DNA of 64,000 nucleotides from Maritimibacter alkaliphilus HTCC2654. GTDB taxonomy: Bacteria > Pseudomonadota > Alphaproteobacteria > Rhodobacterales > Rhodobacteraceae. The translations under genes were made by a program, and so were the position numbers. Positions 1-64,000 of this stretch are shown piece by piece. The stretch's first letter is position 1. The number at the start of each line of letters is the position of its first letter. Below the pieces are notes generated by a model. That model was not told the DNA's origin, did no database searches, and worked only from the letters and a program-made list of their open reading frames with translations. Location of the stretch: positions 1,728,231 through 1,792,230 of the forward strand of contig NZ_CH902578.1 in NCBI RefSeq assembly GCF_000152805.1, read 5' to 3'.

Positions 1-539
1 CCGAAACCGGCGAGACACTGGCCGACAAGGTGACGGCTCGCTTCGGCGCCCCGCCCCTTATCAACGAATTGCTGACCGAGGGGCAGATCGACGCCTCGCT
101 CAACTTCTGGCACTTCAACGCACGGGCGAAAGCCGGCGGTGCCGAAGAGCTGATTTCGGTCGATACCATGATGACCGAAATGGGGATCGAGAACCGTCCG
201 CCGCTGCTGGCTTGGGTGTTCAGGGACGAGACCGCCGCCAAGAAGCGCCGCGCGATCAAAGCGTTCCTCGACGCCTCATTCGCCGCCAAGGCGATCCTGC
301 TGGAAGATGACGAAGTCTGGGAAGGTCTGCGCGAAAAAATGCGCGCCACGGATGACGACGCGTTGTTCACGGCGCTGCGCGACGACTACCGCGCCGGCAT
401 CCTGCGCAGCTACGACGACGAAACCATTGCGGCTGCGGCCGCGTCCTTCGCCATCATGGCCGAGCACGGAGGCCCCGACCTTGTCGGCGAAAGCACGGAG
501 ATGGACCCGGGCACGTTCTGGTCCGGCTATAGCCACTAG
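1..539 (+). CDS. ABC transporter substrate-binding protein, NitT/TauT type (3' part)
   Basis: The frame is open from base 3 with no start in view, so the gene begins before the window; a GTG at 30 is internal. The visible 179 residues carry the C-terminal lobe of a periplasmic binding protein of the nitrate/sulfonate/taurine (SsuA/TauA-like) class, ending in a long helical tail. Assignment rests mainly on context: a matching permease and ATPase follow directly, 14 bp downstream and then overlapping. The substrate cannot be read from this fragment. The nearby PQQ-type ATPase and PQQ dehydrogenase make an alcohol- or amine-linked substrate possible, but that is inference. Confidence 0.7.
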   Translation, partial: ETGETLADKVTARFGAPPLINELLTEGQIDASLNFWHFNARAKAGGAEELISVDTMMTEMGIENRPPLLAWVFRDETAAKKRRAIKAFLDASFAAKAILLEDDEVWEGLREKMRATDDDALFTALRDDYRAGILRSYDDETIAAAAASFAIMAEHGGPDLVGESTEMDPGTFWSGYSH

Positions 540-553
540 GACAACAGGCGGAC

Positions 554-1330
554 ATGGCTGAGGCCGGGCGCAAGCCCAGATCGACACGTCGGTGGGCGGA
601 ATGGGCATCGTTGCCCCTCCTCCTCCTGCTTTGGCAAGTGGCGGCGATGCTCGTCGCCCACCGGCTGTTCCCGACCCCCGTGGTCGTTTTTGGCGAGCTC
701 TACGATCTGGCCGCGCACGGGTCGCTGATCGCGGATGTCACCAAGACGCTCGGGCGCGCCGTTCTTGCGTTCTTCGCGGCGATGACGATGGGGGTCGTGA
801 TCGGCGGTGCGCTGGGTCGGTTCGCATGGGCCGACGGATTGTTCGGCAACTGGATCCTGATCGGGCTGAACATCCCCGCCATCGTCGTGGCGATCACCTG
901 TTACATCTGGCTCGGACTGACCGAGTTCGCCCTGATCCTCGCCGTGGTCATCAACAAGACGCCCCTGGTGGCGGTGAACATGCGCGAAGGCGTGCGCGCG
1001 CTGGATCACGGGCTGGCCGAACTGGCCAAGGTCTACAGGGTCGGGTTCTGGCGCCGGGTGAACAAGTTCATCATCCCGCAACTCATGCCCTACGTGCTGA
1101 CCGCCGCGCGCACGGGGCTTTCGCTGATCTGGAAAATCGTGCTCGTCTTCGAGGTGCTGGGAAGCGATGGGGGCGTCGGGTTCCGCATCGGCATCTTCTT
1201 TCAACACTTCGACATGAAAGGCATACTGGCCTACACGCTCGCCTTCATGGCGGTGGTGATCTTGATTGAATATGGCGTCATGCGCCCGTTGGAACACAGG
1301 GTACTCGGATGGCGTCCGGCGCGGAACTGA
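554..1330 (+). CDS. ABC transporter permease, NitT/TauT (SsuC-like)
   Basis: A 258-residue integral membrane protein with about six hydrophobic segments, beginning with one at residues 16-37. The cytoplasmic coupling loop is visible around residues 140-180, with an E-L-A-K pattern followed by R-V and I-P-Q, the EAA-type loop of BPD_transp_1 permeases. It should form the membrane channel for the upstream binding protein and the downstream ATPase. ATG 554 has an AGGCGGA ribosome site 6-8 bases upstream. Its last 22 bases overlap the start of the ATPase gene, a sign of one operon. Confidence 0.88.
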   Translation: MAEAGRKPRSTRRWAEWASLPLLLLLWQVAAMLVAHRLFPTPVVVFGELYDLAAHGSLIADVTKTLGRAVLAFFAAMTMGVVIGGALGRFAWADGLFGNWILIGLNIPAIVVAITCYIWLGLTEFALILAVVINKTPLVAVNMREGVRALDHGLAELAKVYRVGFWRRVNKFIIPQLMPYVLTAARTGLSLIWKIVLVFEVLGSDGGVGFRIGIFFQHFDMKGILAYTLAFMAVVILIEYGVMRPLEHRVLGWRPARN

Positions 1331-2025
1331 AAGCGGATATCGCGGAAAAAAGCTTCGGGCAGAACACGCTGTTCGAGGGGCTTCGCATCGAGGTGCCGGC
1401 AGGACAGGTTGTGGCGCTGATCGGCCCGTCCGGGGTCGGCAAATCCACCGTGCTCAGGATGATCGCGGGCATCGACACGGCGTATGAGGGGCGCATTCTG
1501 GTGGACGGGGTCGCGCCATCCGCCGCCGAGGTGCCGGGCTTCGTCTTTCAGGACCCGCGCCTTCTGCCTTGGGAAACGGCGTTGGGGAACCTGCTGGCGG
1601 TGAAACCAGACCTGCCCCCCGACGAGGGCCGCAAGCTGCTTGCCGCCGTGGGGCTGGAGGCGGCGGCCGATCTGCGCCCGGCGGAACTGTCCGGCGGGAT
1701 GCAGCGCCGCGTGGCCCTTGCACGAGCCTTGGCCGTATCCTCGCGGCTCTTGCTGCTGGACGAGCCTTTCGTCTCGATCGACCGGAAGCTGGCGATGGAG
1801 CTTTGGGCCCTGCTCGCCGGTGTCGTGGACCGCTTCGGGCCGACTGTCATTTTGGTGACCCACGATCCCTATGACGCCGCGGCCCTTGCGGATCGCGTGA
1901 TTACCCTTCGCGGGCGACCGGCGAAACTGGTCGATGACACGATGCTGGACGTGCCGCGCGCGGACCGTCAGGATGACCTCGTCGCCAAGATCGCGCGCGA
2001 GCTGGATGCAGGGATGCGGGCATGA
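1309..2025 (+). CDS. ABC transporter ATP-binding protein, NitT/TauT (SsuB-like)
   Basis: A 238-residue nucleotide-binding subunit. Walker A GPSGVGKST is near residue 43, the Q-loop is FQDPRLLPW (typical of nitrate/sulfonate importers), the signature is LSGGMQRRVALARAL, Walker B is LLLLDEPF, and the switch histidine lies in VTHDP. All ATPase motifs are intact. The start overlaps the permease gene by 22 bases and the end overlaps the next ATPase by ATGA, so translation is probably coupled. It energises the importer encoded at 1-1330. Confidence 0.92.
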   Translation: MASGAELKADIAEKSFGQNTLFEGLRIEVPAGQVVALIGPSGVGKSTVLRMIAGIDTAYEGRILVDGVAPSAAEVPGFVFQDPRLLPWETALGNLLAVKPDLPPDEGRKLLAAVGLEAAADLRPAELSGGMQRRVALARALAVSSRLLLLDEPFVSIDRKLAMELWALLAGVVDRFGPTVILVTHDPYDAAALADRVITLRGRPAKLVDDTMLDVPRADRQDDLVAKIARELDAGMRA

Positions 2026-2771
2026 CCACGACGGAACCAATCCTCACCCTGCGCGACGTATCGAAATCCTATGGCAGGATCGACGCGTTGCAGGACGTGA
2101 CTTTCGACATCCGGCCCGGCGAATTCGTCGGGCTGCTCGGCCCGAACGGCGCCGGGAAATCGACCATGTTCCAGATCATTTCGGGCCTGTTCGCGCCGGA
2201 CGCGGGCACGGTCACGGTTTTCGGCAAAAGTCATGCCGAAGGCTCGGCTGCCATCCTCAGCCAGCTTGGCGTGGTGTTTCAGGCGCGCTCCGTCGATCTG
2301 GACATGACGATCAAAGAAAACCTCGCCTTTCACGGTCGCCTGTTCGGATTGTCCGGTCGGCGGCTGAAGGCGTGTATCGGCGAACAGGTCGAACGGTTCG
2401 GACTGTCCGACCTTCAGGCGCGCAAAGTCCGGCAATTGTCCGGCGGCCAGCAGCGCAAGGTCGAGATTGCGCGCGCCCTTTTGAATGGCCCCCGGCTGCT
2501 TGTCATGGATGAACCGACCGCCGGGCTCGATGCGCCCTCGCGCCGCGCGCTGGTGCAGGACATGCGCGACATCGCGACCGAGGCCGGCGTCGCGATCCTG
2601 TGGGCCACGCACCTCGTCGACGAAATCGAAGGGGCAGATCGCGTGATCGTCCTGAACGCCGGACGGATCGTGGCAGACAGCACGCCCGACGGGCTGCGGG
2701 AGACGACGAATACGCCGGACCTGACGGATGCCTACGCCGTTCTGACCGGGCCGCAAAAGGCCAGCACATGA
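2022..2771 (+). CDS. ABC transporter ATP-binding protein, PQQ-alcohol-dehydrogenase-system type
   Basis: A 249-residue ABC ATPase of the exporter-like (NatA/ABC-2) class and not the importer class: Walker A GPNGAGKST, signature LSGGQQRKVEIARAL, Walker B LLVMDEPTAGLD, switch histidine in WATHL. The LGVVFQARSVDLDMT stretch resembles the ATPases found beside PQQ-dependent alcohol dehydrogenases (the TIGR03864-like group), and a PQQ dehydrogenase lies 6 kb away. An ABC-2 permease normally follows such a gene; none does here, so the partner is missing or elsewhere. It starts by an ATGA overlap with the preceding ATPase. Confidence 0.82.
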   Translation: MTTTEPILTLRDVSKSYGRIDALQDVTFDIRPGEFVGLLGPNGAGKSTMFQIISGLFAPDAGTVTVFGKSHAEGSAAILSQLGVVFQARSVDLDMTIKENLAFHGRLFGLSGRRLKACIGEQVERFGLSDLQARKVRQLSGGQQRKVEIARALLNGPRLLVMDEPTAGLDAPSRRALVQDMRDIATEAGVAILWATHLVDEIEGADRVIVLNAGRIVADSTPDGLRETTNTPDLTDAYAVLTGPQKAST

Positions 2772-2891
2772 GCCGGGGGCAAGGCACATGGTCCGCGCAT
2801 CCGACCGTGGGCGCGCAGGTTTTCAATCGCGGGCATCGCAAAACCCAATGCGCTTGCCCCGTAACATGAGACGATCGGACTAGGAGGCATT

Positions 2892-3698
2892 ATGCGGCTG
2901 TGGAACGTTCTGTTGTCTTGCTGCCTTGTCGTGGCGGCGGGCCTTGGCCTTCTCGTTCTGTCGGGAAGCGCGAAGCGCATCGCCGCGCCACCGCTGGAGG
3001 CGCATCTCGTGTTGCAGGAGTTTCCGATCCCCGAGGGCTTCGGGATCGAACCGGCCCGCGTGGCGGGTTACATGGCCGACAAGCTGGTTAGGCGCATGGA
3101 CGGCGACATCGCCATGCGGATGACACTCGATCAGGAGTCCATGAAGAAGGTCAAGGAAATCGTCCTGCCGCGCCTGATGAACGTCGTCGTCGTGCAGGAG
3201 ATGATGCGCGACAACCCCGAGTTGTCCGCCATCCTCGAACTCGGTGCGTTCCGGGGCACGGTGACCGGTCAGGTTTCGACGACCGAGGCGGCGCGGGACG
3301 TGGCGCTGACGGTGCCCGGTGCCCTTCTGGCCGAGGTCGACGGTGAAAAGGTCGCGATCACGACCACATCGACCGGACTGACCGCGCTCGTTCTGGGCGA
3401 TATGGAGCCAGGGCAAGTGCATCAGGTGAAGGTCTGGTTCGGCGAAGCGGGCATGACCAGCGATCTCGAACGCACCATCCGCATCGGGTCGGATGCAAGC
3501 ACACGGGGACGGGTGCTCATATGGGGTCGCGACGGCTGGTTCGGCGCAGATGTCGAGGCGCTGCGCTGGTCCCGCTGGCTGATCGGCGCGTTGCTGGGCG
3601 GAACCCTTCTGTTCGGGCTCGCCAGTCTGGTCCTCCCGTTGCTCACCGCCCGGCAAGATCGGTCGCGCCGCAGCGGCGTGAACGCGACCGCCCGCTAG
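2892..3698 (+). CDS. Membrane-anchored protein of unknown function (two terminal TM helices)
   Basis: A 268-residue protein I do not recognise. A hydrophobic segment at residues 5-25 could be a signal anchor, and a second strong one lies at about 227-250, followed by a short basic tail (RQDRSRRS). The roughly 200 residues between would sit in the periplasm and look like mixed alpha/beta with no cysteine pair or metal motif. The start is well supported: TAGGAGGCATT precedes ATG 2892. It is 120 bases from the ABC cluster and convergent with the channel operon at 3747-6343. Confidence 0.6.
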   Translation: MRLWNVLLSCCLVVAAGLGLLVLSGSAKRIAAPPLEAHLVLQEFPIPEGFGIEPARVAGYMADKLVRRMDGDIAMRMTLDQESMKKVKEIVLPRLMNVVVVQEMMRDNPELSAILELGAFRGTVTGQVSTTEAARDVALTVPGALLAEVDGEKVAITTTSTGLTALVLGDMEPGQVHQVKVWFGEAGMTSDLERTIRIGSDASTRGRVLIWGRDGWFGADVEALRWSRWLIGALLGGTLLFGLASLVLPLLTARQDRSRRSGVNATAR

Positions 3699-3716
3699 GT
3701 CATCGCGGCCAAGGCT

Positions 3717-3737
3717 GCCCCGCCGCGTCGCGGGGGC
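3717..3737. terminator. Possible bidirectional hairpin between convergent genes
   Basis: A GCCCCGC / GCGGGGGC inverted repeat with a 6-base loop lies in the 48-base gap between two convergent genes. It has no clear T-tract, so it is only a candidate. Confidence 0.3.
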
Positions 3738-3746
3738 TTGCCGGCG

Positions 3747-4343
3747 CTATTGCGGCTTGGCCGGGGTCACGGGTGCGGCCTCGGTGTCGAAGGTCAGCAT
3801 CGACGGATCGAAGTTCGAAATCCGCTCCCCTGCCGTCGTGGCACCGCCCGGACGGGTCTCGCTGATCTCGGCCTCGATCTCTTCGGCCAGAGCTTCGGAG
3901 GTCGTCTCGGGCAGAACCTCGTTCGCGTCGATCGTGCCCTGCATCTCTTCGCCCTCGGCAATCCGGCCCATCGCCTCGTTCACCTTGGTGACGAGGTCGT
4001 CGGAATAGGGAAGCTGGTAGGCGCGCGGCGGGCCGACCGGGAAATTGTCGGAATCCAGCGCTTGAAGCCAGAGGTAGACGTGACCGTCTTCGCCCTGCAA
4101 CGCGTTGGGTTCGATCATCTGCGCCCAGAGCATCCGGAAACTGCCCGGAAGGTTGCCGTCCGAGGGAAGCCCCCGCAATTCACCCACGCCCCAGAAGGTC
4201 AGTGGGATCGTCGCCACGGTCGCGACCGTCGCCATGACCTTCAGGACCAGATGGATGTTCGTGAGCAGCACGAGATAGGCGAGCAGCGACACCACCAGCG
4301 CATAGGAGGCGGTCAGGCCCAGAATGACGTAGGTCATGTTCAT
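3747..4343 (-). CDS. Small membrane protein of the ExbB-like operon, unknown function
   Basis: A 198-residue protein with two or so membrane helices in its first 55 residues and then a soluble acidic C-terminal region (E-rich around residues 120-160). No family recognised. It overlaps the preceding 232-aa gene by 4 bases (ATGA), so it is the last gene of the operon 6343-3747 and probably works with the channel-like and DUF2135-like proteins encoded before it. The proline/acidic tail may be disordered. Confidence 0.6.
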   Translation of the reverse strand: MNMTYVILGLTASYALVVSLLAYLVLLTNIHLVLKVMATVATVATIPLTFWGVGELRGLPSDGNLPGSFRMLWAQMIEPNALQGEDGHVYLWLQALDSDNFPVGPPRAYQLPYSDDLVTKVNEAMGRIAEGEEMQGTIDANEVLPETTSEALAEEIEAEISETRPGGATTAGERISNFDPSMLTFDTEAAPVTPAKPQ

Positions 4344-5038
4344 TGCCCTGTCTCCGAACCGGGGATGAACTGTCCGGTGCCCGCGTCGATCGCCCCCGGC
4401 CTGCGCCCGCCCGTCGCGGCGCCGCCCTTGGCACCCGCACCGCGCGTCAACTCGACAAGGCTCTTGGGCACGTTGTTCACGTTCACCACTTCTTCGCCCT
4501 TCAAGGTAAAGCGCACGGCGGTCTGTTCGTTCCCCGTGCCGGTCAAGTTGAGCGTCTGATAGAAGATGACCTTGACCGTGGGGTTCAGCTTTTCGACCTT
4601 CACCGAGACCGGAAGCGGCGCCGTGCCGTTGGCGATGTAGTGGACGATGTTCACGACATACTCGCCATCCTCAAGGCCGCGAAAGCTGATGATCTCCTGG
4701 TTGAGCGGGTTGGTCACTTCCTTGTCGTTGAACAGCACCACGTCCTTGAACATGCCCCGGTCGTCCCGGTCGAGGTGCATGAGCCCCGCCTCGCGCTGGG
4801 TGTACCAGACGATATTCCCGGCCGGGTCCATGACGTAGGTGTCCACGTCGTCGGGGTTGTTGTCGGGCCAGGAGACCGTGATGAGCATTTCGGCCTTGGG
4901 GTCCACCTTGCCCTCATCCGCCGGCTTGTTGATCATCGCGAAACTGATGAAGAACATGAAGGTGATGGCCTTCAGGGAATTGAAAAGCAGGGCCGAGAAG
5001 ATCTCGAACTCCGGTTCCTGTTCCTCTTCAAACAGCAT
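4340..5038 (-). CDS. Membrane-anchored DUF2135-like protein in ExbD position
   Basis: A 232-residue protein with one N-terminal membrane helix (about residues 16-36) and a periplasmic domain, the topology of ExbD/TolR. The domain is not ExbD-like, however: the pattern DDVDTYVMDPAGNIVWY followed by LDRDDRG resembles the DUF2135-type beta-sandwich, in which D-V-D and a later D-x-D loop recur. It overlaps the ExbB/MotA-like gene by 11 bases, the usual ExbB-ExbD arrangement. I infer that it is the periplasmic partner of that channel. The C-terminal 35 residues are glycine-rich and probably flexible. Confidence 0.6.
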   Translation of the reverse strand: MLFEEEQEPEFEIFSALLFNSLKAITFMFFISFAMINKPADEGKVDPKAEMLITVSWPDNNPDDVDTYVMDPAGNIVWYTQREAGLMHLDRDDRGMFKDVVLFNDKEVTNPLNQEIISFRGLEDGEYVVNIVHYIANGTAPLPVSVKVEKLNPTVKVIFYQTLNLTGTGNEQTAVRFTLKGEEVVNVNNVPKSLVELTRGAGAKGGAATGGRRPGAIDAGTGQFIPGSETGQ

Positions 5039-5783
5039 CGCCGTTTTCGCGCTCCCTGTGAGCCAGCAATGGCAGGAGTGAGACCTCGGTGAACGAGACG
5101 GCGGTCTGGCTGATGTCGGTCACCAGCGCATCGGCGATGTTGTATTCGAGACGCAGAAGGATGCCGCCGATCAGCCCTGCGATCGTCGTCAGAAGCGAGA
5201 CGGCCATACCGGCGATCATCTTCTGAAGCGCGCCGCGCAGCGTATCGACATCGAAGTTCGACAGGTCGCCCATCGAATTCAGCATCATCACGAAGCCGAC
5301 CATCGTGCCCAGCATCCCGAGCTTGTAGAGAAGGTCCGCGCCATAGGTGCCGATCTTGGTGCGGCGTCTGAACGCCGCGCCAAGGCTCATCATCAACAGA
5401 TGCGCGTTCCCCTCGATCTCGCCGGGGTTCTCGCGCGAGCGGATCAGGTCGCGCACGAAACTGTCCACCAGCCCGTTTCCAAGGGGCAGCGAGGGCATCT
5501 GGCCCGTCGCATCCAACTGCGCCTTGATGGCAAGGGCCCGTCGGTATTCCCGGCCAAGCTCCACGAGAATCCACAGGCAGTGGAACGTGAAGCCCACATA
5601 AAGCACCGCAATCAGCACGGTGATCCGGGATTCGTCGGCGCTGAAAAGGTAGGTCAGCAGCCCGTATTCGTATGAGACGACGGCCCCGAGGGTAATGAGG
5701 GCCATCAAGAGGACCCATTTCAAAACGGCGTCGAAGGCCCCGTCGCGGCCCGGCGCAGCAATCACATCGGCGAGTTGTGCCAT
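5028..5783 (-). CDS. MotA/TolQ/ExbB-like proton channel family protein
   Basis: A 251-residue membrane protein with hydrophobic segments at about residues 22-48, 55-76, 150-172 and 190-215. The last pair (LGMLGTMVGFVMML and MIAGMAVSLLTTIAGLIGGI) matches the conserved GxxGTVxG and xxGLAxxLxTTxxGL pattern of the ExbB/TolQ/MotA channel core. In the family this core conducts protons and drives a partner with a periplasmic domain. Here the adjacent gene encodes a single-helix protein with a non-ExbD periplasmic domain, so the driven process is unknown. No TonB gene is visible nearby. Confidence 0.78.
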   Translation of the reverse strand: MAQLADVIAAPGRDGAFDAVLKWVLLMALITLGAVVSYEYGLLTYLFSADESRITVLIAVLYVGFTFHCLWILVELGREYRRALAIKAQLDATGQMPSLPLGNGLVDSFVRDLIRSRENPGEIEGNAHLLMMSLGAAFRRRTKIGTYGADLLYKLGMLGTMVGFVMMLNSMGDLSNFDVDTLRGALQKMIAGMAVSLLTTIAGLIGGILLRLEYNIADALVTDISQTAVSFTEVSLLPLLAHRERENGDAV

Positions 5784-5791
5784 CTTCCCTC

Positions 5792-6343
5792 CTACCTCAA
5801 ACCACCGGGCGTCTCACGGCGGCGAAAGAGCCAAGGCTCTTCGAATTCCACGCCGACCTGCCACAACCCCACGCCCGCGGTGATCGCATCGACCATGTCC
5901 ACCACATACTCGTCAGATTGTTCTTCGAAGGCGAGCGCAAAGCCCGCCTTCACCATTTCCGCGTTCAGGTCGTCGCCGCCGCTGGTGCAGACGCCGAACT
6001 GGCGGCCCAGACGGTCGGGTTCGCCCCGGTAGGTGCAGGAGACTTCGCCGCGTCCGGCCAGAAGTTGCAGATGCCGCTTGGCGGCGTCATGGCAGCCCCA
6101 GACCGTGCCGTTGATATAGCATCGCTGCGGACGTTCGGGCGCATCGACGCCCCACAGGATCACCCGTTGCTGGCCGAATTTCAGCACGTCCGCGTCGATC
6201 ACTTCGGGTATGCCGCTGATGCCCGTGTCCGTCGACTGGGCCTGCGCGGGGTGGATCATGGCAGCCCCGGCGACAAGGAAAATAGAAACGGCCAATGCCC
6301 GGTATTTGAAAAACCGTGCGGCTTGGCCTGTATCAGAAGGCAT
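5792..6343 (-). CDS. Thermonuclease-family (SNase-like) exported protein
   Basis: About 183 residues if started at the ATG at 6343; a longer frame to 6409 exists, but this start puts a signal sequence (residues 12-33, ending near AQA) right at the N-terminus. The SNase-like barrel is visible: VIDADVLKF, VILWGVDAPERPQ (matching the RLxGIDAPE motif), CHDAAKRHLQLL and TYRGEPDRLGRQFG (DRYGR-like). Four or more cysteines suggest disulfides. The catalytic Arg-Glu-Arg set appears only partly kept, so nuclease activity is uncertain. It is first in the operon with the ExbB-like channel, 8 bases away. Confidence 0.75.
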   Translation of the reverse strand: MPSDTGQAARFFKYRALAVSIFLVAGAAMIHPAQAQSTDTGISGIPEVIDADVLKFGQQRVILWGVDAPERPQRCYINGTVWGCHDAAKRHLQLLAGRGEVSCTYRGEPDRLGRQFGVCTSGGDDLNAEMVKAGFALAFEEQSDEYVVDMVDAITAGVGLWQVGVEFEEPWLFRRRETPGGLR

Positions 6344-7127
6344 GGATATGACCTTTCGAAAACAAGTGAGACCGGGAATGCGCTTCGCCCTCGTGACAAT
6401 TCTTGCCATGGCCGCCGGACCGGCCGCCGCAGATCAGGTGGCCGATCTGATTGCCGGAACGATCAAGGAATGTCGCGGCTGCGACCTTCGCGAAGCGAAT
6501 TTCAAGAAAGCCGACCTGACGGGGGTCGATCTGACGGGCGCGGACCTGACTGACGCGACCTTTCACCGGGCGACCCTGCGCGGCGCGATTCTGGAGGACG
6601 TCACGGCCGTCGGCACCAACTTCAACGTCGCCGATCTGACGCAGGCGCAATTGGGCGGCGGCGATTTTTCCCGCGCGTTCTTCTATGCCGCGCAACTGTC
6701 CGGTGCGGACCTGACCGACGCGAACCTGACCGAGGCGCGGATGCAGACCGCGCGGCTGACCTCCGCGAAGCTGCCGGGTGCGATGCTGGACCGTGCGCTC
6801 TTGATGGATGCGGTCGCCAACAATGCCGATTTCAGCGGAGCGACGATGAACCGGACCAACCTGAGCGGCGCGCATATGGCCCGTGGCCTGTTCGACGGGG
6901 CCACGATCAGCTTTTCCGGCTTCGTGAAGGTCAAGGCGGGGCGCGCCAGCTTCGCCGATGCGACGATCGCGCATACCGACTTCTACGGCGCCGACCTGCG
7001 CCGGGCCAGCGTCACCGGCGCCAAATTGACGGGCAACCGCTTTACCACGGCGGCGGCCAGCGGCGTCGATTTCGACCAGGCCACCATGAACGGAAACTTC
7101 ATGGTGAATGGCCAACAGCAGGACTGA
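6342..7127 (+). CDS. Exported pentapeptide-repeat protein
   Basis: About 261 residues from ATG 6342 (ATG 6348 is as likely; AGAAGG lies 8 bases before it). A signal sequence is followed by CRGC and then roughly 40 tandem A(D/N)LxX units from residue 40 to the end, which should fold as a right-handed square beta-helix. Such proteins can be scaffolds or DNA-mimic gyrase protectors; an exported one is more likely structural. It is divergent from and overlaps by 2 bases the thermonuclease gene. The frame is continuous with no broken repeat. Confidence 0.82.
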   Translation: MDMTFRKQVRPGMRFALVTILAMAAGPAAADQVADLIAGTIKECRGCDLREANFKKADLTGVDLTGADLTDATFHRATLRGAILEDVTAVGTNFNVADLTQAQLGGGDFSRAFFYAAQLSGADLTDANLTEARMQTARLTSAKLPGAMLDRALLMDAVANNADFSGATMNRTNLSGAHMARGLFDGATISFSGFVKVKAGRASFADATIAHTDFYGADLRRASVTGAKLTGNRFTTAAASGVDFDQATMNGNFMVNGQQQD

Positions 7128-7129
7128 GT

Positions 7130-7861
7130 TCATCGCGACGCTCCGGATTCGTACGGAGCCTTGACCTCTTCATACCGGGTCTGGCTTTCGAAATAGCCGG
7201 TGTTGACCTCCCGCGTCTCGGGGTTCAGCCCTTCCTGACCCTTTTTGCGTAGCAACGTCGCCTCGAGCTCGACAAGGGTGTCGCCCTCGGGGGATTCGCC
7301 CGTGCAGAGCTCATGGATGAATTGCTTGCCGACGGGTTGCTCGCCGTCCTTCATGTCGAGATCCCTGCACGTCAGCGACCAGTCGCTGAAACGGGCCTTG
7401 AAATTGCGGATCAAGGTGACGGCGTTGCGCCGGTCGTAGTCGCTGACACGGTTGTCCGTGAAGATGCGCCTGCCCTGCACGATGCCCTCGGGATCGACGA
7501 GCACCGACACGATCACCGGATGGGCGAAGACCGAAGTGCCACCGTGGAGAAATTTGAACTCGGAATTCAGCGCCAGAGCGATGTAATCCTGTTCGTCGTC
7601 ATAGGTGAAACTGACTTCGCGGAGCCCGGACTCTTCGGGATTGCAGTCCATGAAGTCGTCAAACGACTTCAACGGCCGCCCCGGCGGTCCGCCGTTCGTG
7701 CCACAGGCGATCTCGGCGACCTGATTGTCCGGTGCCAGTGAAATGGGTTCGCCGAGTTCGACATCCCATATCGAGAACTCGGGTTCGACCTGAACCTGCG
7801 CCACGGACATCTGGGCCGAAAGTCCAAGGCAAAGAAGGGCGATCAGGGACGTGCTTTTCAT
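7130..7861 (-). CDS. Exported protein of unknown function
   Basis: A 243-residue protein with a clear signal peptide (MKSTSLIALLCLGLSAQMSVAQ). Beyond it I recognise no family. Cysteines at about 53, 74, 165 and 186 could pair. A GAGG site precedes the ATG. It starts 8 bases after the stop of the cytochrome c gene, so both are likely one transcript and it may serve the PQQ dehydrogenase system in the periplasm. Its end nearly touches the convergent pentapeptide gene. Confidence 0.6.
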   Translation of the reverse strand: MKSTSLIALLCLGLSAQMSVAQVQVEPEFSIWDVELGEPISLAPDNQVAEIACGTNGGPPGRPLKSFDDFMDCNPEESGLREVSFTYDDEQDYIALALNSEFKFLHGGTSVFAHPVIVSVLVDPEGIVQGRRIFTDNRVSDYDRRNAVTLIRNFKARFSDWSLTCRDLDMKDGEQPVGKQFIHELCTGESPEGDTLVELEATLLRKKGQEGLNPETREVNTGYFESQTRYEEVKAPYESGASR

Positions 7862-7868
7862 GTCCGCG

Positions 7869-8378
7869 CTACCTCAGGCTGTTGCAGGCCGCGGCGGCCG
7901 GATTCTCGAAAAACGCGGTGCATTCCTCGAACGTCGGCTTGCCCAGCCCGATCACTTCGGATTGCAGGTAGGCCACGACATTCTGGATATCGTCGTCGCC
8001 GAACGTCTTGCCCCGCTTGGGTTTGTCGTCCGCGTCGAAGTCGTCGAGAGACATGCCGTAGCAGCCGTCCCCGTCATAGGCCTGTCGGCTGTGGTAGGGC
8101 ATCGGCGTGCCCGGAAGCCCGCATCGGATGACCTCGGCCAGACCCTCGGCATCGAGGGCGGTTTCGCGAAGGTTGGAGCCGGGTGGTGCGCGAAGGTGAA
8201 CACCGGACCTGCCGTCCGCCGCCCACCCGTGGCACCTCATGCAATCCCCCACCGAACGGAACACCGTCTTACCACGTGCCGGATCGCCCACCGGATCCGC
8301 GGCCTGCGCCACGGTCGTCACGGGCATGGCCAGCATGAAAGGCAAGAGCATGGCGGCCGCGGCGCGGGTGACGTGCAT
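7869..8378 (-). CDS. Class I cytochrome c, exported
   Basis: A 169-residue protein with a signal peptide ending near AQAA, one haem site CMRCH (about residues 46-50) and a candidate axial Met in GLPGTPMPYH. A CAGGAG ribosome site precedes the ATG. It lies downstream of the PQQ dehydrogenase gene, separated by a terminator, which fits a role as its electron acceptor (cytochrome cL-like), although it is not a close MxaG look-alike. The C-terminal region contains two further cysteines, outside the haem motif. Confidence 0.85.
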   Translation of the reverse strand: MHVTRAAAAMLLPFMLAMPVTTVAQAADPVGDPARGKTVFRSVGDCMRCHGWAADGRSGVHLRAPPGSNLRETALDAEGLAEVIRCGLPGTPMPYHSRQAYDGDGCYGMSLDDFDADDKPKRGKTFGDDDIQNVVAYLQSEVIGLGKPTFEECTAFFENPAAAACNSLR

Positions 8379-8411
8379 TTCGGCTCCTGTAAGTTCGGGG
8401 AAAGCGTTTAG

Positions 8412-8445
8412 ACGAAAATGCCGGGCAGCCGAAGCTGCCCGGCAC
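8412..8445 (-). terminator. Rho-independent terminator after the PQQ dehydrogenase gene
   Basis: A perfect 10-bp stem TGCCGGGCAG / CTGCCCGGCA with a 6-base loop (8419-8444) is followed on the minus strand by TTTTCGTC. It lies 15 bases past the dehydrogenase stop and before the cytochrome c gene. Confidence 0.8.
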
Positions 8446-8459
8446 GGAGGACCTCAGGA

Positions 8460-10205
8460 TCAGTTGACCGCGAAGACCCAGAGCATGTTGGACTGCTGCA
8501 TGCTTTCCAGCTCTTCATGCCCGTTGGCGTTGCCGCCCACCGGGCCGCCGAGAATGGCAACATACTGCTTGCCATCGACCGCGTAGGTCATCGGCGGTGC
8601 GCGGAACGAGGTGCCGACGTTGACCGACCAGAGCGGCTCCAGCGTCGTCGCATCGTAGGCGCCCATGGTGCCGTCGAGCGAGCCCGAGTAGACCACTTCA
8701 GGCGTGACCAGCACACCGCTGTGGTTCGGGTAGGGCATGTTCTGCTTGGCAACCTGCTCGCTGGTCGTCACGTCCATCGCCGTGATCGAACCGGTCTGCT
8801 CGCTGCTGCCGGCATAAGTCCCGCCGAGGAAGATGACACCCGGCATGACGTCTTCTGCCGCCATTTCCTGCGTCGCGATCTCCGAGCAGCCTTCCTGACC
8901 TGCACCATAGGCGATGCCGGTTTCGGGGTTGTAGGCCGTCGGGTAGTAGTTCACGCCACCGGTGATGTGCGGGCAGTGGTCGATCGGATCGCTGCCACGG
9001 CTGATGACGCCGGCGGCATAGGTCTGAAGCGACTTCGAGGGGTCGTACTCAACCGGCATGCCGGTCTTGGGGTCGATCCCTTCGGTCCAGTTCAGTTCGG
9101 TCACATACTGAGCCGACTGAATGTAGGCACCGCTGTTCCGGTCGAGCGTATAGAAGATGCCGTTCCGGCCGAAGTGCGACAGGACCTTGCGCTCTTCCCC
9201 ATCGACGGTGACGTCCATCAGCAGCTGAATGCCGACTTCGTCATAGTCCATGTAGTCGCCCGGCGTGTACTGGAAGTGCCACTTCAGCTCGCCGGTATCC
9301 GCGTCGAGCGCGATGGTCGAGTTCGAGTAGAGGTTGTCGCCCGGACGGAATTCGGGGTCGAACATCGGCACAGGGTTGCCCGTGCCCCAGTAGGTCGTGT
9401 TGGTTTCAGGGTCATAGGAACCCGTCACCCAAAGCGCCGCCCCGCCGGTTTTCCAGCAATCGGGGTTTCCGCTTTCCTCGCAGAGCCACGTCTCGGAACC
9501 CGGCTGACCTGGCTCCGGCACCGTGAAGAAGCGCCAGACTTCTTCGCCGGTCGCGGCGTCGAGTGCGGCAAGCCAACCACGGGTGGCCCAGTCACCGTAG
9601 GACTGACCGACAAGAATCTTGTCGCCCACGGCCAGCGGCGCGCTGGTGAAGCCTTCGCCCGGCTCGGTGGCGGCCTGAACGTCCCATGCGACCTCACCGG
9701 TCTCGTTGTTACAGGCCACGACACGGCCATCGTTCAGCGCCGTGATGACGTTGTCGCCGTGCAGCGCGAGGCCGCGGTTGGCGAGAAGCACGCCCGCGGT
9801 CGGGTCTTTTTCGATGCCGGTGTCGCAGACCCAGAGAATCTGGCCCTTCGTTCCCGACGTCACGTCGATCTTGTAGGGCGAACCCCACGGATCGGAGACG
9901 TACATGAAGCCGTTGTCGACCAGCGGCGTCGCTTCCATGTAGCCCGCGCCGAAGCCCGACGGCTCGAGCCCGCCGATCGGAACGGCGAAAGCCAGACTCA
10001 GGTCGGCGGCATTGCTGGCGTTGATCTCGTTCAGCGGGGAAAAGCGGTTGGAATCATAGGTCCGGTGGACCATGAGCCAGTTGGCGGCTTCTTCCTCCGA
10101 CCCGGCGGCCACCAGCCGTTCCGGCGTCACCTGCGCAAAACCTGCGCCTGCAAGGCTGACAGCGGTGAGCGCCGTCAACGTAGCCAATCTAGATCTCGTT
10201 GTCAT
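8460..10205 (-). CDS. PQQ-dependent alcohol dehydrogenase, divergent, lanthanide-type signature
   Basis: A 581-residue periplasmic quinoprotein with a signal peptide (cleavage near AGFAQ) and an eight-blade propeller of tryptophan-docking repeats. It should oxidise an alcohol or aldehyde and pass electrons to cytochrome c. Aligning by eye to methanol dehydrogenase, the catalytic Asp is D320 in PGDYMDYDE and the residue two positions on is D322; an Asp there is the mark of lanthanide-using XoxF/ExaF enzymes. N277 in GTGNP and floor Trp W259 are present. Two oddities: the metal-ligand Glu of GxSGxE is Asp (D205, GQSYGDW), and the adjacent Cys-Cys disulfide is absent. GGGAGGACAAAT precedes the ATG. 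Confidence 0.88.
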   Translation of the reverse strand: MTTRSRLATLTALTAVSLAGAGFAQVTPERLVAAGSEEEAANWLMVHRTYDSNRFSPLNEINASNAADLSLAFAVPIGGLEPSGFGAGYMEATPLVDNGFMYVSDPWGSPYKIDVTSGTKGQILWVCDTGIEKDPTAGVLLANRGLALHGDNVITALNDGRVVACNNETGEVAWDVQAATEPGEGFTSAPLAVGDKILVGQSYGDWATRGWLAALDAATGEEVWRFFTVPEPGQPGSETWLCEESGNPDCWKTGGAALWVTGSYDPETNTTYWGTGNPVPMFDPEFRPGDNLYSNSTIALDADTGELKWHFQYTPGDYMDYDEVGIQLLMDVTVDGEERKVLSHFGRNGIFYTLDRNSGAYIQSAQYVTELNWTEGIDPKTGMPVEYDPSKSLQTYAAGVISRGSDPIDHCPHITGGVNYYPTAYNPETGIAYGAGQEGCSEIATQEMAAEDVMPGVIFLGGTYAGSSEQTGSITAMDVTTSEQVAKQNMPYPNHSGVLVTPEVVYSGSLDGTMGAYDATTLEPLWSVNVGTSFRAPPMTYAVDGKQYVAILGGPVGGNANGHEELESMQQSNMLWVFAVN

Positions 10206-10430
10206 ATTTGTCCTCCCTTACAGGGTTGAATCCCTAGGTATGCCCATGCTGTCACTTTCAGGTGATGAGTTTTTCAATATGGGACATTGCTTTTTGCATA
10301 AGCTACTGGCGCAACGGCGCAAACTGACGAGGCAGATGCATAAAAATGCACCACGGGGATTGTCTGGCGCTTCAGGAATTCGGCCATCTGTCCCCACGAA
10401 AACCCGGCCATGTGCAGGTGCATGACGTGC

Positions 10431-10460
10431 AAAAAAAATGCCCGGGCCGAACCCGGGCAT
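10431..10460 (-). terminator. Rho-independent terminator after the 218-aa membrane protein gene
   Basis: The stem ATGCCCGGG / CCCGGGCAT (10438-10460, 5-base loop) is followed on the minus strand by eight T residues. It closes the upstream transcript, so the dehydrogenase has its own promoter in 10206-10430. Confidence 0.88.
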
Positions 10461-10531
10461 TACGCTTTTCTCACATCGACCCGTGCGCCTTGACCGGCAC
10501 GGGGTCGAAGAGGTTCAGATGCCTGTCGGCC

Positions 10532-11131
10532 CTAGGCCTTCGGCTGGCGCACGAACAGGCCGCGGATAAGACCGAGCACGACCAGAACCCCGCCGGCGGC
10601 CAGTGCGTAGTAGTAGCCGTCCTTCAGGTAGCCGGTCATCTTGACTTTGTTGCCCGTCATGGCGTGGCGGATCGTGGATTCGCCGATGAAGTTGCTGTCA
10701 GCCATGCCCGCGCGCCAATCGCCGATCACATAGGCAAGGACGACGGCGACCACATAGGACAGACCGACGAGCAGGATCAGAAGCGTCGCGAGCGGAAGCT
10801 TGAAGCGTCCCAGCGAAAGGCGGCGCTTGATGAAGAGGCTTGCGGCAAGTGCCAGCAGGCACACCGTGAAGTAGGCCCACATGAACGGCACGAAGATGCC
10901 CGGCATCGCCCAGAGGTCGGGGTTGGCGTTGGCGCGGACCTGACCGATCACCTCGATGCCCCACGGACGCATCAGCATGTGGTCGTCGCCCGGAAGAACC
11001 GCGATGCTGGCCCCCCACCACGGGGTGTACCACGAGTAAACCATGAAAGCGGCCCCTGCGATGAGCAGAACCCGGAATATCCACACTCCAGCGCCCGATT
11101 GCGCAGTCCCCTGCATAGTTGTGTCTGCCAT
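10532..11131 (-). CDS. Four-helix membrane protein of unknown function near the PQQ dehydrogenase
   Basis: A 199-residue protein starting at the ATG at 11131, chosen because GGGAGGAAAA lies just upstream; a start at 11188 would add an unsupported charged leader. Hydrophobic segments are at about residues 15-37, 76-100, 108-132 and 168-188. Between the first two lies a periplasmic loop with WYTPWWGASIAVLPGDDHM. I do not recognise the family. Its position just upstream of, and in the same direction as, the PQQ dehydrogenase suggests a related role, but a terminator separates them. Confidence 0.65.
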   Translation of the reverse strand: MADTTMQGTAQSGAGVWIFRVLLIAGAAFMVYSWYTPWWGASIAVLPGDDHMLMRPWGIEVIGQVRANANPDLWAMPGIFVPFMWAYFTVCLLALAASLFIKRRLSLGRFKLPLATLLILLVGLSYVVAVVLAYVIGDWRAGMADSNFIGESTIRHAMTGNKVKMTGYLKDGYYYALAAGGVLVVLGLIRGLFVRQPKA

Positions 11132-11636
11132 TTTTCCTCCCTTGCGGTCGCGCCGTTCCGTCCCGGCCTTCCGTTCCATTTTAGCCAATGATTACAAGCG
11201 TTTATACGTCACTGAGCATAGTATCAGCGTGATTTTTACCAAGTCAAGACTAGGGCGGCATCGCGGGGGATGCCAGTCGGGGCGTGCAGAATCCGATGGC
11301 GCGGCTCACGGCTGTCGGTGCGATGCCGCGACCAATTCTTCGCGCTGAAATGGGGATGCGCTGGAAAGAGGGGAAATCTGGTTAACTTGCGGCAAAACCT
11401 CAAGTTTTTCGCTGTTCTGACCGTCAGACCGATTAGATTTGGCGCGGGTTCGCGCGGCTTGCCCGACCTCGCTGATCGGCGGCGCCGGGGGGATATAGCG
11501 TATGCCAATCCAATGAATTGGGTATTAATATGTGCCGCTGTGCGGATGCCGAATACACCCGGTGGGAGCCGCGAATACACAAGCCTCTCCACCCGTCGGC
11601 GGTTTCCCGGTCTGGGCTCGCCCCGGTCAGCGACGG
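11132..11636. other. Intergenic region, 505 bp
   Basis: No gene I can support. The part next to 11131 should hold the promoter of the minus-strand membrane protein gene. A CCAAT-N7-ATTGG inverted repeat near 11505-11520 could be a LysR-type site but is unproven. Open frames here are antisense or random in high-GC DNA. Confidence 0.4.
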
Positions 11637-12632
11637 TTATTCGGCAGCGGTTCTGAAATGCGGCAATGTCCGCATTTCCTGTTCCAGAAGCTCGTCGGAA
11701 TACTCGGTCTTGACCCATTCGCTCAACCGGCGCTGGAACTCGGCGAAGGGGCGCAGGGTCAGCAGATGCCGTGGCATCACGAGCACCGCGTCGCGGACGT
11801 GCTCGCCCAGATCGTAGAACTTGATCCGCTGCCGGACCGAAACCGGAAGGTTGGGCAGCAGAGACAGGGGGGCGTGACAGGTGGCGAGGCCCGCCGCCAC
11901 GATGTCCACCGCGCCCTGGTGCGTCGTGCACGAAAAATACGGGACCGCCCTGCGCATACAGGTTCTGTACCAATGCTCGCTACGGGCTTTCCAAGGCACA
12001 GCGGTGCCGACATCGACGTAGTTTCGAAGCGGACCGAGTTCATCCTCGTTCGACGAATCTCCACTCAGAGTCCGCGCGAGCTCGTCATCGTCCACCCCGG
12101 CGGGCACGACCAGCACGATCTTGTCGCGAAACAGGTGAACCAGATGCATCGACATCTTGTATTCGCCGACGCTCGCCTCGCTCACGATGGCGCAGTTCAG
12201 TTTGTGGGTCGCGATCATCTCGACCAGTTCGGCGGAGCCGAGCGCCCAGACGAAATCCACCCGCGAGAAATCGGTGATTTCCCGCGACAGGGTCGCCGCC
12301 TTTTCCATGAACCGCCCTCTGAGCGACGGCGTTGTTCCGAAACGCAATTCCAGACCGCTTTTACCTGTGCGGGACTGGTGATCGACGGTCGCCTGATCCA
12401 GCGTTCCCAGGATGCTTTGCGCGACCTTGAACCAGTGTTCGCCCGCCTGGGTAAGCTGGCCGTCGTGCCCGCGCTGGCGATAGATCAACTGCGCGCCAAG
12501 AAGCTCCTCGAACTTGGCAAGTTGCTGCGAAATCGTCGGCTGCGACAAACCAAGCGACCGTTTGGCTTTGCTGATAGAGCCGCTCACCACGATCGCGTGC
12601 AGGATTTCAAGTTGGCGCAGGGTGATGTCCAC
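11637..12632 (-). CDS. LysR-family transcriptional regulator
   Basis: A 331-residue regulator if started at the GTG at 12632, which has GAGGA 6 bases upstream; the frame is open to 12860, but the extension is not LysR-like. The N-terminal winged helix-turn-helix is typical: LRQLEILHAIVVSGSISKAK, then SQPTISQQLAKFEELLG. The remaining 230 residues form the effector-binding fold. It precedes no divergent gene at once; the nearest candidate target is the ABC/DUF1800 operon that ends at 13028 upstream of it. An unusual cysteine-rich stretch lies around residues 225-255. Confidence 0.88.
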   Translation of the reverse strand: MDITLRQLEILHAIVVSGSISKAKRSLGLSQPTISQQLAKFEELLGAQLIYRQRGHDGQLTQAGEHWFKVAQSILGTLDQATVDHQSRTGKSGLELRFGTTPSLRGRFMEKAATLSREITDFSRVDFVWALGSAELVEMIATHKLNCAIVSEASVGEYKMSMHLVHLFRDKIVLVVPAGVDDDELARTLSGDSSNEDELGPLRNYVDVGTAVPWKARSEHWYRTCMRRAVPYFSCTTHQGAVDIVAAGLATCHAPLSLLPNLPVSVRQRIKFYDLGEHVRDAVLVMPRHLLTLRPFAEFQRRLSEWVKTEYSDELLEQEMRTLPHFRTAAE

Positions 12633-12905
12633 GTCGGTCCTCGTTAGGCAGGAGCAATTCGGCGTATTGATTTTTGCAATAGTTAACAGGGAGTTTGGTG
12701 CGTCTGAAATGTTTTTTTCGTGATCGGCCACCAGATCGTCGGCCGCTACGTACACGCTACACCCCCATTTCGCATACAAAAGATGAGAAATGGGACCAAT
12801 GCAATCCCTTGTCGTCCGGCAATTGCGGTAAATCTTCGGTGGGCGTCGATGCATGGGCAAGGAGCAATGCGGCGACTCCCCTGTTGTGGAGCGCTTGAAA
12901 TGAAC

Positions 12906-12974
12906 AACGCCGCTTCCCGTGTGACCGGAAAAGCGGCGTTGCGATACGAAAACCCGAAGCGACGGGCTTTTCGG
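12906..12974 (-). terminator. Two consecutive hairpins after the ABC binding-protein gene
   Basis: The first from the gene side is CCGAAAAGCCCG / CGGGTTTTCG (12947-12974). The second is a perfect 10-bp pair AACGCCGCTT / AAGCGGCGTT (12906-12940). Both lie 50-120 bases past the stop at 13028. The region 12633-13027 holds these plus the regulator's own promoter; no gene is seen. Confidence 0.6.
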
Positions 12975-13027
12975 TCTTAAGCGAACATGGTCAGTATCTT
13001 CGCACTTTTTAACGGTCTACCAAAGCG

Positions 13028-14074
13028 TCAGTTGCGAAGGTCCAATCCGAACCCTTCGGCGGCGCCGAGGTTTTCCATCGATTGTTGGGTGAAGCTCAGA
13101 TCGCTCACATCGGCGAAGTCGATCACCGCGACACCTTCGAAGTCCGGCTTGGCGTAGATGAAGTTCAGGGTTTTCTCCAACTCGGCCGGTGCCATGCAGC
13201 CATTGATGCACCAGCGCGACGCGTTCAGTTCGGCGGTTTGTTCAAGGCTCTCACGGGTCAGGTCCGGGCGCGCTTCGGCGGCGATGTCGATCCAGCGTTC
13301 CGGGTCGGCCTGCATGTCGCGCGAAACCTCGATGAGGGCGTCGGTGAACCGCTGGATCGCGTCGCGTTTCTCTTCAAGCGTGCTTTCCAGCCCGGCCACG
13401 AACTTCGTCAGCGCCGGCGAGCGGCGCGAGAACTCGTCGGGCGGGACGATGATGTGGATGCTGTCGACCTCGCCCACGGATGAGTAGGTTCCGAACGACA
13501 CCGTCGTCGCATCGACCTTCCCGGCGGCGAGCGCCTGAATTCGCACGTCCGGCGCACCGATCGCGACGTATTCGATGTTGTCGGGCGACACGCCGTATTC
13601 CGTCAGAACCGCCTGACCGAGCGCGTGGTCGAGACTGCCGAAATCCGCGATGGCGAAACTGCGCCCTTCAAGGTCTTCGACCGTCGCCAATTCGGTCAGC
13701 CCGGCGATCAGGAAGGACGTGCCAATGGAGCTTGCGACCACGCCGCGCACCTTGACGTCGTTGTCGGCCCTGAGACGCAGGGCCGTTTCCAGCGAAATGT
13801 CGGCAAGGTCCACGGACCCGGAATAAAGCGCGGCGGCGGCCTGTGGCGTGCCGTCGAGTTTGACATAGGTGACATCCACCCCGTGCCGTTCGAAATAGCC
13901 GAGGTCGTCAGCCAGACTGAAGATCGAAGCCGTGGTCGGGTTGAAATTCGCATCCACGACACCGAGCGCGACACTGAGTTCGAGCATGTCGTCCTGCGCA
14001 AGCGCGGGGATCGAGAGGGCCGCGAGGGCGGCGAGGGAAAGCGCGGGAAGTCTTAGGTCTGCAATACGTGTCAT
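13028..14074 (-). CDS. ABC transporter substrate-binding protein, NitT/TauT family
   Basis: A 348-residue periplasmic binding protein with a signal peptide ending ALAQ. The start at 14074 is preferred because GAGGACTAAC lies before it. The lobe pattern LADDLGYFERHGVDVTYVKLDGTPQAAAAL is typical of SsuA/TauA-like proteins. Near the C-terminus the sequence WCINGCMAP carries two cysteines. It is the last gene of a minus-strand operon whose permease and ATPase are at 18871-17202, with a DUF1800 and a DUF1501 gene in between. Substrate unknown. Confidence 0.85.
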   Translation of the reverse strand: MTRIADLRLPALSLAALAALSIPALAQDDMLELSVALGVVDANFNPTTASIFSLADDLGYFERHGVDVTYVKLDGTPQAAAALYSGSVDLADISLETALRLRADNDVKVRGVVASSIGTSFLIAGLTELATVEDLEGRSFAIADFGSLDHALGQAVLTEYGVSPDNIEYVAIGAPDVRIQALAAGKVDATTVSFGTYSSVGEVDSIHIIVPPDEFSRRSPALTKFVAGLESTLEEKRDAIQRFTDALIEVSRDMQADPERWIDIAAEARPDLTRESLEQTAELNASRWCINGCMAPAELEKTLNFIYAKPDFEGVAVIDFADVSDLSFTQQSMENLGAAEGFGLDLRN

Positions 14075-14128
14075 GTTAGTCCTCGTGTTGTCGGCCAAGC
14101 GGCCTGTCGTTTTTTCGGCCCGGCGGGA

Positions 14129-15370
14129 TCAGGCCGCCGGGCGAAAGATCGGGATCGGGGCGAAGTCGTCGTTCAGGATCGTGGATGCCCCGTCATGGCC
14201 CATCCATCCGCTGATGAGCGTGGAGTAGATGCGGCGGAAATCCGTCGTGTATTTCAGGTTCCCGTCGTCGAGGTCACTCAGGCTCGGCACGCCGCCATAG
14301 TGGCCGCCCGCGATGGGATTGCCGATCATGAAGGCCGGGCCTGCGGTGCCGTGATCGGTGCCGAGACTGGTGTTTTCCGGGACACGCCGCCCGAATTCGC
14401 TGAACGCCATCAGCACGATGTCGTCGCCGCGGCCCAGCCGCTCCATGTCCTGCATGAAGGCGGCGATGTGATCCGAGGAGTAAGACCAAAGCCGCGCGTG
14501 CGGGTCTTTCTGGTAGACATGCGTGTCGAAGGCGTTGTTGCGGTAAGGCACGTAATAGACGCGCGTCGGGAAATCGGCGGCGATAAGGGCCGCGACCTTT
14601 TCCAGCCCCCACGGGGCGAGGCCGTAATCGACGGGGGTGGAATAGGAACTCCACGCATCGCGCACGAGCTGTTCCGAGGTGGAGGCGCTTGCCGCGATCT
14701 CCTTGAGGAAATCGAGCGCACCGTTGTCGTTCCCGTTTCCCCTGCGGTCCACGGCGGCCATGACGTCGGCCTCAGCCTCGAACATCTGGCGGGTGAACTT
14801 GTTCGGGTCGTCGAAAACCAGCGGCACATGATGTTCCGCGTTCACGGCAAGCGACTGGTGGTCGTCGACATTGATGAGGAAATTCGGGTTGTGGCCCAGC
14901 GGGTCGATGGCGTCGGCCATGCGCCCGAGCCAGCCATGCGCCTCGCCGCTGTTCGGGGCGCCGGTTTGCCAATAGGCCATCGAGGAAAAATGCGAGAACG
15001 AGGGCTGGTCATAGCCCACGCCATGCACGATCCCCATCTTGCCGTCCTTATAGAGCCTCTCGAACCCGGTCATCGTCTTTTGAAAGCCGAAGTGGTCGTC
15101 GATCTCGATCAGGTTCTTCTGACGAATGCCAAGGTTCGGACGCGCGTTGTAATACGCGTCGTCGGCATAGGGGATCACGGTGTTCAGCCCATCGTTCCCG
15201 CCGGAGAGTTCGACGATCACGAGGATGCGGTCGGTGCTGTCGGCATCGGCCACCTTGGACCACACCGGCGAGGTCGAGATGCCCCCTGCCCCTTCGAGCA
15301 CGAGGCTGTCGTAGCCGGACGCCTTCAGCCGGTCCTTGTCGGCGCGGGTCAGTTTCGTCTGTTTCGCCAT
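14129..15370 (-). CDS. DUF1501 domain-containing protein
   Basis: A 413-residue protein of the DUF1501 family, a sulfatase/alkaline-phosphatase-fold group. Recognisable are VELSGGNDGLNTVIPYADDAYYNARPNLGI, HGVGYDQPSFSHFSSMAYWQTG, AFSEFGRRVPEN and GTDHGTAGPAFMIG. These proteins are usually exported by Tat and paired with a DUF1800 protein; this one shows no obvious Tat signal in its first 30 residues. It starts 22 bases after the DUF1800 stop. Role unknown; within an ABC operon it may act on the imported compound. Confidence 0.88.
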   Translation of the reverse strand: MAKQTKLTRADKDRLKASGYDSLVLEGAGGISTSPVWSKVADADSTDRILVIVELSGGNDGLNTVIPYADDAYYNARPNLGIRQKNLIEIDDHFGFQKTMTGFERLYKDGKMGIVHGVGYDQPSFSHFSSMAYWQTGAPNSGEAHGWLGRMADAIDPLGHNPNFLINVDDHQSLAVNAEHHVPLVFDDPNKFTRQMFEAEADVMAAVDRRGNGNDNGALDFLKEIAASASTSEQLVRDAWSSYSTPVDYGLAPWGLEKVAALIAADFPTRVYYVPYRNNAFDTHVYQKDPHARLWSYSSDHIAAFMQDMERLGRGDDIVLMAFSEFGRRVPENTSLGTDHGTAGPAFMIGNPIAGGHYGGVPSLSDLDDGNLKYTTDFRRIYSTLISGWMGHDGASTILNDDFAPIPIFRPAA

Positions 15371-15391
15371 ATAGGCCTCCCTTCGGGTGCG

Positions 15392-17110
15392 TCAGGCCAG
15401 TTGGTATTGCGGGGCGCTCATGATGCCATGAGCGGCAAGGCGGAGCGGATATTCGAGATAGCTGTCCGCCTCGGCGAGCGTTTCGGTTCCCAGTTCCTCG
15501 TTAAGAAGCTCGACGATCGCGGCGCGGGCCGGATCGTCCAGCGGCACGCGCAGGAAACGGTCGGACAACGCATCGACCGCGTCGGACGTGGTCTTGGCGT
15601 CGGCGTCGCGCACCATCTCGGACAGGCTGAACTGGGCCGGGGACCGGGGGATCGGCTTGACCCGCCGCATCGCCTGCTGCCAGCCCTGAAGGCTCGCGTA
15701 ACGGGTGTTGAACGCTTCCTGAATGCCCTGGGCCATGCTGTCCGAGGCCCCCTCTTCCAGCGTGGCCGCCGTGATCTCCATGCCCGCGTTGATGTTGTTG
15801 TTCACCCGCCGCACTTCGCCGCCCGGGTTCAGGTTCGGGTCGACGAAATTTATCATGTCGGGGAACAGCACCGATTGCGCGAAGTTGCCTCGCTCGAACA
15901 GAAGCCCCGGCGTGATCCATGCGCGCCCCTCGCCCCAGCCGGCCACGGTCGGCGGATAGAGCAGGATCTGACCCAGCGTCTTGCCGACCGTGTAGGGGTC
16001 GGGCACGCCGGGCAGCGCGTCGAGGCCCAGTTTGCGATAGGTCGAGATAAGCAGTTCGGTGGGCGACTTGATATGGTTCGCGACCGAGGCCGGACTGTAG
16101 AAATCCTGCGACAGGAACAGGGTGCGCAGGAACGGTTTCAACGCGTAATCATGCTTGCGCAGAAGCGCGCCAAGGTCCGCCGCCATCGCGGGCGAAAGAT
16201 CGTCGCGCACGAAGAACCTGTAAATCTTGCTCGCGATGTAAAGCGCGGTCTGGTCCTGATCCAGAATGATCCTGAGAATGTCGTCGCCGTCGAAATTGCC
16301 GGTCTGGCCCAGAAAACGCTTTTCGCCGTCGTCGTGCTTGTCCGGGTCGATCACGAACGTCAGGTCGTCGTTGCCCCAGCCGGTGAATGCGCGGGCGGCC
16401 TCACGAATGTCGGCCTCGGTGTAGTTGCCCACACCCATCGTGAACAGCTCCATCACCTCGCGCCCGAAATTCTCGTTGGGCGCACCTTTCACGTTGTGCG
16501 AGGCGTCGAGGAACACGAGCATCGCCGGGTCTTTAGACACGGCGGTAAGAAGGTCGCTGAAATTGCCGAGACTGCCGTTTCGCAGGGTGTCGAGTTGCAG
16601 TTGGATCTTGCGGTAATCGCGCAGCTTTTCCTCGCTCGTGGCGAAGTGGCCGTGCCAGAAGAGCGTCATCTTTTCCTGAAGCGGATGCGGGCTGCGCACC
16701 ATCCGGTCCAACCACCAGAAGCCCAGGCGCCGAGTCTCAAGCACGGTCGCGCGCAGCCAGTAGAAGAACCGGTCGGTCACCGGCTGAAGCGGTCGCGCGC
16801 CGGAAGGTTTGACGCGAACCCCCATCGCCTCGCCGGTGCGTTCGGCCAGTTCGGTGGCCGCCGGGCGGCTGGGCGGAAAATCCTTCAGCGTCGCGTCCCA
16901 GACCCCAGAGTGCTCGAACGGCGGGAGGGACGAGGTATCGCCGCCTGCGAGCATGAAATCGACAGCAGCTTCGGGGGTCATGGCCGCCAGATGCGCGATC
17001 TCGTCCGGCGTGCCGCCAAACCCGGCACGTTCCAGTAGGTGTCCGGCGAATTCACGGGTCCAGACGTCGCCATTGATCGGATCGAGCGATCCGGAAGCGA
17101 GCGTTGCCAT
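15392..17110 (-). CDS. DUF1800 domain-containing protein
   Basis: A 572-residue member of the DUF1800 family. Typical blocks: HLLERAGFGGTPDEI near the N-terminus, MTLFWHGHFATS, NENFGREVMELFTMGVGNYTEADI and PPTVAGWGEGRAWI. It is almost always encoded with a DUF1501 protein, as here. The biochemical role of the pair is not established. No signal peptide is seen, so in this operon the pair may be cytoplasmic or exported by another route. GGGAGGAAAACA precedes the ATG. Confidence 0.9.
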   Translation of the reverse strand: MATLASGSLDPINGDVWTREFAGHLLERAGFGGTPDEIAHLAAMTPEAAVDFMLAGGDTSSLPPFEHSGVWDATLKDFPPSRPAATELAERTGEAMGVRVKPSGARPLQPVTDRFFYWLRATVLETRRLGFWWLDRMVRSPHPLQEKMTLFWHGHFATSEEKLRDYRKIQLQLDTLRNGSLGNFSDLLTAVSKDPAMLVFLDASHNVKGAPNENFGREVMELFTMGVGNYTEADIREAARAFTGWGNDDLTFVIDPDKHDDGEKRFLGQTGNFDGDDILRIILDQDQTALYIASKIYRFFVRDDLSPAMAADLGALLRKHDYALKPFLRTLFLSQDFYSPASVANHIKSPTELLISTYRKLGLDALPGVPDPYTVGKTLGQILLYPPTVAGWGEGRAWITPGLLFERGNFAQSVLFPDMINFVDPNLNPGGEVRRVNNNINAGMEITAATLEEGASDSMAQGIQEAFNTRYASLQGWQQAMRRVKPIPRSPAQFSLSEMVRDADAKTTSDAVDALSDRFLRVPLDDPARAAIVELLNEELGTETLAEADSYLEYPLRLAAHGIMSAPQYQLA

Positions 17111-17201
17111 TGTTTTCCTCCCACCGCCAACGGAATCGGCGGTGCTGTCAGCTAAACGCGTCAGGCGCCTTTCAGCACCCTATAAAAACGATTTGGTTTT
17201 C

Positions 17202-18023
17202 CTATATGCCTTTGGTCGTACCCGGATCGAAGGCATAGGCGAGCTCCTCGAGCTCCGCCCCGTCACGCGACATGGCGTGAATCCGGTTCCAAAGATCGGC
17301 CCGAAGCGCCGCGAAACGCGGGTCCGCCCGCGGATCGGTTTCCCAGCGCGGCTCGGGCAAGTCGACCGTCAGCGTCGTTTCGATCGCCCCCGGTCGCGGT
17401 CTGAGCAGGACGATCCGTTGTGACAGAAAGATCGCTTCGTCGATGTCATGGGTGACAAAGACGATCGCGGTGCCGCGCCGCGCCCAGAGTTTCAAAAGCT
17501 CGGCGCGCAGCGTCTCGCGCGTCATGGCGTCGAGGGCCGCGAAGGGTTCGTCCATCAAGAGCACGTCGGGCTCGACGGCAAGCGCGCGGGCCAGACCGAC
17601 CCGTTGCTGCATCCCGCCGGACAGTTCGTGCGGAAAAGCCTCGGCGAAGTCACGCAGACCCACGGCACCGAGAAGCCCCAACGAACGCTCGCGCCGCGCC
17701 GTGCGGGACAGGCCCCGTAGCGCCAGAACGAACTCGATATTGCCAAGCACGCTGCGCCACGGCAGCAGGCGCGCGGACTGGAACACCATGGCAAGATCGG
17801 AATTCGGCGTCGGCGCCTCCCCCCGCACCAGAACCGTGCCGGTATCGGGCTGGAGCAAGCCGTTCATCAGCCGAAGCAGCGTGGTCTTGCCGCAACCCGA
17901 GGGTCCGACGAGGCTTACGAATTCCCTCGGCGCGATGTCGAGGGTTATGTCCTCGAGCGCGACGACCCTGCCGTCCTTGAACCATTTGCCGACATTGCGG
18001 AGCGAGATGAGCGGTGCGGTCAT
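17202..18023 (-). CDS. ABC transporter ATP-binding protein, NitT/TauT
   Basis: A 273-residue ATPase. Walker A GPSGCGKTT, Q-loop FQSARLLPWRSVLGN, signature LSGGMQQRVGLARALA, Walker B VLLMDEPFAALD and switch VTHDIDEAI are all intact. The ATG at 18023 lies 3 bases from the stop of the permease gene. A frame joining this gene to the DNA beyond 18023 is open but is the permease gene read out of phase. It energises the importer with the permease at 18026 and the binding protein at 13028. Confidence 0.93.
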   Translation of the reverse strand: MTAPLISLRNVGKWFKDGRVVALEDITLDIAPREFVSLVGPSGCGKTTLLRLMNGLLQPDTGTVLVRGEAPTPNSDLAMVFQSARLLPWRSVLGNIEFVLALRGLSRTARRERSLGLLGAVGLRDFAEAFPHELSGGMQQRVGLARALAVEPDVLLMDEPFAALDAMTRETLRAELLKLWARRGTAIVFVTHDIDEAIFLSQRIVLLRPRPGAIETTLTVDLPEPRWETDPRADPRFAALRADLWNRIHAMSRDGAELEELAYAFDPGTTKGI

Positions 18024-18025
18024 GG

Positions 18026-18871
18026 TCAGTGGTCTTCGGACATCGAAACCCGCCAGCGCCCCAGCCGGCGTTCGGCGTATCGCAGCGACGCGGTGATCGC
18101 GGTGCCGAGCGCCATGAGCACGAAGACCACCGCGAAATACTTGTCCATCTGGAACCGGTTCCCGGCGGCTACCAGCAGCCCGCCCAGACCGGACTGCGCC
18201 ATGGTCAGTTCGGCGATGACCGTGCCGACGGTCGAGATCGCGGCCCCGATGCGAAGCCCGCTCAGGATTGAGGGCAAGGCATCCGGCACCATCACCTGCC
18301 AGAACAGCGACCACCGCCCCGCACCGAAGGATTGCGCCATCTCGGTCAGATCCCGGTTCGCCGACGCGATTCCCGCCGCCGTGTTGATGAGGATCGGAAA
18401 CAGCGCGGCATTCCAGACGACGACGATCTTGGCCTCGGTGTACAGGCCGAACCAGACGATGATGAGCGGGATGAAGGCCGCCCCGGGTGTCGAGTTCATC
18501 GCGTTCACGAACGGGTCGAACACGCGCCCTGCGAACGGCAGGCCGCCAAGGAAAATCCCGATCCCGATCCCCGTGACCGCCGCAAGCAAATAGCCCAGCA
18601 CGAGCACCGTCAGAGATTGCCCGAGCGCGCGCGGGATCGTCCCGTCGAGGGTCATGCCGACGCCTTCGCGCACCACGTCCACGGGACTTGGCATCACCAG
18701 CTTGCCCGCGACCGCGTTCAGCACTTCCATCGACACGAGAAGGAGCAGCGTAATCCCGATCCAGGACGACCACAGGAGAACGCGCTTGCGGGTGCGGGCC
18801 TTCGCCGCGCGTGCCGTACTGTCGTGAATGGGACGGGCCGTTTCGGTATTCGAGTCGCTCAAATCGACCAT
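18026..18871 (-). CDS. ABC transporter permease, NitT/TauT
   Basis: About 281 residues from the ATG at 18871; an ATG at 18886 adds five residues and cannot be excluded, and the frame is open to 19294. Six hydrophobic segments are visible, the first at residues 33-55. The EAA-type loop reads LTEMAQSFGAGRWSLFWQVMVPDALP, which contacts the ATPase. It is the first gene of the operon 18871-13028. No strong ribosome site separates the two starts. Confidence 0.88.
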   Translation of the reverse strand: MVDLSDSNTETARPIHDSTARAAKARTRKRVLLWSSWIGITLLLLVSMEVLNAVAGKLVMPSPVDVVREGVGMTLDGTIPRALGQSLTVLVLGYLLAAVTGIGIGIFLGGLPFAGRVFDPFVNAMNSTPGAAFIPLIIVWFGLYTEAKIVVVWNAALFPILINTAAGIASANRDLTEMAQSFGAGRWSLFWQVMVPDALPSILSGLRIGAAISTVGTVIAELTMAQSGLGGLLVAAGNRFQMDKYFAVVFVLMALGTAITASLRYAERRLGRWRVSMSEDH

Positions 18872-18886
18872 CCTCGCGTGGCACAT

Positions 18887-19367
18887 TTCCCAAGCCGGTT
18901 CAGGGTTCTGTTCGGCTTGGCATGTGGGCGGGAATGTTTCGCATCTGCGAGTCAAAGTCCAGTTCGACGCGTTCGGCGGGGCTTCGACCGCACGGCGGAG
19001 GGCTTTGATCGGATGGAGGTTGTGGTTTTCACGGGGCCGACGGCGAGGTGGGTGTGAGGCGAGTATTTGAGCGGTTTTAGGGCAGGTGTGACCAGCGCAC
19101 CCGAGAACGTAGTGCACCGGCAAACAATGCGACGCGCGAGAGGGACAGGGTCGGCGCGAAGAACCCGTACTCCAGATTGCCTCCCGACATGCTCGCGCGC
19201 CAAGCCACGTTTTCAGCCTAGGTCCACGTGGGAAGCCCCCGCCCCCTCGCTCGTCGCTCACCGGATGCCCGGCACCAACGCGCCGTTCGCCCAAGGCGGC
19301 AAGGTTTTTCCGAGCGCGGACAGAAACGCCTTGTAACCCTTATGTTCCCTTGGCTATACGCGTCGGC
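18887..19367. other. Intergenic region before the tRNA gene
   Basis: About 480 bases with no gene I can support. It must hold the promoter of the minus-strand ABC operon and the tRNA promoter. Short open frames here show no recognisable product. Confidence 0.4.
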
Positions 19368-19457
19368 GGAGACGTGGCCGAGTGGTCGAAGGCGCTCCCC
19401 TGCTAAGGGAGTAGGCGGGAAACCGTCTCGAGGGTTCGAATCCCTTCGTCTCCGCCA
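19368..19457 (+). tRNA. tRNA-Ser (anticodon GCU)
   Basis: A 90-base class II tRNA with CCA encoded. The acceptor stem GGAGACG pairs with CGTCTCC; the D-arm is TGGCCGAGTGGTCGAAGGC; the anticodon loop CTGCTAA gives GCU, reading AGC/AGU; the long variable arm and GGTTCGAATCC T-arm are present. A tyrosine recombinase gene begins 150 bases downstream, so the 3' end is the likely attachment site of an integrated element. Confidence 0.96.
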
Positions 19458-19549
19458 CCTTTCATCGCTAACTTCCAGCCCTAATGCACTGTTTTTGAAG
19501 TGAAAATAGGCAACTTCCCTGTCTCAGCTTAGTCGCCCCAGCCGATTTT

Positions 19550-19580
19550 GCTATACAAATCGCTATACGTTTTGCTCTAC
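19550..19580 (+). repeat. Three heptamer direct repeats before the integrase gene
   Basis: GCTATAC at 19550, GCTATAC at 19562 and GCTCTAC at 19574 are spaced by exactly 12 bases and end 26 bases before the integrase ATG. The regular spacing suggests an operator or arm-type recombinase sites. Confidence 0.5.
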
Positions 19581-19606
19581 ATTGCGCGCGCGAAGGTGAG
19601 GTAACA

Positions 19607-20878
19607 ATGGCGATCAAAACCCGTGGAAAGAAGCTCTCCCTCTACAGAAGGGTTCCAAAAAGGTATGAATCGGTCGAGCCGCGCAAGTTCATCTGGCTGT
19701 CTTTGCACACAGACAGCATGTCACAGGCCGAGGCGAAAGCAGGTCCGGCTTGGGAGCAGTTGGTGGCCGGGTGGGAGGCGAAGCTGGCCGGTGACACATC
19801 CGACGCAGAACAGCGTTTTGAGGCGGCTCGTGAACTCGCGGAGGCGCGCGGCTTCCGCTATATGCGCGTGGAAAAGGTCGCCCAACTGCCCATGGACGAG
19901 CTACTAGATCGGATCGAGGCGGTCCCGGTCAAAAAAGGCAAGCCAGACCTAATAGAGGCGGCCGCGCTTCTCGGTGGCGCGAAGGAATCCGAGATCACTG
20001 TCACACGCGCCCTGAAGCTCTACTGGAATCTGGCGCGAGAGAAGACCCTCGGCAAGAGCGCTGACCAGGTTCGCAAGTGGGAGAACCCTCGGAAGAAGGC
20101 CATCAAGACGTTTATCACTGTCGTGGGCGATAAGCCCATATCCGAGATCACAGGCGATGACATGCTCGATTTTCGCGCCTGGTGGCTGGACAGGATCGAG
20201 AACGAGGGTCTGTCCCCCGGCAGCGCCAACAAGGACCTCATTCATCTCGGAGAGGTTCTGAAAACCGTGAACAAGATGAAGCGCTTGAACCTGGTTCTCC
20301 CCCTGTCCGATCTCAGCTTCAAAGAAGGCGAAGCCGTCCCGCGGCCGCCATTTTCGGACGCCTGGATCAGAGACAAGATCATGGAGCCCGGCGCCTTGGA
20401 CGGGTTGAACGAGGACGCACGTTTCATTCTGCTGGCAATGATCAACACCGGCGCTCGACCGAGCGAGCTGGCAGCTCTATCAGCCCCTCAGATATGCCTT
20501 GACGGCGACGTGCCGCACATTTCCATCGAGCCAGTGGTGCGCCAGCTCAAGAGTGCCAACGCGCGGCGCGTGATCCCGCTGTGCGGCATAAGCCTGACGG
20601 CCATGCGCGCCCGTCCGGAGGGCTTCCCGCGCTATTGGGACAGCTCTGCCAGTCTTTCAGCCACCGTGAACAAATTCCTTCGGGCAAATGGTCTCATGGA
20701 GACACCGAAACACTCGTTATATGGGCTGAGACACAGTTTCGAAGACCGAATGCTCGCCGCCGGCGTCGATGAGCGAATTCGACGCGACCTGATGGGCCAT
20801 GCGCTCGATCGCGAGCGCTACGGCAAAGGCGCAAGCTTGACACACTTGCATTCGATCATTCAGCCGACGGCCTTGTAA
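19607..20878 (+). CDS. int: Tyrosine recombinase (phage/island integrase)
   Basis: A 423-residue site-specific recombinase. Catalytic residues can be placed: R284 in NTGARPSELAAL, box II YGLRHSFEDR (R375, H376), H398 in MGHALD, and the nucleophile Y405 in RERYG. The N-terminal 130 residues and a SAM-like core-binding domain (about 130-235) precede. Its place 150 bases after tRNA-Ser in the same direction is the standard arrangement of an element integrated at the tRNA 3' end. GGTGAGGTAACA supplies the ribosome site. It marks the left edge of the island that holds the CRISPR system. Confidence 0.93.
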   Translation: MAIKTRGKKLSLYRRVPKRYESVEPRKFIWLSLHTDSMSQAEAKAGPAWEQLVAGWEAKLAGDTSDAEQRFEAARELAEARGFRYMRVEKVAQLPMDELLDRIEAVPVKKGKPDLIEAAALLGGAKESEITVTRALKLYWNLAREKTLGKSADQVRKWENPRKKAIKTFITVVGDKPISEITGDDMLDFRAWWLDRIENEGLSPGSANKDLIHLGEVLKTVNKMKRLNLVLPLSDLSFKEGEAVPRPPFSDAWIRDKIMEPGALDGLNEDARFILLAMINTGARPSELAALSAPQICLDGDVPHISIEPVVRQLKSANARRVIPLCGISLTAMRARPEGFPRYWDSSASLSATVNKFLRANGLMETPKHSLYGLRHSFEDRMLAAGVDERIRRDLMGHALDRERYGKGASLTHLHSIIQPTAL

Positions 20879-21042
20879 TCTCGGGCTGCGATCTGGGCGC
20901 GCCGGAAGACATCTTCCTGGTCTTTCAACGCAATGATCTCGCGCTCGATCCTTTGAAAGATCGGCACGTAGGCGCGGTCGTGCGTGACCAACACAGCCAC
21001 CTTGGCATAGGCAGCTTTTAGCCTGTCGAGATCGGTGTTCAT
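20860..21042 (-). CDS. Small hypothetical protein beside the integrase
   Basis: 60 residues from the ATG at 21042. Predicted helical and charged (DLDRLKAAYAKVAVLVTHD, then IFQRIEREIIALKDQEDVFRRAQ). It converges on and overlaps the integrase end by 19 bases. A start at 21072 is possible, but the shorter one starts the helical repeat cleanly. Function unknown. Confidence 0.5.
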   Translation of the reverse strand: MNTDLDRLKAAYAKVAVLVTHDRAYVPIFQRIEREIIALKDQEDVFRRAQIAARDYKAVG

Positions 21043-21176
21043 ACTAAGGCTATAGCGATCGCGATGACGCATTCGCTTGAAGTGGGTAAATAATCCCGAG
21101 TGTCGCTTTTGCGCAACACCCCTAATCAGCCGCCTCGCGAAAACCCGAAGCCAAATTCGTCAGTAACGGTCGAAAC

Positions 21177-21665
21177 TCATCGCAAACAATCGACGGCGTC
21201 GTCGGTCGGCCCGAAATAATCGATGCAGTCCCGCATGTCCTCTATGGCAGAAAGTGCATCGTCGCGCTGCTGCGTGACGAAAAGGAGATCCGACCGCGCG
21301 TTTGAGAGGGCGCCTCGCGCATCATCTAGGTCATCCACTGTCGATCGGAAAGCATCCCGCATCTCCTGACTGTCCTCGAGCAGATCATTGTAGTCGTCCA
21401 CCAGCGCGTTGAAGCGCGACTGAAGCCCATCGTATTCGTCCGCGCACTCGGTCAGGTTCGATTTGCAGGTGAACCCTTCGTAGTTGCATTGGTAGCTGCT
21501 GAAACAGGCGGCATCCTGGCTCACGCACTTGCCCTGGCTCGAACACACAGTATCGCCGTAACCCAAGCACGCGGCGCGATCACCGTATGAGCAGGAGAAG
21601 GTCTGCTGCGCGTGGGCGTGGCCGGGGGCTATGGAGAGGGCGAGTGCCATCAGCAGGTGCTTCAT
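21177..21665 (-). CDS. Exported Cys-rich coiled-coil protein
   Basis: 162 residues from the ATG at 21665. A signal peptide (MKHLLMALALSIAPGHAHAQ) is followed by a Cys-rich section with ten cysteines between about residues 24 and 74, then a predicted coiled coil (residues 78-145) and a final CIDYFGPTDDAVDC pair. The design suggests a disulfide-knotted head on a coiled-coil stalk, perhaps a phage or surface component. No family recognised. It lies in the integrated island. Confidence 0.6.
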   Translation of the reverse strand: MKHLLMALALSIAPGHAHAQQTFSCSYGDRAACLGYGDTVCSSQGKCVSQDAACFSSYQCNYEGFTCKSNLTECADEYDGLQSRFNALVDDYNDLLEDSQEMRDAFRSTVDDLDDARGALSNARSDLLFVTQQRDDALSAIEDMRDCIDYFGPTDDAVDCLR

Positions 21666-21823
21666 GTGGGCAGGTCCAGCTTCGGCAGCGCGCTTACGAT
21701 CTTCATCGTCTCCAGGCTCACCGTGATGACGCGCTGGAACAGCTCGAATGGGTAAGCGCGGTTGTTCATGGTCTCGTTGGCTTCGTTGACGACGCCGTCG
21801 GCCTCGCGAAGAGAAGGACGGCA
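21662..21823 (-). pseudogene. 3' remnant of a gene of unknown function
   Basis: A coding-like frame of about 54 codons ends in TGA that overlaps the ATG of the Cys-rich gene by 4 bases, an operon-style junction. The visible residues include NNRAYPFELFQRVITVSLET and end KLDLPT. No start or upstream continuation is found because the DNA beyond 21830 is non-coding. I infer an older gene whose 5' part was lost when the CRISPR segment arrived. Confidence 0.35.
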
Positions 21824-21934
21824 GCTTGAGCCCCGAATTGTGTGAACCCAAAAAACGGAAATTCGCAGGGGTCAAGACAGTTATCCTGCATTTCCGCAAC
21901 TAACGTTTAAACTCAGACCAATTACCTTTTTGAA

Positions 21935-22015
21935 AAGTATTACGCGCCCCGTAGGGCGCGTAAAAATGTGGTGCTACTTCGAGCTTGTTAACGGCTCGAC
22001 CGCGAATTCTGAACA
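21935..22015 (-). ncRNA. tracrRNA of the type II-C system
   Basis: Read on the minus strand. The 28 bases at 22014-21987 pair with the first 27 bases of the CRISPR repeat, with two mismatches and one bulged U; I checked the pairing base by base. A short linker (AAGCTCGAAGTAGCACCAC) follows, then the hairpin ACGCGCCC / GGGCGCGT at 21942-21961, then AATACTTTTC, a weak terminator. A promoter fits just upstream (22021-22048). The RNA would be about 80 nt, starts almost at the anti-repeat, and is divergent from cas9. The 3' end is uncertain by 10-20 bases. Confidence 0.82.
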
Positions 22016-22020
22016 TCCTA

Positions 22021-22048
22021 ATGATAACGTCCTGTCGCACTAATTCAA
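22021..22048 (-). promoter_or_regulatory. Predicted promoter of the tracrRNA
   Basis: On the minus strand, -35 TTGAAT (22048-22043) and -10 TATCAT (22026-22021) are separated by 16 bases. Transcription would start at about 22015, right at the anti-repeat. Confidence 0.6.
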
Positions 22049-22106
22049 GTTGATTTCTGAAAGGAGAGCGGGAAGTCTCTATCGGACTGGAGGAAGGGTA
22101 TTTCGT

Positions 22107-25100
22107 ATGCGCCTCGGCTTGGATATTGGCACGAATTCGATTGGATGGTGGCTATATGCGACCGCAGGGACAGGAGCTTCTGCGCGTATCGTCGCGGTGA
22201 TCGATGGGGGCGTGCGCATTTTCGCGGATGGCCGAGACCCAAAGTCGAAGGCATCGTTAGCAGTGGACAGACGAGTGGCACGCGCAATGCGGCGGCGGCG
22301 TGATCGTTATCTTCGGCGCCGAACTACGCTTATGAAGGTGCTCGTTGATGCCGGACTGATGCCCAGCGATCCGGCAGCTGCAAAGGCGCTGGAAACGCTT
22401 GACCCCTATGAGCTTCGCGCGACCGGTCTCGACGTAATGCTCCCACTCACGCATCTCGGCCGAGCTGTGTTTCATTTGAACCAACGCCGGGGCTTCAAGT
22501 CGAACCGCAAAACGGATCGCGGTGACAATGAGAGTGGTAAAATCAAGGATGCGACCAAGCGACTGACCTGGGCGATGCAGGAGGCGGGCGCGAGGACTTA
22601 TGGTGAGTTCCTTCATATGCGTCGCGCGCGCGCATCTGATCCGCGTCAAGTTCCGTCCGTGCGCACACGCCTTTCTGTAGCCAGTCGAGGTGGGCCCGAC
22701 TCGAAAGAGGAAGCCGGCTACGACTTCTACCCCGAGCGCGCGCACCTTGAGGATGAATTCCACGCGCTCTGGTCCGCGCAGGCCGCGTTTCACCCCGATC
22801 TCACGTGCGAACTCCGCGACGTGGTGTTCGAGAAGATTTTCTACCAGCGACCTCTGAAAGAACCAAAGGTCGGCCTGTGCCTATTCACCGCAGAAGAGCG
22901 CTTGCCGAAAGCGCATCCATTGACAGGCCGACGTGTGCTCTATGAGACGGTTAACCAACTTCGTGTCACGGCGGACGGTCGCACCACCCGACCGCTGACG
23001 CTCGAAGAGCGCGACATGATCGTTTATGCGCTCGACAACAAAAAACCTGTGAAGAGCTTGTCGTCTATGCACCTCAAGCTCGTGGCGTTGGGTAAGTTGG
23101 TCAAACTCAAGGACGGGGAGAGGTTCACGCTGGAAAGCGGTGTGCGCGACGCGATCGCCTGTGATCCGATCCGCGCGACGATGGGGCACCCGGACGGGTT
23201 CGGACCGGCGTGGTCCAGGCTGGACTGGCAGGCGCAGTGGGCGCTCATCGAAAAACTGCGCCAAGTGCAGTCGGATGATGACTTCGCATCTTTAGTCGCT
23301 TGGCTGGGTGCGACACACAACCTCTCCGAAGACCACGCGAAACGCGTCGCCAACCTCCATTTGCCCGAAGGGTATGGGCGATTGGGCCTCACCGCGACCG
23401 AGGCGATCCTGTGCAACCTGAAGGCGGAGGTTTGCACGTATTCGCAGGCGGTTGAGCGATGGGGTAAACACCACTCAAACCAGCGCACGGGCGAATGTCT
23501 GGAGGCGTTGCCGTATTACGGTGAAGTGCTGGACCGCCACGTCATTCCGGGCACTTACAACGAGGACGACGATGACGTCACGCGCTACGGGCGCATCACT
23601 AATCCGACGGTTCACATCGGCCTGAACCAGCTTCGTCGCCTTGTTAACAGGATCATTGCGACTTATGGCAAACCCGACCAGATCGTCGTCGAGCTTGCGC
23701 GCGAGTTGAAGCAATCCGAAGCCCAGAAATCCGAAGCCTTGAAAAAGATCCGCGATACGACGGCCGACGCCATTCGGCGGGGTCGGCAACTCGAAGAGAT
23801 CGGGCAGAAAAACACCGGCGCAAACCGCCTGCTTCTTCGACTTTGGGAGGATCTCGGCCCGGCCGTCGGTCCGCGGTGCTGTCCTTACACCGGCAAGCCG
23901 ATCAGTGTGACGATGCTCTTTGACGGCGCCTGCGACGTCGATCACATCCTGCCGTATTCCCGCACGCTCGACGACAGTTTCGCCAATCGCACGATCTGTC
24001 TGCGGGAAGCCAACCGGCAGAAGGGCGACCGGACGCCGTGGGAGGCATGGGGCGGCAGCGACCAATGGGACGCCATCGAGGCCAACCTCAAGGACCTGCC
24101 CGAGAACAAACGAAAGCGGTTCGCGCCCGATGCGATGGAGCGGTTCGAGGGTGAGAGGGACTTCCTTGACCGGGCCCTGGTCGATACGCAGTATCTCGCG
24201 CGCATTTCGCGCGCATATCTCGATACGCTCTTCACCGAAGGCGGGCACGTTTGGGTCGTGCCGGGTCGCATGACGGAAATGCTGCGGCGACATTGGGGCC
24301 TGAACGCGCTTCTGTCCGACAAGGACCGTGGCGCTGGTAAGGTCAAGAACCGGACGGACCACCGCCACCATGCGATCGACGCGGCCGTCATTGCCGCCAC
24401 CGACCACAGCTTGGTCAACCGGATCAGCAAAGCGGCCGGGCAGGGCGAGAGCGCAGGCCAGTCAGCAGAATTGATTGCGCGTGACACGCCGGAACCGTGG
24501 GAGGGGTTCAGGAATGACATTTCAGCGCAGATCGCGCGCATTGTCGTTAGTCACCGCGCAGATCACGGCCGGATCGATGTCGAGGGCCGCAAACACGGGA
24601 AAGACAGCACCGCGGGGCGGCTTCATAACGACACGGCCTACGGGATCGTGGATGACCATACGGTGGTGAGCCGAACGCCCCTTTTGTCTCTGAAGCCCGG
24701 CGACATCGAGGTTACAACAAAGGGAAAAAACATCCGCGACACGCAGCTGCAAAAGGCGCTGTCCGTCGCAACAACAGGGAAAGATGGCAAAGGCTTTGAG
24801 GAGGCACTTCGCAATTTCGCAGAGAAGGAAGGCCCTTATCAGGGCATTCGCCGTGTTCGTCTCATAGAGACACTTCAAAGCTCGGCGCGTGTCGAAGTCG
24901 GCTCTGATGAGGACGGTCAACCGTTGAAAGCTTATAAAGGCGACAGCAACCACTGCTACGACCTTTGGAAGTTACCTGATGGCAAAGTCGTGCCGCATGT
25001 CGTCTCGACCTACGAAGCGCACGCTGGAACGGACAAGCGCCCGCATCCGGCGGCGAAGCGCATTCTGAGAGTTTTCAAGAAAGACATGGTCGCAATCGAG

Positions 25101-25325
25101 CAGGACGATCAAACTGCTATTTTTTATGTTCAGAAGCTCGACCGCGCCAACGGGTTGTTCTTGGCCCCTCATTTAGAAGCCAATGCGGACGCTCGGCATC
25201 GCAACCCGAATGACGCTTTCAAGTTCCTGCAAATGGGCGCAGGGTCGGTTGTCAGAAACAAGTTGCGCCGCGTTTATGTCGATGAAATTGGACGCATCAA
25301 GGACCCCGGCCCGCCGAAACACTGA
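22107..25325 (+). CDS. cas9: CRISPR-associated endonuclease Cas9, type II-C
   Basis: A 1072-residue RNA-guided DNA nuclease, the compact size of type II-C. The ATG at 22107 follows GGAGGAAGGG by 8 bases; the frame is open to 22050. RuvC-I is GLDIGTNSIGW with D6; the Arg-rich bridge helix is at about residues 50-75 (RRVARAMRRRRDRYLRRR); RuvC-II is IVVELARE with E529; HNH is VDHILPYS with H613, then N627 and N636; RuvC-III is HHAIDAAV with H755 and D758. All catalytic residues are kept, so both strands should be cut. The C-terminal 300 residues hold the PAM-interacting region. cas1 follows 57 bases on. Confidence 0.97.
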   Translation: MRLGLDIGTNSIGWWLYATAGTGASARIVAVIDGGVRIFADGRDPKSKASLAVDRRVARAMRRRRDRYLRRRTTLMKVLVDAGLMPSDPAAAKALETLDPYELRATGLDVMLPLTHLGRAVFHLNQRRGFKSNRKTDRGDNESGKIKDATKRLTWAMQEAGARTYGEFLHMRRARASDPRQVPSVRTRLSVASRGGPDSKEEAGYDFYPERAHLEDEFHALWSAQAAFHPDLTCELRDVVFEKIFYQRPLKEPKVGLCLFTAEERLPKAHPLTGRRVLYETVNQLRVTADGRTTRPLTLEERDMIVYALDNKKPVKSLSSMHLKLVALGKLVKLKDGERFTLESGVRDAIACDPIRATMGHPDGFGPAWSRLDWQAQWALIEKLRQVQSDDDFASLVAWLGATHNLSEDHAKRVANLHLPEGYGRLGLTATEAILCNLKAEVCTYSQAVERWGKHHSNQRTGECLEALPYYGEVLDRHVIPGTYNEDDDDVTRYGRITNPTVHIGLNQLRRLVNRIIATYGKPDQIVVELARELKQSEAQKSEALKKIRDTTADAIRRGRQLEEIGQKNTGANRLLLRLWEDLGPAVGPRCCPYTGKPISVTMLFDGACDVDHILPYSRTLDDSFANRTICLREANRQKGDRTPWEAWGGSDQWDAIEANLKDLPENKRKRFAPDAMERFEGERDFLDRALVDTQYLARISRAYLDTLFTEGGHVWVVPGRMTEMLRRHWGLNALLSDKDRGAGKVKNRTDHRHHAIDAAVIAATDHSLVNRISKAAGQGESAGQSAELIARDTPEPWEGFRNDISAQIARIVVSHRADHGRIDVEGRKHGKDSTAGRLHNDTAYGIVDDHTVVSRTPLLSLKPGDIEVTTKGKNIRDTQLQKALSVATTGKDGKGFEEALRNFAEKEGPYQGIRRVRLIETLQSSARVEVGSDEDGQPLKAYKGDSNHCYDLWKLPDGKVVPHVVSTYEAHAGTDKRPHPAAKRILRVFKKDMVAIEQDDQTAIFYVQKLDRANGLFLAPHLEANADARHRNPNDAFKFLQMGAGSVVRNKLRRVYVDEIGRIKDPGPPKH

Positions 25326-25382
25326 TCGGAGTCGTGCGAATCGGTAAATTCTGCCACGCTTCCAACAATTTGGAGCGAGAAT

Positions 25383-26294
25383 TTGGACCGTATCATTGAT
25401 ATCGCCACGGACGGGCGTCACCTGTCCCGTGTCCGTGGTTTTCTTCTGGTTGAGCAAGATGGTGCCGAAGTCGGGCGCGTTCCGCTGGACGAAATAGCCG
25501 CCATCCTGCTCCATGCACATGGCATCACGCTGTCGGGGTCTCTTCTGGCAGAACTCGGGGATCGAGGCTGCCCAGTCGTCGTCTGCGGCGCCAATCATGC
25601 GCCGCGGTCCGTCCTGCTTCCGCTTGAGGGTCACCATGCACAGGGCGGACGTATGCGCGCGCAGTTCCAGTCCAAGGCGCCCCTTTCGAAACAGGCATGG
25701 AAGCGGATCGTGACCTCGAAGATTGCGATGCAAGCCGCCGTGCTCGACGCCTTTGGCCACCCCGCAGCGCCACTTGGGATGATGATCCGTTCAGTCGTCA
25801 GTGGCGACGCCGGAAATGTCGAAGCCCAAGCCGCTCGCTATTACTGGCCCGTCCTAATGGGGAGCGATTTCCGTCGTGACCGGAATGCCCCGGACATGAA
25901 CGCCCTCCTGAACTACGGCTACACGGTGCTGCGCGCGACTGCGTCACGTGCAGTCGTCGCTGCGGGCCTTCATCCCTCGATCGGTCTCCACCATTCAAAT
26001 CGCTCAAATGCTTTCGCACTTTCTGATGACCTTATGGAGCCGTTTCGACCGCTTGTTGATGCGGCTGTCTGGGGGCTTGTGAAACGCAATGGCGATCATG
26101 TCGATACCGTGGCGAAGCAGACATTGGCGCGGATTATTGCGTTCGATCTTCCCTTGGGGGAGGGGCAGACGCCTGTATCTGTGGCATTGTCAAAACTCGC
26201 CACGTCTCTTGGCCAGAGTTTTGAAGCGGGCAAGCTGTCTTTGTTGTTACCCGCGCCGCCGGATGCGCTCACTTTAAGGAGCGCGGGATTGTGA
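25383..26294 (+). CDS. cas1: CRISPR-associated endonuclease Cas1, type II
   Basis: A 303-residue integrase subunit for spacer acquisition. The start is TTG at 25383, preceded by GGAG 7 bases upstream; no ATG fits. Metal-binding residues can be placed: E147 in NVEAQAARYYW, H203/H204 in GLHHSNRSNAF, and the acidic group in ALSDDLMEPFRPLVD. Length and motifs are normal. Its stop overlaps the GTG of cas2 (GTGA). It acts as a Cas1-Cas2 complex, and the partner gene here is interrupted. Confidence 0.95.
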   Translation: MDRIIDIATDGRHLSRVRGFLLVEQDGAEVGRVPLDEIAAILLHAHGITLSGSLLAELGDRGCPVVVCGANHAPRSVLLPLEGHHAQGGRMRAQFQSKAPLSKQAWKRIVTSKIAMQAAVLDAFGHPAAPLGMMIRSVVSGDAGNVEAQAARYYWPVLMGSDFRRDRNAPDMNALLNYGYTVLRATASRAVVAAGLHPSIGLHHSNRSNAFALSDDLMEPFRPLVDAAVWGLVKRNGDHVDTVAKQTLARIIAFDLPLGEGQTPVSVALSKLATSLGQSFEAGKLSLLLPAPPDALTLRSAGL

Positions 26295-26635
26295 CCGAAA
26301 CACAAACTCATTTATCGGGGTATAGGATCATGTGGATACTGGTAATGTTTGATCTCCCCACGGACACAAAACCGCAGCGAAAAGCAGCAACGGGGTTCCG
26401 AAATTTTCTCTTGGACTAGGGGTTCGAGCGAAGCCAGTTCTCTGTCTACGCGCGGTTCGTAAATGGGAAGGAAGCGTTCCAGACACGCGTCAGTCGTATA
26501 GCAAGAAACTTACCCGATAATGGCGATGTCCAAATCCTGAATTTCACGGACCGCCAGTATCGTGACATAGTTCACTTTTCGGATCAGGGTCGAAGACGTG
26601 CCCGCAAAAATCCTGAGCAGTTGGTGTTGTTTTGA
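26291..26635 (+). pseudogene. cas2: cas2 with in-frame amber stop
   Basis: Read straight through, this is a 114-codon Cas2: the core WILVMFDLPTDT, then RNFLLD, GFERSQFSVYARFVNG and a normal end EQLVLF. The start is either GTG 26291 (overlapping the cas1 stop) or ATG 26330. Codon 43, at 26417-26419, is TAG in the LLD-x-GF position where relatives usually have Glu or Asp, so a GAG-to-TAG change is likely. No frameshift is present and the rest is uneroded, so the mutation is recent, is read through, or is a sequencing error. Confidence 0.88.
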
Positions 26636-26707
26636 CCGAAGGGTAAGGAAAATGTATCTTAGCACCCTCCCAAAACCCTGCGATTACAGGATCTTGAGAG
26701 GGTATCA

Positions 26708-27399
26708 AGCGTAGCAGTTCAGAATTCGAGGTCCAGCCGCAACAACTTGCTACGCCCATGGATCAGGAGGGGCAGCGTAGCAGTTCAGAATTCGAGGTCC
26801 AGCCGCAACTGACCTTCGCCACACATTCGCGTCGTGGTAGCGTAGCAGTTCAGAATTCGAGGTCCAGCCGCAACCGCCGGGTCAAACGATTGACATTGAC
26901 GGCAGCGTAGCAGTTCAGAATTCGAGGTCCAGCCGCAACCACACCAGAGAAGGAGACGAGCGATGGGTGAGCGTAGCAGTTCAGAATTCGAGGTCCAGCC
27001 GCAACTGGTGAGGCGAGCCAGCCCCACGAATAAAAAGCGTAGCAGTTCAGAATTCGAGGTCCAGCCGCAACAGTTGCTGCCGCACCTCGTCCTGAGTTGC
27101 GAGCGTAGCAGTTCAGAATTCGAGGTCCAGCCGCAACCGGCCAGTTGATAGGGATAGCCAGTTCAACAGCGTAGCAGTTCAGAATTCGAGGTCCAGCCGC
27201 AACCCACAGCAGGAGTGAGAGACATGTTAGCAGAGCGTAGCAGTTCAGAATTCGAGGTCCAGCCGCAACACCAGAGAACACCTGACACGATGCCCAAGAG
27301 CGTAGCAGTTCAGAATTCGAGGTCCAGCCGCAACCCAGAAAGGCGGTTATGTGCGCGGGTCTGAGCGTAGCAGTTCAGAATTCGAGGTTGTAACCTGCC
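26708..27399 (-). CRISPR. Type II-C CRISPR array, 11 repeats and 10 spacers
   Basis: Ten identical 36-bp repeats start at 26708, 26774, 26839, 26904, 26970, 27036, 27102, 27168, 27234 and 27299. An eleventh at 27364 matches for 25 bases and then diverges. Spacers are 29 or 30 bp. On the minus strand the repeat begins GTTGCGGCTGGACC and ends TGCTACGCT, the usual type II orientation, and it pairs with the minus-strand tracrRNA. So transcription should run toward cas2, and the degenerate repeat is at the 5' end, as described for type II-C arrays. The 72 bases before 26708 contain an ACCCTC/GAGGGT inverted repeat. Confidence 0.97.
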
Positions 27400-27471
27400 A
27401 CAGTTCCCCAACGACCCCTCGCTATAAAGAAGACATGCAGCACACGCTGCGCGATATCAGCGAGGAAGAAC

Positions 27472-27873
27472 ATGACCACGAAACCGCACGAGCACACCCA
27501 ACTTGCAAAATTTGTCGAGCGCCGGGTTCTCGAACTGAAATCCAAGAAGACGCAGGCCGACATCGCGGCACAGGCTGGATACGTGAACCAGAACATGATC
27601 ACGATGATCAAGCAGGGCCGCTCAAAGGTCGCACTTGATCGCATCCCGGCGCTCGCTGGGGCTCTCGAATGCGATGCGGCCTACCTCATGCGTCTCGCGC
27701 TCGAACAGGCGATCGGCGGCACGGCGGCGGCCACGCTCATCGAGGTGTTCGGCGACCCCGTGACGGCGAACGAACAGGCGTGGTTGCGTGAAATCCGTGC
27801 CGCCTCTGGACATACAGACCCGAGGCTCACCGCGCGCTCACAGGCGAGCATCCGCACTATCTTCGGGAAGTGA
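27472..27873 (+). CDS. XRE-family helix-turn-helix regulator
   Basis: A 133-residue protein. Residues 17-70 form a Cro/C1-type helix-turn-helix (KTQADIAAQAGYVNQNMITMIKQGRSKVALDRIPALAGAL). The C-terminal 60 residues are of unknown type, helical. It starts 72 bases past the last CRISPR repeat and is followed after 4 bases by a 48-aa gene. Such regulators are common in mobile elements. Control of the island or the CRISPR locus is possible but not shown. GAGGAAGA precedes the ATG. Confidence 0.85.
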   Translation: MTTKPHEHTQLAKFVERRVLELKSKKTQADIAAQAGYVNQNMITMIKQGRSKVALDRIPALAGALECDAAYLMRLALEQAIGGTAAATLIEVFGDPVTANEQAWLREIRAASGHTDPRLTARSQASIRTIFGK

Positions 27874-27877
27874 CATC

Positions 27878-28024
27878 ATGGAAAAGCGTGAAAATGAGGA
27901 CCTGACACCGAACGAGCGCGATTGGCTTCGTTTCTTGCGCGACATATCGAACGGTCGGGATGTCGCCATCACTTTGCGCAGGGTGCAGGTGCTCAGGCGG
28001 GTGTGCGAGAGAAAGCGGGCATAG
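27878..28024 (+). CDS. 48-aa hypothetical protein, partner of the XRE regulator
   Basis: The ATG at 27878 is 4 bases after the regulator stop, so the two are co-transcribed. The sequence has the core NERDWLRFLRDISNGRDVAITLRRVQVL. The same core recurs in a frame at 62388-62642 (QDWLHFLRDVGNGKNVTITLRQVQLL), showing that this small protein is a real, conserved family. Function unknown; helical and basic at the end. Confidence 0.65.
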   Translation: MEKRENEDLTPNERDWLRFLRDISNGRDVAITLRRVQVLRRVCERKRA

Positions 28025-28194
28025 ATGCCGTTAACCGGGTAAGCGGGCTAGGATGGATCGCGGGGCTTATTAGGTTCCACATATGAGTGCGACTTGGCCC
28101 CGCCGCGCGCCTACCGTGACGAGGCTGCCACTTCTACACTGAAAGCCCGGCGTCCTTTCGGCGGACGCGGCCGCCGTCCGAAATCCGACTTGCC

Positions 28195-29505
28195 TTAACC
28201 TAGCCGCGCCACGATGCCCGCCAACTCCGACTGCTTGGAAATCCCGAGCTTGTCGTAGACAGTCTTTAGCGTCGAGCGGGCTGTGTTTTCGGAAACGCCA
28301 ATGAGCTCTCCGCTTTCGCGTGCCGACCGCCCCGAGGCCATAGTGGCCGCTAGCCGCGCTTCAGCTGGTGTCAGGCCAAGGACTTGAAGCAATGCTGCGG
28401 CCTCAGGTGAAGATCCTGTTGACGGGTCCGAAAACAAGATCAGAACAGCGGGTTCGCCGGCCAGCACGCTGGAAACGGGAAGAGCTCGGGCTAGGATCGG
28501 AAGCGCACCTTCGGGGCGTTCGATGGCGATCGGTTCCGACACGAGGCGGTGGCTCGTTTCCAAGGCCGAAACGGCGCCGTCAAGCGCCTGTTGGTCACGT
28601 CGGCGCCAGACCAACAGCTTGCCACCGATCTTCGCAGAGGTAAGTATCCTTTGCGCTTCGGGCGTCAAGAACAGCGTGCGACCGTGGTGGTTCACCAAGG
28701 CGGCGGGATGCCCTATCCTAGAAAGAAGATCCATCAAGCCTACCTGGTGGGCGCGGGCCGAGTAATCCGCCGTCTCCCCCGCGAAATAGCGGCTAGGTGC
28801 GGAAAAGGTCATTGGCATTTGTTCAATCAACATCGCCCAGACGACTTCGCTTGGTTGTAGGGATTTCATGAGTGCTGACGCGGCGTTTCCGATTGAGAAT
28901 TCGCGGACGGTGGAAGGCACGAAACGGCCCGTAAACGCGATTGAGAAAATGTTCAGTCCGTTGTTCTCTGCTTCGCCAATATAATAGTGAATGCCGGATT
29001 GCGGGGGCAATATCTCTGCGTAATGCGGTTCAAGGACAATCGAAGCTTCCAGCCCGGTTTGGGTGTCAAGGGTCGCTCGAACGAAGGCCCCGTCAGGCAC
29101 CACATCAGTGGTGCCCCGTCGAGCGCGTCGATTGTAGTCTTTGAAGATGATCCTTTGACCTGGGCCGCCAAGGACATGTTCTGAAAAGAACACCGTCGGC
29201 GACCCGTCGGGCGATTGCGGCCCTTTGACCGAAATGCCAAAAAAAGTGCCGCGAAGGGGCGCAAGTCCCCATCCCTCGGGAGCCACATACATTCCGACAA
29301 CCCCGCTGAAATCATCCAGCGGTTCCAGCGCTTCTGGCAAAGCCGCGCGCGTCGCTTCAGGTTCGAATCGAACGCCGAGATAGAAAAATCGCTCTGTTTT
29401 GACCATATAGGGTGGGGCCGGCGTATCGCCGTCGTCTGTGTTCGGCTTTCCCAGAAAAGTGGACGCGATCAAGTTGCTTGTTGATGTCTTTCCATCCGTG
29501 CTCAT
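28195..29505 (-). CDS. Acetoacetate-decarboxylase-like / LuxR fusion regulator (copy 2)
   Basis: A 436-residue protein. Residues 30-250 resemble the acetoacetate decarboxylase fold (PYMVKTERFFYLGVRFEPEATRAALPEALEP at the start, HYYIGEAE and FTGRFVPS later). A PAS-like linker follows (about 265-360). Residues 372-436 are a LuxR helix-turn-helix (LTPAEARLAATMASGRSARE, then VSENTARSTLKTVYDKLGI). The decarboxylase Lys cannot be placed with confidence, so the domain is probably a ligand sensor. It starts 4 bases after the stop of its paralogue, with which it shares the whole architecture. Confidence 0.78.
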   Translation of the reverse strand: MSTDGKTSTSNLIASTFLGKPNTDDGDTPAPPYMVKTERFFYLGVRFEPEATRAALPEALEPLDDFSGVVGMYVAPEGWGLAPLRGTFFGISVKGPQSPDGSPTVFFSEHVLGGPGQRIIFKDYNRRARRGTTDVVPDGAFVRATLDTQTGLEASIVLEPHYAEILPPQSGIHYYIGEAENNGLNIFSIAFTGRFVPSTVREFSIGNAASALMKSLQPSEVVWAMLIEQMPMTFSAPSRYFAGETADYSARAHQVGLMDLLSRIGHPAALVNHHGRTLFLTPEAQRILTSAKIGGKLLVWRRRDQQALDGAVSALETSHRLVSEPIAIERPEGALPILARALPVSSVLAGEPAVLILFSDPSTGSSPEAAALLQVLGLTPAEARLAATMASGRSARESGELIGVSENTARSTLKTVYDKLGISKQSELAGIVARLG

Positions 29506-29509
29506 GGCC

Positions 29510-30802
29510 TCATCCCAACCTCGCCACGATGCCCGCGAGCTCAGTCTGCTTCGAGATCCCGAGCTTGTCGTAAACGACCTTCAGAGTGGAGCGCGCTGTG
29601 TTGTTTGTGACCCCGAGGTAGTCGGCGCAGTCCCCTACGGATCGCCCCGCACCGATCCCCGCGGCCAGGCGAGCCTCGGCGGGGGTGAGGCCCAACACCT
29701 GCAAGACCTTGTCGGCTTCTTCGGACACGCGTGCATCGGGTTCCGTGAAGAGGACGAGGAAAGCGGGTTCACCTGCCATCGCCCTGGACACTGGCAATGC
29801 ACGGGCGACAATGGGCACCGTCGAATCCGGGCGCACGAGGGCTACAATGTCCGAGACGAGCGATCCGGCCTGCCCTGCCCGAACAATCTCGGCATCAAGG
29901 TGCCGCTGATCCTCTTTGCGCCAGGTGATGAGCCGACCACCAACCTGCGGCATGGCCAGCATCGATCTTGCCCTTTCATTGAGAAACAAGAGCCGGCCGT
30001 CCCGCGAAACTAAGGCTGCTGCCAGCCCGATACGGCTAATGATGTCCATCAGGCCAAGTTGATGGGCCTCGGTGTCCGGTGCGCCGGCGGTCGGGTCGAA
30101 CGGGTGTGGCTCACTGATAGCGAGTGGTCCACTGGGGCCGTAGTTCACGAAGGGGAAGCCGGTGGGCTTCAGCATTTTCAACATGTCCGACGCAGCCGGA
30201 AGCACCTCGTAGTCGATGAGCTCGGCGGGTGCGAACCGCCCGGTATAGGTGACGTAGAAGTGGGCGAGGCCGCCCTCGGGAGCGTCCGAAATATAGTGAT
30301 GGATGCCGGAGACGGGATCGGGGAAGTCCTCGGTTGTCCGTCTCATGGTCAATCGCACTTCCGGTTCGTCGCGACCGGCCTCTCCATACCAAGTGAGGCC
30401 TTCGTTCCACTGGTTGCAGTATCCGATCTGCATGCGCCTGTTGTAGTGGCGCCTGAACAAGCGGGCGGGCTGCCCGGAGTAGTAGTTGAACGCCCGGAAG
30501 AGCCTAGGTGTCCCGTCCGCAGAGGCCGCGTTCTTGACGTCGAGCGCGATGTAGACCAGCGAATAGGGTTCTAGCCCCCAACCCCCGGTTGACGTCGTCA
30601 TCCCGATGAAGCCTGTGTTCTCGTCCGAGATCTCAAGTTCCTCAGGCACCGCCGCCCTGACCGCATCGCGCTCGAACTCTGCGCGGATGAACAGAAAGTC
30701 CCGGACGTTGATCTGATATGGCGGCGGAGGATCATCGCCGAACGACTTGATACCATGGATGGCATGGATCGGGTTCACACCCTGCGTGACGTCGCTGTCC
30801 AT
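29510..30802 (-). CDS. Acetoacetate-decarboxylase-like / LuxR fusion regulator (copy 1)
   Basis: A 430-residue paralogue of the next gene with the same three parts: decarboxylase-like domain (PYQINVRDFLFIRAEFERDAVRAAVPEELE; later HHYISDAPEGGLAHFYVTYTGRF), PAS-like middle (LMDIISRIGLAAALVSRDGRLLFLN) and LuxR domain (LTPAEARLAAGIGAGRS, then VTNNTARSTLKVVYDKLGI). The two proteins are nearly identical in the DNA-binding end but differ in the sensor, so they may bind related DNA sites in answer to different ligands. It is the first gene of the pair. No target operon is obvious next to it. Confidence 0.78.
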   Translation of the reverse strand: MDSDVTQGVNPIHAIHGIKSFGDDPPPPYQINVRDFLFIRAEFERDAVRAAVPEELEISDENTGFIGMTTSTGGWGLEPYSLVYIALDVKNAASADGTPRLFRAFNYYSGQPARLFRRHYNRRMQIGYCNQWNEGLTWYGEAGRDEPEVRLTMRRTTEDFPDPVSGIHHYISDAPEGGLAHFYVTYTGRFAPAELIDYEVLPAASDMLKMLKPTGFPFVNYGPSGPLAISEPHPFDPTAGAPDTEAHQLGLMDIISRIGLAAALVSRDGRLLFLNERARSMLAMPQVGGRLITWRKEDQRHLDAEIVRAGQAGSLVSDIVALVRPDSTVPIVARALPVSRAMAGEPAFLVLFTEPDARVSEEADKVLQVLGLTPAEARLAAGIGAGRSVGDCADYLGVTNNTARSTLKVVYDKLGISKQTELAGIVARLG

Positions 30803-31252
30803 GTTTCTTGCCCCCTGAACAGATCATGACGGTCGACTGATACGGCGCGGATCTTCGAAGGAAGCCGCTGTCACCGATACACAGCACGGGGCGGCACCAT
30901 AGGGAAGGAACCGGCCCGGTTGTCGAGATCATGTCACGCCGTCGTGGGCGTTCAGCGCGCGGCGGGGTGGTTGACCCTCATTATCCCTGAAAATGGACTA
31001 TCTGGTCCAGAACTTTCGAAAAGCTCCGCATAGGCTCGACCAAAGAGCCGGCGCGGCCACGCTGAATGGACCGGAAAAGGGCCGGCCCTGAAAATGACTT
31101 TCGACGGAAAAACCTGCCTCGGCACCCCCCAAACGTGGGGTGTGGGACTCGAGTCGTTCTGGAAACCTGAAGTCACAGCCTGAGACGGAACAGACCTCCA
31201 GGCACCTCAACGCAGAACCGAAACCTGCCCCAGACCTCGAAAGGACAAGACC
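30803..31252. other. Intergenic region, 450 bp
   Basis: No supported gene. Divergent promoters for the fusion regulators (minus) and the 104-aa secreted protein (plus) must lie here. CCCTGAAAATG occurs twice (about 30986 and 31087). A CCCCCCAAACGTGGGGTG stretch near 31125 can form a hairpin. Confidence 0.4.
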
Positions 31253-31567
31253 ATGATCCGCATTGCCACCCTCACCGCCGCCCTCGTCGTCGCCACTGCC
31301 GCCACCGCGGAAGATCGCGCCACCGCCCCTTACCCGTCGCCCTCGACCGAGGTGATGCAGGGCACGGTTCCTTACGCCCCGCTGACGGCCAAACAACTCG
31401 CCGAGAAGAAGCGCCTTCACCTGCTCGCGCAGGCCGGAACCACCATCCCGAGCGGCTTCTACCTGCCCGTCCCAACGGCGGCTCAGCCCATGCACATCCC
31501 CAGCGGCGGCTACCTGCCCATCCCGGTTCCGACCGGAACGCACAAAAAACGTGGCATGAGCTCCTGA
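31253..31567 (+). CDS. Small exported protein with repeated IPSGxYLPxP motif
   Basis: 104 residues. A signal peptide ends ATAEDR. The mature part is proline-rich and carries IPSGFYLPVPTAAQ and IPSGGYLPIPVPTG, two copies of one motif 24 residues apart, and ends in a basic tail. No enzyme family. Likely a periplasmic or surface protein of unknown role. GAAAGGACAAGACC lies before the ATG. Confidence 0.6.
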   Translation: MIRIATLTAALVVATAATAEDRATAPYPSPSTEVMQGTVPYAPLTAKQLAEKKRLHLLAQAGTTIPSGFYLPVPTAAQPMHIPSGGYLPIPVPTGTHKKRGMSS

Positions 31568-31792
31568 GACCTCACTGTATCGGGCCGGCGCTGATCCGTC
31601 TCTCACGATGTAATGCCCACCGGCGCCCACCCAGACCGCCCCGCAGACCGGGGCGGTCATGCATTTTGCCTGTTGTTGGTCGGACGACGGTCACCCACTC
31701 CGTTGCCAGACACAGGGCGCTCAACCCGACCGGCATCGTTCCCCTCGGACCGGACCACCTGCTGGGCTGGGGGCGTCGATGGCCAATCGGGT

Positions 31793-32410
31793 TCAGGAGC
31801 CTGGCGCGCGTGGGGCGCGCCAGTCCCGCCAGACGCTTATTACTCGGACGGCGAAGGCCCCCACGACGCCGGCCGCAGCCGTCCAGCCGTCAGCTAGGCC
31901 GAGCGCACCGCCAGCCACCACGATCGCCGCGCCGACCATGGCGGCGAGCGCATAGACTTCTTCGCGCAAGACACGCGGGATCTCGGCGACAAACAGGTCT
32001 CGCACCGCACCACCGCCGACAGCCGTGAGAACACCGAGCAGGATGGCCGGCAATGGGTCGAGACCGAACACGAGCGATTTATGGCAACCGCTGACCGCGA
32101 AGACTCCGAGTCCGAGCGCATCCAGCACCATCACGGGCTTGTTCAGTCGATCCAGCAGGCGGTGCCCGAAGAACACGCAGACTCCTGCTGCAAGGGAGGT
32201 GAGAAGGTAGCGCGGATCCTCCAACGCTGTAGGGGGCGTCGCGCCAAGAAGCATATCCCTGATCATGCCTCCTGCGAGACCGGCTGCGACAGAGAGAACC
32301 GCGATTCCGAATATGTCGAGGCCACGGCGGACCGCCACAAGCGCGCCACTGATGCCAAATACAAAAGTGCCGAGTAGATCGAGCCAGAATGCAAGGGGTA
32401 GTGATTCCAT
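31793..32410 (-). CDS. TRIC-type (UPF0126) cation channel family protein
   Basis: 205 residues with about seven membrane helices and the duplicated pattern of the family: DLLGTFVFGISGALVAVRRGLDIFG, GGMIRDMLLG, then LDALGLGVFAVSGCHKSL and GGGAVRDLFVAEIPRVL. The paired GGGxxRD motifs are the conserved kinked-helix signatures of prokaryotic trimeric intracellular cation channels. These conduct potassium in studied cases. Stand-alone gene; it starts exactly where the decayed gene on the other strand begins. Confidence 0.9.
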   Translation of the reverse strand: MESLPLAFWLDLLGTFVFGISGALVAVRRGLDIFGIAVLSVAAGLAGGMIRDMLLGATPPTALEDPRYLLTSLAAGVCVFFGHRLLDRLNKPVMVLDALGLGVFAVSGCHKSLVFGLDPLPAILLGVLTAVGGGAVRDLFVAEIPRVLREEVYALAAMVGAAIVVAGGALGLADGWTAAAGVVGAFAVRVISVWRDWRAPRAPGS

Positions 32411-32746
32411 GTGGATACCGTGGCTACATGCCCAATGCGCATCTCGTGGGCCGCTGATGGCGAATGGCGAGTGAGGGTGAAATTCCGAAAGGCCCTGACG
32501 TCCGTAGCAGACAACGGGACATACCCCAAGCTACACGTCGGTCGCGTGAACATCGACCTCCACGGACACGGTGGCGGTAATTCCGTCACCTACGAAAAGG
32601 GTCGCGGCTCCACCGGAGCGGAGGGCGGAATCCTTGCCGACTTCGACGGTGAACACGGCTGGTTCTGGCGCAACCGCGACAGCGTGCCGGTCACGGTGAC
32701 CGTGCTGGTCAAAGGCGAGTGTGCCGAGTTCAAGGACGCAAGCTAG
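32411..32746 (+). pseudogene. Remnant of a transmembrane anchor protein
   Basis: The frame ends with HGGGNSVTYEKGRG, ILADFDGEHGWFWRNRD and VTVTVLVKG, which match the C-terminal domain of the membrane-anchored proteins often found near copper or cation genes. Relatives have an N-terminal membrane helix that is absent here, and about 25 odd residues (WRVRVKFRKALTSVADNG region) interrupt the domain after ISWAADGE. The only start is a GTG adjoining the divergent TRIC ATG. I read it as a decayed gene. Confidence 0.5.
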
Positions 32747-32851
32747 AGGAGACGGGCTGCCGTTCGTCGACATTGCGGCGGACGGCGGCGACCACCTCAT
32801 ATTTGTGACCAAGACCGGCAACCAGCATTTCGATTGTGCCCCGTTTCGGTC

Positions 32852-32957
32852 GGGCCAGGAATGGCTGGGTCAATCCGCCGCGCCGGATCCCTTTCTTTCT
32901 GGAGAGGAAGTTCGCTGCGGACAGCCTCGTGCGCGACATAGCAGACGAGCTCCTCAA
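32852..32957 (+). repeat. Module-boundary element, copy 1
   Basis: Shares the core GGAATGGCTGG, then CGCCGCGCCGGATCCCT and GCGGACAGCCTCGTGCGC with copy 2 at 39738. In the shared frame both read NGW(V/I)(N/D)(P/T)PRRIP and then FAADSLVR. Direct orientation to all other copies. It is probably a relic of a gene within an older mobile element. Confidence 0.65.
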
Positions 32958-33372
32958 GTTGGAAGATCTTCTCGAATGCCACCTCAAGCGTATTCTGCCG
33001 CCATCCGGGCCACCGTCCCATACATTGAAAAGGCCAAAGATTCTCGGGTGCGGACCGACTTCGCGCCAGCCCCCCCGGCGCGATGCTGCGTCAGAGACGC
33101 TCTGCGCGCGCCCTGGGCGCGCCATCATAGGCCCGGAGTCCTTTGGCGCCTGCAATGGCCCTGGTGCGCCTGGCGGGCAGCGCAGCGCCTCTGACAGCAC
33201 ACACCTAATTGTCCGTGAAACTGGCCATCCGGATCTGGTGGCCCGGTTTAAGCGCTAGTGCATGTCCGGCTGGTTGGACCCCGATCGAGTGAACGGCCCT
33301 CGGCGTGGGTTCATCGCTTTCCACTAAAACCGGACTAGTCCATGAGGCACGGAGATGAGCTAGGTCGAAGTC

Positions 33373-33444
33373 CTATAAATTTTTGATACGCGCGAGGGGG
33401 ATCGTTTCCGGCGCCGACGTCAAAGGCGGCACCGAACCTCCCAT
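33373..33444 (-). repeat. 72-base micro-ORF repeat, copy 1
   Basis: On the minus strand, an ATG-to-TAG frame of 24 codons (MGGSVPPLTSAPETIPLARI...). Two other copies (40091-40162 and 60262-60333) have the same length, the same start, the same TAG and no indels. Several differences are synonymous third-base changes. It lies just past the 3' end of the sulfatase operon. Confidence 0.5.
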
Positions 33445-33529
33445 CCACCCGACGCCGTAGCAACCGGCTGTAATGGTTTCATCCCCGCGTCAGGAATGAC
33501 GATCAAAGATGCGCGGGTCGTTGAGGCGA

Positions 33530-35077
33530 CTAGGCTCGAAAAGGCGGGAATGGGCTGGTCTCGGTCGCGCCGATCAGCTCGTCGACGAGCTTGTGGATCA
33601 GCGTGGTGCGCAGGACAGTGTGATCGGGGTCGCCCCAAAAGTTCCGGGTTTCGTCGGGGTCTGTGACCCGTTCGTATAGCTCTCCCCAATCCTCGCCCTC
33701 GTAGACCGTCATCCGATGATCGGGGGTTAGAAGAGTGCGCGAGTTCGCCGGCCGGTCGGTGAAGTAAGGCTTGGGATAGGCGTTGTCCTCAAACTCCATG
33801 AGAAGTTCTTCGCGTCTCTCACCGCTCCAGAGGCTACGACCCTGAATGCCATGGTAAGGCGCAACGCCAGCACGTTCGAGGAGCGCCGGTGCGATATCGA
33901 TGGAGGAGGCGAGCCGGTCGTCCGTAGTGCCCCCGTCGCGTTCCGGGTCTCGCCAGATGAAGGGCACCCGGTAGGTCGAATTATGGATGTAGGGACCCTT
34001 CAGCAGCATCGAGAACGTGCCGAGGAAGTCGCCATGATCCGCGTTGAACACGACAACCGTATTGTCCCACTGGCCATTCGCTTTCAGTCGGTCGATCAGT
34101 TTGCCAACCTGATCATCGATCAGGGCAATCATCCCGGCAGTTAGGGCCATCGCTTCCTTCAGGTGCCGTTCGGTCGCCATGAAGTTTTCCTGCCCGGCCG
34201 TGAACTGGCTCCCATCGACAAACTTCTCGCGCAGCGCTTTTAGGACCGGGTTTGGGGTCTCATGTGCTTCGAATGGCAGTTCAACCTCGAAATCGTCAGG
34301 GTCATACATATCCCAATAGCGACCCGGCGGATTGAATGGGTGGTGAGGGTCCGGAAAGCTGACGAGCGCGAAGAAAGGCGTGCTGGCGTCCTGGGCATCC
34401 AGAAACTCGCACCCTCGCATCCCGATGTAGCTCGAGGGGTAGAGTTCCACCGGCAGTGGCGTGCGGTAGGCCTGGGGGCAGGAATAATTGTGCGGCAACT
34501 GGTTTTCGCGGTCGCGTAGCGCCTGCCAGTCGTCCGGGCGGCTGGTCTTAAGCCATTGCAGATAGTGACCGTTCGGGCGGTCGCCGTGGTCGGACGTGAA
34601 GTCGACGTGATCGAAGCCGTAATAAGGGCGCGGCACCACGATCTCGTCCGCCGTCAGGTTCTCGGGCGATTCCACGTCATAGCGGTTCGCATCCTTCACC
34701 GCCTCGGAAATCGGCCCGGTCACGGGCTGCGACCCCTTCTTCTGCGGATGGCCCGTCATGCGTTGAAGGTGGCTCTTGCCGATCAGTGCCGTGGCATAGC
34801 CGGAGGCCCGAAGCGCCTCGACGAAGGTGCTTTGCGAATAGGGCAGGCTCAATCCATTGTGGCGCAGGCCATGAACCGACGGATAGCGCCCGGTCAGGAT
34901 CGAGGCGCGGTTCGGCTGACACACGGGGGTCGCCACGTTGAAGTCGGTGAACCGGGTGCCCTGCGCGGCGAGCGCGTCGATGTTCGGGGTCTTTACGACA
35001 GGGTGCCCGGCGACGCCCAGCCAGTCCGCGCGCATCTGATCGACCATGATGACAAGGATGTTCGGGCGGTCGGTCAT
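33530..35077 (-). CDS. Type I sulfatase (arylsulfatase / phosphonate monoester hydrolase class)
   Basis: 515 residues. The formylglycine motif CQPNRASILTGR has C53, P55 and R57, so the Cys-type modification by FGE is expected. The N-terminal metal site is NILVIMVDQMR (one Asp where most have two); K and H of GKSHLQR and the ADHGD motif complete the alkaline-phosphatase-fold site. No signal peptide, so the enzyme is cytoplasmic and acts on an imported sulfate or phosphonate ester. Its ATG overlaps the TRAP permease stop (ATGA), which suggests that the TRAP system imports its substrate. Confidence 0.9.
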   Translation of the reverse strand: MTDRPNILVIMVDQMRADWLGVAGHPVVKTPNIDALAAQGTRFTDFNVATPVCQPNRASILTGRYPSVHGLRHNGLSLPYSQSTFVEALRASGYATALIGKSHLQRMTGHPQKKGSQPVTGPISEAVKDANRYDVESPENLTADEIVVPRPYYGFDHVDFTSDHGDRPNGHYLQWLKTSRPDDWQALRDRENQLPHNYSCPQAYRTPLPVELYPSSYIGMRGCEFLDAQDASTPFFALVSFPDPHHPFNPPGRYWDMYDPDDFEVELPFEAHETPNPVLKALREKFVDGSQFTAGQENFMATERHLKEAMALTAGMIALIDDQVGKLIDRLKANGQWDNTVVVFNADHGDFLGTFSMLLKGPYIHNSTYRVPFIWRDPERDGGTTDDRLASSIDIAPALLERAGVAPYHGIQGRSLWSGERREELLMEFEDNAYPKPYFTDRPANSRTLLTPDHRMTVYEGEDWGELYERVTDPDETRNFWGDPDHTVLRTTLIHKLVDELIGATETSPFPPFRA

Positions 35078-37497
35078 GCGGTCTGTTCCTTTTGCGCGCG
35101 AAGGTAATGCTGCCCCACGATCCCCAGCGCCCCGGCAAAGGCCACCAGATGCACGGCAGGCAGCGGCGCGATCAGCAGAAGCGCAAGCCCCACCCGCAGA
35201 AGCACTTCGACCGGGTGCAGGCGGTGGCGGTCGAACCGGCTCATCGCGCTGGCGAACAGGTAGATCATGGCGAGCGTGCGAAAGATCGCGGACAGGAACC
35301 CGATCATCGAGAAGGCCGCGCCATCGTCGAACGCCTCCGGCACGATCATCATGTCGGGGTTCAGCGCGAACATGAACGGCACCGCGAAGATGACGATCCC
35401 GATGCGCACGGCGGCGATCCCCGTGCCGATCGGTTTCGCACCCGCGATCGCCGCGGCGGCAAAGGCCGCGACAGCGACGGGGGGCGTGATCGCTGACGCC
35501 ACGCCGAAGTAGAACACGAACATATGCGACGTCATCAGCGACAGGCCGAGCGAATTGAGCGCCGGACCCAGGATGATGATGACCGTAAGATAGGCGGGCA
35601 AGGTAGGCATACCCATCCCAAGCAGGAGCGAGACGACAGCAGTGATGACGAGCGTGAGCAAAAGCGCCACCTCGGCATAGTCCGAGATCGACCGGCCAAG
35701 GCGCGACGGCAGGTCGGTCGCGTCCATGACCCCGACGATGATCCCCACGACGCCGACGACCATCAGGAGCCTTCCGAAGGTCTTGCCGCCGTCCGCGATG
35801 GCGGTCAGCAGGATGATCGGCGCGCGGCGCACCACGGGGCTGAAGGCGGACAGCGCCAGCACCACGATAATGGCGGTCAGGGCCGACCCGGCCGGCGAAG
35901 CGCCCGCAATCAGCCGCCAGATGATGACGGCGAGCGGTAGGAACACAAGTAGCAGGACATTGATGTAATCCTGCGTCGTCACGGGGTCGAGCTCGTCGCT
36001 GCCCTGCGCCGACATGTCGAGCCTGCGGCTTTCGAACCTGACGGTCGCGAACAGGGACAGGTAATAGGCCAGCGCCGGGACCAGCGCGGCGGTCATGATG
36101 TTGAGATAGGGCGTGCCGGTCAGGTCGGCCATGACCAGCGCGGCGGCCCCCATGATCGGCGGCATGATCTGCCCTCCGGTCGATGCAGTCGCCTCGACAC
36201 CTCCCGCGAAGTCGGCCCGAAAGCCGCGCTTCTTGATCATCGGAATGGTCACGACCCCGGTGCCCACCACGTTCGACACCGCCGAGCCGCTGACAGACCC
36301 GAACAAGCCCGACGCCAGCACGGCGGCATGGGCCGGGCCCCCGCGCGCGTTGCGCATCAGGTAGAACGAGATCTTGATGAGCGAATCCGCCGCTCCGGTG
36401 GCAGACAGAAGCGCCCCGAAGATGATGAACGGCAGCACGTTGTTGAGAAGGATCGAAAGCTTCGAACCAAGGACCGCATCCGCCGTGTTGAACCACAGGT
36501 TCTCGGCCGCCGAAGTATAGCCGAGCGCGAGGGCGTGGAAGATGCCGGGCAGGTAGCTCGAAGCGAAGTAATAGGCGAGCGCGACCGCTCCGCACAGCGC
36601 AAGCGCCGCCCCGAACACGCGCCAGCACAGGTAAAGGATGGCAAGGCAACCGATCACCGCCGTATGCGCGTCGGACACGCCAAGCCCAAAGGTCTCGGTC
36701 CCGATGACGAGGTATTGCAAGACGGCATATCCAAGCGCGGCGAAGGCGATCCAGTCCCCGATGGCAAGGCCGCGATGCTGCACGCGCCCGATGTCCTCTT
36801 CCGAGCGGCCAAGCGTCAGCACAACGATCAGCGCGGCGAGCAGGAACATGATCGCGTTGTATTTCTCGGTCGGGCTGGCCGGGCCGATCCCGAACATATC
36901 TGGGATGTATTCCCCGCGCCACGCCGCCAGCCCGATGGTCGCGAACGGGATGGCGGGCAGGACAGAGATAAGCCCGGTCAGACCCATCAGGAGGCCCGCG
37001 ATCATGGCTGCCCGCGCGCGTCCGTGTTCGAGGTTGCGCAGAGACTGCATCAGGAACAGAGCCGCGGCCACCAGCCCCATAGACAGGATCGGCACGACAC
37101 GGATGCCGAAATCGCCTACCCGCAGGATCGGATATTCATAGGCCCTGAGATCCATTTCAGGGTCGAAAGGCGGGGCGAAGTGGAAGCCGACTAGCGCATC
37201 GACGGTCAGAAGCGCGAGCGCGGCGAGGCCGAACCAGAGCGCGGTGCGCCGTTCGTCCGACGCGACCTTCCACACGAACCCGGCGGTCGCGATCAGGGCG
37301 AGCAGCCGCAGCCAGGTGATCCCCTCAGGTGCCCATCCGACGGGAAGGGCCGCGTAGCGATAGAGGTTGAACTTCAGTGAAATGATCGTCTCGGCGACCA
37401 GACAGAGGATCGCGAAGGCGGCCCAGGCAAAGGCCGTCGCGGCCCGTTTGTCGTCCAAAAGGAACGGGGTCAGGGGTTTGACTGGCGCAGACGCCAT
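35074..37497 (-). CDS. TRAP transporter fused permease (4TM/12TM)
   Basis: An 807-residue membrane protein combining the small and large TRAP permease subunits, as is usual for TAXI-type systems. The large subunit part carries GLFGSVSGSAVSNVVGTGVVTIPMIKKRGF, GGIEATAS-like EATASTGGQIMPPIMGAAA, and LLLGMGMPTLPAYLTVI, all hallmarks. About 18-20 membrane helices. It uses a sodium or proton gradient with the TAXI binding protein at 37569. It sits between the binding protein and the sulfatase in one operon. Confidence 0.93.
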   Translation of the reverse strand: MASAPVKPLTPFLLDDKRAATAFAWAAFAILCLVAETIISLKFNLYRYAALPVGWAPEGITWLRLLALIATAGFVWKVASDERRTALWFGLAALALLTVDALVGFHFAPPFDPEMDLRAYEYPILRVGDFGIRVVPILSMGLVAAALFLMQSLRNLEHGRARAAMIAGLLMGLTGLISVLPAIPFATIGLAAWRGEYIPDMFGIGPASPTEKYNAIMFLLAALIVVLTLGRSEEDIGRVQHRGLAIGDWIAFAALGYAVLQYLVIGTETFGLGVSDAHTAVIGCLAILYLCWRVFGAALALCGAVALAYYFASSYLPGIFHALALGYTSAAENLWFNTADAVLGSKLSILLNNVLPFIIFGALLSATGAADSLIKISFYLMRNARGGPAHAAVLASGLFGSVSGSAVSNVVGTGVVTIPMIKKRGFRADFAGGVEATASTGGQIMPPIMGAAALVMADLTGTPYLNIMTAALVPALAYYLSLFATVRFESRRLDMSAQGSDELDPVTTQDYINVLLLVFLPLAVIIWRLIAGASPAGSALTAIIVVLALSAFSPVVRRAPIILLTAIADGGKTFGRLLMVVGVVGIIVGVMDATDLPSRLGRSISDYAEVALLLTLVITAVVSLLLGMGMPTLPAYLTVIIILGPALNSLGLSLMTSHMFVFYFGVASAITPPVAVAAFAAAAIAGAKPIGTGIAAVRIGIVIFAVPFMFALNPDMMIVPEAFDDGAAFSMIGFLSAIFRTLAMIYLFASAMSRFDRHRLHPVEVLLRVGLALLLIAPLPAVHLVAFAGALGIVGQHYLRAQKEQTA

Positions 37498-37524
37498 GGC
37501 ATCACCTTGTGCTGAGAGGCAGGG

Positions 37525-37548
37525 GGCTGGACCCCGAGGGGTCCAGCC
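37525..37548 (-). terminator. Intra-operon hairpin after the TAXI gene
   Basis: GGCTGGACCCC / GGGGTCCAGCC, 10-11 bp with a 2-4 base loop and no T-tract. It lies between the binding-protein and permease genes. Such hairpins often stabilise the binding-protein message and reduce read-through. Confidence 0.5.
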
Positions 37549-37568
37549 TGGTCGGCGGCGGGCGGCGG

Positions 37569-38540
37569 TTACTTCACCGCATCCGGGATCGTCACGCCGA
37601 CTTCTTCGTAATACCGCATCGCGCCCGGATGCAGCTTGGCGGACATGCCGGTGAAAGCGTTCTCAATGCTAACCGGCGCCAGCACGCGAATGTCACCCTT
37701 GGCCTTGTCCAGATTCTCCCAGAACGCCTTGGTCAACGCATAGGCGTCGTCGTCGGACATATCTTTGTGCACCGTCGTCTGCATGAAATTCTCGGCACCC
37801 TGCACCTCGCCTTCGTTGACGACGTTGGAATAGGTGCCCGCCGGGATGACTCCCACGGTGTTTGAACCGCCCGCCGAGAACTTGGCCCAGACGTCAGTGT
37901 CTAGTGCGCTATCGGGCAGATCGATCAAGCGGATCTCGCCAAGCTGCTCGATGGCGGCGTTGCCCACGGCCGAGGGAAACATGAAGGCTTCGAACTGGTT
38001 GTCCTGAAACGCCTGAATGGCGGCGCCCCAGCCAAGGCGGACGACTTCGAAGTCCTGACCGCCGACGAGGCCGGAGGACGCGCCGATGATCGACTGCGCC
38101 TGCGCGTTCGCGGCCCCGGCGGGCGGACCAGTGAACACACGGCGCCCCGCGAAATCGTCGAAGGTTTCGATGCTGCTGGTCGCGCGGACGATGGCGTGGA
38201 AGATGCCGTTAGTGAAGCCGTAAAGCGCCCGGACGTTCTCGGACGCGGCCATCGCTTCTTCGGCATTGTTTTTAAACGGGCCGGCTCCGCGCGTCATCGC
38301 GTTGTAGGCGGTCGGCGGGCAGACGGCCACGTCGACCTTGCCGGTGGCGACGTTCATACAGGCCTTGGTCAGCGTCTGGCCCGAGTTGATCTGCATGTCG
38401 ATGTCGCTGTAGTTCGCGATCACCTGCGTCGACAGGTTCGTCATCCCGGTCGGATTGCCGGTTTCGGCGGTGAAGGTCTGGGCATGGGCCGTGGCCGTGA
38501 ACCCGGCGGCCAGAATGGTCGCAGTAATGAGATGTTTCAT
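37569..38540 (-). CDS. TAXI-family TRAP transporter solute-binding protein
   Basis: 323 residues with a signal peptide ending AHAQ. Typical TAXI patterns: TGNPTGMTNLSTQVIANY, NSGQTLTKACMNVATGKVDVAVCPP and VFTGPPAGAANAQAQSII. TAXI proteins usually bind glutamate-like or dicarboxylic ligands, but with a sulfatase in the operon the ligand may be a sulfated organic compound (inference). It is first in the operon 38540-33530. GGGAGGACACC precedes the ATG. Confidence 0.9.
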   Translation of the reverse strand: MKHLITATILAAGFTATAHAQTFTAETGNPTGMTNLSTQVIANYSDIDMQINSGQTLTKACMNVATGKVDVAVCPPTAYNAMTRGAGPFKNNAEEAMAASENVRALYGFTNGIFHAIVRATSSIETFDDFAGRRVFTGPPAGAANAQAQSIIGASSGLVGGQDFEVVRLGWGAAIQAFQDNQFEAFMFPSAVGNAAIEQLGEIRLIDLPDSALDTDVWAKFSAGGSNTVGVIPAGTYSNVVNEGEVQGAENFMQTTVHKDMSDDDAYALTKAFWENLDKAKGDIRVLAPVSIENAFTGMSAKLHPGAMRYYEEVGVTIPDAVK

Positions 38541-38592
38541 GGTGTCCTCCCTGTTGCGACCAAAATGCAGATCAAAATACGAATGAAAAATG

Positions 38593-39537
38593 CTATTTTA
38601 TCGTTCTTGCATTACTTTTTTGATATGCTGGAAGTGGCACGGCATCCCGGATCATCTCGATCAGGCGGCTTGCAGCGGCGTTCATCTGGCGATCCGGTAG
38701 GACGGTAAGGCCCACCGGGCCGAGCGTGTCGAACCTCAGCCCTTCGAGCGTCACGAACTCGCCACCCGAAAGCTCGCGCTGCACGACACCCTGCGGGATG
38801 AGCCACACGTAATCGGTTGCACGAAGGAAATCGCGGGCGAAGTCCGCCGAGTCGGTTTCGATCAGGTCCGGAATGTCGCTGATGCCGTTGGCCAGCAGGA
38901 TGCGGTCGACCTCGTGCCTGGGGATGGTGCCTTGCAGGTTTAGCATGATACCGAACCCGAGCAGGCTGCGGAAATCGCCGATGGGCTTTCGGCGCAGCGG
39001 ATGATCCTTGCGCACGACGCATAGGATTGGTTCGGAATAGAGATGCTCGAAGGATAGTCCGCGCATCGCTTCGCCATGGGCCATTCGCCCTACGACGAAA
39101 TCGATCGCCCCCGCGCGCAGTTTGTCCATCAGTTCAAGATTGGTGCCGCGCAGGACCGTCAGCGTCGTGTTCGGCACCTCGGCTTTGAACCGGGCCACCA
39201 CTTGCGGGAAATACTGCGCCTCGTATGTCGGAAGCACGCCACAGGCAACGCTGTCGCCCCGTGGCCGCTCGCCCGACGCCGTTTCTACCGCCTCTTCGAT
39301 CCGGAGCAGACCGCTTGAGATTAGCCGGTTGAAATCGCGCCCTTCTGGGGTCAGTTCGAACGCCTTGCGTCGCCGGTCCAGCAACTTGACGCCCAGAACT
39401 GCTTCGAGGTCCGAAATCGTGCGCGAAACGGCAGGCTGGCTCGTGCTCAACGCCTCGGCCGCGCGCACGATGCCGCGCTGGCGCACGACTTCCTGAAAGC
39501 AGCGCAGGTGACGCATCTTCAATCGTTTGTCGATCAT
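38593..39537 (-). CDS. LysR-family transcriptional regulator (PcaQ-like)
   Basis: 314 residues. The N-terminus MIDKRLKMRHLRCFQEVVRQ is the form seen in PcaQ/GbpR-like LysR proteins, followed by AAEALSTSQPAVSRTISDLE. The effector domain is intact to about residue 300. It lies 52 bases upstream of the TAXI gene in the same direction, so it probably controls the sulfatase/TRAP operon and may be transcribed into it. Confidence 0.9.
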   Translation of the reverse strand: MIDKRLKMRHLRCFQEVVRQRGIVRAAEALSTSQPAVSRTISDLEAVLGVKLLDRRRKAFELTPEGRDFNRLISSGLLRIEEAVETASGERPRGDSVACGVLPTYEAQYFPQVVARFKAEVPNTTLTVLRGTNLELMDKLRAGAIDFVVGRMAHGEAMRGLSFEHLYSEPILCVVRKDHPLRRKPIGDFRSLLGFGIMLNLQGTIPRHEVDRILLANGISDIPDLIETDSADFARDFLRATDYVWLIPQGVVQRELSGGEFVTLEGLRFDTLGPVGLTVLPDRQMNAAASRLIEMIRDAVPLPAYQKSNARTIK

Positions 39538-39647
39538 GGTGGACCGACTGTATCCGCCACGTCCCGATCACGGAAGATGCCCGTCGGGGACCAGCTAACC
39601 TGCATTAAGTCGATTCTGAAACACATATTGAGAAGTCGCTTTTCAGA

Positions 39648-39912
39648 CGCGAGTCGACGACCGGGGCAAGTAAACGCTCAGCGAAAAAGGCGCTTCCTTA
39701 ACCTGCTTGTCCTCATCAGTGTGATGTCGGATTTCGGGCGGGGAATGGCTGGATCGACACGCCGCGCCGGATCCCTCCAATTCTGAAAAGTAGGTTCGCG
39801 GCGGACAGCCTCGTGCGCAACATGGCAGACGCGCTTCTCGAAAATCACCCCAGACACATTGTGGACGCGTTGAACCAGAAAGGCCTGCACAACTGGCTCA
39901 ACGATGAGTGAA
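39648..39912 (+). repeat. Module-boundary element, copy 2 (best preserved)
   Basis: Begins with CAGACGCGAGT and the codons for QTRVDDRGK then TAA, closely matching the last codons of rhaI at 52075 (QTRVADRGR then TAG). It continues with GGCGCTTCC, CCTCATC and GTCGGATTTC, as does 52075-52200. The core at 39738-39840 matches copy 1. The frame NGWIDTPRRIPPILKSRF continues to LHNWLNDE and TGA at 39910, the longest surviving stretch. Confidence 0.7.
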
Positions 39913-40090
39913 CCCAAGAGCGGGCATGGACTTTCGAAAAAAGGCGCGGAAACTTCTTGAAAAAGAATACTTCCGGCGCGCCTGATACTGACATTGGCTA
40001 TTCTGATTAGCCCCGGCTTGTTCTCTTCTGAGCGCGGTCACACGACTTGTTTCTCGTTTTTGATGCACAGGGCTAAGCGAAGGCGAAGTC

Positions 40091-40162
40091 CTAGAAATGC
40101 ACGATAAGTGCAAGTAGGATCGGTTCTGGTGCCGGCAGCACGCTCGGCACCAAACCTCCCAT
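40091..40162 (-). repeat. 72-base micro-ORF repeat, copy 2
   Basis: ATG-to-TAG frame of 24 codons on the minus strand (MGGLVPSVLPAPEPILLALI...). Homology to copy 1 extends about 35 bases past the ATG side. Two TGA codons lie directly before the ATG, so the frame cannot be part of a longer one here. It lies 87 bases past the rhaK stop. Confidence 0.5.
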
Positions 40163-40248
40163 TCATCAAACGATGTCGCACGCGGTTGTATTAGTTTTTT
40201 TTTGAGCGTCAGATATGAACCACAAGGAGGTGCAAGTGGTGGACGCGG

Positions 40249-41607
40249 CTAGGCAGCAGTGTTCACTTCCCCAAACCAATGTTGTGCATACTCTTTGAGC
40301 TCGTTCAGTCGGTAGACTTCGGGCGCACGGGTTGCTGGGGCTGGAATGGCACCACAATCGGCTAGGAGTGAAGCCCCGATACTCGTGCCTGTGGCAGAAT
40401 GCGACAACTGAACCGGACGGTCAGTGGCAGCTTCGAGCATTGCAATGAAATCAATGTTGCGCGCGAAGGGGCCCTCGACGATGCTCGGCCCGCGCGCTCC
40501 TATCATGGCCAAGCATTCGGCTGTCATAAGGGCGAGATACCACGAGAGTGCGACGTTTTTTTCGCCGGGCGTCATGCTGGCGTTACTCCAACCGCCCGGC
40601 CGGTTCGGGAATGGGCCGGATCCAGTTTGGACGGCTGGGAGCAGAAAGTGGCGTTCGTTTAAGACGCGTTCGACATCCTCGGCGGTCGGTGCTGCGATTT
40701 CGCGCTTCATCTGTTCGAATTCGCGACCACCCATGAAGCGGGCGCTTGGGGTTGGATTGCCTAAGCCGTTGACGTTGATCAATGCATCGCGGAAGGGGTC
40801 GAGCACGACCGGCGCGCCACCGACCGCCATGGAAACCACCCACGTTCCGGTCGAAACGACCGAGAAAGGACCATCCATCTGACGCAGATGTGGAAGCAGG
40901 GAGGCGTTCGAGTCGTGGATGCCGGACATGACCGGCGTCTCCTCGGCCAATCCTGTGATTTCGGCGATCTCGGGCAGTATTGCGCCCGCGATATCTCCGG
41001 CCAACGCCAGGGGAGCCATTTTGTCCTCAATGCCGAGCGCGGCGACCAATGTGGAGAATCCGGCGGTATGTGGATTCCACAGGTCTGTATGACACCCGAG
41101 CGAAGTGAGTTCGTTGGTGAAGTGCCCCGTAAGGCGACCCGACCAGTATTGCGGATAGCTCACGACCTGTCTGACGCGGCCACGTAGCCCCACTTGCGTT
41201 TTGAGCAGCCAATGCAGCTGGGCCCCCGCGTTGAGCCCTACCGGCAGGCGTGGGGACCCCGTCTCAGAAAAATTCGGCCGGAGCGCATCGTAAGCATGTG
41301 CGAGTTCCTCCGGCCCGGTGAACTCGTAATCCATCACCGGCGTGGCCAGCTTACCGACTCCATCCAGGAGCACGAAAGTCGCGCCATGGGTCGTGACACT
41401 GATCCGGTCGATGCCGTGTTTGGCCTCGAAGATCGACAGGCTCTCAAGCAGGAATTCCCAGATCCCCTCCACGTCGAAATGCGGATAGGGCGGCCCGGGG
41501 CGCACCGTGTTGGGCCGCGTCACCACGTCCAGCTCGCTCATGGTGTCTGTGTCGACCAGCGCCACCTTTGCGTTGGTCTTGCCTATGTCGAGAACGGCGA
41601 CATGCAT
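40249..41607 (-). CDS. rhaK: Rhamnulokinase-type sugar kinase (FGGY)
   Basis: 452 residues from the ATG at 41607, which overlaps the rhaM stop by one base (TGATG). FGGY-kinase fold: VAVLDIGKTNAKVALVD (phosphate-1 motif), then SVVSTGTWVVSM (phosphate-2) and EGPFARNIDFIAML near the end. In Rhizobium the homologue phosphorylates the keto-sugar and is also needed for rhamnose transport. Last gene of rhaRSTPQMK. The frame runs on to 41697, but that is rhaM read out of phase. Confidence 0.9.
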   Translation of the reverse strand: MHVAVLDIGKTNAKVALVDTDTMSELDVVTRPNTVRPGPPYPHFDVEGIWEFLLESLSIFEAKHGIDRISVTTHGATFVLLDGVGKLATPVMDYEFTGPEELAHAYDALRPNFSETGSPRLPVGLNAGAQLHWLLKTQVGLRGRVRQVVSYPQYWSGRLTGHFTNELTSLGCHTDLWNPHTAGFSTLVAALGIEDKMAPLALAGDIAGAILPEIAEITGLAEETPVMSGIHDSNASLLPHLRQMDGPFSVVSTGTWVVSMAVGGAPVVLDPFRDALINVNGLGNPTPSARFMGGREFEQMKREIAAPTAEDVERVLNERHFLLPAVQTGSGPFPNRPGGWSNASMTPGEKNVALSWYLALMTAECLAMIGARGPSIVEGPFARNIDFIAMLEAATDRPVQLSHSATGTSIGASLLADCGAIPAPATRAPEVYRLNELKEYAQHWFGEVNTAA

Positions 41608-41921
41608 CAGGGCATATGGAACATCGGGACGAGGTCTTTTGCCACCGGTTCGTTGTCCGGGTGCGTCTCCATCACGTCCGCCATGTGCGCCCACCAACGC
41701 TGCATGATCTCGGTCCCGGGCAGGTCGGCCATCCCGTGGTCATCCCTGCGCCAGAGCACGCCGAAGAGGATGTTCGTCTCCTCGTCGAGGTGGATCGAAT
41801 AATCCGACACGCCAGCATCGTGTAGCAGGTCCACGAGCTCGGGCCAGATCTCGTCATGCCTTCGTTTGTATTCGGCGGCCATCCCGGGGTGGAGTTTCAT
41901 CTTGAAGGCGTGCTTGTGCAT
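41607..41921 (-). CDS. rhaM: L-rhamnose mutarotase
   Basis: 104 residues, the normal length of the family (RhaU/RhaM). [29 protein letters not shown] and [13 protein letters not shown], then [15 protein letters not shown], contain the conserved His and Tyr/Trp residues for anomer conversion. It interconverts alpha and beta L-rhamnose before isomerisation. Its ATG lies directly at the end of the preceding permease gene, and it overlaps rhaK by one base. Confidence 0.94.
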
Positions 41922-42910
41922 CACGCCCTCCACTTGGCCCAGAGGCGCGGCAACGCGATGACCCCGATCAGCATCAGGCCGATGAAAATCGACATGACGA
42001 TGCCCGGCACGTTCAGAAGCCCAAGCCCGAAAGTCACTAGCCCCATCACGAAGGCCGCGATGACGACGCCCGGAATGGATCCGGACCCGCCGAGGATCGA
42101 AACGCCGCCAAGCACCACCATCGTCACCACCTCGAGCTCCCAACCGAAGGCGATGGAGGGGCGCGTGGATCCCAGCCGCGAGGTCAGGCAGATCGCCGCG
42201 ACGCCGGCCATGAGACCGGTGAGCAGGAACAGGATGAACTTCACCCGCGCGACCCGGATACCTGAGAAGGACGCGGCGGTGGCGTTGTTGCCGATGGTAT
42301 AGACTGTGCGCCCGAAATTCGTCCGGTGCAGCACGACGTAGTAGATCACCGCGAGCACTGCGAAGAGCACGAATTCGAATGAGAGCACCCACCAGACGTA
42401 GCCCTGCCCGAAGAAGGCGAAGTCTGCCGGATAGCCCCGGTAGGCGCCATCGCCGAGGATGATGTAACTGATCCCACGAAACAGGCTCATAGTGCCGATG
42501 GTCACCACAATGGACGGCAGGCCCATCAGGGTCACAAGCACGCCGTTGAACGCCCCAGCAGTCAGCCCCGTAACCAGACCGATCAGGACGAGCTCGAAGG
42601 TCCCGGCCCCGACCTGCGCCGCCGCTCCCATTGCCGTGGAAGCGAGCGCGATGATCGCGGCAACCGACAAGTCAATCTCGCCCGAGATGATCAGGAGGGC
42701 CATCGCGAAGGCGATCATCGCCTTCTCGGTAAAGTTGAACGTGGCGTCCGACAGGTTCCAGGCGTTCAGGAAGTAGGGCGAGGCGAAACTGTTAGCAACG
42801 AAGATCAGGATCGCGACACCGAGAAGCAGGACTTCCCAGCTCTTCAGGATCCGCGCCGCGTTTGACTGCAGGCGGTCTGGGATGTGGCGGGTGTTGGATG
42901 CGTCCGTCAT
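41921..42910 (-). CDS. rhaQ: Rhamnose ABC transporter permease RhaQ
   Basis: 329 residues, about nine or ten membrane helices, BPD_transp_2 family. Signature [20 protein letters not shown] and [14 protein letters not shown], then [14 protein letters not shown], as in ribose/rhamnose permeases. Overlaps the other permease gene by 4 bases. Forms the channel with RhaP. Confidence 0.92.
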
Positions 42911-43896
42911 GCCTGTGCTCCCTGTGCCTGCGCGCGGCGCAGGATGATACGGCCCTTGGCCTTGGCGCTACGGGCGTTGAACGCCACGGCGGTGATGATC
43001 GCGGCGCCGGAGATGGCCATCTGCCAGAAGGGTGAGATATCGACGACCGGCAGCGCATTCTTCACGATCCCGAGGAAGAGCGCGCCCAGGATCGTCCCCA
43101 GGATCGTCCCCGCGCCCCCGGCGATCGAAATGCCTCCGATGACGCAGGCCGCGACGACCTCGAGCTCGAACCCGCCGGCGATGTCCACGTAGGCCACCGC
43201 GTAGCGCGCCACCCAGAGATACCCAGTCAAGCCCGCGAGCGCGCCGGAGATGACAAAGGCCCAGAATTGCGTCTTGCCCACGTCGACGCCGGTATAGACG
43301 GCTGCGTGTGGATTACCGCCTACGGCATAGAAGGAGCGGCCCAACGGCGTGCGTGCGATCATCAGAATGAAGATGCCCGCCATCACCATCGCGAACCATG
43401 CGAGAACCGGCAGCCCCAGCACAGAGGCACGCGGGAAGCCCGTGAAAGCCGCGCTCATTTCATGCGCGTTGACCCATTCGCCGTTGGAAATGAGGAAGAT
43501 GATACCGCGATAGATCGTCATCGTGCCGAGCGTCACGACGATGGGCGGGATCGCGAGCTTCCACACCAGTATGCCATTGAATGCGCCCATGATCGCACCA
43601 AGCCCAATGGCGACGGCGAGGATCACGAACACTGGCACGCCCGGCATCGCCGCGTTCAGCATCGCGCAGACCATACCGGTCAAAGCCAAGTTGGCCGCTA
43701 CCGACAGGTCGATACATCGCGTGAGGATCACCACGGTTTGGCCTAGGGCGAGCAGCAGCAGCGGCGAGGTGTCTGTGAAGACGCGGACGAGGTTGGCGGG
43801 TGCGATGAAGCCGGGAAACCGGCTTGCGATCAGGGCCAGGAGCACAATGATCGCGCCCGCGAGGATCGCCTCGCGTGATTTCAAGAACGTCATCAT
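42907..43896 (-). CDS. rhaP: Rhamnose ABC transporter permease RhaP
   Basis: 329 residues from the ATG at 43896 (ATGATG; either is possible), overlapping the ATPase stop. BPD_transp_2 family: GQTVVILTRCIDLSVAANLALTGM, IPPIVVTLGTMTIYRGI, YAVGGNPHAAVYTGVDV and GGISIAGGAGTILG. The frame continues upstream to 44169 but only as an out-of-phase reading of the ATPase gene. Confidence 0.92.
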   Translation of the reverse strand: MMTFLKSREAILAGAIIVLLALIASRFPGFIAPANLVRVFTDTSPLLLLALGQTVVILTRCIDLSVAANLALTGMVCAMLNAAMPGVPVFVILAVAIGLGAIMGAFNGILVWKLAIPPIVVTLGTMTIYRGIIFLISNGEWVNAHEMSAAFTGFPRASVLGLPVLAWFAMVMAGIFILMIARTPLGRSFYAVGGNPHAAVYTGVDVGKTQFWAFVISGALAGLTGYLWVARYAVAYVDIAGGFELEVVAACVIGGISIAGGAGTILGTILGALFLGIVKNALPVVDISPFWQMAISGAAIITAVAFNARSAKAKGRIILRRAQAQGAQA

Positions 43897-45440
43897 TGGT
43901 CGCCCTCGCCGATGCCTGCCGCGTGGCGGACGAGCGTTTCCGGGGTCAGGTTGTCGCCCTCCAGCTCGGCCGCAATCAGCCCTTCGCGCATTACGATCAC
44001 GCGGTCGGACATGCCCATCACCTCCGGGATTTCTGAGCTGACCATGATGACCGCCAAACCTTGCGCGGCCAGTTCGGCCATGAACGCGTGCACGGCCGCC
44101 TTCGAACCGATGTCGATGCCCTTGGTAGGCTCGTCGAGGATGATGACCTTGGGCTTGGTGGCCAGCCACTTGGCGATCACCACCTTCTGCTGGTTGCCGC
44201 CGGACAGGTTGCCCACGTCCTGATCGAGCGAGGCGGCGCGCAGGTCGAGCCGCTCGGTGTATTCCCGCGCGAGCGCGAATTCTTCTGACATCCGCAGAAA
44301 CCCCGCGCGCGAGGTCTGGCTGAGTGACGGCAGTGTGATGTTTTGAAAGATCGGTAACCCGATCACCGCACCTTGCTTGCCGCGATCCTCGGGAACATAA
44401 ACGATTCCGTTGTCGACTGCGTCGGCCGGCGATCGGATGACTTTGATATCGCCGTCGATCTTGACCACACCCTTTGAGGGCTTCGTGATCCCGAAGAGCG
44501 ATTGCATCACCTCGGACCGACCTGCCCCGACTAGGCCGTAGAAGCCGAGGATCTCGCCCTTGCGCAAGGTGAAACCAATGCTGTCGAACTCGGTCGGGTG
44601 GGAATAGCCCACGACTTGCAACACCTCATCGCTCGGTGTGTGTTCTCGATCGGGAAAGATCTGGTCCACGTCGCGGCCGACCATGAGGCGCACGAGATCG
44701 GCCTCGCTAATCTCGGAAATCAAGCCGGCGCCCACGTGCTTGCCATCACGGAACACGGTGAACCGGTCGGCGATGCGGAAGATCTCGTCGAACTTGTGGC
44801 TGATGAAGAGGATCGCGCGCCCCTCGGCTTTTAGCCGTTCGACCAGTTCGTAGAGCTCTTCGATCTCCTTATGGCTGAGCGCGGCAGTCGGTTCGTCCAT
44901 GATGACGACGCGCGCGTCGACCGACAGCGCGCGTGCGATGGCGACAAGGTGCTTGGAGGCAATCCCCAGATCACGCAGCGGCATGTCAGGGTCGAGATCG
45001 GCGTCGATGCGGTCGAGGATCTCGCGCGCCCGGCGGCGCATCTCGGCCCAGTCGATCATGCCGAAGCGGCCCTTCGGCGCATGACCGATGAAGATGTTCT
45101 CGGCGACGGTGAGCTCGTCGAAGAGCACCGTTTCCTGGTGAATGGCGGTGATCCCGGCGGCGGAGGCATCCTGCGCAGTTGTGAACTGCACGTCCTCGCC
45201 CGCGACGCGGATCGTGCCCTCGTCGGGCTGATAGATACCGGTGAGCGTCTTGACGATGGTCGACTTGCCCGCCCCGTTCTCGCCCACCAGAGCGGTCACC
45301 TGACCCGGGTAGAGTTCGAGCGACACCTGGTCGAGCGCCTTGACCCCCGGAAAGGTCTTGGTGATCCCGTCGAGCGTCAGCACGGGGTCGGTCGACACCG
45401 GCGACGCTTCGCGTGTTTGGGTCTCGATGCTCATCTGCAT
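43893..45440 (-). CDS. rhaT: Rhamnose ABC transporter ATP-binding protein RhaT
   Basis: 515 residues with two ABC domains, the monosaccharide-importer type. Domain 1: Walker A GENGAGKST, DEPTAALS, SHKFDEIF. Domain 2 (from about residue 265): Walker A GLVGAGRSE, signature LSGGNQQKVVIAKWL, DEPTKGIDIGSK. The second Walker A lacks the usual Lys, normal in this family. Start at 45440 or the Met two codons on. It powers RhaPQ. Confidence 0.93.
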   Translation of the reverse strand: MQMSIETQTREASPVSTDPVLTLDGITKTFPGVKALDQVSLELYPGQVTALVGENGAGKSTIVKTLTGIYQPDEGTIRVAGEDVQFTTAQDASAAGITAIHQETVLFDELTVAENIFIGHAPKGRFGMIDWAEMRRRAREILDRIDADLDPDMPLRDLGIASKHLVAIARALSVDARVVIMDEPTAALSHKEIEELYELVERLKAEGRAILFISHKFDEIFRIADRFTVFRDGKHVGAGLISEISEADLVRLMVGRDVDQIFPDREHTPSDEVLQVVGYSHPTEFDSIGFTLRKGEILGFYGLVGAGRSEVMQSLFGITKPSKGVVKIDGDIKVIRSPADAVDNGIVYVPEDRGKQGAVIGLPIFQNITLPSLSQTSRAGFLRMSEEFALAREYTERLDLRAASLDQDVGNLSGGNQQKVVIAKWLATKPKVIILDEPTKGIDIGSKAAVHAFMAELAAQGLAVIMVSSEIPEVMGMSDRVIVMREGLIAAELEGDNLTPETLVRHAAGIGEGDQ

Positions 45441-45468
45441 CGCGGCCTCCGATCAGTTTGATAAAGTG

Positions 45469-45500
45469 CCCCGGCACACGGGCAGTCCCGCGCGCCGGGG
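45469..45500 (-). terminator. Hairpin between rhaS and rhaT
   Basis: CCCCGGC / GCCGGGG with an 18-base loop in the 70-base gap after the binding-protein gene. No T-tract. Likely a message stabiliser that keeps binding-protein levels above those of the downstream genes. Confidence 0.45.
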
Positions 45501-45510
45501 CGAGAGGAGA

Positions 45511-46512
45511 TCAGAAGATGTCCTTGAAGTCGTCGATGTTCGTCTCGTCGTAGACGAACGGATCAGCCATCGCGCCCTCGTTGTTGTCATCGAGGGTGAG
45601 TGTGCCCATGCGGCCCATCGGGATTTCAGCGCCCGGCTCGGCAGTGGCCTGCTCGGTGGCGAGCTGATAAGCGAGCATGGTCGCAGAGTAGCCCAGGTCG
45701 ATCGGGTTCCAGATCGCAAACGACTTGGAAGCGCCCGACTCGATGGCGCCCGCCATCTCCGAGGGCAGGCCCAGGCCGGTGACGTTCACTTCGCCCACCT
45801 TGCCGGCATCTTCGACGGCGCGCGCGGCGGCCACGATGCCAACGGAGGTCGGCGCGATGATCGCGTCGAGGTCCGGATAAGTCTGCATCAGGCCGGTCGC
45901 CTCGCGGTAGGACTTGTCGGCCAGGTCGTCGCCGTAGACGGTGCCCACTACCTCGATGCCGGGGTAGTTGCCCATCACCTTGTTCATCTCTTCGATCCAG
46001 ATGTTCTGGTTCGTCGAAGTCGTCGTGGCCGACAGCACCGCGACCTCGCCGCCGTCCGGCAGCTCATCGGCAGCAAGCTTGATGATCATATTGCCGATCA
46101 GCGAATTGGAGGACGGGTTGAGGTGCAGCATCCGGCCTTCAGGCGCGACGCCGGAGTCCCAGGAGATCACCTTGATGCCCCGCTGCATCGCCTTCTTGAG
46201 CGCCGGAACCAGCGCGTCGGTGTCGTTCGCCGACACGGCGATGGCGTCAACCTGCTGGGCGATAAGCGAGTTGATCACCTCGATCTGCCCCTCGGCCGTG
46301 GTGTCGGTCGGCCCGGTATAGATGACCTCGACGTTGCCGAGCTCTTCCGCGGCCTCTTCGGCACCTTCAGCTGCAGCTTCGAAGAACCCTATGCCGAGTG
46401 CTTTAACCACCAGGGCGATGCGGACGTTGTCGTCCTGCGCCTGGGCCACACCACCCGCCAACATGAGCGCCGCAGCCGCTGCGCCACCGAACATTCTCCT
46501 CGTCATACTCAT
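45511..46512 (-). CDS. rhaS: Rhamnose ABC transporter substrate-binding protein RhaS
   Basis: 333 residues with a signal peptide of twin-arginine look (MSMTRRMFGGAAAAALMLAGG...AQAQ). Peripla_BP_4 fold: VIYTGPTDTTAEGQIEVINSLIAQQVDAIAVSANDTDALVPALKKA and VISWDSGV. It captures L-rhamnose in the periplasm for RhaTPQ. GGGAGGTTTTATC lies before the ATG. First structural gene after rhaR. Confidence 0.93.
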   Translation of the reverse strand: MSMTRRMFGGAAAAALMLAGGVAQAQDDNVRIALVVKALGIGFFEAAAEGAEEAAEELGNVEVIYTGPTDTTAEGQIEVINSLIAQQVDAIAVSANDTDALVPALKKAMQRGIKVISWDSGVAPEGRMLHLNPSSNSLIGNMIIKLAADELPDGGEVAVLSATTTSTNQNIWIEEMNKVMGNYPGIEVVGTVYGDDLADKSYREATGLMQTYPDLDAIIAPTSVGIVAAARAVEDAGKVGEVNVTGLGLPSEMAGAIESGASKSFAIWNPIDLGYSATMLAYQLATEQATAEPGAEIPMGRMGTLTLDDNNEGAMADPFVYDETNIDDFKDIF

Positions 46513-46556
46513 GATAAAACCTCCCTGGCTGAGTATCCGTTTGAACGCGAAGTCTT

Positions 46557-47357
46557 TCAGCTTGCGTCCGTTTTCCGCGCGGCCCCCGTTTGGGCCACGA
46601 TCACCCGGACCTCAGCCGCTTCGAGCATCGAAGCGACCCGATCCGAAATGCCTTCGTCGGTAATGACGACGTCGATCCGCTCGAGACCGCAGAGCACGAG
46701 GCTGGAGCGGTTCTCGAATTTGGAGCTGTCGACAAGCACGACGAGCTCGTCTGCCTGCCCGATCAGCTTTTCCTCGGCCTGAATGAGCAGAGGATCGTTC
46801 TCCATCAGCCCCATCGGGCCCACCCCGTAGGCGCCCATGAACATGCGCTTGGCATAGTAGTGGCGCGTCATGTCGTTCTCGAACGGGCTCAGGATGATGT
46901 TCTGTTCGCGGTAGAGCGCGCCTCCGGGCACCATGACGGTGTTCTTGGTGTGCTTGAGCAGGTGCTCGGCGATTGGAAAGCTGTTGGTCATCACCTGCAC
47001 CCGCCGATTGGCGAGGTGGTGAACCATCTGGAACGTCGTGGTGCCACCGTTGATGATGATCGGGTCGCCGTCGTCGCATAGGGCGACCGCTTCGCGCGCG
47101 ATCACCTGCTTCTCTTCGGCATTGATCGTCTGGTTCACCACAAACGGTCGGCCGGCCAGTCCCGGCAGGGGCGGCGGCGTGAGGGCCTCGGCTCCGCCAC
47201 GCACCCGGCGCAGGCGCTTCTGCTTATCGAGGGTCGAGATGTCACGCCGGATCGTCGCCTCGGAGGTTTCCGTCAATGCGACGAGCTCGCCCACCGTGAC
47301 GATGGGGCGCTCCTGAACCGCAGACAGGATAAGCCGGTGGCGTTCCGTTTCGTGCAT
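46557..47357 (-). CDS. rhaR: DeoR-family regulator of the rhamnose operons
   Basis: 266 residues from the ATG at 47357 (GGGAGGACTTCA upstream; the frame continues to 47399 without support). DeoR helix-turn-helix VTVGELVALTETSEATIRRDISTLDKQKRLRRVRGGA, then the DeoR-C sensor with INGGTTTFQMVHHL and VDSSKFENRSS. In Rhizobium, RhaR represses rha genes until a pathway intermediate binds. It is divergent from rhaD, with a 15-bp inverted repeat between them. Confidence 0.92.
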   Translation of the reverse strand: MHETERHRLILSAVQERPIVTVGELVALTETSEATIRRDISTLDKQKRLRRVRGGAEALTPPPLPGLAGRPFVVNQTINAEEKQVIAREAVALCDDGDPIIINGGTTTFQMVHHLANRRVQVMTNSFPIAEHLLKHTKNTVMVPGGALYREQNIILSPFENDMTRHYYAKRMFMGAYGVGPMGLMENDPLLIQAEEKLIGQADELVVLVDSSKFENRSSLVLCGLERIDVVITDEGISDRVASMLEAAEVRVIVAQTGAARKTDAS

Positions 47358-47416
47358 TGAAGTCCTCCCGTTCCCAACAGCATGCCTGATTCTGATCATG
47401 GGTCAATCAAAAGTTT

Positions 47417-47457
47417 TCATAAACGATCATGTTGCGCCGCAGCATGATCGTTTATGA
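47417..47457. promoter_or_regulatory. Inverted-repeat operator between rhaR and rhaD
   Basis: The arm TCATAAACGATCATG (47417-47431) is exactly mirrored at 47443-47457 across an 11-base centre. A further GATCATG half site lies near 47395. It is well placed for the DeoR-family repressor to control both divergent operons. Confidence 0.75.
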
Positions 47458-47545
47458 TCGGTTTTGGTTGACTTGGGCTTAGCTTTCTCGCAGGGTTTGG
47501 CCAATGGCTCAGGCTGCCTATCGCGGCTTTCACGGGAGGAACATC

Positions 47546-49645
47546 ATGCTGACGCGCGCCGAAAACCGGCTGGAAAACCTTTGGGACGACGCAAAATCCG
47601 AAGCGATGAGCGAGTCCGAGAAACTGCTCTACCGCTCGAACCTCCTGGGCTCTGACAAGCGAATCACGAACTACGGCGGCGGCAACACGTCGGCCAAAGT
47701 GATGGAAACCGATCCGCTCACCGGGGATCAGGTTGAGGTGCTCTGGGTGAAGGGCTCCGGCGGCGATGTCGGGTCGATCAAGATGGACGGCTTCGCGACG
47801 CTTTACATGGACAAGCTCAACGCGCTGAAGGGCCTGTATCGCGGCGTTGAGTATGAAGACGAGATGGTCGGCTACCTTCCACATTGCACCTTCAACCTGA
47901 ACCCACGAGCTGCCTCCATCGACACGCCGCTGCACGCCTACGTGCCCAGAAAACACGTTGATCACATGCACCCGGATGCGATCATCGCGATTGCTGCTTC
48001 GAAAAACTCCAAAGAGCTGACACAGGAAGTGTTCGGCGCCGAGATCGGCTGGCTACCGTGGAAGAAGCCGGGCTACGAGCTGGGCCTCTGGCTCGAGGAT
48101 TTCTGCAAGAAGAACCCCGAAGCGAAAGGCGTCGTTCTGGAAAGCCACGGGCTCTTCACCTGGGCGGACGATGCCAAGGAATGCTACGAGCTGACCATCG
48201 CGATCATCCAGAAAGCGATGGACTGGTTCGCGGACAAGACCGCTGGTCAGGACGCTTTTGGCGGGGCGGTCCATGAAAGCCTCGCACCCGAGGCACGCCG
48301 CGCCGTTGCCGCGCGCCTGATGCCTGCGATCCGCGGCTTCGTGTCCGGCAACCAGCACATGGTCGGCCACTTCGAGGACAGCGAAACGGTGCTGGAATTC
48401 GTCAATGCGCGCGACATGGAGCCGTTGGCCGCGCTCGGCACTTCTTGCCCCGACCATTTCCTGCGGACGAAGATCCGCCCCCTTGTGGTGAATTTCGACC
48501 CCGCGAAGAACAACCTCGACGAGGTGCTCGAGGGGCTGCCCGACCAGATCGCCGCCTACCGCGAGGATTACGCGGCCTACTACGAGCGCTGCAAACGCGA
48601 CGACAGCCCGGCGATCCGCGACCCGAACGCGGTGGTCTACCTCATCCCGGGTGTCGGCATGATCACCTTCGCCAAGGACAAGGCCACGGCCCGGATCTCG
48701 GGCGAGTTCTACGTCAACGCCATCAACGTGATGCGCGGCGCCTCAGCCGTGTCCGAATACGTGGGTCTTCCCGAGCAGGAAGCCTTCGACATCGAATATT
48801 GGCTCCTCGAAGAGGCGAAGTTGCAGCGCATGCCCAAGCCCAAGTCGCTGGCCGGGCGCGTCGCATTGGTCACCGGCGGCGCAGGCGGGATCGGCGCGGC
48901 CACTGCCGAGCGGTATCTGTCCGAAGGTGCCTGCGTGATGCTTGCGGACATCAACGGGGACAATCTGGAGGCCGCCAAGGCAAATCTCGTCCAGCGCTAC
49001 GGGCGCGACGTGGTGCGCACCGTCAAGATGAACGTGACGGACGAGGCCGAGGTCGCGTCCGCTTACGCTGACATCTCGGTCGAGTTCGGCGGCATCGATA
49101 TTCTGGTGTCCAACGCCGGGATCGCCTCGTCCGCCTCGGTCGAAGAGACCACGCTCGAGCTTTGGCAAAAGAACATGGACATCCTGTCCACTGGCTATTT
49201 CCTTGTCTCGCGCGAGGCCTTCAAGGTCATGCGCGTGCAGGGGATCGGCGGATCGGTGGTGTTCGTGGCGTCGAAAAACGGCCTCGCCGCCAGCCCGAAC
49301 GCGTCGGCCTACTGCACGGCAAAAGCTTCCGAGATTCACCTCGCCCGCTGTCTCGCCCTTGAGGGGGCTGATGTCGGCATCCGTGTGAATGTGGTGAACC
49401 CGGACGCGGTGCTGCGCGGTTCGAAGATCTGGGAGGGCGAATGGCTCGATCAACGTGCCTCGACCTATGGCACCGACAAGGAGGGGCTGGAAGAGATGTA
49501 TCGCAACCGCTCTCTGCTCAAGCGCTCGGTCTTGCCTGAGGACATCGCGGAAGCGGCCTACTTCTTCGCCGCCGATACGTCGGCAAAGTCCACGGGGAAC
49601 ATCGTGAACGTTGATGCGGGCAACAAGGAAGCCTTCACGCGCTGA
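47546..49645 (+). CDS. rhaD: Bifunctional rhamnulose-1-phosphate aldolase / short-chain dehydrogenase
   Basis: 699 residues from the ATG at 47546 (GGGAGGAACATC upstream). Residues 1-390 are the class II aldolase part, with HPDAIIAIAAS, ESHGLFTW and other zinc-ligand histidines. Residues 435-699 are an SDR dehydrogenase: VTGGAGGIGAAT (NAD site), NAGIASS, and YCTAK (Tyr/Lys active site). The aldolase yields dihydroxyacetone phosphate and L-lactaldehyde; the SDR half may oxidise the aldehyde or the sugar. This fusion is usual in rhizobial-type rha loci. Confidence 0.94.
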   Translation: MLTRAENRLENLWDDAKSEAMSESEKLLYRSNLLGSDKRITNYGGGNTSAKVMETDPLTGDQVEVLWVKGSGGDVGSIKMDGFATLYMDKLNALKGLYRGVEYEDEMVGYLPHCTFNLNPRAASIDTPLHAYVPRKHVDHMHPDAIIAIAASKNSKELTQEVFGAEIGWLPWKKPGYELGLWLEDFCKKNPEAKGVVLESHGLFTWADDAKECYELTIAIIQKAMDWFADKTAGQDAFGGAVHESLAPEARRAVAARLMPAIRGFVSGNQHMVGHFEDSETVLEFVNARDMEPLAALGTSCPDHFLRTKIRPLVVNFDPAKNNLDEVLEGLPDQIAAYREDYAAYYERCKRDDSPAIRDPNAVVYLIPGVGMITFAKDKATARISGEFYVNAINVMRGASAVSEYVGLPEQEAFDIEYWLLEEAKLQRMPKPKSLAGRVALVTGGAGGIGAATAERYLSEGACVMLADINGDNLEAAKANLVQRYGRDVVRTVKMNVTDEAEVASAYADISVEFGGIDILVSNAGIASSASVEETTLELWQKNMDILSTGYFLVSREAFKVMRVQGIGGSVVFVASKNGLAASPNASAYCTAKASEIHLARCLALEGADVGIRVNVVNPDAVLRGSKIWEGEWLDQRASTYGTDKEGLEEMYRNRSLLKRSVLPEDIAEAAYFFAADTSAKSTGNIVNVDAGNKEAFTR

Positions 49646-49651
49646 CAGATC

Positions 49652-49669
49652 GGGGCGGCGTTCCGCCCC
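49652..49669 (+). terminator. Short GC hairpin between rhaD and the lldD-like gene
   Basis: GGGGCGG / CCGCCCC with a 4-base loop, no T-tract, in the 44-base gap. Possible attenuator or message stabiliser. Confidence 0.4.
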
Positions 49670-49689
49670 ATTTGCGGAGCGGAGGACAC

Positions 49690-50835
49690 ATGCGACTGTC
49701 ACACTGCCATAATTTCCACGACTTCAGGCGGCTCGCCAAGCGCCGCCTGCCATCGCCAATTTTCAACTACATCGACGGCGGCGCCGACGATGAGGTGACG
49801 ATGCGGCGCAACTCGGCGGCGTTCGACGCGGTGGACCTGGTGCCGCATGTGCTGCGGGGCACCAAGGACGTTGAGCTTTCGGTCGAGGTCATGGGGCAGA
49901 AACTCGCCCTGCCGTTCTACCTGTCGCCCACCGCGCTCCAGCGCCTTTTTCACCACGACGGGGAACGCGCGGTCGCGGCGGCCGCGGCGAAATACGGCAC
50001 GATGTTCGGCGTCTCGTCCCTGGGCACGACCAGCCTCGAGGAGCTGCGGCGCACACACGACACGCCGCAGGTCTACCAGTTCTACTTCCACAAGGACCGT
50101 GGCCTGAACCGCGCGATGATGCAGCGCGCGAAGGAGGCGGGCGTCGACGTGATGATGCTGACTGTCGATAGCATGACCGGCGGCAACCGCGAGCGCGACA
50201 AGCGCACCGGCTTCTCGATCCCCTTCAAGCTGACGCTCGCCGGCATGGCGCAATTCGCGATGAAGCCGGCCTGGGGTATCAACTACGTCACGCACGAGAA
50301 ATTTTCCCTTCCCCAGCTCGACGACCACGTCGACATGGGCGGCGGCGCCATGTCCATCGGGCGCTACTTCACCGAGATGCTGGACCCCACGATGAACTGG
50401 GAAGATCTCGCCGAGATGATCGAGCTCTGGGACGGCAAGTTTTGCCTCAAAGGCGTCATTCATCCCGACGACGCGGCCCGCGCGGCCGATCTGGGCTGTG
50501 ACGCGGTTGTCCTGTCGAACCACGCCGGGCGGCAGCTCGACGGATCGCTCGCCCCGTTCGATGCACTGGGCGGGATCGTCGACCAGGTGGGAGACAAGCT
50601 CGACGTGATGATGGACAGCGGCATCCAGCGCGGCACCCACATCATCAAGGCGCTCGCGATGGGCGCGAAGGCGGTGGGCATCGGGCGCGGCTACCTGTTC
50701 CCGCTCGCCGCCGCCGGGCAGGCCGGGGTCGAACGGATGGTTGGTCTACTCAAGGACGAAGTCGAACGCGACATGCGCCTCATGGGCGCGGCGAAGATCT
50801 CGGATCTGACCCGCGACATGCTGCGACCAAGATAA
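49690..50835 (+). CDS. lldD: FMN-dependent alpha-hydroxy-acid (L-lactate) dehydrogenase
   Basis: 381 residues from the ATG at 49690, with GGAGGACAC just upstream. Family patterns: PIFNYIDGGADDEVTMRRN, then LSPTALQRLFHHDGE, QFYFHKDR, KGVIHPDDAARAADLG and LSNHAGRQLDGS (active-site His/Arg), MMDSGIQRGTHIIKALAMGAKAVGIGRGYL. It oxidises L-lactate to pyruvate with electrons to quinone or oxygen. Its position between rhaD and rhaI suggests that it finishes the L-lactaldehyde/L-lactate branch of rhamnose breakdown. An extra gene compared with the simple rhaDI operon. Confidence 0.9.
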   Translation: MRLSHCHNFHDFRRLAKRRLPSPIFNYIDGGADDEVTMRRNSAAFDAVDLVPHVLRGTKDVELSVEVMGQKLALPFYLSPTALQRLFHHDGERAVAAAAAKYGTMFGVSSLGTTSLEELRRTHDTPQVYQFYFHKDRGLNRAMMQRAKEAGVDVMMLTVDSMTGGNRERDKRTGFSIPFKLTLAGMAQFAMKPAWGINYVTHEKFSLPQLDDHVDMGGGAMSIGRYFTEMLDPTMNWEDLAEMIELWDGKFCLKGVIHPDDAARAADLGCDAVVLSNHAGRQLDGSLAPFDALGGIVDQVGDKLDVMMDSGIQRGTHIIKALAMGAKAVGIGRGYLFPLAAAGQAGVERMVGLLKDEVERDMRLMGAAKISDLTRDMLRPR

Positions 50836-50862
50836 ACGCCGGATCGCCGGCAGGGAGGAAAA

Positions 50863-52104
50863 ATGAGCTATCAATCCGCCAAGGACGCGTTCGCCGAATG
50901 GGGCGTCGACACCGAAGCCGCGATGGAGGCGCTGGCCCGAATCCCGATCTCGGTGCATTGCTGGCAGGGCGATGATGTGGTGGGGTTCGAGGGCCAGAGC
51001 GGCGCGTCCGGCGGCGGGATCCAGGCCACCGGCAACCACCCCGGCCGCGCGCGCACCCCGGACGAATTGCGTGCCGATCTAGAGTTCGCCTATTCGATGA
51101 TCCCCGGCAAGCATCGCCTGAACCTCCATGCATTCTACATGGACACGGAGGAGACGCCGGACCGCGATGAGATCGAATACCGACATTTCGCGCCCTGGGT
51201 CGACTGGGCCCGCGAACAGGGCATCGGGCTCGACTTCAACCCGACGTTCTTCGCTCATACCAAAGCCGACGACAACTTGACGCTGTCCCATCCCGACAAG
51301 GGCATCCGCGACTTTTGGATCGAACATGGCAAACGTTCGCGCGAGATCGCCGCGAAGATGGGAAAGGAACTCGGCACGGCGGCCGTGAACAACATCTGGG
51401 TGCCGGACGGGTCGAAGGATATCCCGGTCGATCGCATGGCCGCGCGGCAGCGGCTCGAAGCCTCACTCGACCAGATGTTGGCGCCCGCCCATGACGCGGC
51501 GCATCTGCGCGACGCGGTGGAGAGCAAGCTCTTCGGGATCGGGGTCGAGGCGATGACCGTGGGCAGCCACGAATTCTACCTGGGCTACGCGATCCGCAAG
51601 GGGACGCTTCTTTGCCTCGACATGGGGCATTTCCACCCGACCGAGAACATCGCCGACAAGTTGTCCTCCGTTGCGCTGTCGGTGGACGAACTGCTCTTGC
51701 ACGTGAGCCGGCCGATGCGCTGGGATTCCGACCACGTGATCCTCTTGGACGACGCGATCCGGGGCATGGCGCAGGAGCTGGTCTTCGCCGACCTGCTGGG
51801 GCGCACGCACATCGGGCTCGACTTCTTCGACGCCACGATCAGCCGCACCGCGGCCTGGGTCATCGGCGTGCGCAACATGCAGAAGGCCTTGCTAGAGGCG
51901 CTCCTCATGCCACAGGCGCGGTTGAAAGAAGCCGAGGCGGCGCTGGACTTCACCACGCGCTTCATGCTGACCGAAGAACTGAAGGACATGCCCTTCAGCA
52001 CGGTCTGGGCCGAGTTCTGCGCGCGTAACGAGCGGCCTTGTGGCAAGCGACTGATTGACGAATTGGCGGGATATCAGACGCGAGTTGCTGACCGGGGCAG
52101 GTAG
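50863..52104 (+). CDS. rhaI: L-rhamnose isomerase
   Basis: 413 residues, near the usual 415-430. The TIM-barrel metal sites are visible: HCWQGDDVVGFEGQSGASGGGIQATG, LNLHAFYMDTEE, GLDFNPTFFAHTKAD, LDMGHFHPTENIADK, WDSDHV and THIGLDFFDATI. It converts L-rhamnose to L-rhamnulose. GGCAGGGAGGAAAA precedes the ATG. Its last codons (QTRVADRGR) are repeated with the downstream DNA at 39648, on the other side of the rha locus. Confidence 0.95.
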   Translation: MSYQSAKDAFAEWGVDTEAAMEALARIPISVHCWQGDDVVGFEGQSGASGGGIQATGNHPGRARTPDELRADLEFAYSMIPGKHRLNLHAFYMDTEETPDRDEIEYRHFAPWVDWAREQGIGLDFNPTFFAHTKADDNLTLSHPDKGIRDFWIEHGKRSREIAAKMGKELGTAAVNNIWVPDGSKDIPVDRMAARQRLEASLDQMLAPAHDAAHLRDAVESKLFGIGVEAMTVGSHEFYLGYAIRKGTLLCLDMGHFHPTENIADKLSSVALSVDELLLHVSRPMRWDSDHVILLDDAIRGMAQELVFADLLGRTHIGLDFFDATISRTAAWVIGVRNMQKALLEALLMPQARLKEAEAALDFTTRFMLTEELKDMPFSTVWAEFCARNERPCGKRLIDELAGYQTRVADRGR

Positions 52105-52280
52105 AAAATCCGGCAGAAAGGGCGCTTCCCTAATGCGCTTTTCCTCATCGGTGGGACGTCGGATTTCTGGCGGGAATGGCAACTTGTCTGTCGTGTCCGC
52201 GCTGTTGGACCTGGGCCAGGAATGGCTGGCTCGACACGCCTCGCCGGGTTCCTTCAATACTGCATAGGAAGATTCGAGGT
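52075..52280 (+). repeat. Module-boundary element, copy 3, overlapping the end of rhaI
   Basis: Starts within the last ten codons of rhaI and continues past its stop, matching copy 2 from 39648: CAGACGCGAGT, GACCGGGGCA, GGCGCTTCC, CCTCATC, GTCGGATTTC, then the core at 52213 (GGCCAGGAATGGCTGG, TCGACACGCC). The frame NGWLDTPRRVPSIL is kept. Same orientation as copies 1, 2 and 4. Confidence 0.68.
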
Positions 52281-52310
52281 AGTGGAGCGCGCATGCGACC
52301 AACACGCCGA

Positions 52311-52560
52311 AAGGTTTACATAGGGTTTACATAGCGCCGATACTGGGTTGCCTACGTAAACCCTCGGGATGCTCGGACCAGCCCATATTCACCCTTTGTT
52401 CTCGGCTAGGGTTTACCTAAAGTTTACATAAAGTTGACAGATCCGGACCCAAAACCACGGTTTTCGGCGATCTATGTAAACCCTGCGACCACAAAACCTC
52501 AACAAAACAGGCTTCTGAGCAGAAGCGCGCCGCAGACAGGGTTTACATAAACCGTCGCTC
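52311..52560 (+). repeat. Iteron-like block A
   Basis: About seven GGGTTTACAT-type motifs in both orientations within 250 bases (for example 52313, 52323, 52408, 52421 direct; 52354 and 52473 inverted; 52538 direct), plus TATTCACC, AGTTGACAGAT and AACAAAACAGGC. The same motifs recur in the same order at 58964-59210. It resembles a replication or partition region. Confidence 0.65.
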
Positions 52561-53337
52561 ACACAGAAACGCGCACCAGAGCAGACCAACGCATCACCAG
52601 CTACACCGACACTCAGAAGACAACGGACAGCATCTGGTGACGAGCACATCGAGCCCTAGAGCACACGCAACACGACAGGTGACGACCACTGAGGACGAAC
52701 GGCATCGAGGATGCGGAGTTGAGTCACGCATGTCTGAATGACGAGGCAGGTGCGGACAGGTCACGGAAGGTCGGTATTGCTGCCTGATGCCGTGTTGATG
52801 ATCTAGCTAGACAGCTGTGTAGGTAGGTAGCTGCGGACCCAGATCCGATGAGCAGCTGATGATCTGGCACGCTGCTTCGCCGGTGAGCGCGATCGTTGCC
52901 GAGGAGGTTAGAAGCGCAACGCCCTTAATGTCCTAGTTCCCGCCAGCAACGCGAACGCTCCCATCCACCCAGGCGCTCGGGCCCTCGAACTAGTCGCGGT
53001 TTTGACCAGCCAACGCATCGTCGTGTTGAGGTTAGCGTATGACACGCGGGCAGCCGGTGCGGTAGTGGGGTTCACAACGAGCCTCCTATAAGGATGTGAC
53101 CCCGTCACGGATACATTCATGCAACGTCGCGGTCCTGGGTTCTTCCTCTTTTGTGAATGGGAGTCGAGCCAGCGCATACAGGTTCCGCAGGACGAAAGCA
53201 CCCTTCGGTTTGTTGCCTATCGAGGTCCACATCGACTTGACCGAGAAGCAGAGAAGTCGATCACATCCACGTCAACTGGAACGATTTCAACCCGACCTAC
53301 CGAAATGCGAAGCCACGACCGCTATAATGGAGGTGCA
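52561..53337. other. Gene-free region before the recombinase operon
   Basis: 780 bases without a supported gene. It holds short direct repeats (TAGGTAGGTAG near 52821) and, at its end, GCTATAATGG (TATAAT at 53323-53328), which recurs before the HUH gene at 59455. I see no other structure. Confidence 0.4.
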
Positions 53338-53502
53338 GTGAATAAGGCGCGCTTCCATCAAGGATTTCACCCATCGCCGCGACGAGAGAAGGCCTTGGGG
53401 GGATCGGATAGGGTTTCTCTCACCTCAAGGCAGTATCAACGTGAAGAGCTACATATCAAAGTAGCTACCGCTCTACAGGACATAGAAGATGAAGATGAGT
53501 AA
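53338..53502 (+). CDS. 54-aa protein preceding the serine recombinase
   Basis: GTG at 53338, with GGAGG 4 bases upstream, opens a 54-codon frame (NKARFHQGFHPSPRREKALG..., ending LQDIEDEDE). Its end overlaps the recombinase start by 14 bases, so translation is likely coupled. Basic first half, acidic tail. No family recognised; a recombination accessory factor is possible. Confidence 0.45.
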   Translation: MNKARFHQGFHPSPRREKALGGSDRVSLTSRQYQREELHIKVATALQDIEDEDE

Positions 53503-54280
53503 AAGCGAGACGGATCTAGGCAAGTTGGCCGTGGGCTACGCACGTGTCTCAACCACGGGGCAAGGAGATAAAGGGACTAGCTTGGAGGCGCAGCGCCGCG
53601 CAATCCGGACCTTCTCTGACCACATGGGCTATAGGCTGATTGAGGTCTTCGAGGATGCTGCGTCTGGTGCGCACGAGAAGAGCTTCAATATGCGACCGAA
53701 CCTCAACCACGCCCTTGATTGTATGAAAGAGAACGATGCGATTCTCGTCGTTTATGACTGGGATCGTTTCTCCCGGTATAGAGGTGTTCCGGAGCAGTTG
53801 AAGAAGCGCGGCATATCCAAAGATCGTGTATTATGCGTGAAGTCAGGTGAAGATCTGCGGCGCGCCTCGGAAGCTGCGGTATTCGAGCGTGCTTCCTTCG
53901 ATCGCGAGATGATCTCGCGTCGCACGAAGGATGGTATGGCTGCAAAGAAACGCGCAGGCGAGACGTTCGGCAATCCCGACATCAAGAACGTGCAAGCGTC
54001 CGGTGTGAAGGCCTACAGCGCGAAGGCTGATCGGGTCGTTCATGAGATTGTGGAACACATCCGGCGCGGGACGCTCGACGATAAAGATAGCTGCGGCGTA
54101 GTAGCCAAAAAATTGAACGCTGCGGGCCTGCTCACTGCGCACGATAAGTCCTGGAACAAGGACCGTGTGAAAGGTCCACTTCGCAAGGCTCGAGCACTAA
54201 TCAAGGCCGAGCAATCATCGGAGTCAGACGACATAGATGAAGAAGGCTACGAGCATGAGATTACATTCGGTATGTTCTGA
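53489..54280 (+). CDS. Serine recombinase (resolvase/invertase family)
   Basis: 263 residues (start 53489 or the ATG at 53495). Catalytic domain: GYARVSTTGQ with the nucleophile Ser at about residue 21, VYDWDRFSRY, and the E-helix SFDREMISRRTKDGMAAKK. A Recombinase-type region follows (about 165-245), as in mobile-element resolvases somewhat larger than Tn3 types. It lies in the module delimited by iteron blocks A and B and may excise or resolve it. Base composition is more AT-rich than that of its neighbours. Confidence 0.9.
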   Translation: MKMSKSETDLGKLAVGYARVSTTGQGDKGTSLEAQRRAIRTFSDHMGYRLIEVFEDAASGAHEKSFNMRPNLNHALDCMKENDAILVVYDWDRFSRYRGVPEQLKKRGISKDRVLCVKSGEDLRRASEAAVFERASFDREMISRRTKDGMAAKKRAGETFGNPDIKNVQASGVKAYSAKADRVVHEIVEHIRRGTLDDKDSCGVVAKKLNAAGLLTAHDKSWNKDRVKGPLRKARALIKAEQSSESDDIDEEGYEHEITFGMF

Positions 54281-54529
54281 CGCGCGCAGGCTGGCTGTTG
54301 AGGTCGGTGAGCATGATCCGGGCGCCCCGAGCTACCAGAGTCACACAACGCGTTCGGCGCGCTCTATCCGGTCCGCCGTTGCTGACATCGAAGAATCCGA
54401 CGGATAGCGAGTGCGACCAGACATCGCACCACCCCGTCGGCATGACGGCCCCGCAGAGACTCTCTGTTCGCGCTCAGGGGCACGGTCGTGTGTTTGGAGG
54501 CCTCGGCGCCCGAAATGACTTTGACGCGC

Positions 54530-54970
54530 TCAGCGGGCAGCACAGCGCCTCTGGGCGCGTTCGGCCAGCGCGGCCATGACAGGAAGGCCCGAGAGATCCG
54601 AGACGAAGATGGTGCTGTCATCTACGGGCCAGTCGAGCGACATCTTGGGGGCGCCGCCGTGGCGCCATTCGATCCGGTCGCCGGGATGCGCCTGACGAAG
54701 CCAGCGCGCCGCCGGGCCATGGCCCGCGTGAAGCACGCAATCAACGTCGAAGCGTCCGTCAGCGTGCCAATGCCGGTAGGTGAAGGCGCGCGGTCGAGCG
54801 GGCGCCCCGGCGCCGCATTCGGGAAACCGCAACCGGCAATGGCCGCCATGCGGCCGGTCCCGCGGCAGCGCTTCCCCGTCCAGCGGCGCGAATGTCACCC
54901 TCCGCATGGTCAGGTCGAGCGGGAGGACCCGCTCAACCCGGACCGCGTGAAAGCCTTCACTCGACGCCAT
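54530..54970 (-). CDS. Siderophore-interacting protein, 3'-truncated
   Basis: 146 residues, against about 240-270 for the family. The FAD-binding half is clear: MRRVTFAPLDGEAL, PRAFTYRHWHADGRFDVDCVLHAGHGPAARWLR, then GDRIEWRHGGAP. The NAD-binding half ends soon after FVSDLSGLPVMAALAERAQ, where the frame runs into unrelated DNA. It would reduce ferric siderophores for the importer that follows, but the loss of the C-terminal domain makes activity doubtful. Its start overlaps the binding-protein gene end by 14 bases on the same strand, so it was once the next gene of that operon. Confidence 0.72.
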   Translation of the reverse strand: MASSEGFHAVRVERVLPLDLTMRRVTFAPLDGEALPRDRPHGGHCRLRFPECGAGAPARPRAFTYRHWHADGRFDVDCVLHAGHGPAARWLRQAHPGDRIEWRHGGAPKMSLDWPVDDSTIFVSDLSGLPVMAALAERAQRRCAAR

Positions 54971-55865
54971 AGATGCGCGCGATGTCGTCGAGCATCAGTT
55001 GCGCGGCGAGAATGCCGCCGGCGGTATTCCAGATCGCGTCGCTGACGTCGTGCACACGGCCGGCCTGAACCGCCGACAGCGATTGCCAGAGTGGGTCGTT
55101 CAGGACCTCTTCGGCCACGGCGTCGCCTTCGCCGTCGCCGGTGTCGTATGTGAAGTGGAAGATCCGGTCGCCGTCCATGTCGGGAATGCTTTCCTTGCCC
55201 GTGCGGATCGCGAAGTCCTCGACATTCTGATTCTCGGGCCGGTCGAAGCCGAGATCCTGGAGCAGAACGCCGGAAAAACTGTCGAGTTGGTAGATGCGGA
55301 TCTGCCCTGGCAGAAACCGGATGACGGAGACCTTTTCCTTAAGAGCATCGCCCAGTGACGCGCTCAGCGTATCGACACGCGCTTCGTAATCAGCGATGGC
55401 GGCCGCGCCCTCTTCCTTCAGTCCGAGCGCATCAGCGTAAAGGCGGAAATTGATCTGCCAGTCACCGCGCAGTTCAGCCGACATGACCGTTGGCGCGATG
55501 GCCGAAAGCTGGGGAAAGATCTCTTCGTGCCGCTGGGCGTTGCCGAGAATCAGGTCGGGTTGCAACGCAGCGACCAGTTCAAGATTCACCGCGCTCTCGG
55601 TGCCGACGGGCTGCGCATCGCCCATCTGCTCGGTGATGTGATCCCACCACGGATCGCCGTTCCAGGAGTTCGCGGCCCCCACCGGCACCACGCCGAGCGC
55701 AAGCAGGGCCTCGGTCCCCTCGTTGGTCAGGACGACCACGCGCTGCGGTTCTTCCGGAACGTCGGTGGTCCCCAGCGCATGGTCGATCTCGCGGGCCTGA
55801 AGCGGTGCGATGTCCAGCAGCGCCACGACCGGCAGCGCGGCGAGGATATGTCGGAAGAGTTGCAT
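54957..55865 (-). CDS. Siderophore/haem ABC transporter binding protein (FecB/FhuD-like)
   Basis: 302 residues from the ATG at 55865, with a signal peptide ending near LQA. Peripla_BP_2 fold: RVVVLTNEGTEALLALGVVPVGAANSW, then NLELVAALQPDLILGNAQRHEE and ADALGLKEEG. It binds a ferric complex. It is divergent from the two permeases and ATPase at 55968-58748, sharing a 100-base control region with an iron-box-like palindrome. The frame to 55940 is unsupported. Confidence 0.9.
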   Translation of the reverse strand: MQLFRHILAALPVVALLDIAPLQAREIDHALGTTDVPEEPQRVVVLTNEGTEALLALGVVPVGAANSWNGDPWWDHITEQMGDAQPVGTESAVNLELVAALQPDLILGNAQRHEEIFPQLSAIAPTVMSAELRGDWQINFRLYADALGLKEEGAAAIADYEARVDTLSASLGDALKEKVSVIRFLPGQIRIYQLDSFSGVLLQDLGFDRPENQNVEDFAIRTGKESIPDMDGDRIFHFTYDTGDGEGDAVAEEVLNDPLWQSLSAVQAGRVHDVSDAIWNTAGGILAAQLMLDDIARIYGVE

Positions 55866-55911
55866 GAGGCGGCATCCTTTGTTGAGTGTTTCAGTCGGAT
55901 TTGCTGCGAAT

Positions 55912-55926
55912 TGATTGACTAAATCA
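55912..55926. promoter_or_regulatory. Iron-regulator box candidate (TGA-N9-TCA)
   Basis: TGATTGACTAAATCA fits the RirA IRO-box form TGA-N9-TCA, and the overlapping GACTAAATCAGTC is also palindromic. It sits between the divergent siderophore genes. Which regulator binds is unknown. Confidence 0.6.
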
Positions 55927-55967
55927 GTCGGGAATGTCAATCGACCGTCGAAGAAGGTGCATCAGCA

Positions 55968-56951
55968 ATGAAGAAAACCGCCACGCTCCTTGTGCTGGTC
56001 CTCGGCCTCGCAATCGGCGCGAGCCTCCACTTGGGGCTAAATCTCTATTCGCCGGCAAAGGTTCTGGCCGCGCTCGGGGGTGCCGAGGGCACGGATGCGA
56101 TCATCATCAGGACCCTGCGCATCCTCCGCACCCTGGTGGCGATCTGCGCCGGTGCGGCGCTCGGCCTGTCGGGTTTTCTCGTCCAGTCCGCGACGCGCAA
56201 TCCGCTTGCCGAGCCGGGGCTTCTTGGGATCAACGCCGGTGCGGCGTTCTGCGTCGTTTTGGGGGTCACGTCTTGGGGCACGGTCGGCCTCGCGGCGATG
56301 GGAGCGCTGGCCCTCGCGGGCGGGCTTTCGACCACGGGTTTCTTGTTCGCCGTCGTCGCAGCGGCCGGGCGGACCGCCGGGCCGGGCACGACCCTCCTCG
56401 CAGGGGTGACGCTGGCGGCCATGCTCGCCTCGCTGACCCAGGTTCTACTGCTGGTGGATGAAACGGCGCTGGAAACCATGTTGTTCTGGCTCTCGGGGGG
56501 GTTCGCCGACCGGAGCCTCGCTGTGCTCGCGCTCGGACTGCCCTCGCTCGCCGTCGGGATGATCGGGGCGCTGGCCATATCGGGGTCGCTGGACGTGCTG
56601 CGGCTCGACGACGACAGCGCCGGGGCGCTTGGTGTGCACGTGACCGGGGTCAGGATGGGGGCGCTCGCTTTGGGCGCCCTGCTCGCTGCCGGCGCGGTCG
56701 CGATGGCCGGGCCGGTCGTGTTTCTCGGTCTCGTGGCCCCACATCTGGCCCGCCGCATCGCTCCGCGCACCAACAGCGCGGGCTGGATCGTCGTCACCGT
56801 GCTGACCGGCGCGATTATCGCGGTCCTGGCCGACATCGTGGCCCGGCTCATCGTCCTGCCTGGAGAGGCGCCGGTCGGCGCTGTGCTTGCCCTCGTCGGC
56901 GTTCCCATCCTGGTCAGCCTCCTGCGTCGCAAGGCCGAGGCCGCGCTGTGA
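55968..56951 (+). CDS. FecCD-family ABC permease (first)
   Basis: 327 residues with about nine or ten membrane helices. FecCD patterns: RTLVAICAGAALGLSGFLVQSATRNPLAEPGLLGINAGAA near residues 55-95, LSGGFADRS, and VAMAGPVVFLGLVAPHLAR. It pairs with the next permease to carry an iron complex inward. Its end overlaps the second permease by 4 bases. Confidence 0.93.
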   Translation: MKKTATLLVLVLGLAIGASLHLGLNLYSPAKVLAALGGAEGTDAIIIRTLRILRTLVAICAGAALGLSGFLVQSATRNPLAEPGLLGINAGAAFCVVLGVTSWGTVGLAAMGALALAGGLSTTGFLFAVVAAAGRTAGPGTTLLAGVTLAAMLASLTQVLLLVDETALETMLFWLSGGFADRSLAVLALGLPSLAVGMIGALAISGSLDVLRLDDDSAGALGVHVTGVRMGALALGALLAAGAVAMAGPVVFLGLVAPHLARRIAPRTNSAGWIVVTVLTGAIIAVLADIVARLIVLPGEAPVGAVLALVGVPILVSLLRRKAEAAL

Positions 56952-57967
56952 GCCGGATCGTCGCCCCCCTGCGCCTTGCCGGGCTGGCCGCTTGTCTCGC
57001 GGTGCTCGCCGTCGTGGCGACGGGCCTCGGGTCGAGCGCCCTGCCACTCGACCGCGTGACCGCCGCGCTCTTCGGGCGGGGCGAGGCGATGGATGCGGTG
57101 ATCGTCTGGACCTTGCGCTTGCCACGGGTGGCGCTCGCCGTGCTCGCCGGCATGGCGCTCGCGCTGGCGGGGGCGCTCCTCCAACGGGTAACGCGAAACC
57201 CGGTCGCCGCGCCCTCGATCCTCGGGATCACCGACGGGGCCGCCGTGGGGGTTGTCGCATTCCTCTGGATCTTCTCGGACGATGCCAACGCGCTCGCGGT
57301 CTCGATCCATTGGCAGCGGCTTGCCGCTGCGCTCGGCGCCCTCGTTTTCGCGGCTCTCGTTGCGGTGCTCGCCCTGCTCGATCCGCAGGGCCTCAGCCCG
57401 TTGCGCATCATTCTCTACGGCATTTCACTTGCCGCCCTAGCGAAGGCGGCGGTGACGCTGATGATGATCCTGGGGCCGGTCTACCGCGCAGGGCAGGCCC
57501 TGACCTGGCTGACGGGATCGGTCGGTGCGGCCCATTGGCACGACGTGGGAACGGTCGCGGCCGGCCTGATAGTCGCCACACTAATCCTCGTGATGGTCGG
57601 CCGCCGCGTCCGGCAACTCGTCCTCGACCCGGAGACCGCCCAGGCGACCGGCGTTTCGGTCGGTCGGGCGCAGCTTCTGTTCCTCGCCCTCACGGTCGTG
57701 CTCACCGCGCTCGCTGTGTCACAGGTCGGTGCGGTCGGTTTCGTGGGTCTCATCGCGCCGCATATCGCGCGCCTCATTCACGGCCAGTTCACCGGGGGAT
57801 ACCTCGCGGCCACGGCGATGATCGGTGGCGTGCTCATCCTCGGCGCCGACACGCTGGCCCGGACGCTGGCCCCGCCCGTCGAACTGCCCGCCGGGGCCCT
57901 CACCGCGCTGGTCGGCGCCCCCCTTTTTCTCTGGCTGCTGTTGAAAGAAAGGCGAACGCATGGCTGA
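56948..57967 (+). CDS. FecCD-family ABC permease (second)
   Basis: 339 residues, about ten membrane helices. Patterns RLPRVALAVLAGMALALAGALLQRVTRNPVAAPSILGITDGAA, WLTGSVGAAHW and VSQVGAVGFVGLIAPHIAR. Overlaps the ATPase gene by 8 bases. Forms a heterodimer with the preceding permease. Confidence 0.93.
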   Translation: MSRIVAPLRLAGLAACLAVLAVVATGLGSSALPLDRVTAALFGRGEAMDAVIVWTLRLPRVALAVLAGMALALAGALLQRVTRNPVAAPSILGITDGAAVGVVAFLWIFSDDANALAVSIHWQRLAAALGALVFAALVAVLALLDPQGLSPLRIILYGISLAALAKAAVTLMMILGPVYRAGQALTWLTGSVGAAHWHDVGTVAAGLIVATLILVMVGRRVRQLVLDPETAQATGVSVGRAQLLFLALTVVLTALAVSQVGAVGFVGLIAPHIARLIHGQFTGGYLAATAMIGGVLILGADTLARTLAPPVELPAGALTALVGAPLFLWLLLKERRTHG

Positions 57968-58748
57968 AGCTCTCACCCGTTTGCGCAATGTCACGGCGCG
58001 CTATGACGGTGTCACCGCGCTCGAGACGGTCGACCTCAACCTTCCCAAGGGCCTTATCACCGCGTTCTGCGGCCCGAACGGGAGCGGAAAGTCCACGGCG
58101 CTGCGCGTCATGCGCGGCCTGCACGTTCCGTCGATGGGGACCGTCGAGGTCGCCGGCCGTCCGCTCGGCGACTGGATGCCCAGGGAACTCGCGAAATCGG
58201 TCGCGATGCTGAGTCAATCGCCCGACGCGCCTCCGGAATTGACGGTGCAGGATCTCGTCCGGCTCGGTCGCTTTGCGCACCAACGTGGCTTCCGCGGGCA
58301 ACGGGCGGAGGATCGAATCGCCTGCGAGAGGGCGCTGGCGGCGACTGAGATGACCCACCTCGCCGAACGGCCGATCGGGCGGCTCTCGGGGGGGCAACTA
58401 CAACGCGCGTGGATCGCGATGACCATCGCGCAGGACGCACCAAACATCTTCCTCGACGAACCGACAAACCATCTAGACGTGTCGCATGCGTTCGAGGTGC
58501 TCGAACTCGTGAAGCGTCTCAATCGCTCCGAAGGCCGCAGTTTCGTGCTTGTGCTGCATGACCTCAACATGGCGATGCGCTACGCCGATCATATCGTTCT
58601 GTTCGACGAGGCGCACGTAGAGGCGGCCGGCCCCACCCGAACTGTCCTGACGGAGCGCCGGATCTCCGAGGTCTTCGGCATCGGCTGCAAGCTGATCGAC
58701 ATCGAGGGGCAGGACGTCCCCACTGTTGTTCTGCTGCCGGGTCAATAA
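57960..58748 (+). CDS. Iron-complex ABC transporter ATP-binding protein (FepC-like)
   Basis: 262 residues. Walker A GPNGSGKST, signature LSGGQLQRAWIAMTIAQD, Walker B IFLDEPTNHLD and switch VLHDLNMAMRYADH, the FepC/FhuC form. Energises the two FecCD permeases. Its C-terminal tail ends in a short helix. Last gene of the plus-strand operon; boundary element copy 4 lies 120 bases on. Confidence 0.95.
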   Translation: MAEALTRLRNVTARYDGVTALETVDLNLPKGLITAFCGPNGSGKSTALRVMRGLHVPSMGTVEVAGRPLGDWMPRELAKSVAMLSQSPDAPPELTVQDLVRLGRFAHQRGFRGQRAEDRIACERALAATEMTHLAERPIGRLSGGQLQRAWIAMTIAQDAPNIFLDEPTNHLDVSHAFEVLELVKRLNRSEGRSFVLVLHDLNMAMRYADHIVLFDEAHVEAAGPTRTVLTERRISEVFGIGCKLIDIEGQDVPTVVLLPGQ

Positions 58749-58867
58749 GCTCTAGACTCCGTCGAAAGAGCGAAACGGGCATCCGCTTAGGCCATGGCAA
58801 CAGACTGCTTTTTATGGATTCGTGTTAAGGGTGTGAGGCCACCGCTCGATCACGCGCACTTTGGCCC

Positions 58868-58920
58868 GGGCCAGGAATGGCTGTAGCGACACGCCACAGC
58901 AGGCCCGTAGCGTCTTCGAA
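58868..58920 (+). repeat. Module-boundary element, copy 4 (eroded)
   Basis: GGGCCAGGAATGGCTG then CGACACGCC match the other copies. After that the match fades (NGCSDTPQQ in the shared frame). It lies 45 bases before iteron block B, as copy 3 lies just before block A. Confidence 0.55.
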
Positions 58921-58963
58921 AAGACGCTCCTCTTTTGCTGGGCGCCAAGTAAGAGACCCGGAC

Positions 58964-59210
58964 AGAGGGTTTACATCGGGTTTACATAGCGCCCGCTCCG
59001 GGTTGCCCTATGTAAACTCGCGGGACGTTAGGAAGGGAAATATTCACCATTTGTTCTCATTTTGGGTTTACATGGAGTTTACATAGAGTTGACAGATTTC
59101 ATCCCAAAACCGCGTTTTTTGGTGATCCATGTAAACCCCGCGACGCGAAAACCCCAACAAAACAGGCATCTGCGATGAGATCAGGCCAGGCGAAGGTTTA
59201 CATCGACCTC
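58964..59210 (+). repeat. Iteron-like block B
   Basis: Collinear with block A: GGGTTTACAT motifs at 58967, 58978, 59064 and 59075 (direct) and ATGTAAAC at 59010 and 59129 (inverted), with TATTCACCATTTGTTCTC, AGTTGACAGAT and AACAAAACAGGC. The two blocks are direct repeats 6.65 kb apart around the siderophore module. Confidence 0.65.
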
Positions 59211-59454
59211 GGCGGTGACGGCGATCGACGTCCGCGCGCACCGGCGCAAAGGCCTTTAACGGTGCATCCGAGCGCGTCCTACGATCACGCTGACGACCCA
59301 CGGACGTGTGGCCAAGTCGATGTCGAACCGGTGACGCGAAGGTCCATAGGAGCAAATGTCGCGCACCGACGTGCATCATGGCTTGCGGGCCGAAACCTGG
59401 ATGCTCCTTTCTGAAATAATCTCGCCTCGAACCGCCTCCCGTCGTCCGGGTTGC

Positions 59455-59460
59455 TATAAT
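59455..59460 (+). promoter_or_regulatory. Candidate -10 element before the HUH gene
   Basis: TATAAT within TTGCTATAATGGGAG, 27 bases before the HUH gene ATG. The same GCTATAATGG lies before the recombinase operon at 53321. No clear -35 is seen. Confidence 0.4.
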
Positions 59461-59486
59461 GGGAGATATTGAAGATCTGAAAGACG

Positions 59487-59999
59487 ATGCTAATGAACCG
59501 ACATCTGGACATCACGCGAATGACATCGGGCACGAACAGGAAATTGCTCCAACGCGAGCTGCGCAAATGGCTCGCACGCTACACTTTCACGCACTTTGTC
59601 ACTTTGTCGTCCAATCACCAGAGCTTCAGCTACCAGTGGATGAAGCAACAGTTGAGAGAGTGGGATGCGCGCGTAAACCACTCTCTGAACGGCCGGCGGT
59701 GGCAAAAAAGACCGGACGAGCGCCTGGTTTGGTTCGCATTTCCGGAGAAGCTCACCACCAATCCGCACTGGCACCTTCTGGTGGCGGTTGATGACCGCGC
59801 TGAGACGCCCGCTCGTGCTGCGCGCCTTGCAGATTTTCCCATTTACGGCAACCGGCATTGGATGAACCTATGTTACCAAGGATCCTTCGACGCACAGCGC
59901 ATTGAATCAAAGGGAATAATCGAGTATGCTACGAAGGTGAGCGCCAACCCGGCGTATCTGGAAAGGTTCGTGCTCTCGAGGGAGTTCATGAACATCTAG
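59487..59999 (+). CDS. HUH endonuclease / rolling-circle Rep-like protein
   Basis: 170 residues (start ATG 59487 or 59493). Three replication-initiator motifs appear in order: a motif-1-like FTHFVTLSSN (about 35-43), motif 2 NPHWHLLVAV with H94-x-H96 (the HUH metal site), and motif 3 YATK with Tyr147-x-x-Lys150 (nicking Tyr). Such proteins nick single-stranded DNA at an origin or transposon end. It is short, with no helicase domain. It follows iteron block B, which may hold its target. Its closest family is not clear to me. Confidence 0.65.
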   Translation: MLMNRHLDITRMTSGTNRKLLQRELRKWLARYTFTHFVTLSSNHQSFSYQWMKQQLREWDARVNHSLNGRRWQKRPDERLVWFAFPEKLTTNPHWHLLVAVDDRAETPARAARLADFPIYGNRHWMNLCYQGSFDAQRIESKGIIEYATKVSANPAYLERFVLSREFMNI

Positions 60000-60261
60000 G
60001 GTTCGAAGACAGCCTGATTGCGACGCTTCAGGTAGGTCATGGGCATCTAGATTCCTGGCATTTCCATCGACCTCGCTCTGGTCGTAATGGCGAAGCTATG
60101 TTTGATAGCTCCACTACACATAAATCGAAAGCATGGTTCAGCGCCGACAACGGAGGCGCTGAACGCAGCGAGCGAGGCCGAAGGCCGAGTGAGTGAGCAT
60201 CTCTTGTCGCTGCTACACGCCACGAGCGTGAACCGTTCCGCCCCCCAACGAACACGAAGTC

Positions 60262-60333
60262 CTAGAAAAACACGTCGCTAGCGATGAGGATGCAGACTGG
60301 TGCCGCAACAGCTTCAAGTTCCAAAGCTCCCAT
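60262..60333 (-). repeat. 72-base micro-ORF repeat, copy 3
   Basis: ATG-to-TAG frame of 24 codons on the minus strand (MGALELEAVAAPVCILIASD...). It shares the AP-x-x-I pattern, length and stop with copies 1 and 2. Here the frame is also open upstream of the ATG. Confidence 0.45.
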
Positions 60334-60416
60334 GTTTTCTTTTCTGTGTTCCGGTCGTTTTTGTTTGCTTCTTAGATCTGAAGAGCCAGTGATACTCGTG
60401 GTTCTCTGAACGAGGT

Positions 60417-60764
60417 AAGTTCTGGCACGACAACATGGACACCCGGTCTTTATCGCGAACCAGAATGCGCCCGGGGTCGTTCTTTCGACGAACAGCGAGT
60501 TCAATGAGGAGCAGCTTCAACAACTGGTCCACGAGCACCCTGAGGCACTTCCCATCAACGAAATCGACGCGGCCTTCGAGGGTGCGATTTCGGTCTGCCG
60601 CGAGTTGAACACACCCGCCGGCCCGATCGACAACTTCCTCATCACACTTTCTGGGCTCCCGGTCATCGTCGAATGCAAGTCATGGCGCAACCCGCAAGCG
60701 TGCCTTGAGGTGGTGGGCTAAGTGCTCAATTATGCGAAAGCGCTCGCGCTGGTCGTCGACTGAA
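60417..60764 (+). pseudogene. Broken PD-(D/E)XK nuclease-like gene
   Basis: A frame without a start carries STNSEFNEEQLQQLVHEHPEALPINEID, then IDNFLITLSGLPVIVECKSWRNPQA, whose Asp and Glu-x-Lys form a PD-(D/E)XK core. After EVVG comes TAA (60720-60722) where relatives have Gln, so a CAA-to-TAA change is likely. The homology goes on as LNYAKAL for 10 more codons before TGA. Both ends and the interior are damaged. Confidence 0.65.
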
Positions 60765-60829
60765 ATTGAGTGTGATGCTGCCCCGCGCGGTCGCACTCTC
60801 GATCCGAACACAACAAAGGACCTACTCGA

Positions 60830-62137
60830 ATGACCAGTGAGGCTCTCAAGCATGGTCTTCGCAAAAACGCCGGCCAGGTCGCCCACCAGCTCATCCAGGT
60901 GATGCTGGTCGGCTTTGCCATCGGGATGACCCGAACGGTAGTTCCCGCCATGGCCGAATCCGAGTTTGGGCTTGAGCGCGGTTCGTTCTTGTTGCTGGCC
61001 TCCTTCGTCGTGGCCTTCGGGGCGGTGAAGGCCGTGATGAACTTTGTCGCTGGTCGCTGGTCGGAACGCATCGGTCGCAAGCGCGTGCTGTTCTGGGGCT
61101 GGGTCGTGGCGCTGCCGATCCCGGCGATCATCTGGGCGGCACCCGATTGGAGCTGGATCGTGGGGGCCACCGTGTTGCTTGGTGTGAACCAAGGTCTGTG
61201 CTGGTCGATGACCCAGACAGCGAAGCTGGACATGACGCGCGCAGACGAGCGCGGGCTGACGATGGGGCTCAACGAATTCTCCGGCTATGCCGGTGTTGCC
61301 CTTGCCGGCATCCTCACCGCCTACGCCGCCGAGTGGTTCGGCGCGCGCACGGGGCTTCTTGTCTTCGGTTTCGCGGTGATACTGGTCGCGCTTGCTCTGA
61401 CGGTGGTCTGGGTGAAGGATACCCTACCTTGGGCGAAGGCCGAGAGCGCCGCCCATAAGGCCGCGCTGCAGAAGAACCCGCCACGCTATCCCCCGGGCGT
61501 CCCGGCACATCCAACGACGAGCGAAGTGTTCGCTTTGATGAGTTGGCGTGACAAGAGGCTCTTCGCGATCAGCCAAGCGGGCCTGGTCGAGAAATTTGTA
61601 GACGCGCTCGTCTGGGTCCTTTTCCCTGCCTTTCTTTCAACGCAAGGCTCCGGCCTGACCGAAATCGGCTGGATCGTCGGCGTCTATGGCTTCGTCTGGG
61701 GGGGCTCGCAGCTCTTGACAGGGCGGCTGTCGGACCATGTGGGCCGGTTATGGCCCAACGTGCTCGGCATGTGGATCAGCGGCGCCGGCGTGGCGATGGT
61801 CGTGTTGGGCACCGGTGCGTATTGGTGGTCCATTTCTGCCGGCGTGGCAGGTTTCGGAATGGCGCTCCTGTATCCGAACCTTTCGGCGGCCGTGGCCGAT
61901 ATCACCCCGCCCATCTGGCGCGGCTCTGCCATCGGGATCTACCGGTTCTGGCGTGACCTTGGCTACGCCATCGGCGCGCTCGGGCTCGGCCTTGCGGCCA
62001 GCCTCGCCGGGGCACCGGAAGCTGCGTTCTGGTTCGTAGCAATCTCGATGTTCATATCCGGTGCCTTGCTGTTGTGGCTCTCGGAAGAAACGCATCCGCG
62101 CTTGAATCCTGCCATTCCAGAGAATTCCGATTGCTGA
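60830..62137 (+). CDS. MFS transporter
   Basis: 435 residues and about twelve membrane helices. The motif A region GRWSERIGRKRVLFWG follows helix 2, and a mirrored GRLSDHVGRLWPN follows helix 8. A hydrophilic loop of about 50 residues lies between helices 6 and 7. Substrate unknown; the nearby copper-type genes give no firm hint. AAAGGACC precedes the ATG. Confidence 0.9.
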   Translation: MTSEALKHGLRKNAGQVAHQLIQVMLVGFAIGMTRTVVPAMAESEFGLERGSFLLLASFVVAFGAVKAVMNFVAGRWSERIGRKRVLFWGWVVALPIPAIIWAAPDWSWIVGATVLLGVNQGLCWSMTQTAKLDMTRADERGLTMGLNEFSGYAGVALAGILTAYAAEWFGARTGLLVFGFAVILVALALTVVWVKDTLPWAKAESAAHKAALQKNPPRYPPGVPAHPTTSEVFALMSWRDKRLFAISQAGLVEKFVDALVWVLFPAFLSTQGSGLTEIGWIVGVYGFVWGGSQLLTGRLSDHVGRLWPNVLGMWISGAGVAMVVLGTGAYWWSISAGVAGFGMALLYPNLSAAVADITPPIWRGSAIGIYRFWRDLGYAIGALGLGLAASLAGAPEAAFWFVAISMFISGALLLWLSEETHPRLNPAIPENSDC

Positions 62138-62387
62138 ATTCCTTGCCCGCCGTCTAGGCCTCATGGTCATTTTGCTTCTCGCGGTCTCGGTCAGGGGCTT
62201 TTGCCCAAGTGGATGTGCGCTGCTTCGACGATCTGTCAGACACAGAGAGACCAGCCGCGGCGCTGAATTGGCTCGCCAACCAAACCAGAACCTTCATTAA
62301 CGTCTTACGCACTACCATCCGGTCCGCCGACACTGACAGCGAAGATGCTGACAAATTACGATCGCAGTCGGTCTTGCAACGGGAGCT

Positions 62388-62642
62388 TTGCTCAATGCCG
62401 TCGCAAAAGCTCTGCTTGAAATCCGACCGATGCCTCTACCGGCTTTTCAAAGGTCCGTTTTCGCCAAATCCGTTCATGCTTCGGGAAGTGATATCGTCGA
62501 GTGTGATGAGATCTGGGTGCACTCGCAGATAGAGCAAGACTGGCTGCACTTCCTGCGTGATGTCGGGAATGGTAAGAACGTTACCATCACACTACGCCAG
62601 GTCCAGCTGCTGATGCGCGTAGGCGCAACGAAAACGGCCTAG
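62388..62642 (+). CDS. Small protein sharing a domain with the 48-aa CRISPR-island protein
   Basis: An 84-codon frame whose last 40 residues (QDWLHFLRDVGNGKNVTITLRQVQLL core) match the protein at 27878-28024. The first half shows no match and the real start may be nearer 62500. It has no XRE gene before it, so it may be a remnant. The 250 bases upstream (62138-62387) hold no recognisable gene. Confidence 0.45.
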   Translation: MLNAVAKALLEIRPMPLPAFQRSVFAKSVHASGSDIVECDEIWVHSQIEQDWLHFLRDVGNGKNVTITLRQVQLLMRVGATKTA

Positions 62643-62697
62643 AACCGGGCGTCTGCCTCTAGCTTGCACGGTCGGGCCCGTCCTCATACAATAATCC

Positions 62698-63066
62698 ATG
62701 AGGCAAAAACTCCCTGCGTCGTCACAACAGGCACGAATGTCGCTCGCCAAGGCCCTTATTCTTTCAATCATCCTAGCGTTCATTGGAATGTTCGAGGTGA
62801 CGATGAACGTCGGTTCACACCATGATCCGGGCGTCGAGATTTCGCAAACCCATTGCGAATCCTGCCCTGAGGCCACTGAAATGGACACGTCCCGCGCACA
62901 CGCGGGCGCTTGTTCGAGCGGAGCCAGCTGCATGCTCAATGCGGTCGAGGCCGCACAGCAGCCCATCGTATTTGTGCAGATGACGAGCGATTGGATGACC
63001 CCTGCCCCAAGCTCGACATTCGCGTCGACTCAACCCCAACTCGATCTGCCGCCTCCGCGCGCTTGA
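62698..63066 (+). CDS. Small membrane-anchored Cys/His protein of a copper-type cluster
   Basis: 122 residues (ATG 62698, or the Met at residue 14). One N-terminal membrane helix (about 17-36) is followed by a soluble part with SHHDPG, THCESCPEA, HAGACSSGASCM, which offers Cys, His and Met ligands. It precedes a cytochrome c and a multicopper oxidase, which suggests periplasmic copper handling. No named family. Confidence 0.55.
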   Translation: MRQKLPASSQQARMSLAKALILSIILAFIGMFEVTMNVGSHHDPGVEISQTHCESCPEATEMDTSRAHAGACSSGASCMLNAVEAAQQPIVFVQMTSDWMTPAPSSTFASTQPQLDLPPPRA

Positions 63067-63149
63067 GACTGTTCCCTATGTCATCCATCGGGGCGACCCG
63101 ATGATCCCGACCCGTGCAGTTGCGCGCGAACAGTTCGATCGAGAGTCAC

Positions 63150-63596
63150 ATGAACAAACCCCTGCTACTGGCCGTTCTGGCCGCCGCCGTCCTTGGCGGT
63201 ATCTACGTCGTCACCCGTCCCGGCACATCTGCCCAGGACACAACCACCAGTGCGGTCGCCGAACCTGCGGAAGGCGACCCCATCGTCACCGTCACCCTTC
63301 CGCAAACGCTCTCTGACCAAGCCCAGATGGGCGAGCGCGGCTTCAACGCGGTCTGCGCCGATTGCCACGGCGAAAACGCGCAGGGCAAGATGGGGTTCGG
63401 TCCGCCGCTGGTGCACAAGATCTATGAGCCGTCCCATCATGCCGATATGGCGTTCCAACTGGCGGTCCAGAACGGCGTCACGGCGCACCACTGGAAGTTC
63501 GGCAACATGCCTCCGCAAGAGGGGCTGACAGGTGCGGATGTGCAGGCGATCACGGCCTACGTCCGTGAACTGCAACGTGCGAACGGGATCGAATGA
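63150..63596 (+). CDS. Class I cytochrome c, copper-oxidase cluster
   Basis: 148 residues from the ATG at 63150; the earlier in-frame start lacks support. An N-terminal signal anchor precedes the haem site CADCH and an axial Met in GNMPPQEGL. Such small cytochromes often stand before periplasmic multicopper oxidases in copper-resistance islands. Its stop overlaps the oxidase start (ATGATGG). Confidence 0.85.
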   Translation: MNKPLLLAVLAAAVLGGIYVVTRPGTSAQDTTTSAVAEPAEGDPIVTVTLPQTLSDQAQMGERGFNAVCADCHGENAQGKMGFGPPLVHKIYEPSHHADMAFQLAVQNGVTAHHWKFGNMPPQEGLTGADVQAITAYVRELQRANGIE

Positions 63597-64000
63597 TGGG
63601 GCGCCTCAATCTCACCCGTCGCGGTTTCTGTGCCGGGGGCGTGGCGGCGTTCAGCGTCCGCCCGACATGGGCCGCCACGCCCGATGACCTGACAGCGCGC
63701 AAAGCCCGCGTCCAGCTTGCCCCGGACGGCTACCCGATGACCGAGGTGTGGTCGTATGACGGCACGCTCCCGGGCCGAACGATCCGCGTCGGACAGGGCG
63801 AACGGGTCACCCGCCGTCTGGTCAACGACCTCGACGTGCCGACCTCGATCCACTGGCACGGCATCCGCATCGACAACGCGATGGACGGCGTGGCTGGCCT
63901 GACGCAGGACGCGGTGCCGCCCGGCCACACCTTCGACTATGACTTCGTGGCGCCGGATGCCGGGACCTACTGGTATCACGCCCACACCAATTCGATGGAG
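63593..64000 (+). CDS. Multicopper oxidase (5' part)
   Basis: 136 codons are visible; the gene runs past the window end. The N-terminus NLTRRGFCAGGVAAF is a twin-arginine signal, as in CopA/CueO-like periplasmic oxidases. Copper-ligand motifs of the first cupredoxin domain are present: HWHGIR and YWYHAHT. It would oxidise Cu(I) or phenolic substrates with oxygen. The start is ATG 63593 or the adjacent ATG 63596. Confidence 0.93.
   Translation, partial: MMGRLNLTRRGFCAGGVAAFSVRPTWAATPDDLTARKARVQLAPDGYPMTEVWSYDGTLPGRTIRVGQGERVTRRLVNDLDVPTSIHWHGIRIDNAMDGVAGLTQDAVPPGHTFDYDFVAPDAGTYWYHAHTNSME

What the first reader, a model, noticed from the sequence alone, without database searches (positions are those of the whole stretch)
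52311..59210. Duplicated iteron-like blocks flank the siderophore module
Blocks A (52311-52560) and B (58964-59210) contain the same series of GGGTTTACAT motifs in direct and inverted orientation, with shared inter-motif sequence. Each follows a boundary-element copy. They look like plasmid or phage replication regions. Recombination between them would release a 6.65-kb circle with a serine recombinase and an iron importer.
Basis: partly seen in the sequence, partly recalled or inferred. Interest (0 to 1): 0.66.

Follow-up and report, generated by a model that had tools for sequence, protein, structure and literature searches.

The report
Phage-type origin blocks in defence islands
The two repeat blocks are copies of a stretch of non-coding DNA that tailed phages of related bacteria also carry, probably a replication start site, and similar copies sit beside anti-phage genes in many marine bacteria, so bacterial islands may be imitating a phage's replication signal.

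Summary
Blocks A and B (Maritimibacter-genus genome, chromosome-size contig) each hold seven GGGTTTACAT-type motifs, 13 matches at one mismatch against 1.2 expected, and occur nowhere else in the genome. Each block plus its "boundary element" is one conserved non-coding unit. Relatives lie in about 20 other Rhodobacterales loci, often as HTH gene, small ORF, boundary element, block, next to an anti-phage system (CRISPR, restriction, GmrSD, DSR2, TIR-NLR) and often a DUF927 helicase, a serine recombinase, a tyrosine integrase or (as at B) an HUH nuclease. The new point: the same unit is on two tailed-phage contigs. One shares 623 bp at 81% with a Ruegeria megaplasmid copy, and Rhizobium phages related by gene order carry the same architecture with other motifs. 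I read the blocks as phage-type replication-origin regions carried by integrative, satellite-like defence islands. A and B are 79% identical with no exact match over 16 bp, and A is closer to another strain's block (86%), so they are separate acquisitions and a 6.65-kb circle is unlikely; the HUH gene also lies outside it. Origin function, and whether copies hijack or decoy phage initiators, is inferred.

The parts
52213..52253 (+). boundary element L (copy A), leader of block A; core GGGCCAGGAATGGCTG, tail CTCGCCGGGTTCC
   Evidence: conserved in 15 aligned copies in at least 9 genomes, nearly always directly before a block
52312..52548 (+). block A: half-site 1 (52312-52363), half-site 2 (52409-52483: three tandem 11-bp motifs ending AAGTTGACAGAT, short A/T tract, inverted ATGTAAACCC), 7th motif 52539-52548
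   Evidence: model R1 78.4 bits (R1 was built partly from it)
52550..52760 (+). T-poor (10% T) non-coding tract after block A, also T-poor in other copies and phages
   Evidence: not exceptional within the window, so weak
53489..54280 (+). serine recombinase, 263 aa, resolvase domain plus partial Recombinase domain
   Evidence: Pfam PF00239 4e-20; 37% identical to a Cereibacter plasmid recombinase with a block upstream
54366..54553 (.). R repeat, right end of the L-block-recombinase element; copies at 33003-33193 and in Maritimibacter EAC76
54530..58748 (.). iron-siderophore cargo: siderophore-interacting FAD protein (54530-54970 -), binding protein (54957-55940 -), permeases (55968-56951 +, 56948-57967 +), ATPase (57960-58748 +)
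58868..58908 (+). boundary element L (copy B), leader of block B
58967..59203 (+). block B: same two half-sites and 7th motif
   Evidence: R1 71.0 bits (R1 was built partly from it)
59487..59999 (+). HUH-type Rep-like nuclease, 170 aa; FVTL, HWH and YxxK motifs invariant in 5 relatives; also follows a degenerate block in G216
60494..62352 (.). remnants of a nuclease-like ORF of the element (60494-60804 and 62212-62352) split by an MFS gene (60830-62137)
27472..27873 (+). XRE/HTH gene of the family that precedes blocks elsewhere; here 24 kb away, directly after the CRISPR array
27878..28024 (+). small ORF that follows the HTH gene; remnant of a second copy at 62479-62620
32851..33194 (+). deletion remnant of the element: L, recombinase 3' end, R
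39643..40258 (+). copy of the rhaA downstream flank, L and a recombinase remnant
19368..20878 (+). tRNA-Ser(GCT) (19368-19457) and tyrosine integrase with DUF6538 domain (19607-20878): probable island edge
   Evidence: no second tRNA-end repeat found downstream

Best explanation
Each block with its leader L is a phage-type replication-origin region carried by an integrative, satellite-like genomic-island family of Rhodobacterales. Proposed working: an initiator (a DUF927 helicase where the element encodes one, otherwise perhaps the initiator of an infecting phage with matching motifs) binds the 11-bp tandem motifs, melts the short A/T tract and starts replication of the excised element; the HTH protein probably controls it, and integrase and serine recombinase move or resolve it. 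In this window two such elements of different lineages, one with a recombinase and one with an HUH nuclease, have accreted and partly decayed around an iron-uptake cargo. Shown: the sequence unit, its homology to phage DNA, its recurrent HTH, recombinase, helicase and defence neighbours, and the independent ancestry of A and B. Inferred: origin function, the binding proteins, the satellite life style.
For: Phage contig G476 (terminase, portal, tape measure, helicase, ParB-like genes) carries the block at one locus only, R1 60.8 bits, E 7e-17. Its block plus downstream tract is 80.7% identical over 623 bp to the Ruegeria AD91A megaplasmid copy and 76.7% to a Ruegeria conchae plasmid copy. A second phage contig has it upstream of a homologous gene. 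Rhizobium phages with that gene have the same architecture with CCTTTACAT or GATGTTGACA motifs, and B1VFA matches G476 in gene order. Order DUF927 helicase, HTH, block in EL53 and G364 mirrors SaPI, whose DUF927 Rep binds iterons directly downstream of its gene (PMC7581432). G360 shows integrase, HTH, L, block, GmrSD, serine recombinase within 11 kb. Defence genes beside block or HTH in about ten loci.
Against: No initiator is shown to bind the motifs. No DnaA boxes in host blocks. The GC-skew test around the block in phage B1VFA is inconclusive. Several copies, A and B included, have no DUF927 gene nearby. The conserved phage gene downstream of the block has no known function and its predicted structure failed. 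Motif resemblance in the Rhizobium phages is architectural: R1 matches only one, weakly (12 bits). No excised or replicating form has been seen.
Confidence: 0.6

Rival explanations
1. The block is the recombination site (res/att type) of the serine recombinase: recombinase subunits bind the motifs and strand exchange occurs in or near L.
For: Recombinase follows the block in window A, in Maritimibacter EAC76 and on Cereibacter plasmids; recombinase-like genes lie within 8 kb in G282, G438 and G360. L-R deletion remnants and reshuffled gene cassettes lie between L copies.
Against: Both phage contigs and several island copies (AD91A, R. conchae, G386) have a block and no such recombinase found nearby; B has an HUH nuclease instead. 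The recombinases are only 44% identical between A and EAC76 although the blocks are 86% identical. Tandem 11-bp direct motifs do not look like resolvase subsites of paired inverted 12-mers.
Confidence: 0.15
2. The block is the operator array of the XRE/HTH protein, a repressor giving immunity against phages that carry matching sites.
For: The HTH gene precedes the block in the same orientation in XHP0148, AD91A, R. conchae, EL53, G386, G282, G364 (two) and G360. Motif flanks differ between genomes as for a co-evolving binder.
Against: The block lies several hundred bp downstream of the HTH gene, not at its promoter. No HTH relative was found in the parts of the phages read, which keep the whole block and downstream tract.
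Confidence: 0.12
3. The block is a partition (centromere) site.
For: Phage G476 and B1VFA carry ParA and ParB-like genes; single-locus repeat array.
Against: The par genes lie about 7 kb or more from the block; chromosomal copies have no par genes nearby.
Confidence: 0.07
4. One reading: a recent duplication flanking the module, which excises as a 6.65-kb circle.
For: Direct orientation and equal 6655-bp offset.
Against: 79.4% identity, longest exact match 16 bp, A closer to another strain's block; no replication gene inside the circle.
Confidence: 0.03

Closest known systems
SaPI / SCCmec replication modules (DUF927 or Primase_Cterm Rep helicase with iterons just downstream)
   Same: Short iterons next to a DUF927 helicase gene in integrative elements that also carry recombinases (PMC7581432; our EL53, G364).
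   Different: Here an HTH gene, a small ORF and leader L lie between; many copies lack a helicase; the block is homologous to phage DNA.
Phage lambda ori iterons and the plasmid-borne ori inhibition phenotype
   Same: Iterons plus A/T tract on a phage; plasmid copies of part of ori block infecting phages (PMC3349717).
   Different: Lambda case is laboratory-made and its ori lies inside gene O; here natural copies sit in chromosomes and plasmids and the phage block is intergenic.
Lactococcal Per (phage-encoded resistance)
   Same: From general knowledge: a cloned phage origin protects cells by drawing off phage replication factors (McGrath 1999, seen here only as a reference).
   Different: Per was selected in the laboratory; not known to me as a natural defence-island part.
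PLE and PICMI phage satellites
   Same: Integrative elements with integrase or large serine recombinase, iteron origin and defence or interference (PMC7145576, PMC10803314).
   Different: They use their own initiator and own origin; no AlpA or primase was found at A or B, and the hosts are Vibrionaceae.
HUH Rep / G2P-type nucleases
   Same: FVTL, HWH and YxxK motifs; best fold match SIRV1 ORF119.
   Different: Stand-alone 170-aa protein, Pfam hit below the curated cut-off, no database phage or plasmid relative found.

Membership tests
Iteron-type replication origin | array of short direct repeats at one locus of the replicon | tested here: met
Iteron-type replication origin | cognate Rep/initiator gene next to the array | tested here: inconclusive
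   DUF927 helicase adjacent in EL53 and G364, HUH at B and G216; none at A, AD91A, G386
Iteron-type replication origin | DnaA box | tested here: not met
   none in host blocks at 1 mismatch; one 1-mismatch site near the end of the phage1 stretch; many phage origins lack it
Iteron-type replication origin | initiator binding and autonomous replication | not testable with these tools
   needs plasmid and EMSA assays
Phage satellite (PICI/PLE/PICMI type) | integrase with attachment at a conserved site | tested here: inconclusive
   tRNA-Ser plus tyrosine integrase 7 kb upstream of the HTH gene, integrase before HTH in G360; no second att repeat found
Phage satellite (PICI/PLE/PICMI type) | own replication module (primase/helicase) | tested here: inconclusive
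   DUF927 in some relatives, absent around A and B
Phage satellite (PICI/PLE/PICMI type) | induction and packaging by a helper phage | not testable with these tools
   needs infection experiments
Resolvase res site | subsites made of paired inverted ~12-bp recombinase motifs next to the gene | tested here: not met
   motifs are tandem direct at 11 bp with one inverted motif 30-55 bp away
HUH endonuclease | HUH metal-binding and YxxK catalytic motifs on the fold | tested here: met
   invariant H94-W-H96 and Y147..K150; fold matches SIRV1 ORF119 and, weakly, parvovirus NS1 and IS200 transposases

The most novel reading that the evidence does not exclude
Natural origin mimicry as defence: Rhodobacterales islands keep copies of the replication origins of local phages, differing in motif type between genomes, as decoys or as parasitic origins that capture the infecting phage's initiator and so starve phage replication, beside conventional defence genes.
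Probability: 0.22. Interest if true: 0.92.

Novelty: new variant of a known kind. Interest (0 to 1): 0.68.

Why it matters
Known satellites carry their own origin and initiator. A non-coding unit that is shared by tailed phages and defence-bearing bacterial islands, without its own initiator in many copies, would mean that islands replicate with, or fight by sequestering, the phage's own initiator. It gives a sequence handle (L plus block) for finding such islands and links them to a phage lineage.

Tried and rejected
Plasmid replicon reading: the Cereibacter plasmid whose repeats were examined (NZ_CP090026) has separate 22-bp iteron-like repeats at 851-1019, on the other side of the record start from its ParA gene, so the block is probably not its plasmid origin. 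HUH nuclease in phage and plasmid collections and IMG/VR: nothing. Rfam: no RNA family. L as an RNA/DNA hairpin: the stem pairs in 82.5% of cells but shows no covariation beyond shuffles, so not claimed. CRISPR spacers of the window against the phage pieces: no credible match. GC-skew switch at the phage block: inconclusive. T-poor tract as a signature: not exceptional in the window. Weak family-census hits (E above 1e-4) and most IMG/VR pattern hits were treated as chance. The structure of the phage gene downstream of the block failed (pLDDT 38). 'L boundary' as an independent transposon end: it is the leader of the block, though L-R remnants exist without blocks.
Full report
Observation. The two blocks exist as described. 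Thirteen GGGTTTACAT-type matches (at most one mismatch) lie in the window, all inside 52312-52548 and 58967-59203, against 1.23 expected from shuffles. The shared tract has a constant 6655-bp offset from the 'boundary element' through the block, with 79.4% identity. In the whole genome (4.5 Mb, 7 contigs; window on a 4.0-Mb contig, C4:1728231-1792230) these are the only copies.

Anatomy. A block has two half-sites. The best conserved is RGGTTTAC..WAAGTTTAC..WAAGTTGACAGAT (three tandem motifs 11 bp apart, one helical turn), then a short A/T tract (CCAAAACC..GGTTTT), then an inverted ATGTAAACCC. The first half is a looser version. Just before it lies L, GGCGAGGAATGGCTG...CTCGCCGGATCCC, conserved in 15 aligned copies; a stem can be drawn but is not supported by covariation. 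The non-coding similarity between A and EAC76 goes on for about 770 bp, more conserved than the recombinase that follows (44% aa).

Neighbours. Block A is followed by a small serine recombinase and the R repeat, block B by a 170-aa HUH nuclease (FVTL, HWH, YxxK invariant; fold match to SIRV1 ORF119, E 2.5e-3). In EAC76 the order L, block, serine recombinase, nuclease-like ORF, R recurs at another place. On Cereibacter plasmids the closest full-length recombinase relative (37%) has a block-like array upstream.

Family. A profile of half-site 2 (R1) plus pattern and similarity searches found relatives in Ruegeria XHP0148, the Ruegeria AD91A and R. conchae megaplasmids, EL53, G386, G282, G360, G364 (two), G438 (two) and G463 (four). 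At E <= 0.01 the census gave 14 of 395 family genomes, but only eight at E < 1e-4. In nine loci an XRE/HTH gene of one family, usually followed by a small ORF, precedes L and block in the same orientation. Known defence systems lie beside block or HTH: type II-C CRISPR (window; HTH 24 kb from block A), a type IIG enzyme in its place in EAC76, type I restriction (G386), type I-U CRISPR (Cereibacter plasmid), GmrSD (EL53, G016, G360), DSR2 and a McrB-like candidate (G463), TIR-NLR (G282), LmuB-like (AD91A, weak). No background rate of defence genes was measured, so enrichment is an impression. EL53 and G364 show DUF927 helicase, HTH, block in that order, the arrangement in which SaPI Rep recognises iterons downstream of its gene (PMC7581432).

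Phages. Two IMG/VR contigs carry the block. G476 (62.9 kb) is a tailed phage (terminase, portal and tape-measure genes read from sequence; helicase, HslV, ParB-like genes by PHROGs) with the block at one locus. Its block and downstream tract match AD91A at 80.7% over 623 bp; a second AD91A stretch of 128 bp between L and block is also phage-like (86.7%), so phage DNA was joined downstream of L there, or the reverse exchange took place. The gene downstream of the block is homologous in the second phage (40%) and in ten Rhizobium phage records of 115-122 kb (33-43%). Upstream of that gene those phages have intergenic arrays of the same layout built from CCTTTACAT or GATGTTGACA (four phages examined). 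Island copies likewise differ in motif (GGG, AAAGG, GACG, GATG, GGTTGCAT classes). This fits a binder that differs by lineage.

Ancestry of A and B. A-EAC76 86.2%, A-B 79.4%, B-EAC76 77.0%; longest exact A-B match 16 bp. They came from different lineages. Remnants (L, recombinase 3' end, R) at 32851 and 39742 and beyond the window, and a rha operon and sulfatase/TRAP cluster reordered against EAC76, show a region built by repeated insertion and exchange near L copies. Whether the recombinase or ordinary recombination did this is open.

Conclusion. The best reading is a phage-type origin region in satellite-like, defence-bearing integrative elements; here two partly decayed copies border an iron-uptake cargo. 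Phage homology is shown (about 0.9). Origin function is inferred (about 0.65). Hijack versus decoy is open. Plasmid or phage copies of an origin are known to inhibit phage in the laboratory (lambda, PMC3349717; lactococcal Per, by reference only), which makes the decoy reading testable.

Noticed in passing
window 21804-27394 and L100:313-5271: The type II-C CRISPR-Cas9 cassette is replaced, between the same flanks, by a 1652-aa type IIG restriction-methylation enzyme in Maritimibacter EAC76: a defence-cassette swap next to the HTH gene.
   Followed up: partly
window 39643-39749 and 52074-52180: A 107-bp piece of the rhaA 3' end and downstream flank is duplicated at 79%, one copy without rhaA, each before an L element.
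   Followed up: partly
window 60494-62352: An MFS transporter gene splits a nuclease-like ORF that is whole in L024:12134-13357; 60784-62164 is 87-90% identical to the MFS locus of two other Maritimibacter genomes.
   Followed up: no
L034/L103, L035, L008: HTH genes of the family lie upstream of HUH nuclease genes in G216, G361 and G074; G361 has an AlpA-like ORF between them.
   Followed up: partly
L127-L130 (G463): One genome holds four L-block copies, beside DSR2 and a McrB-like protein among others.
   Followed up: partly
L067:11506-11633: A 128-bp phage-gene fragment (86.7% to phage contig G476) lies between L and the block on the Ruegeria AD91A megaplasmid.
   Followed up: no
genome C4:1807710-1808155: Another L-R remnant lies about 15 kb beyond the window, near copper-resistance-like genes.
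   Followed up: partly
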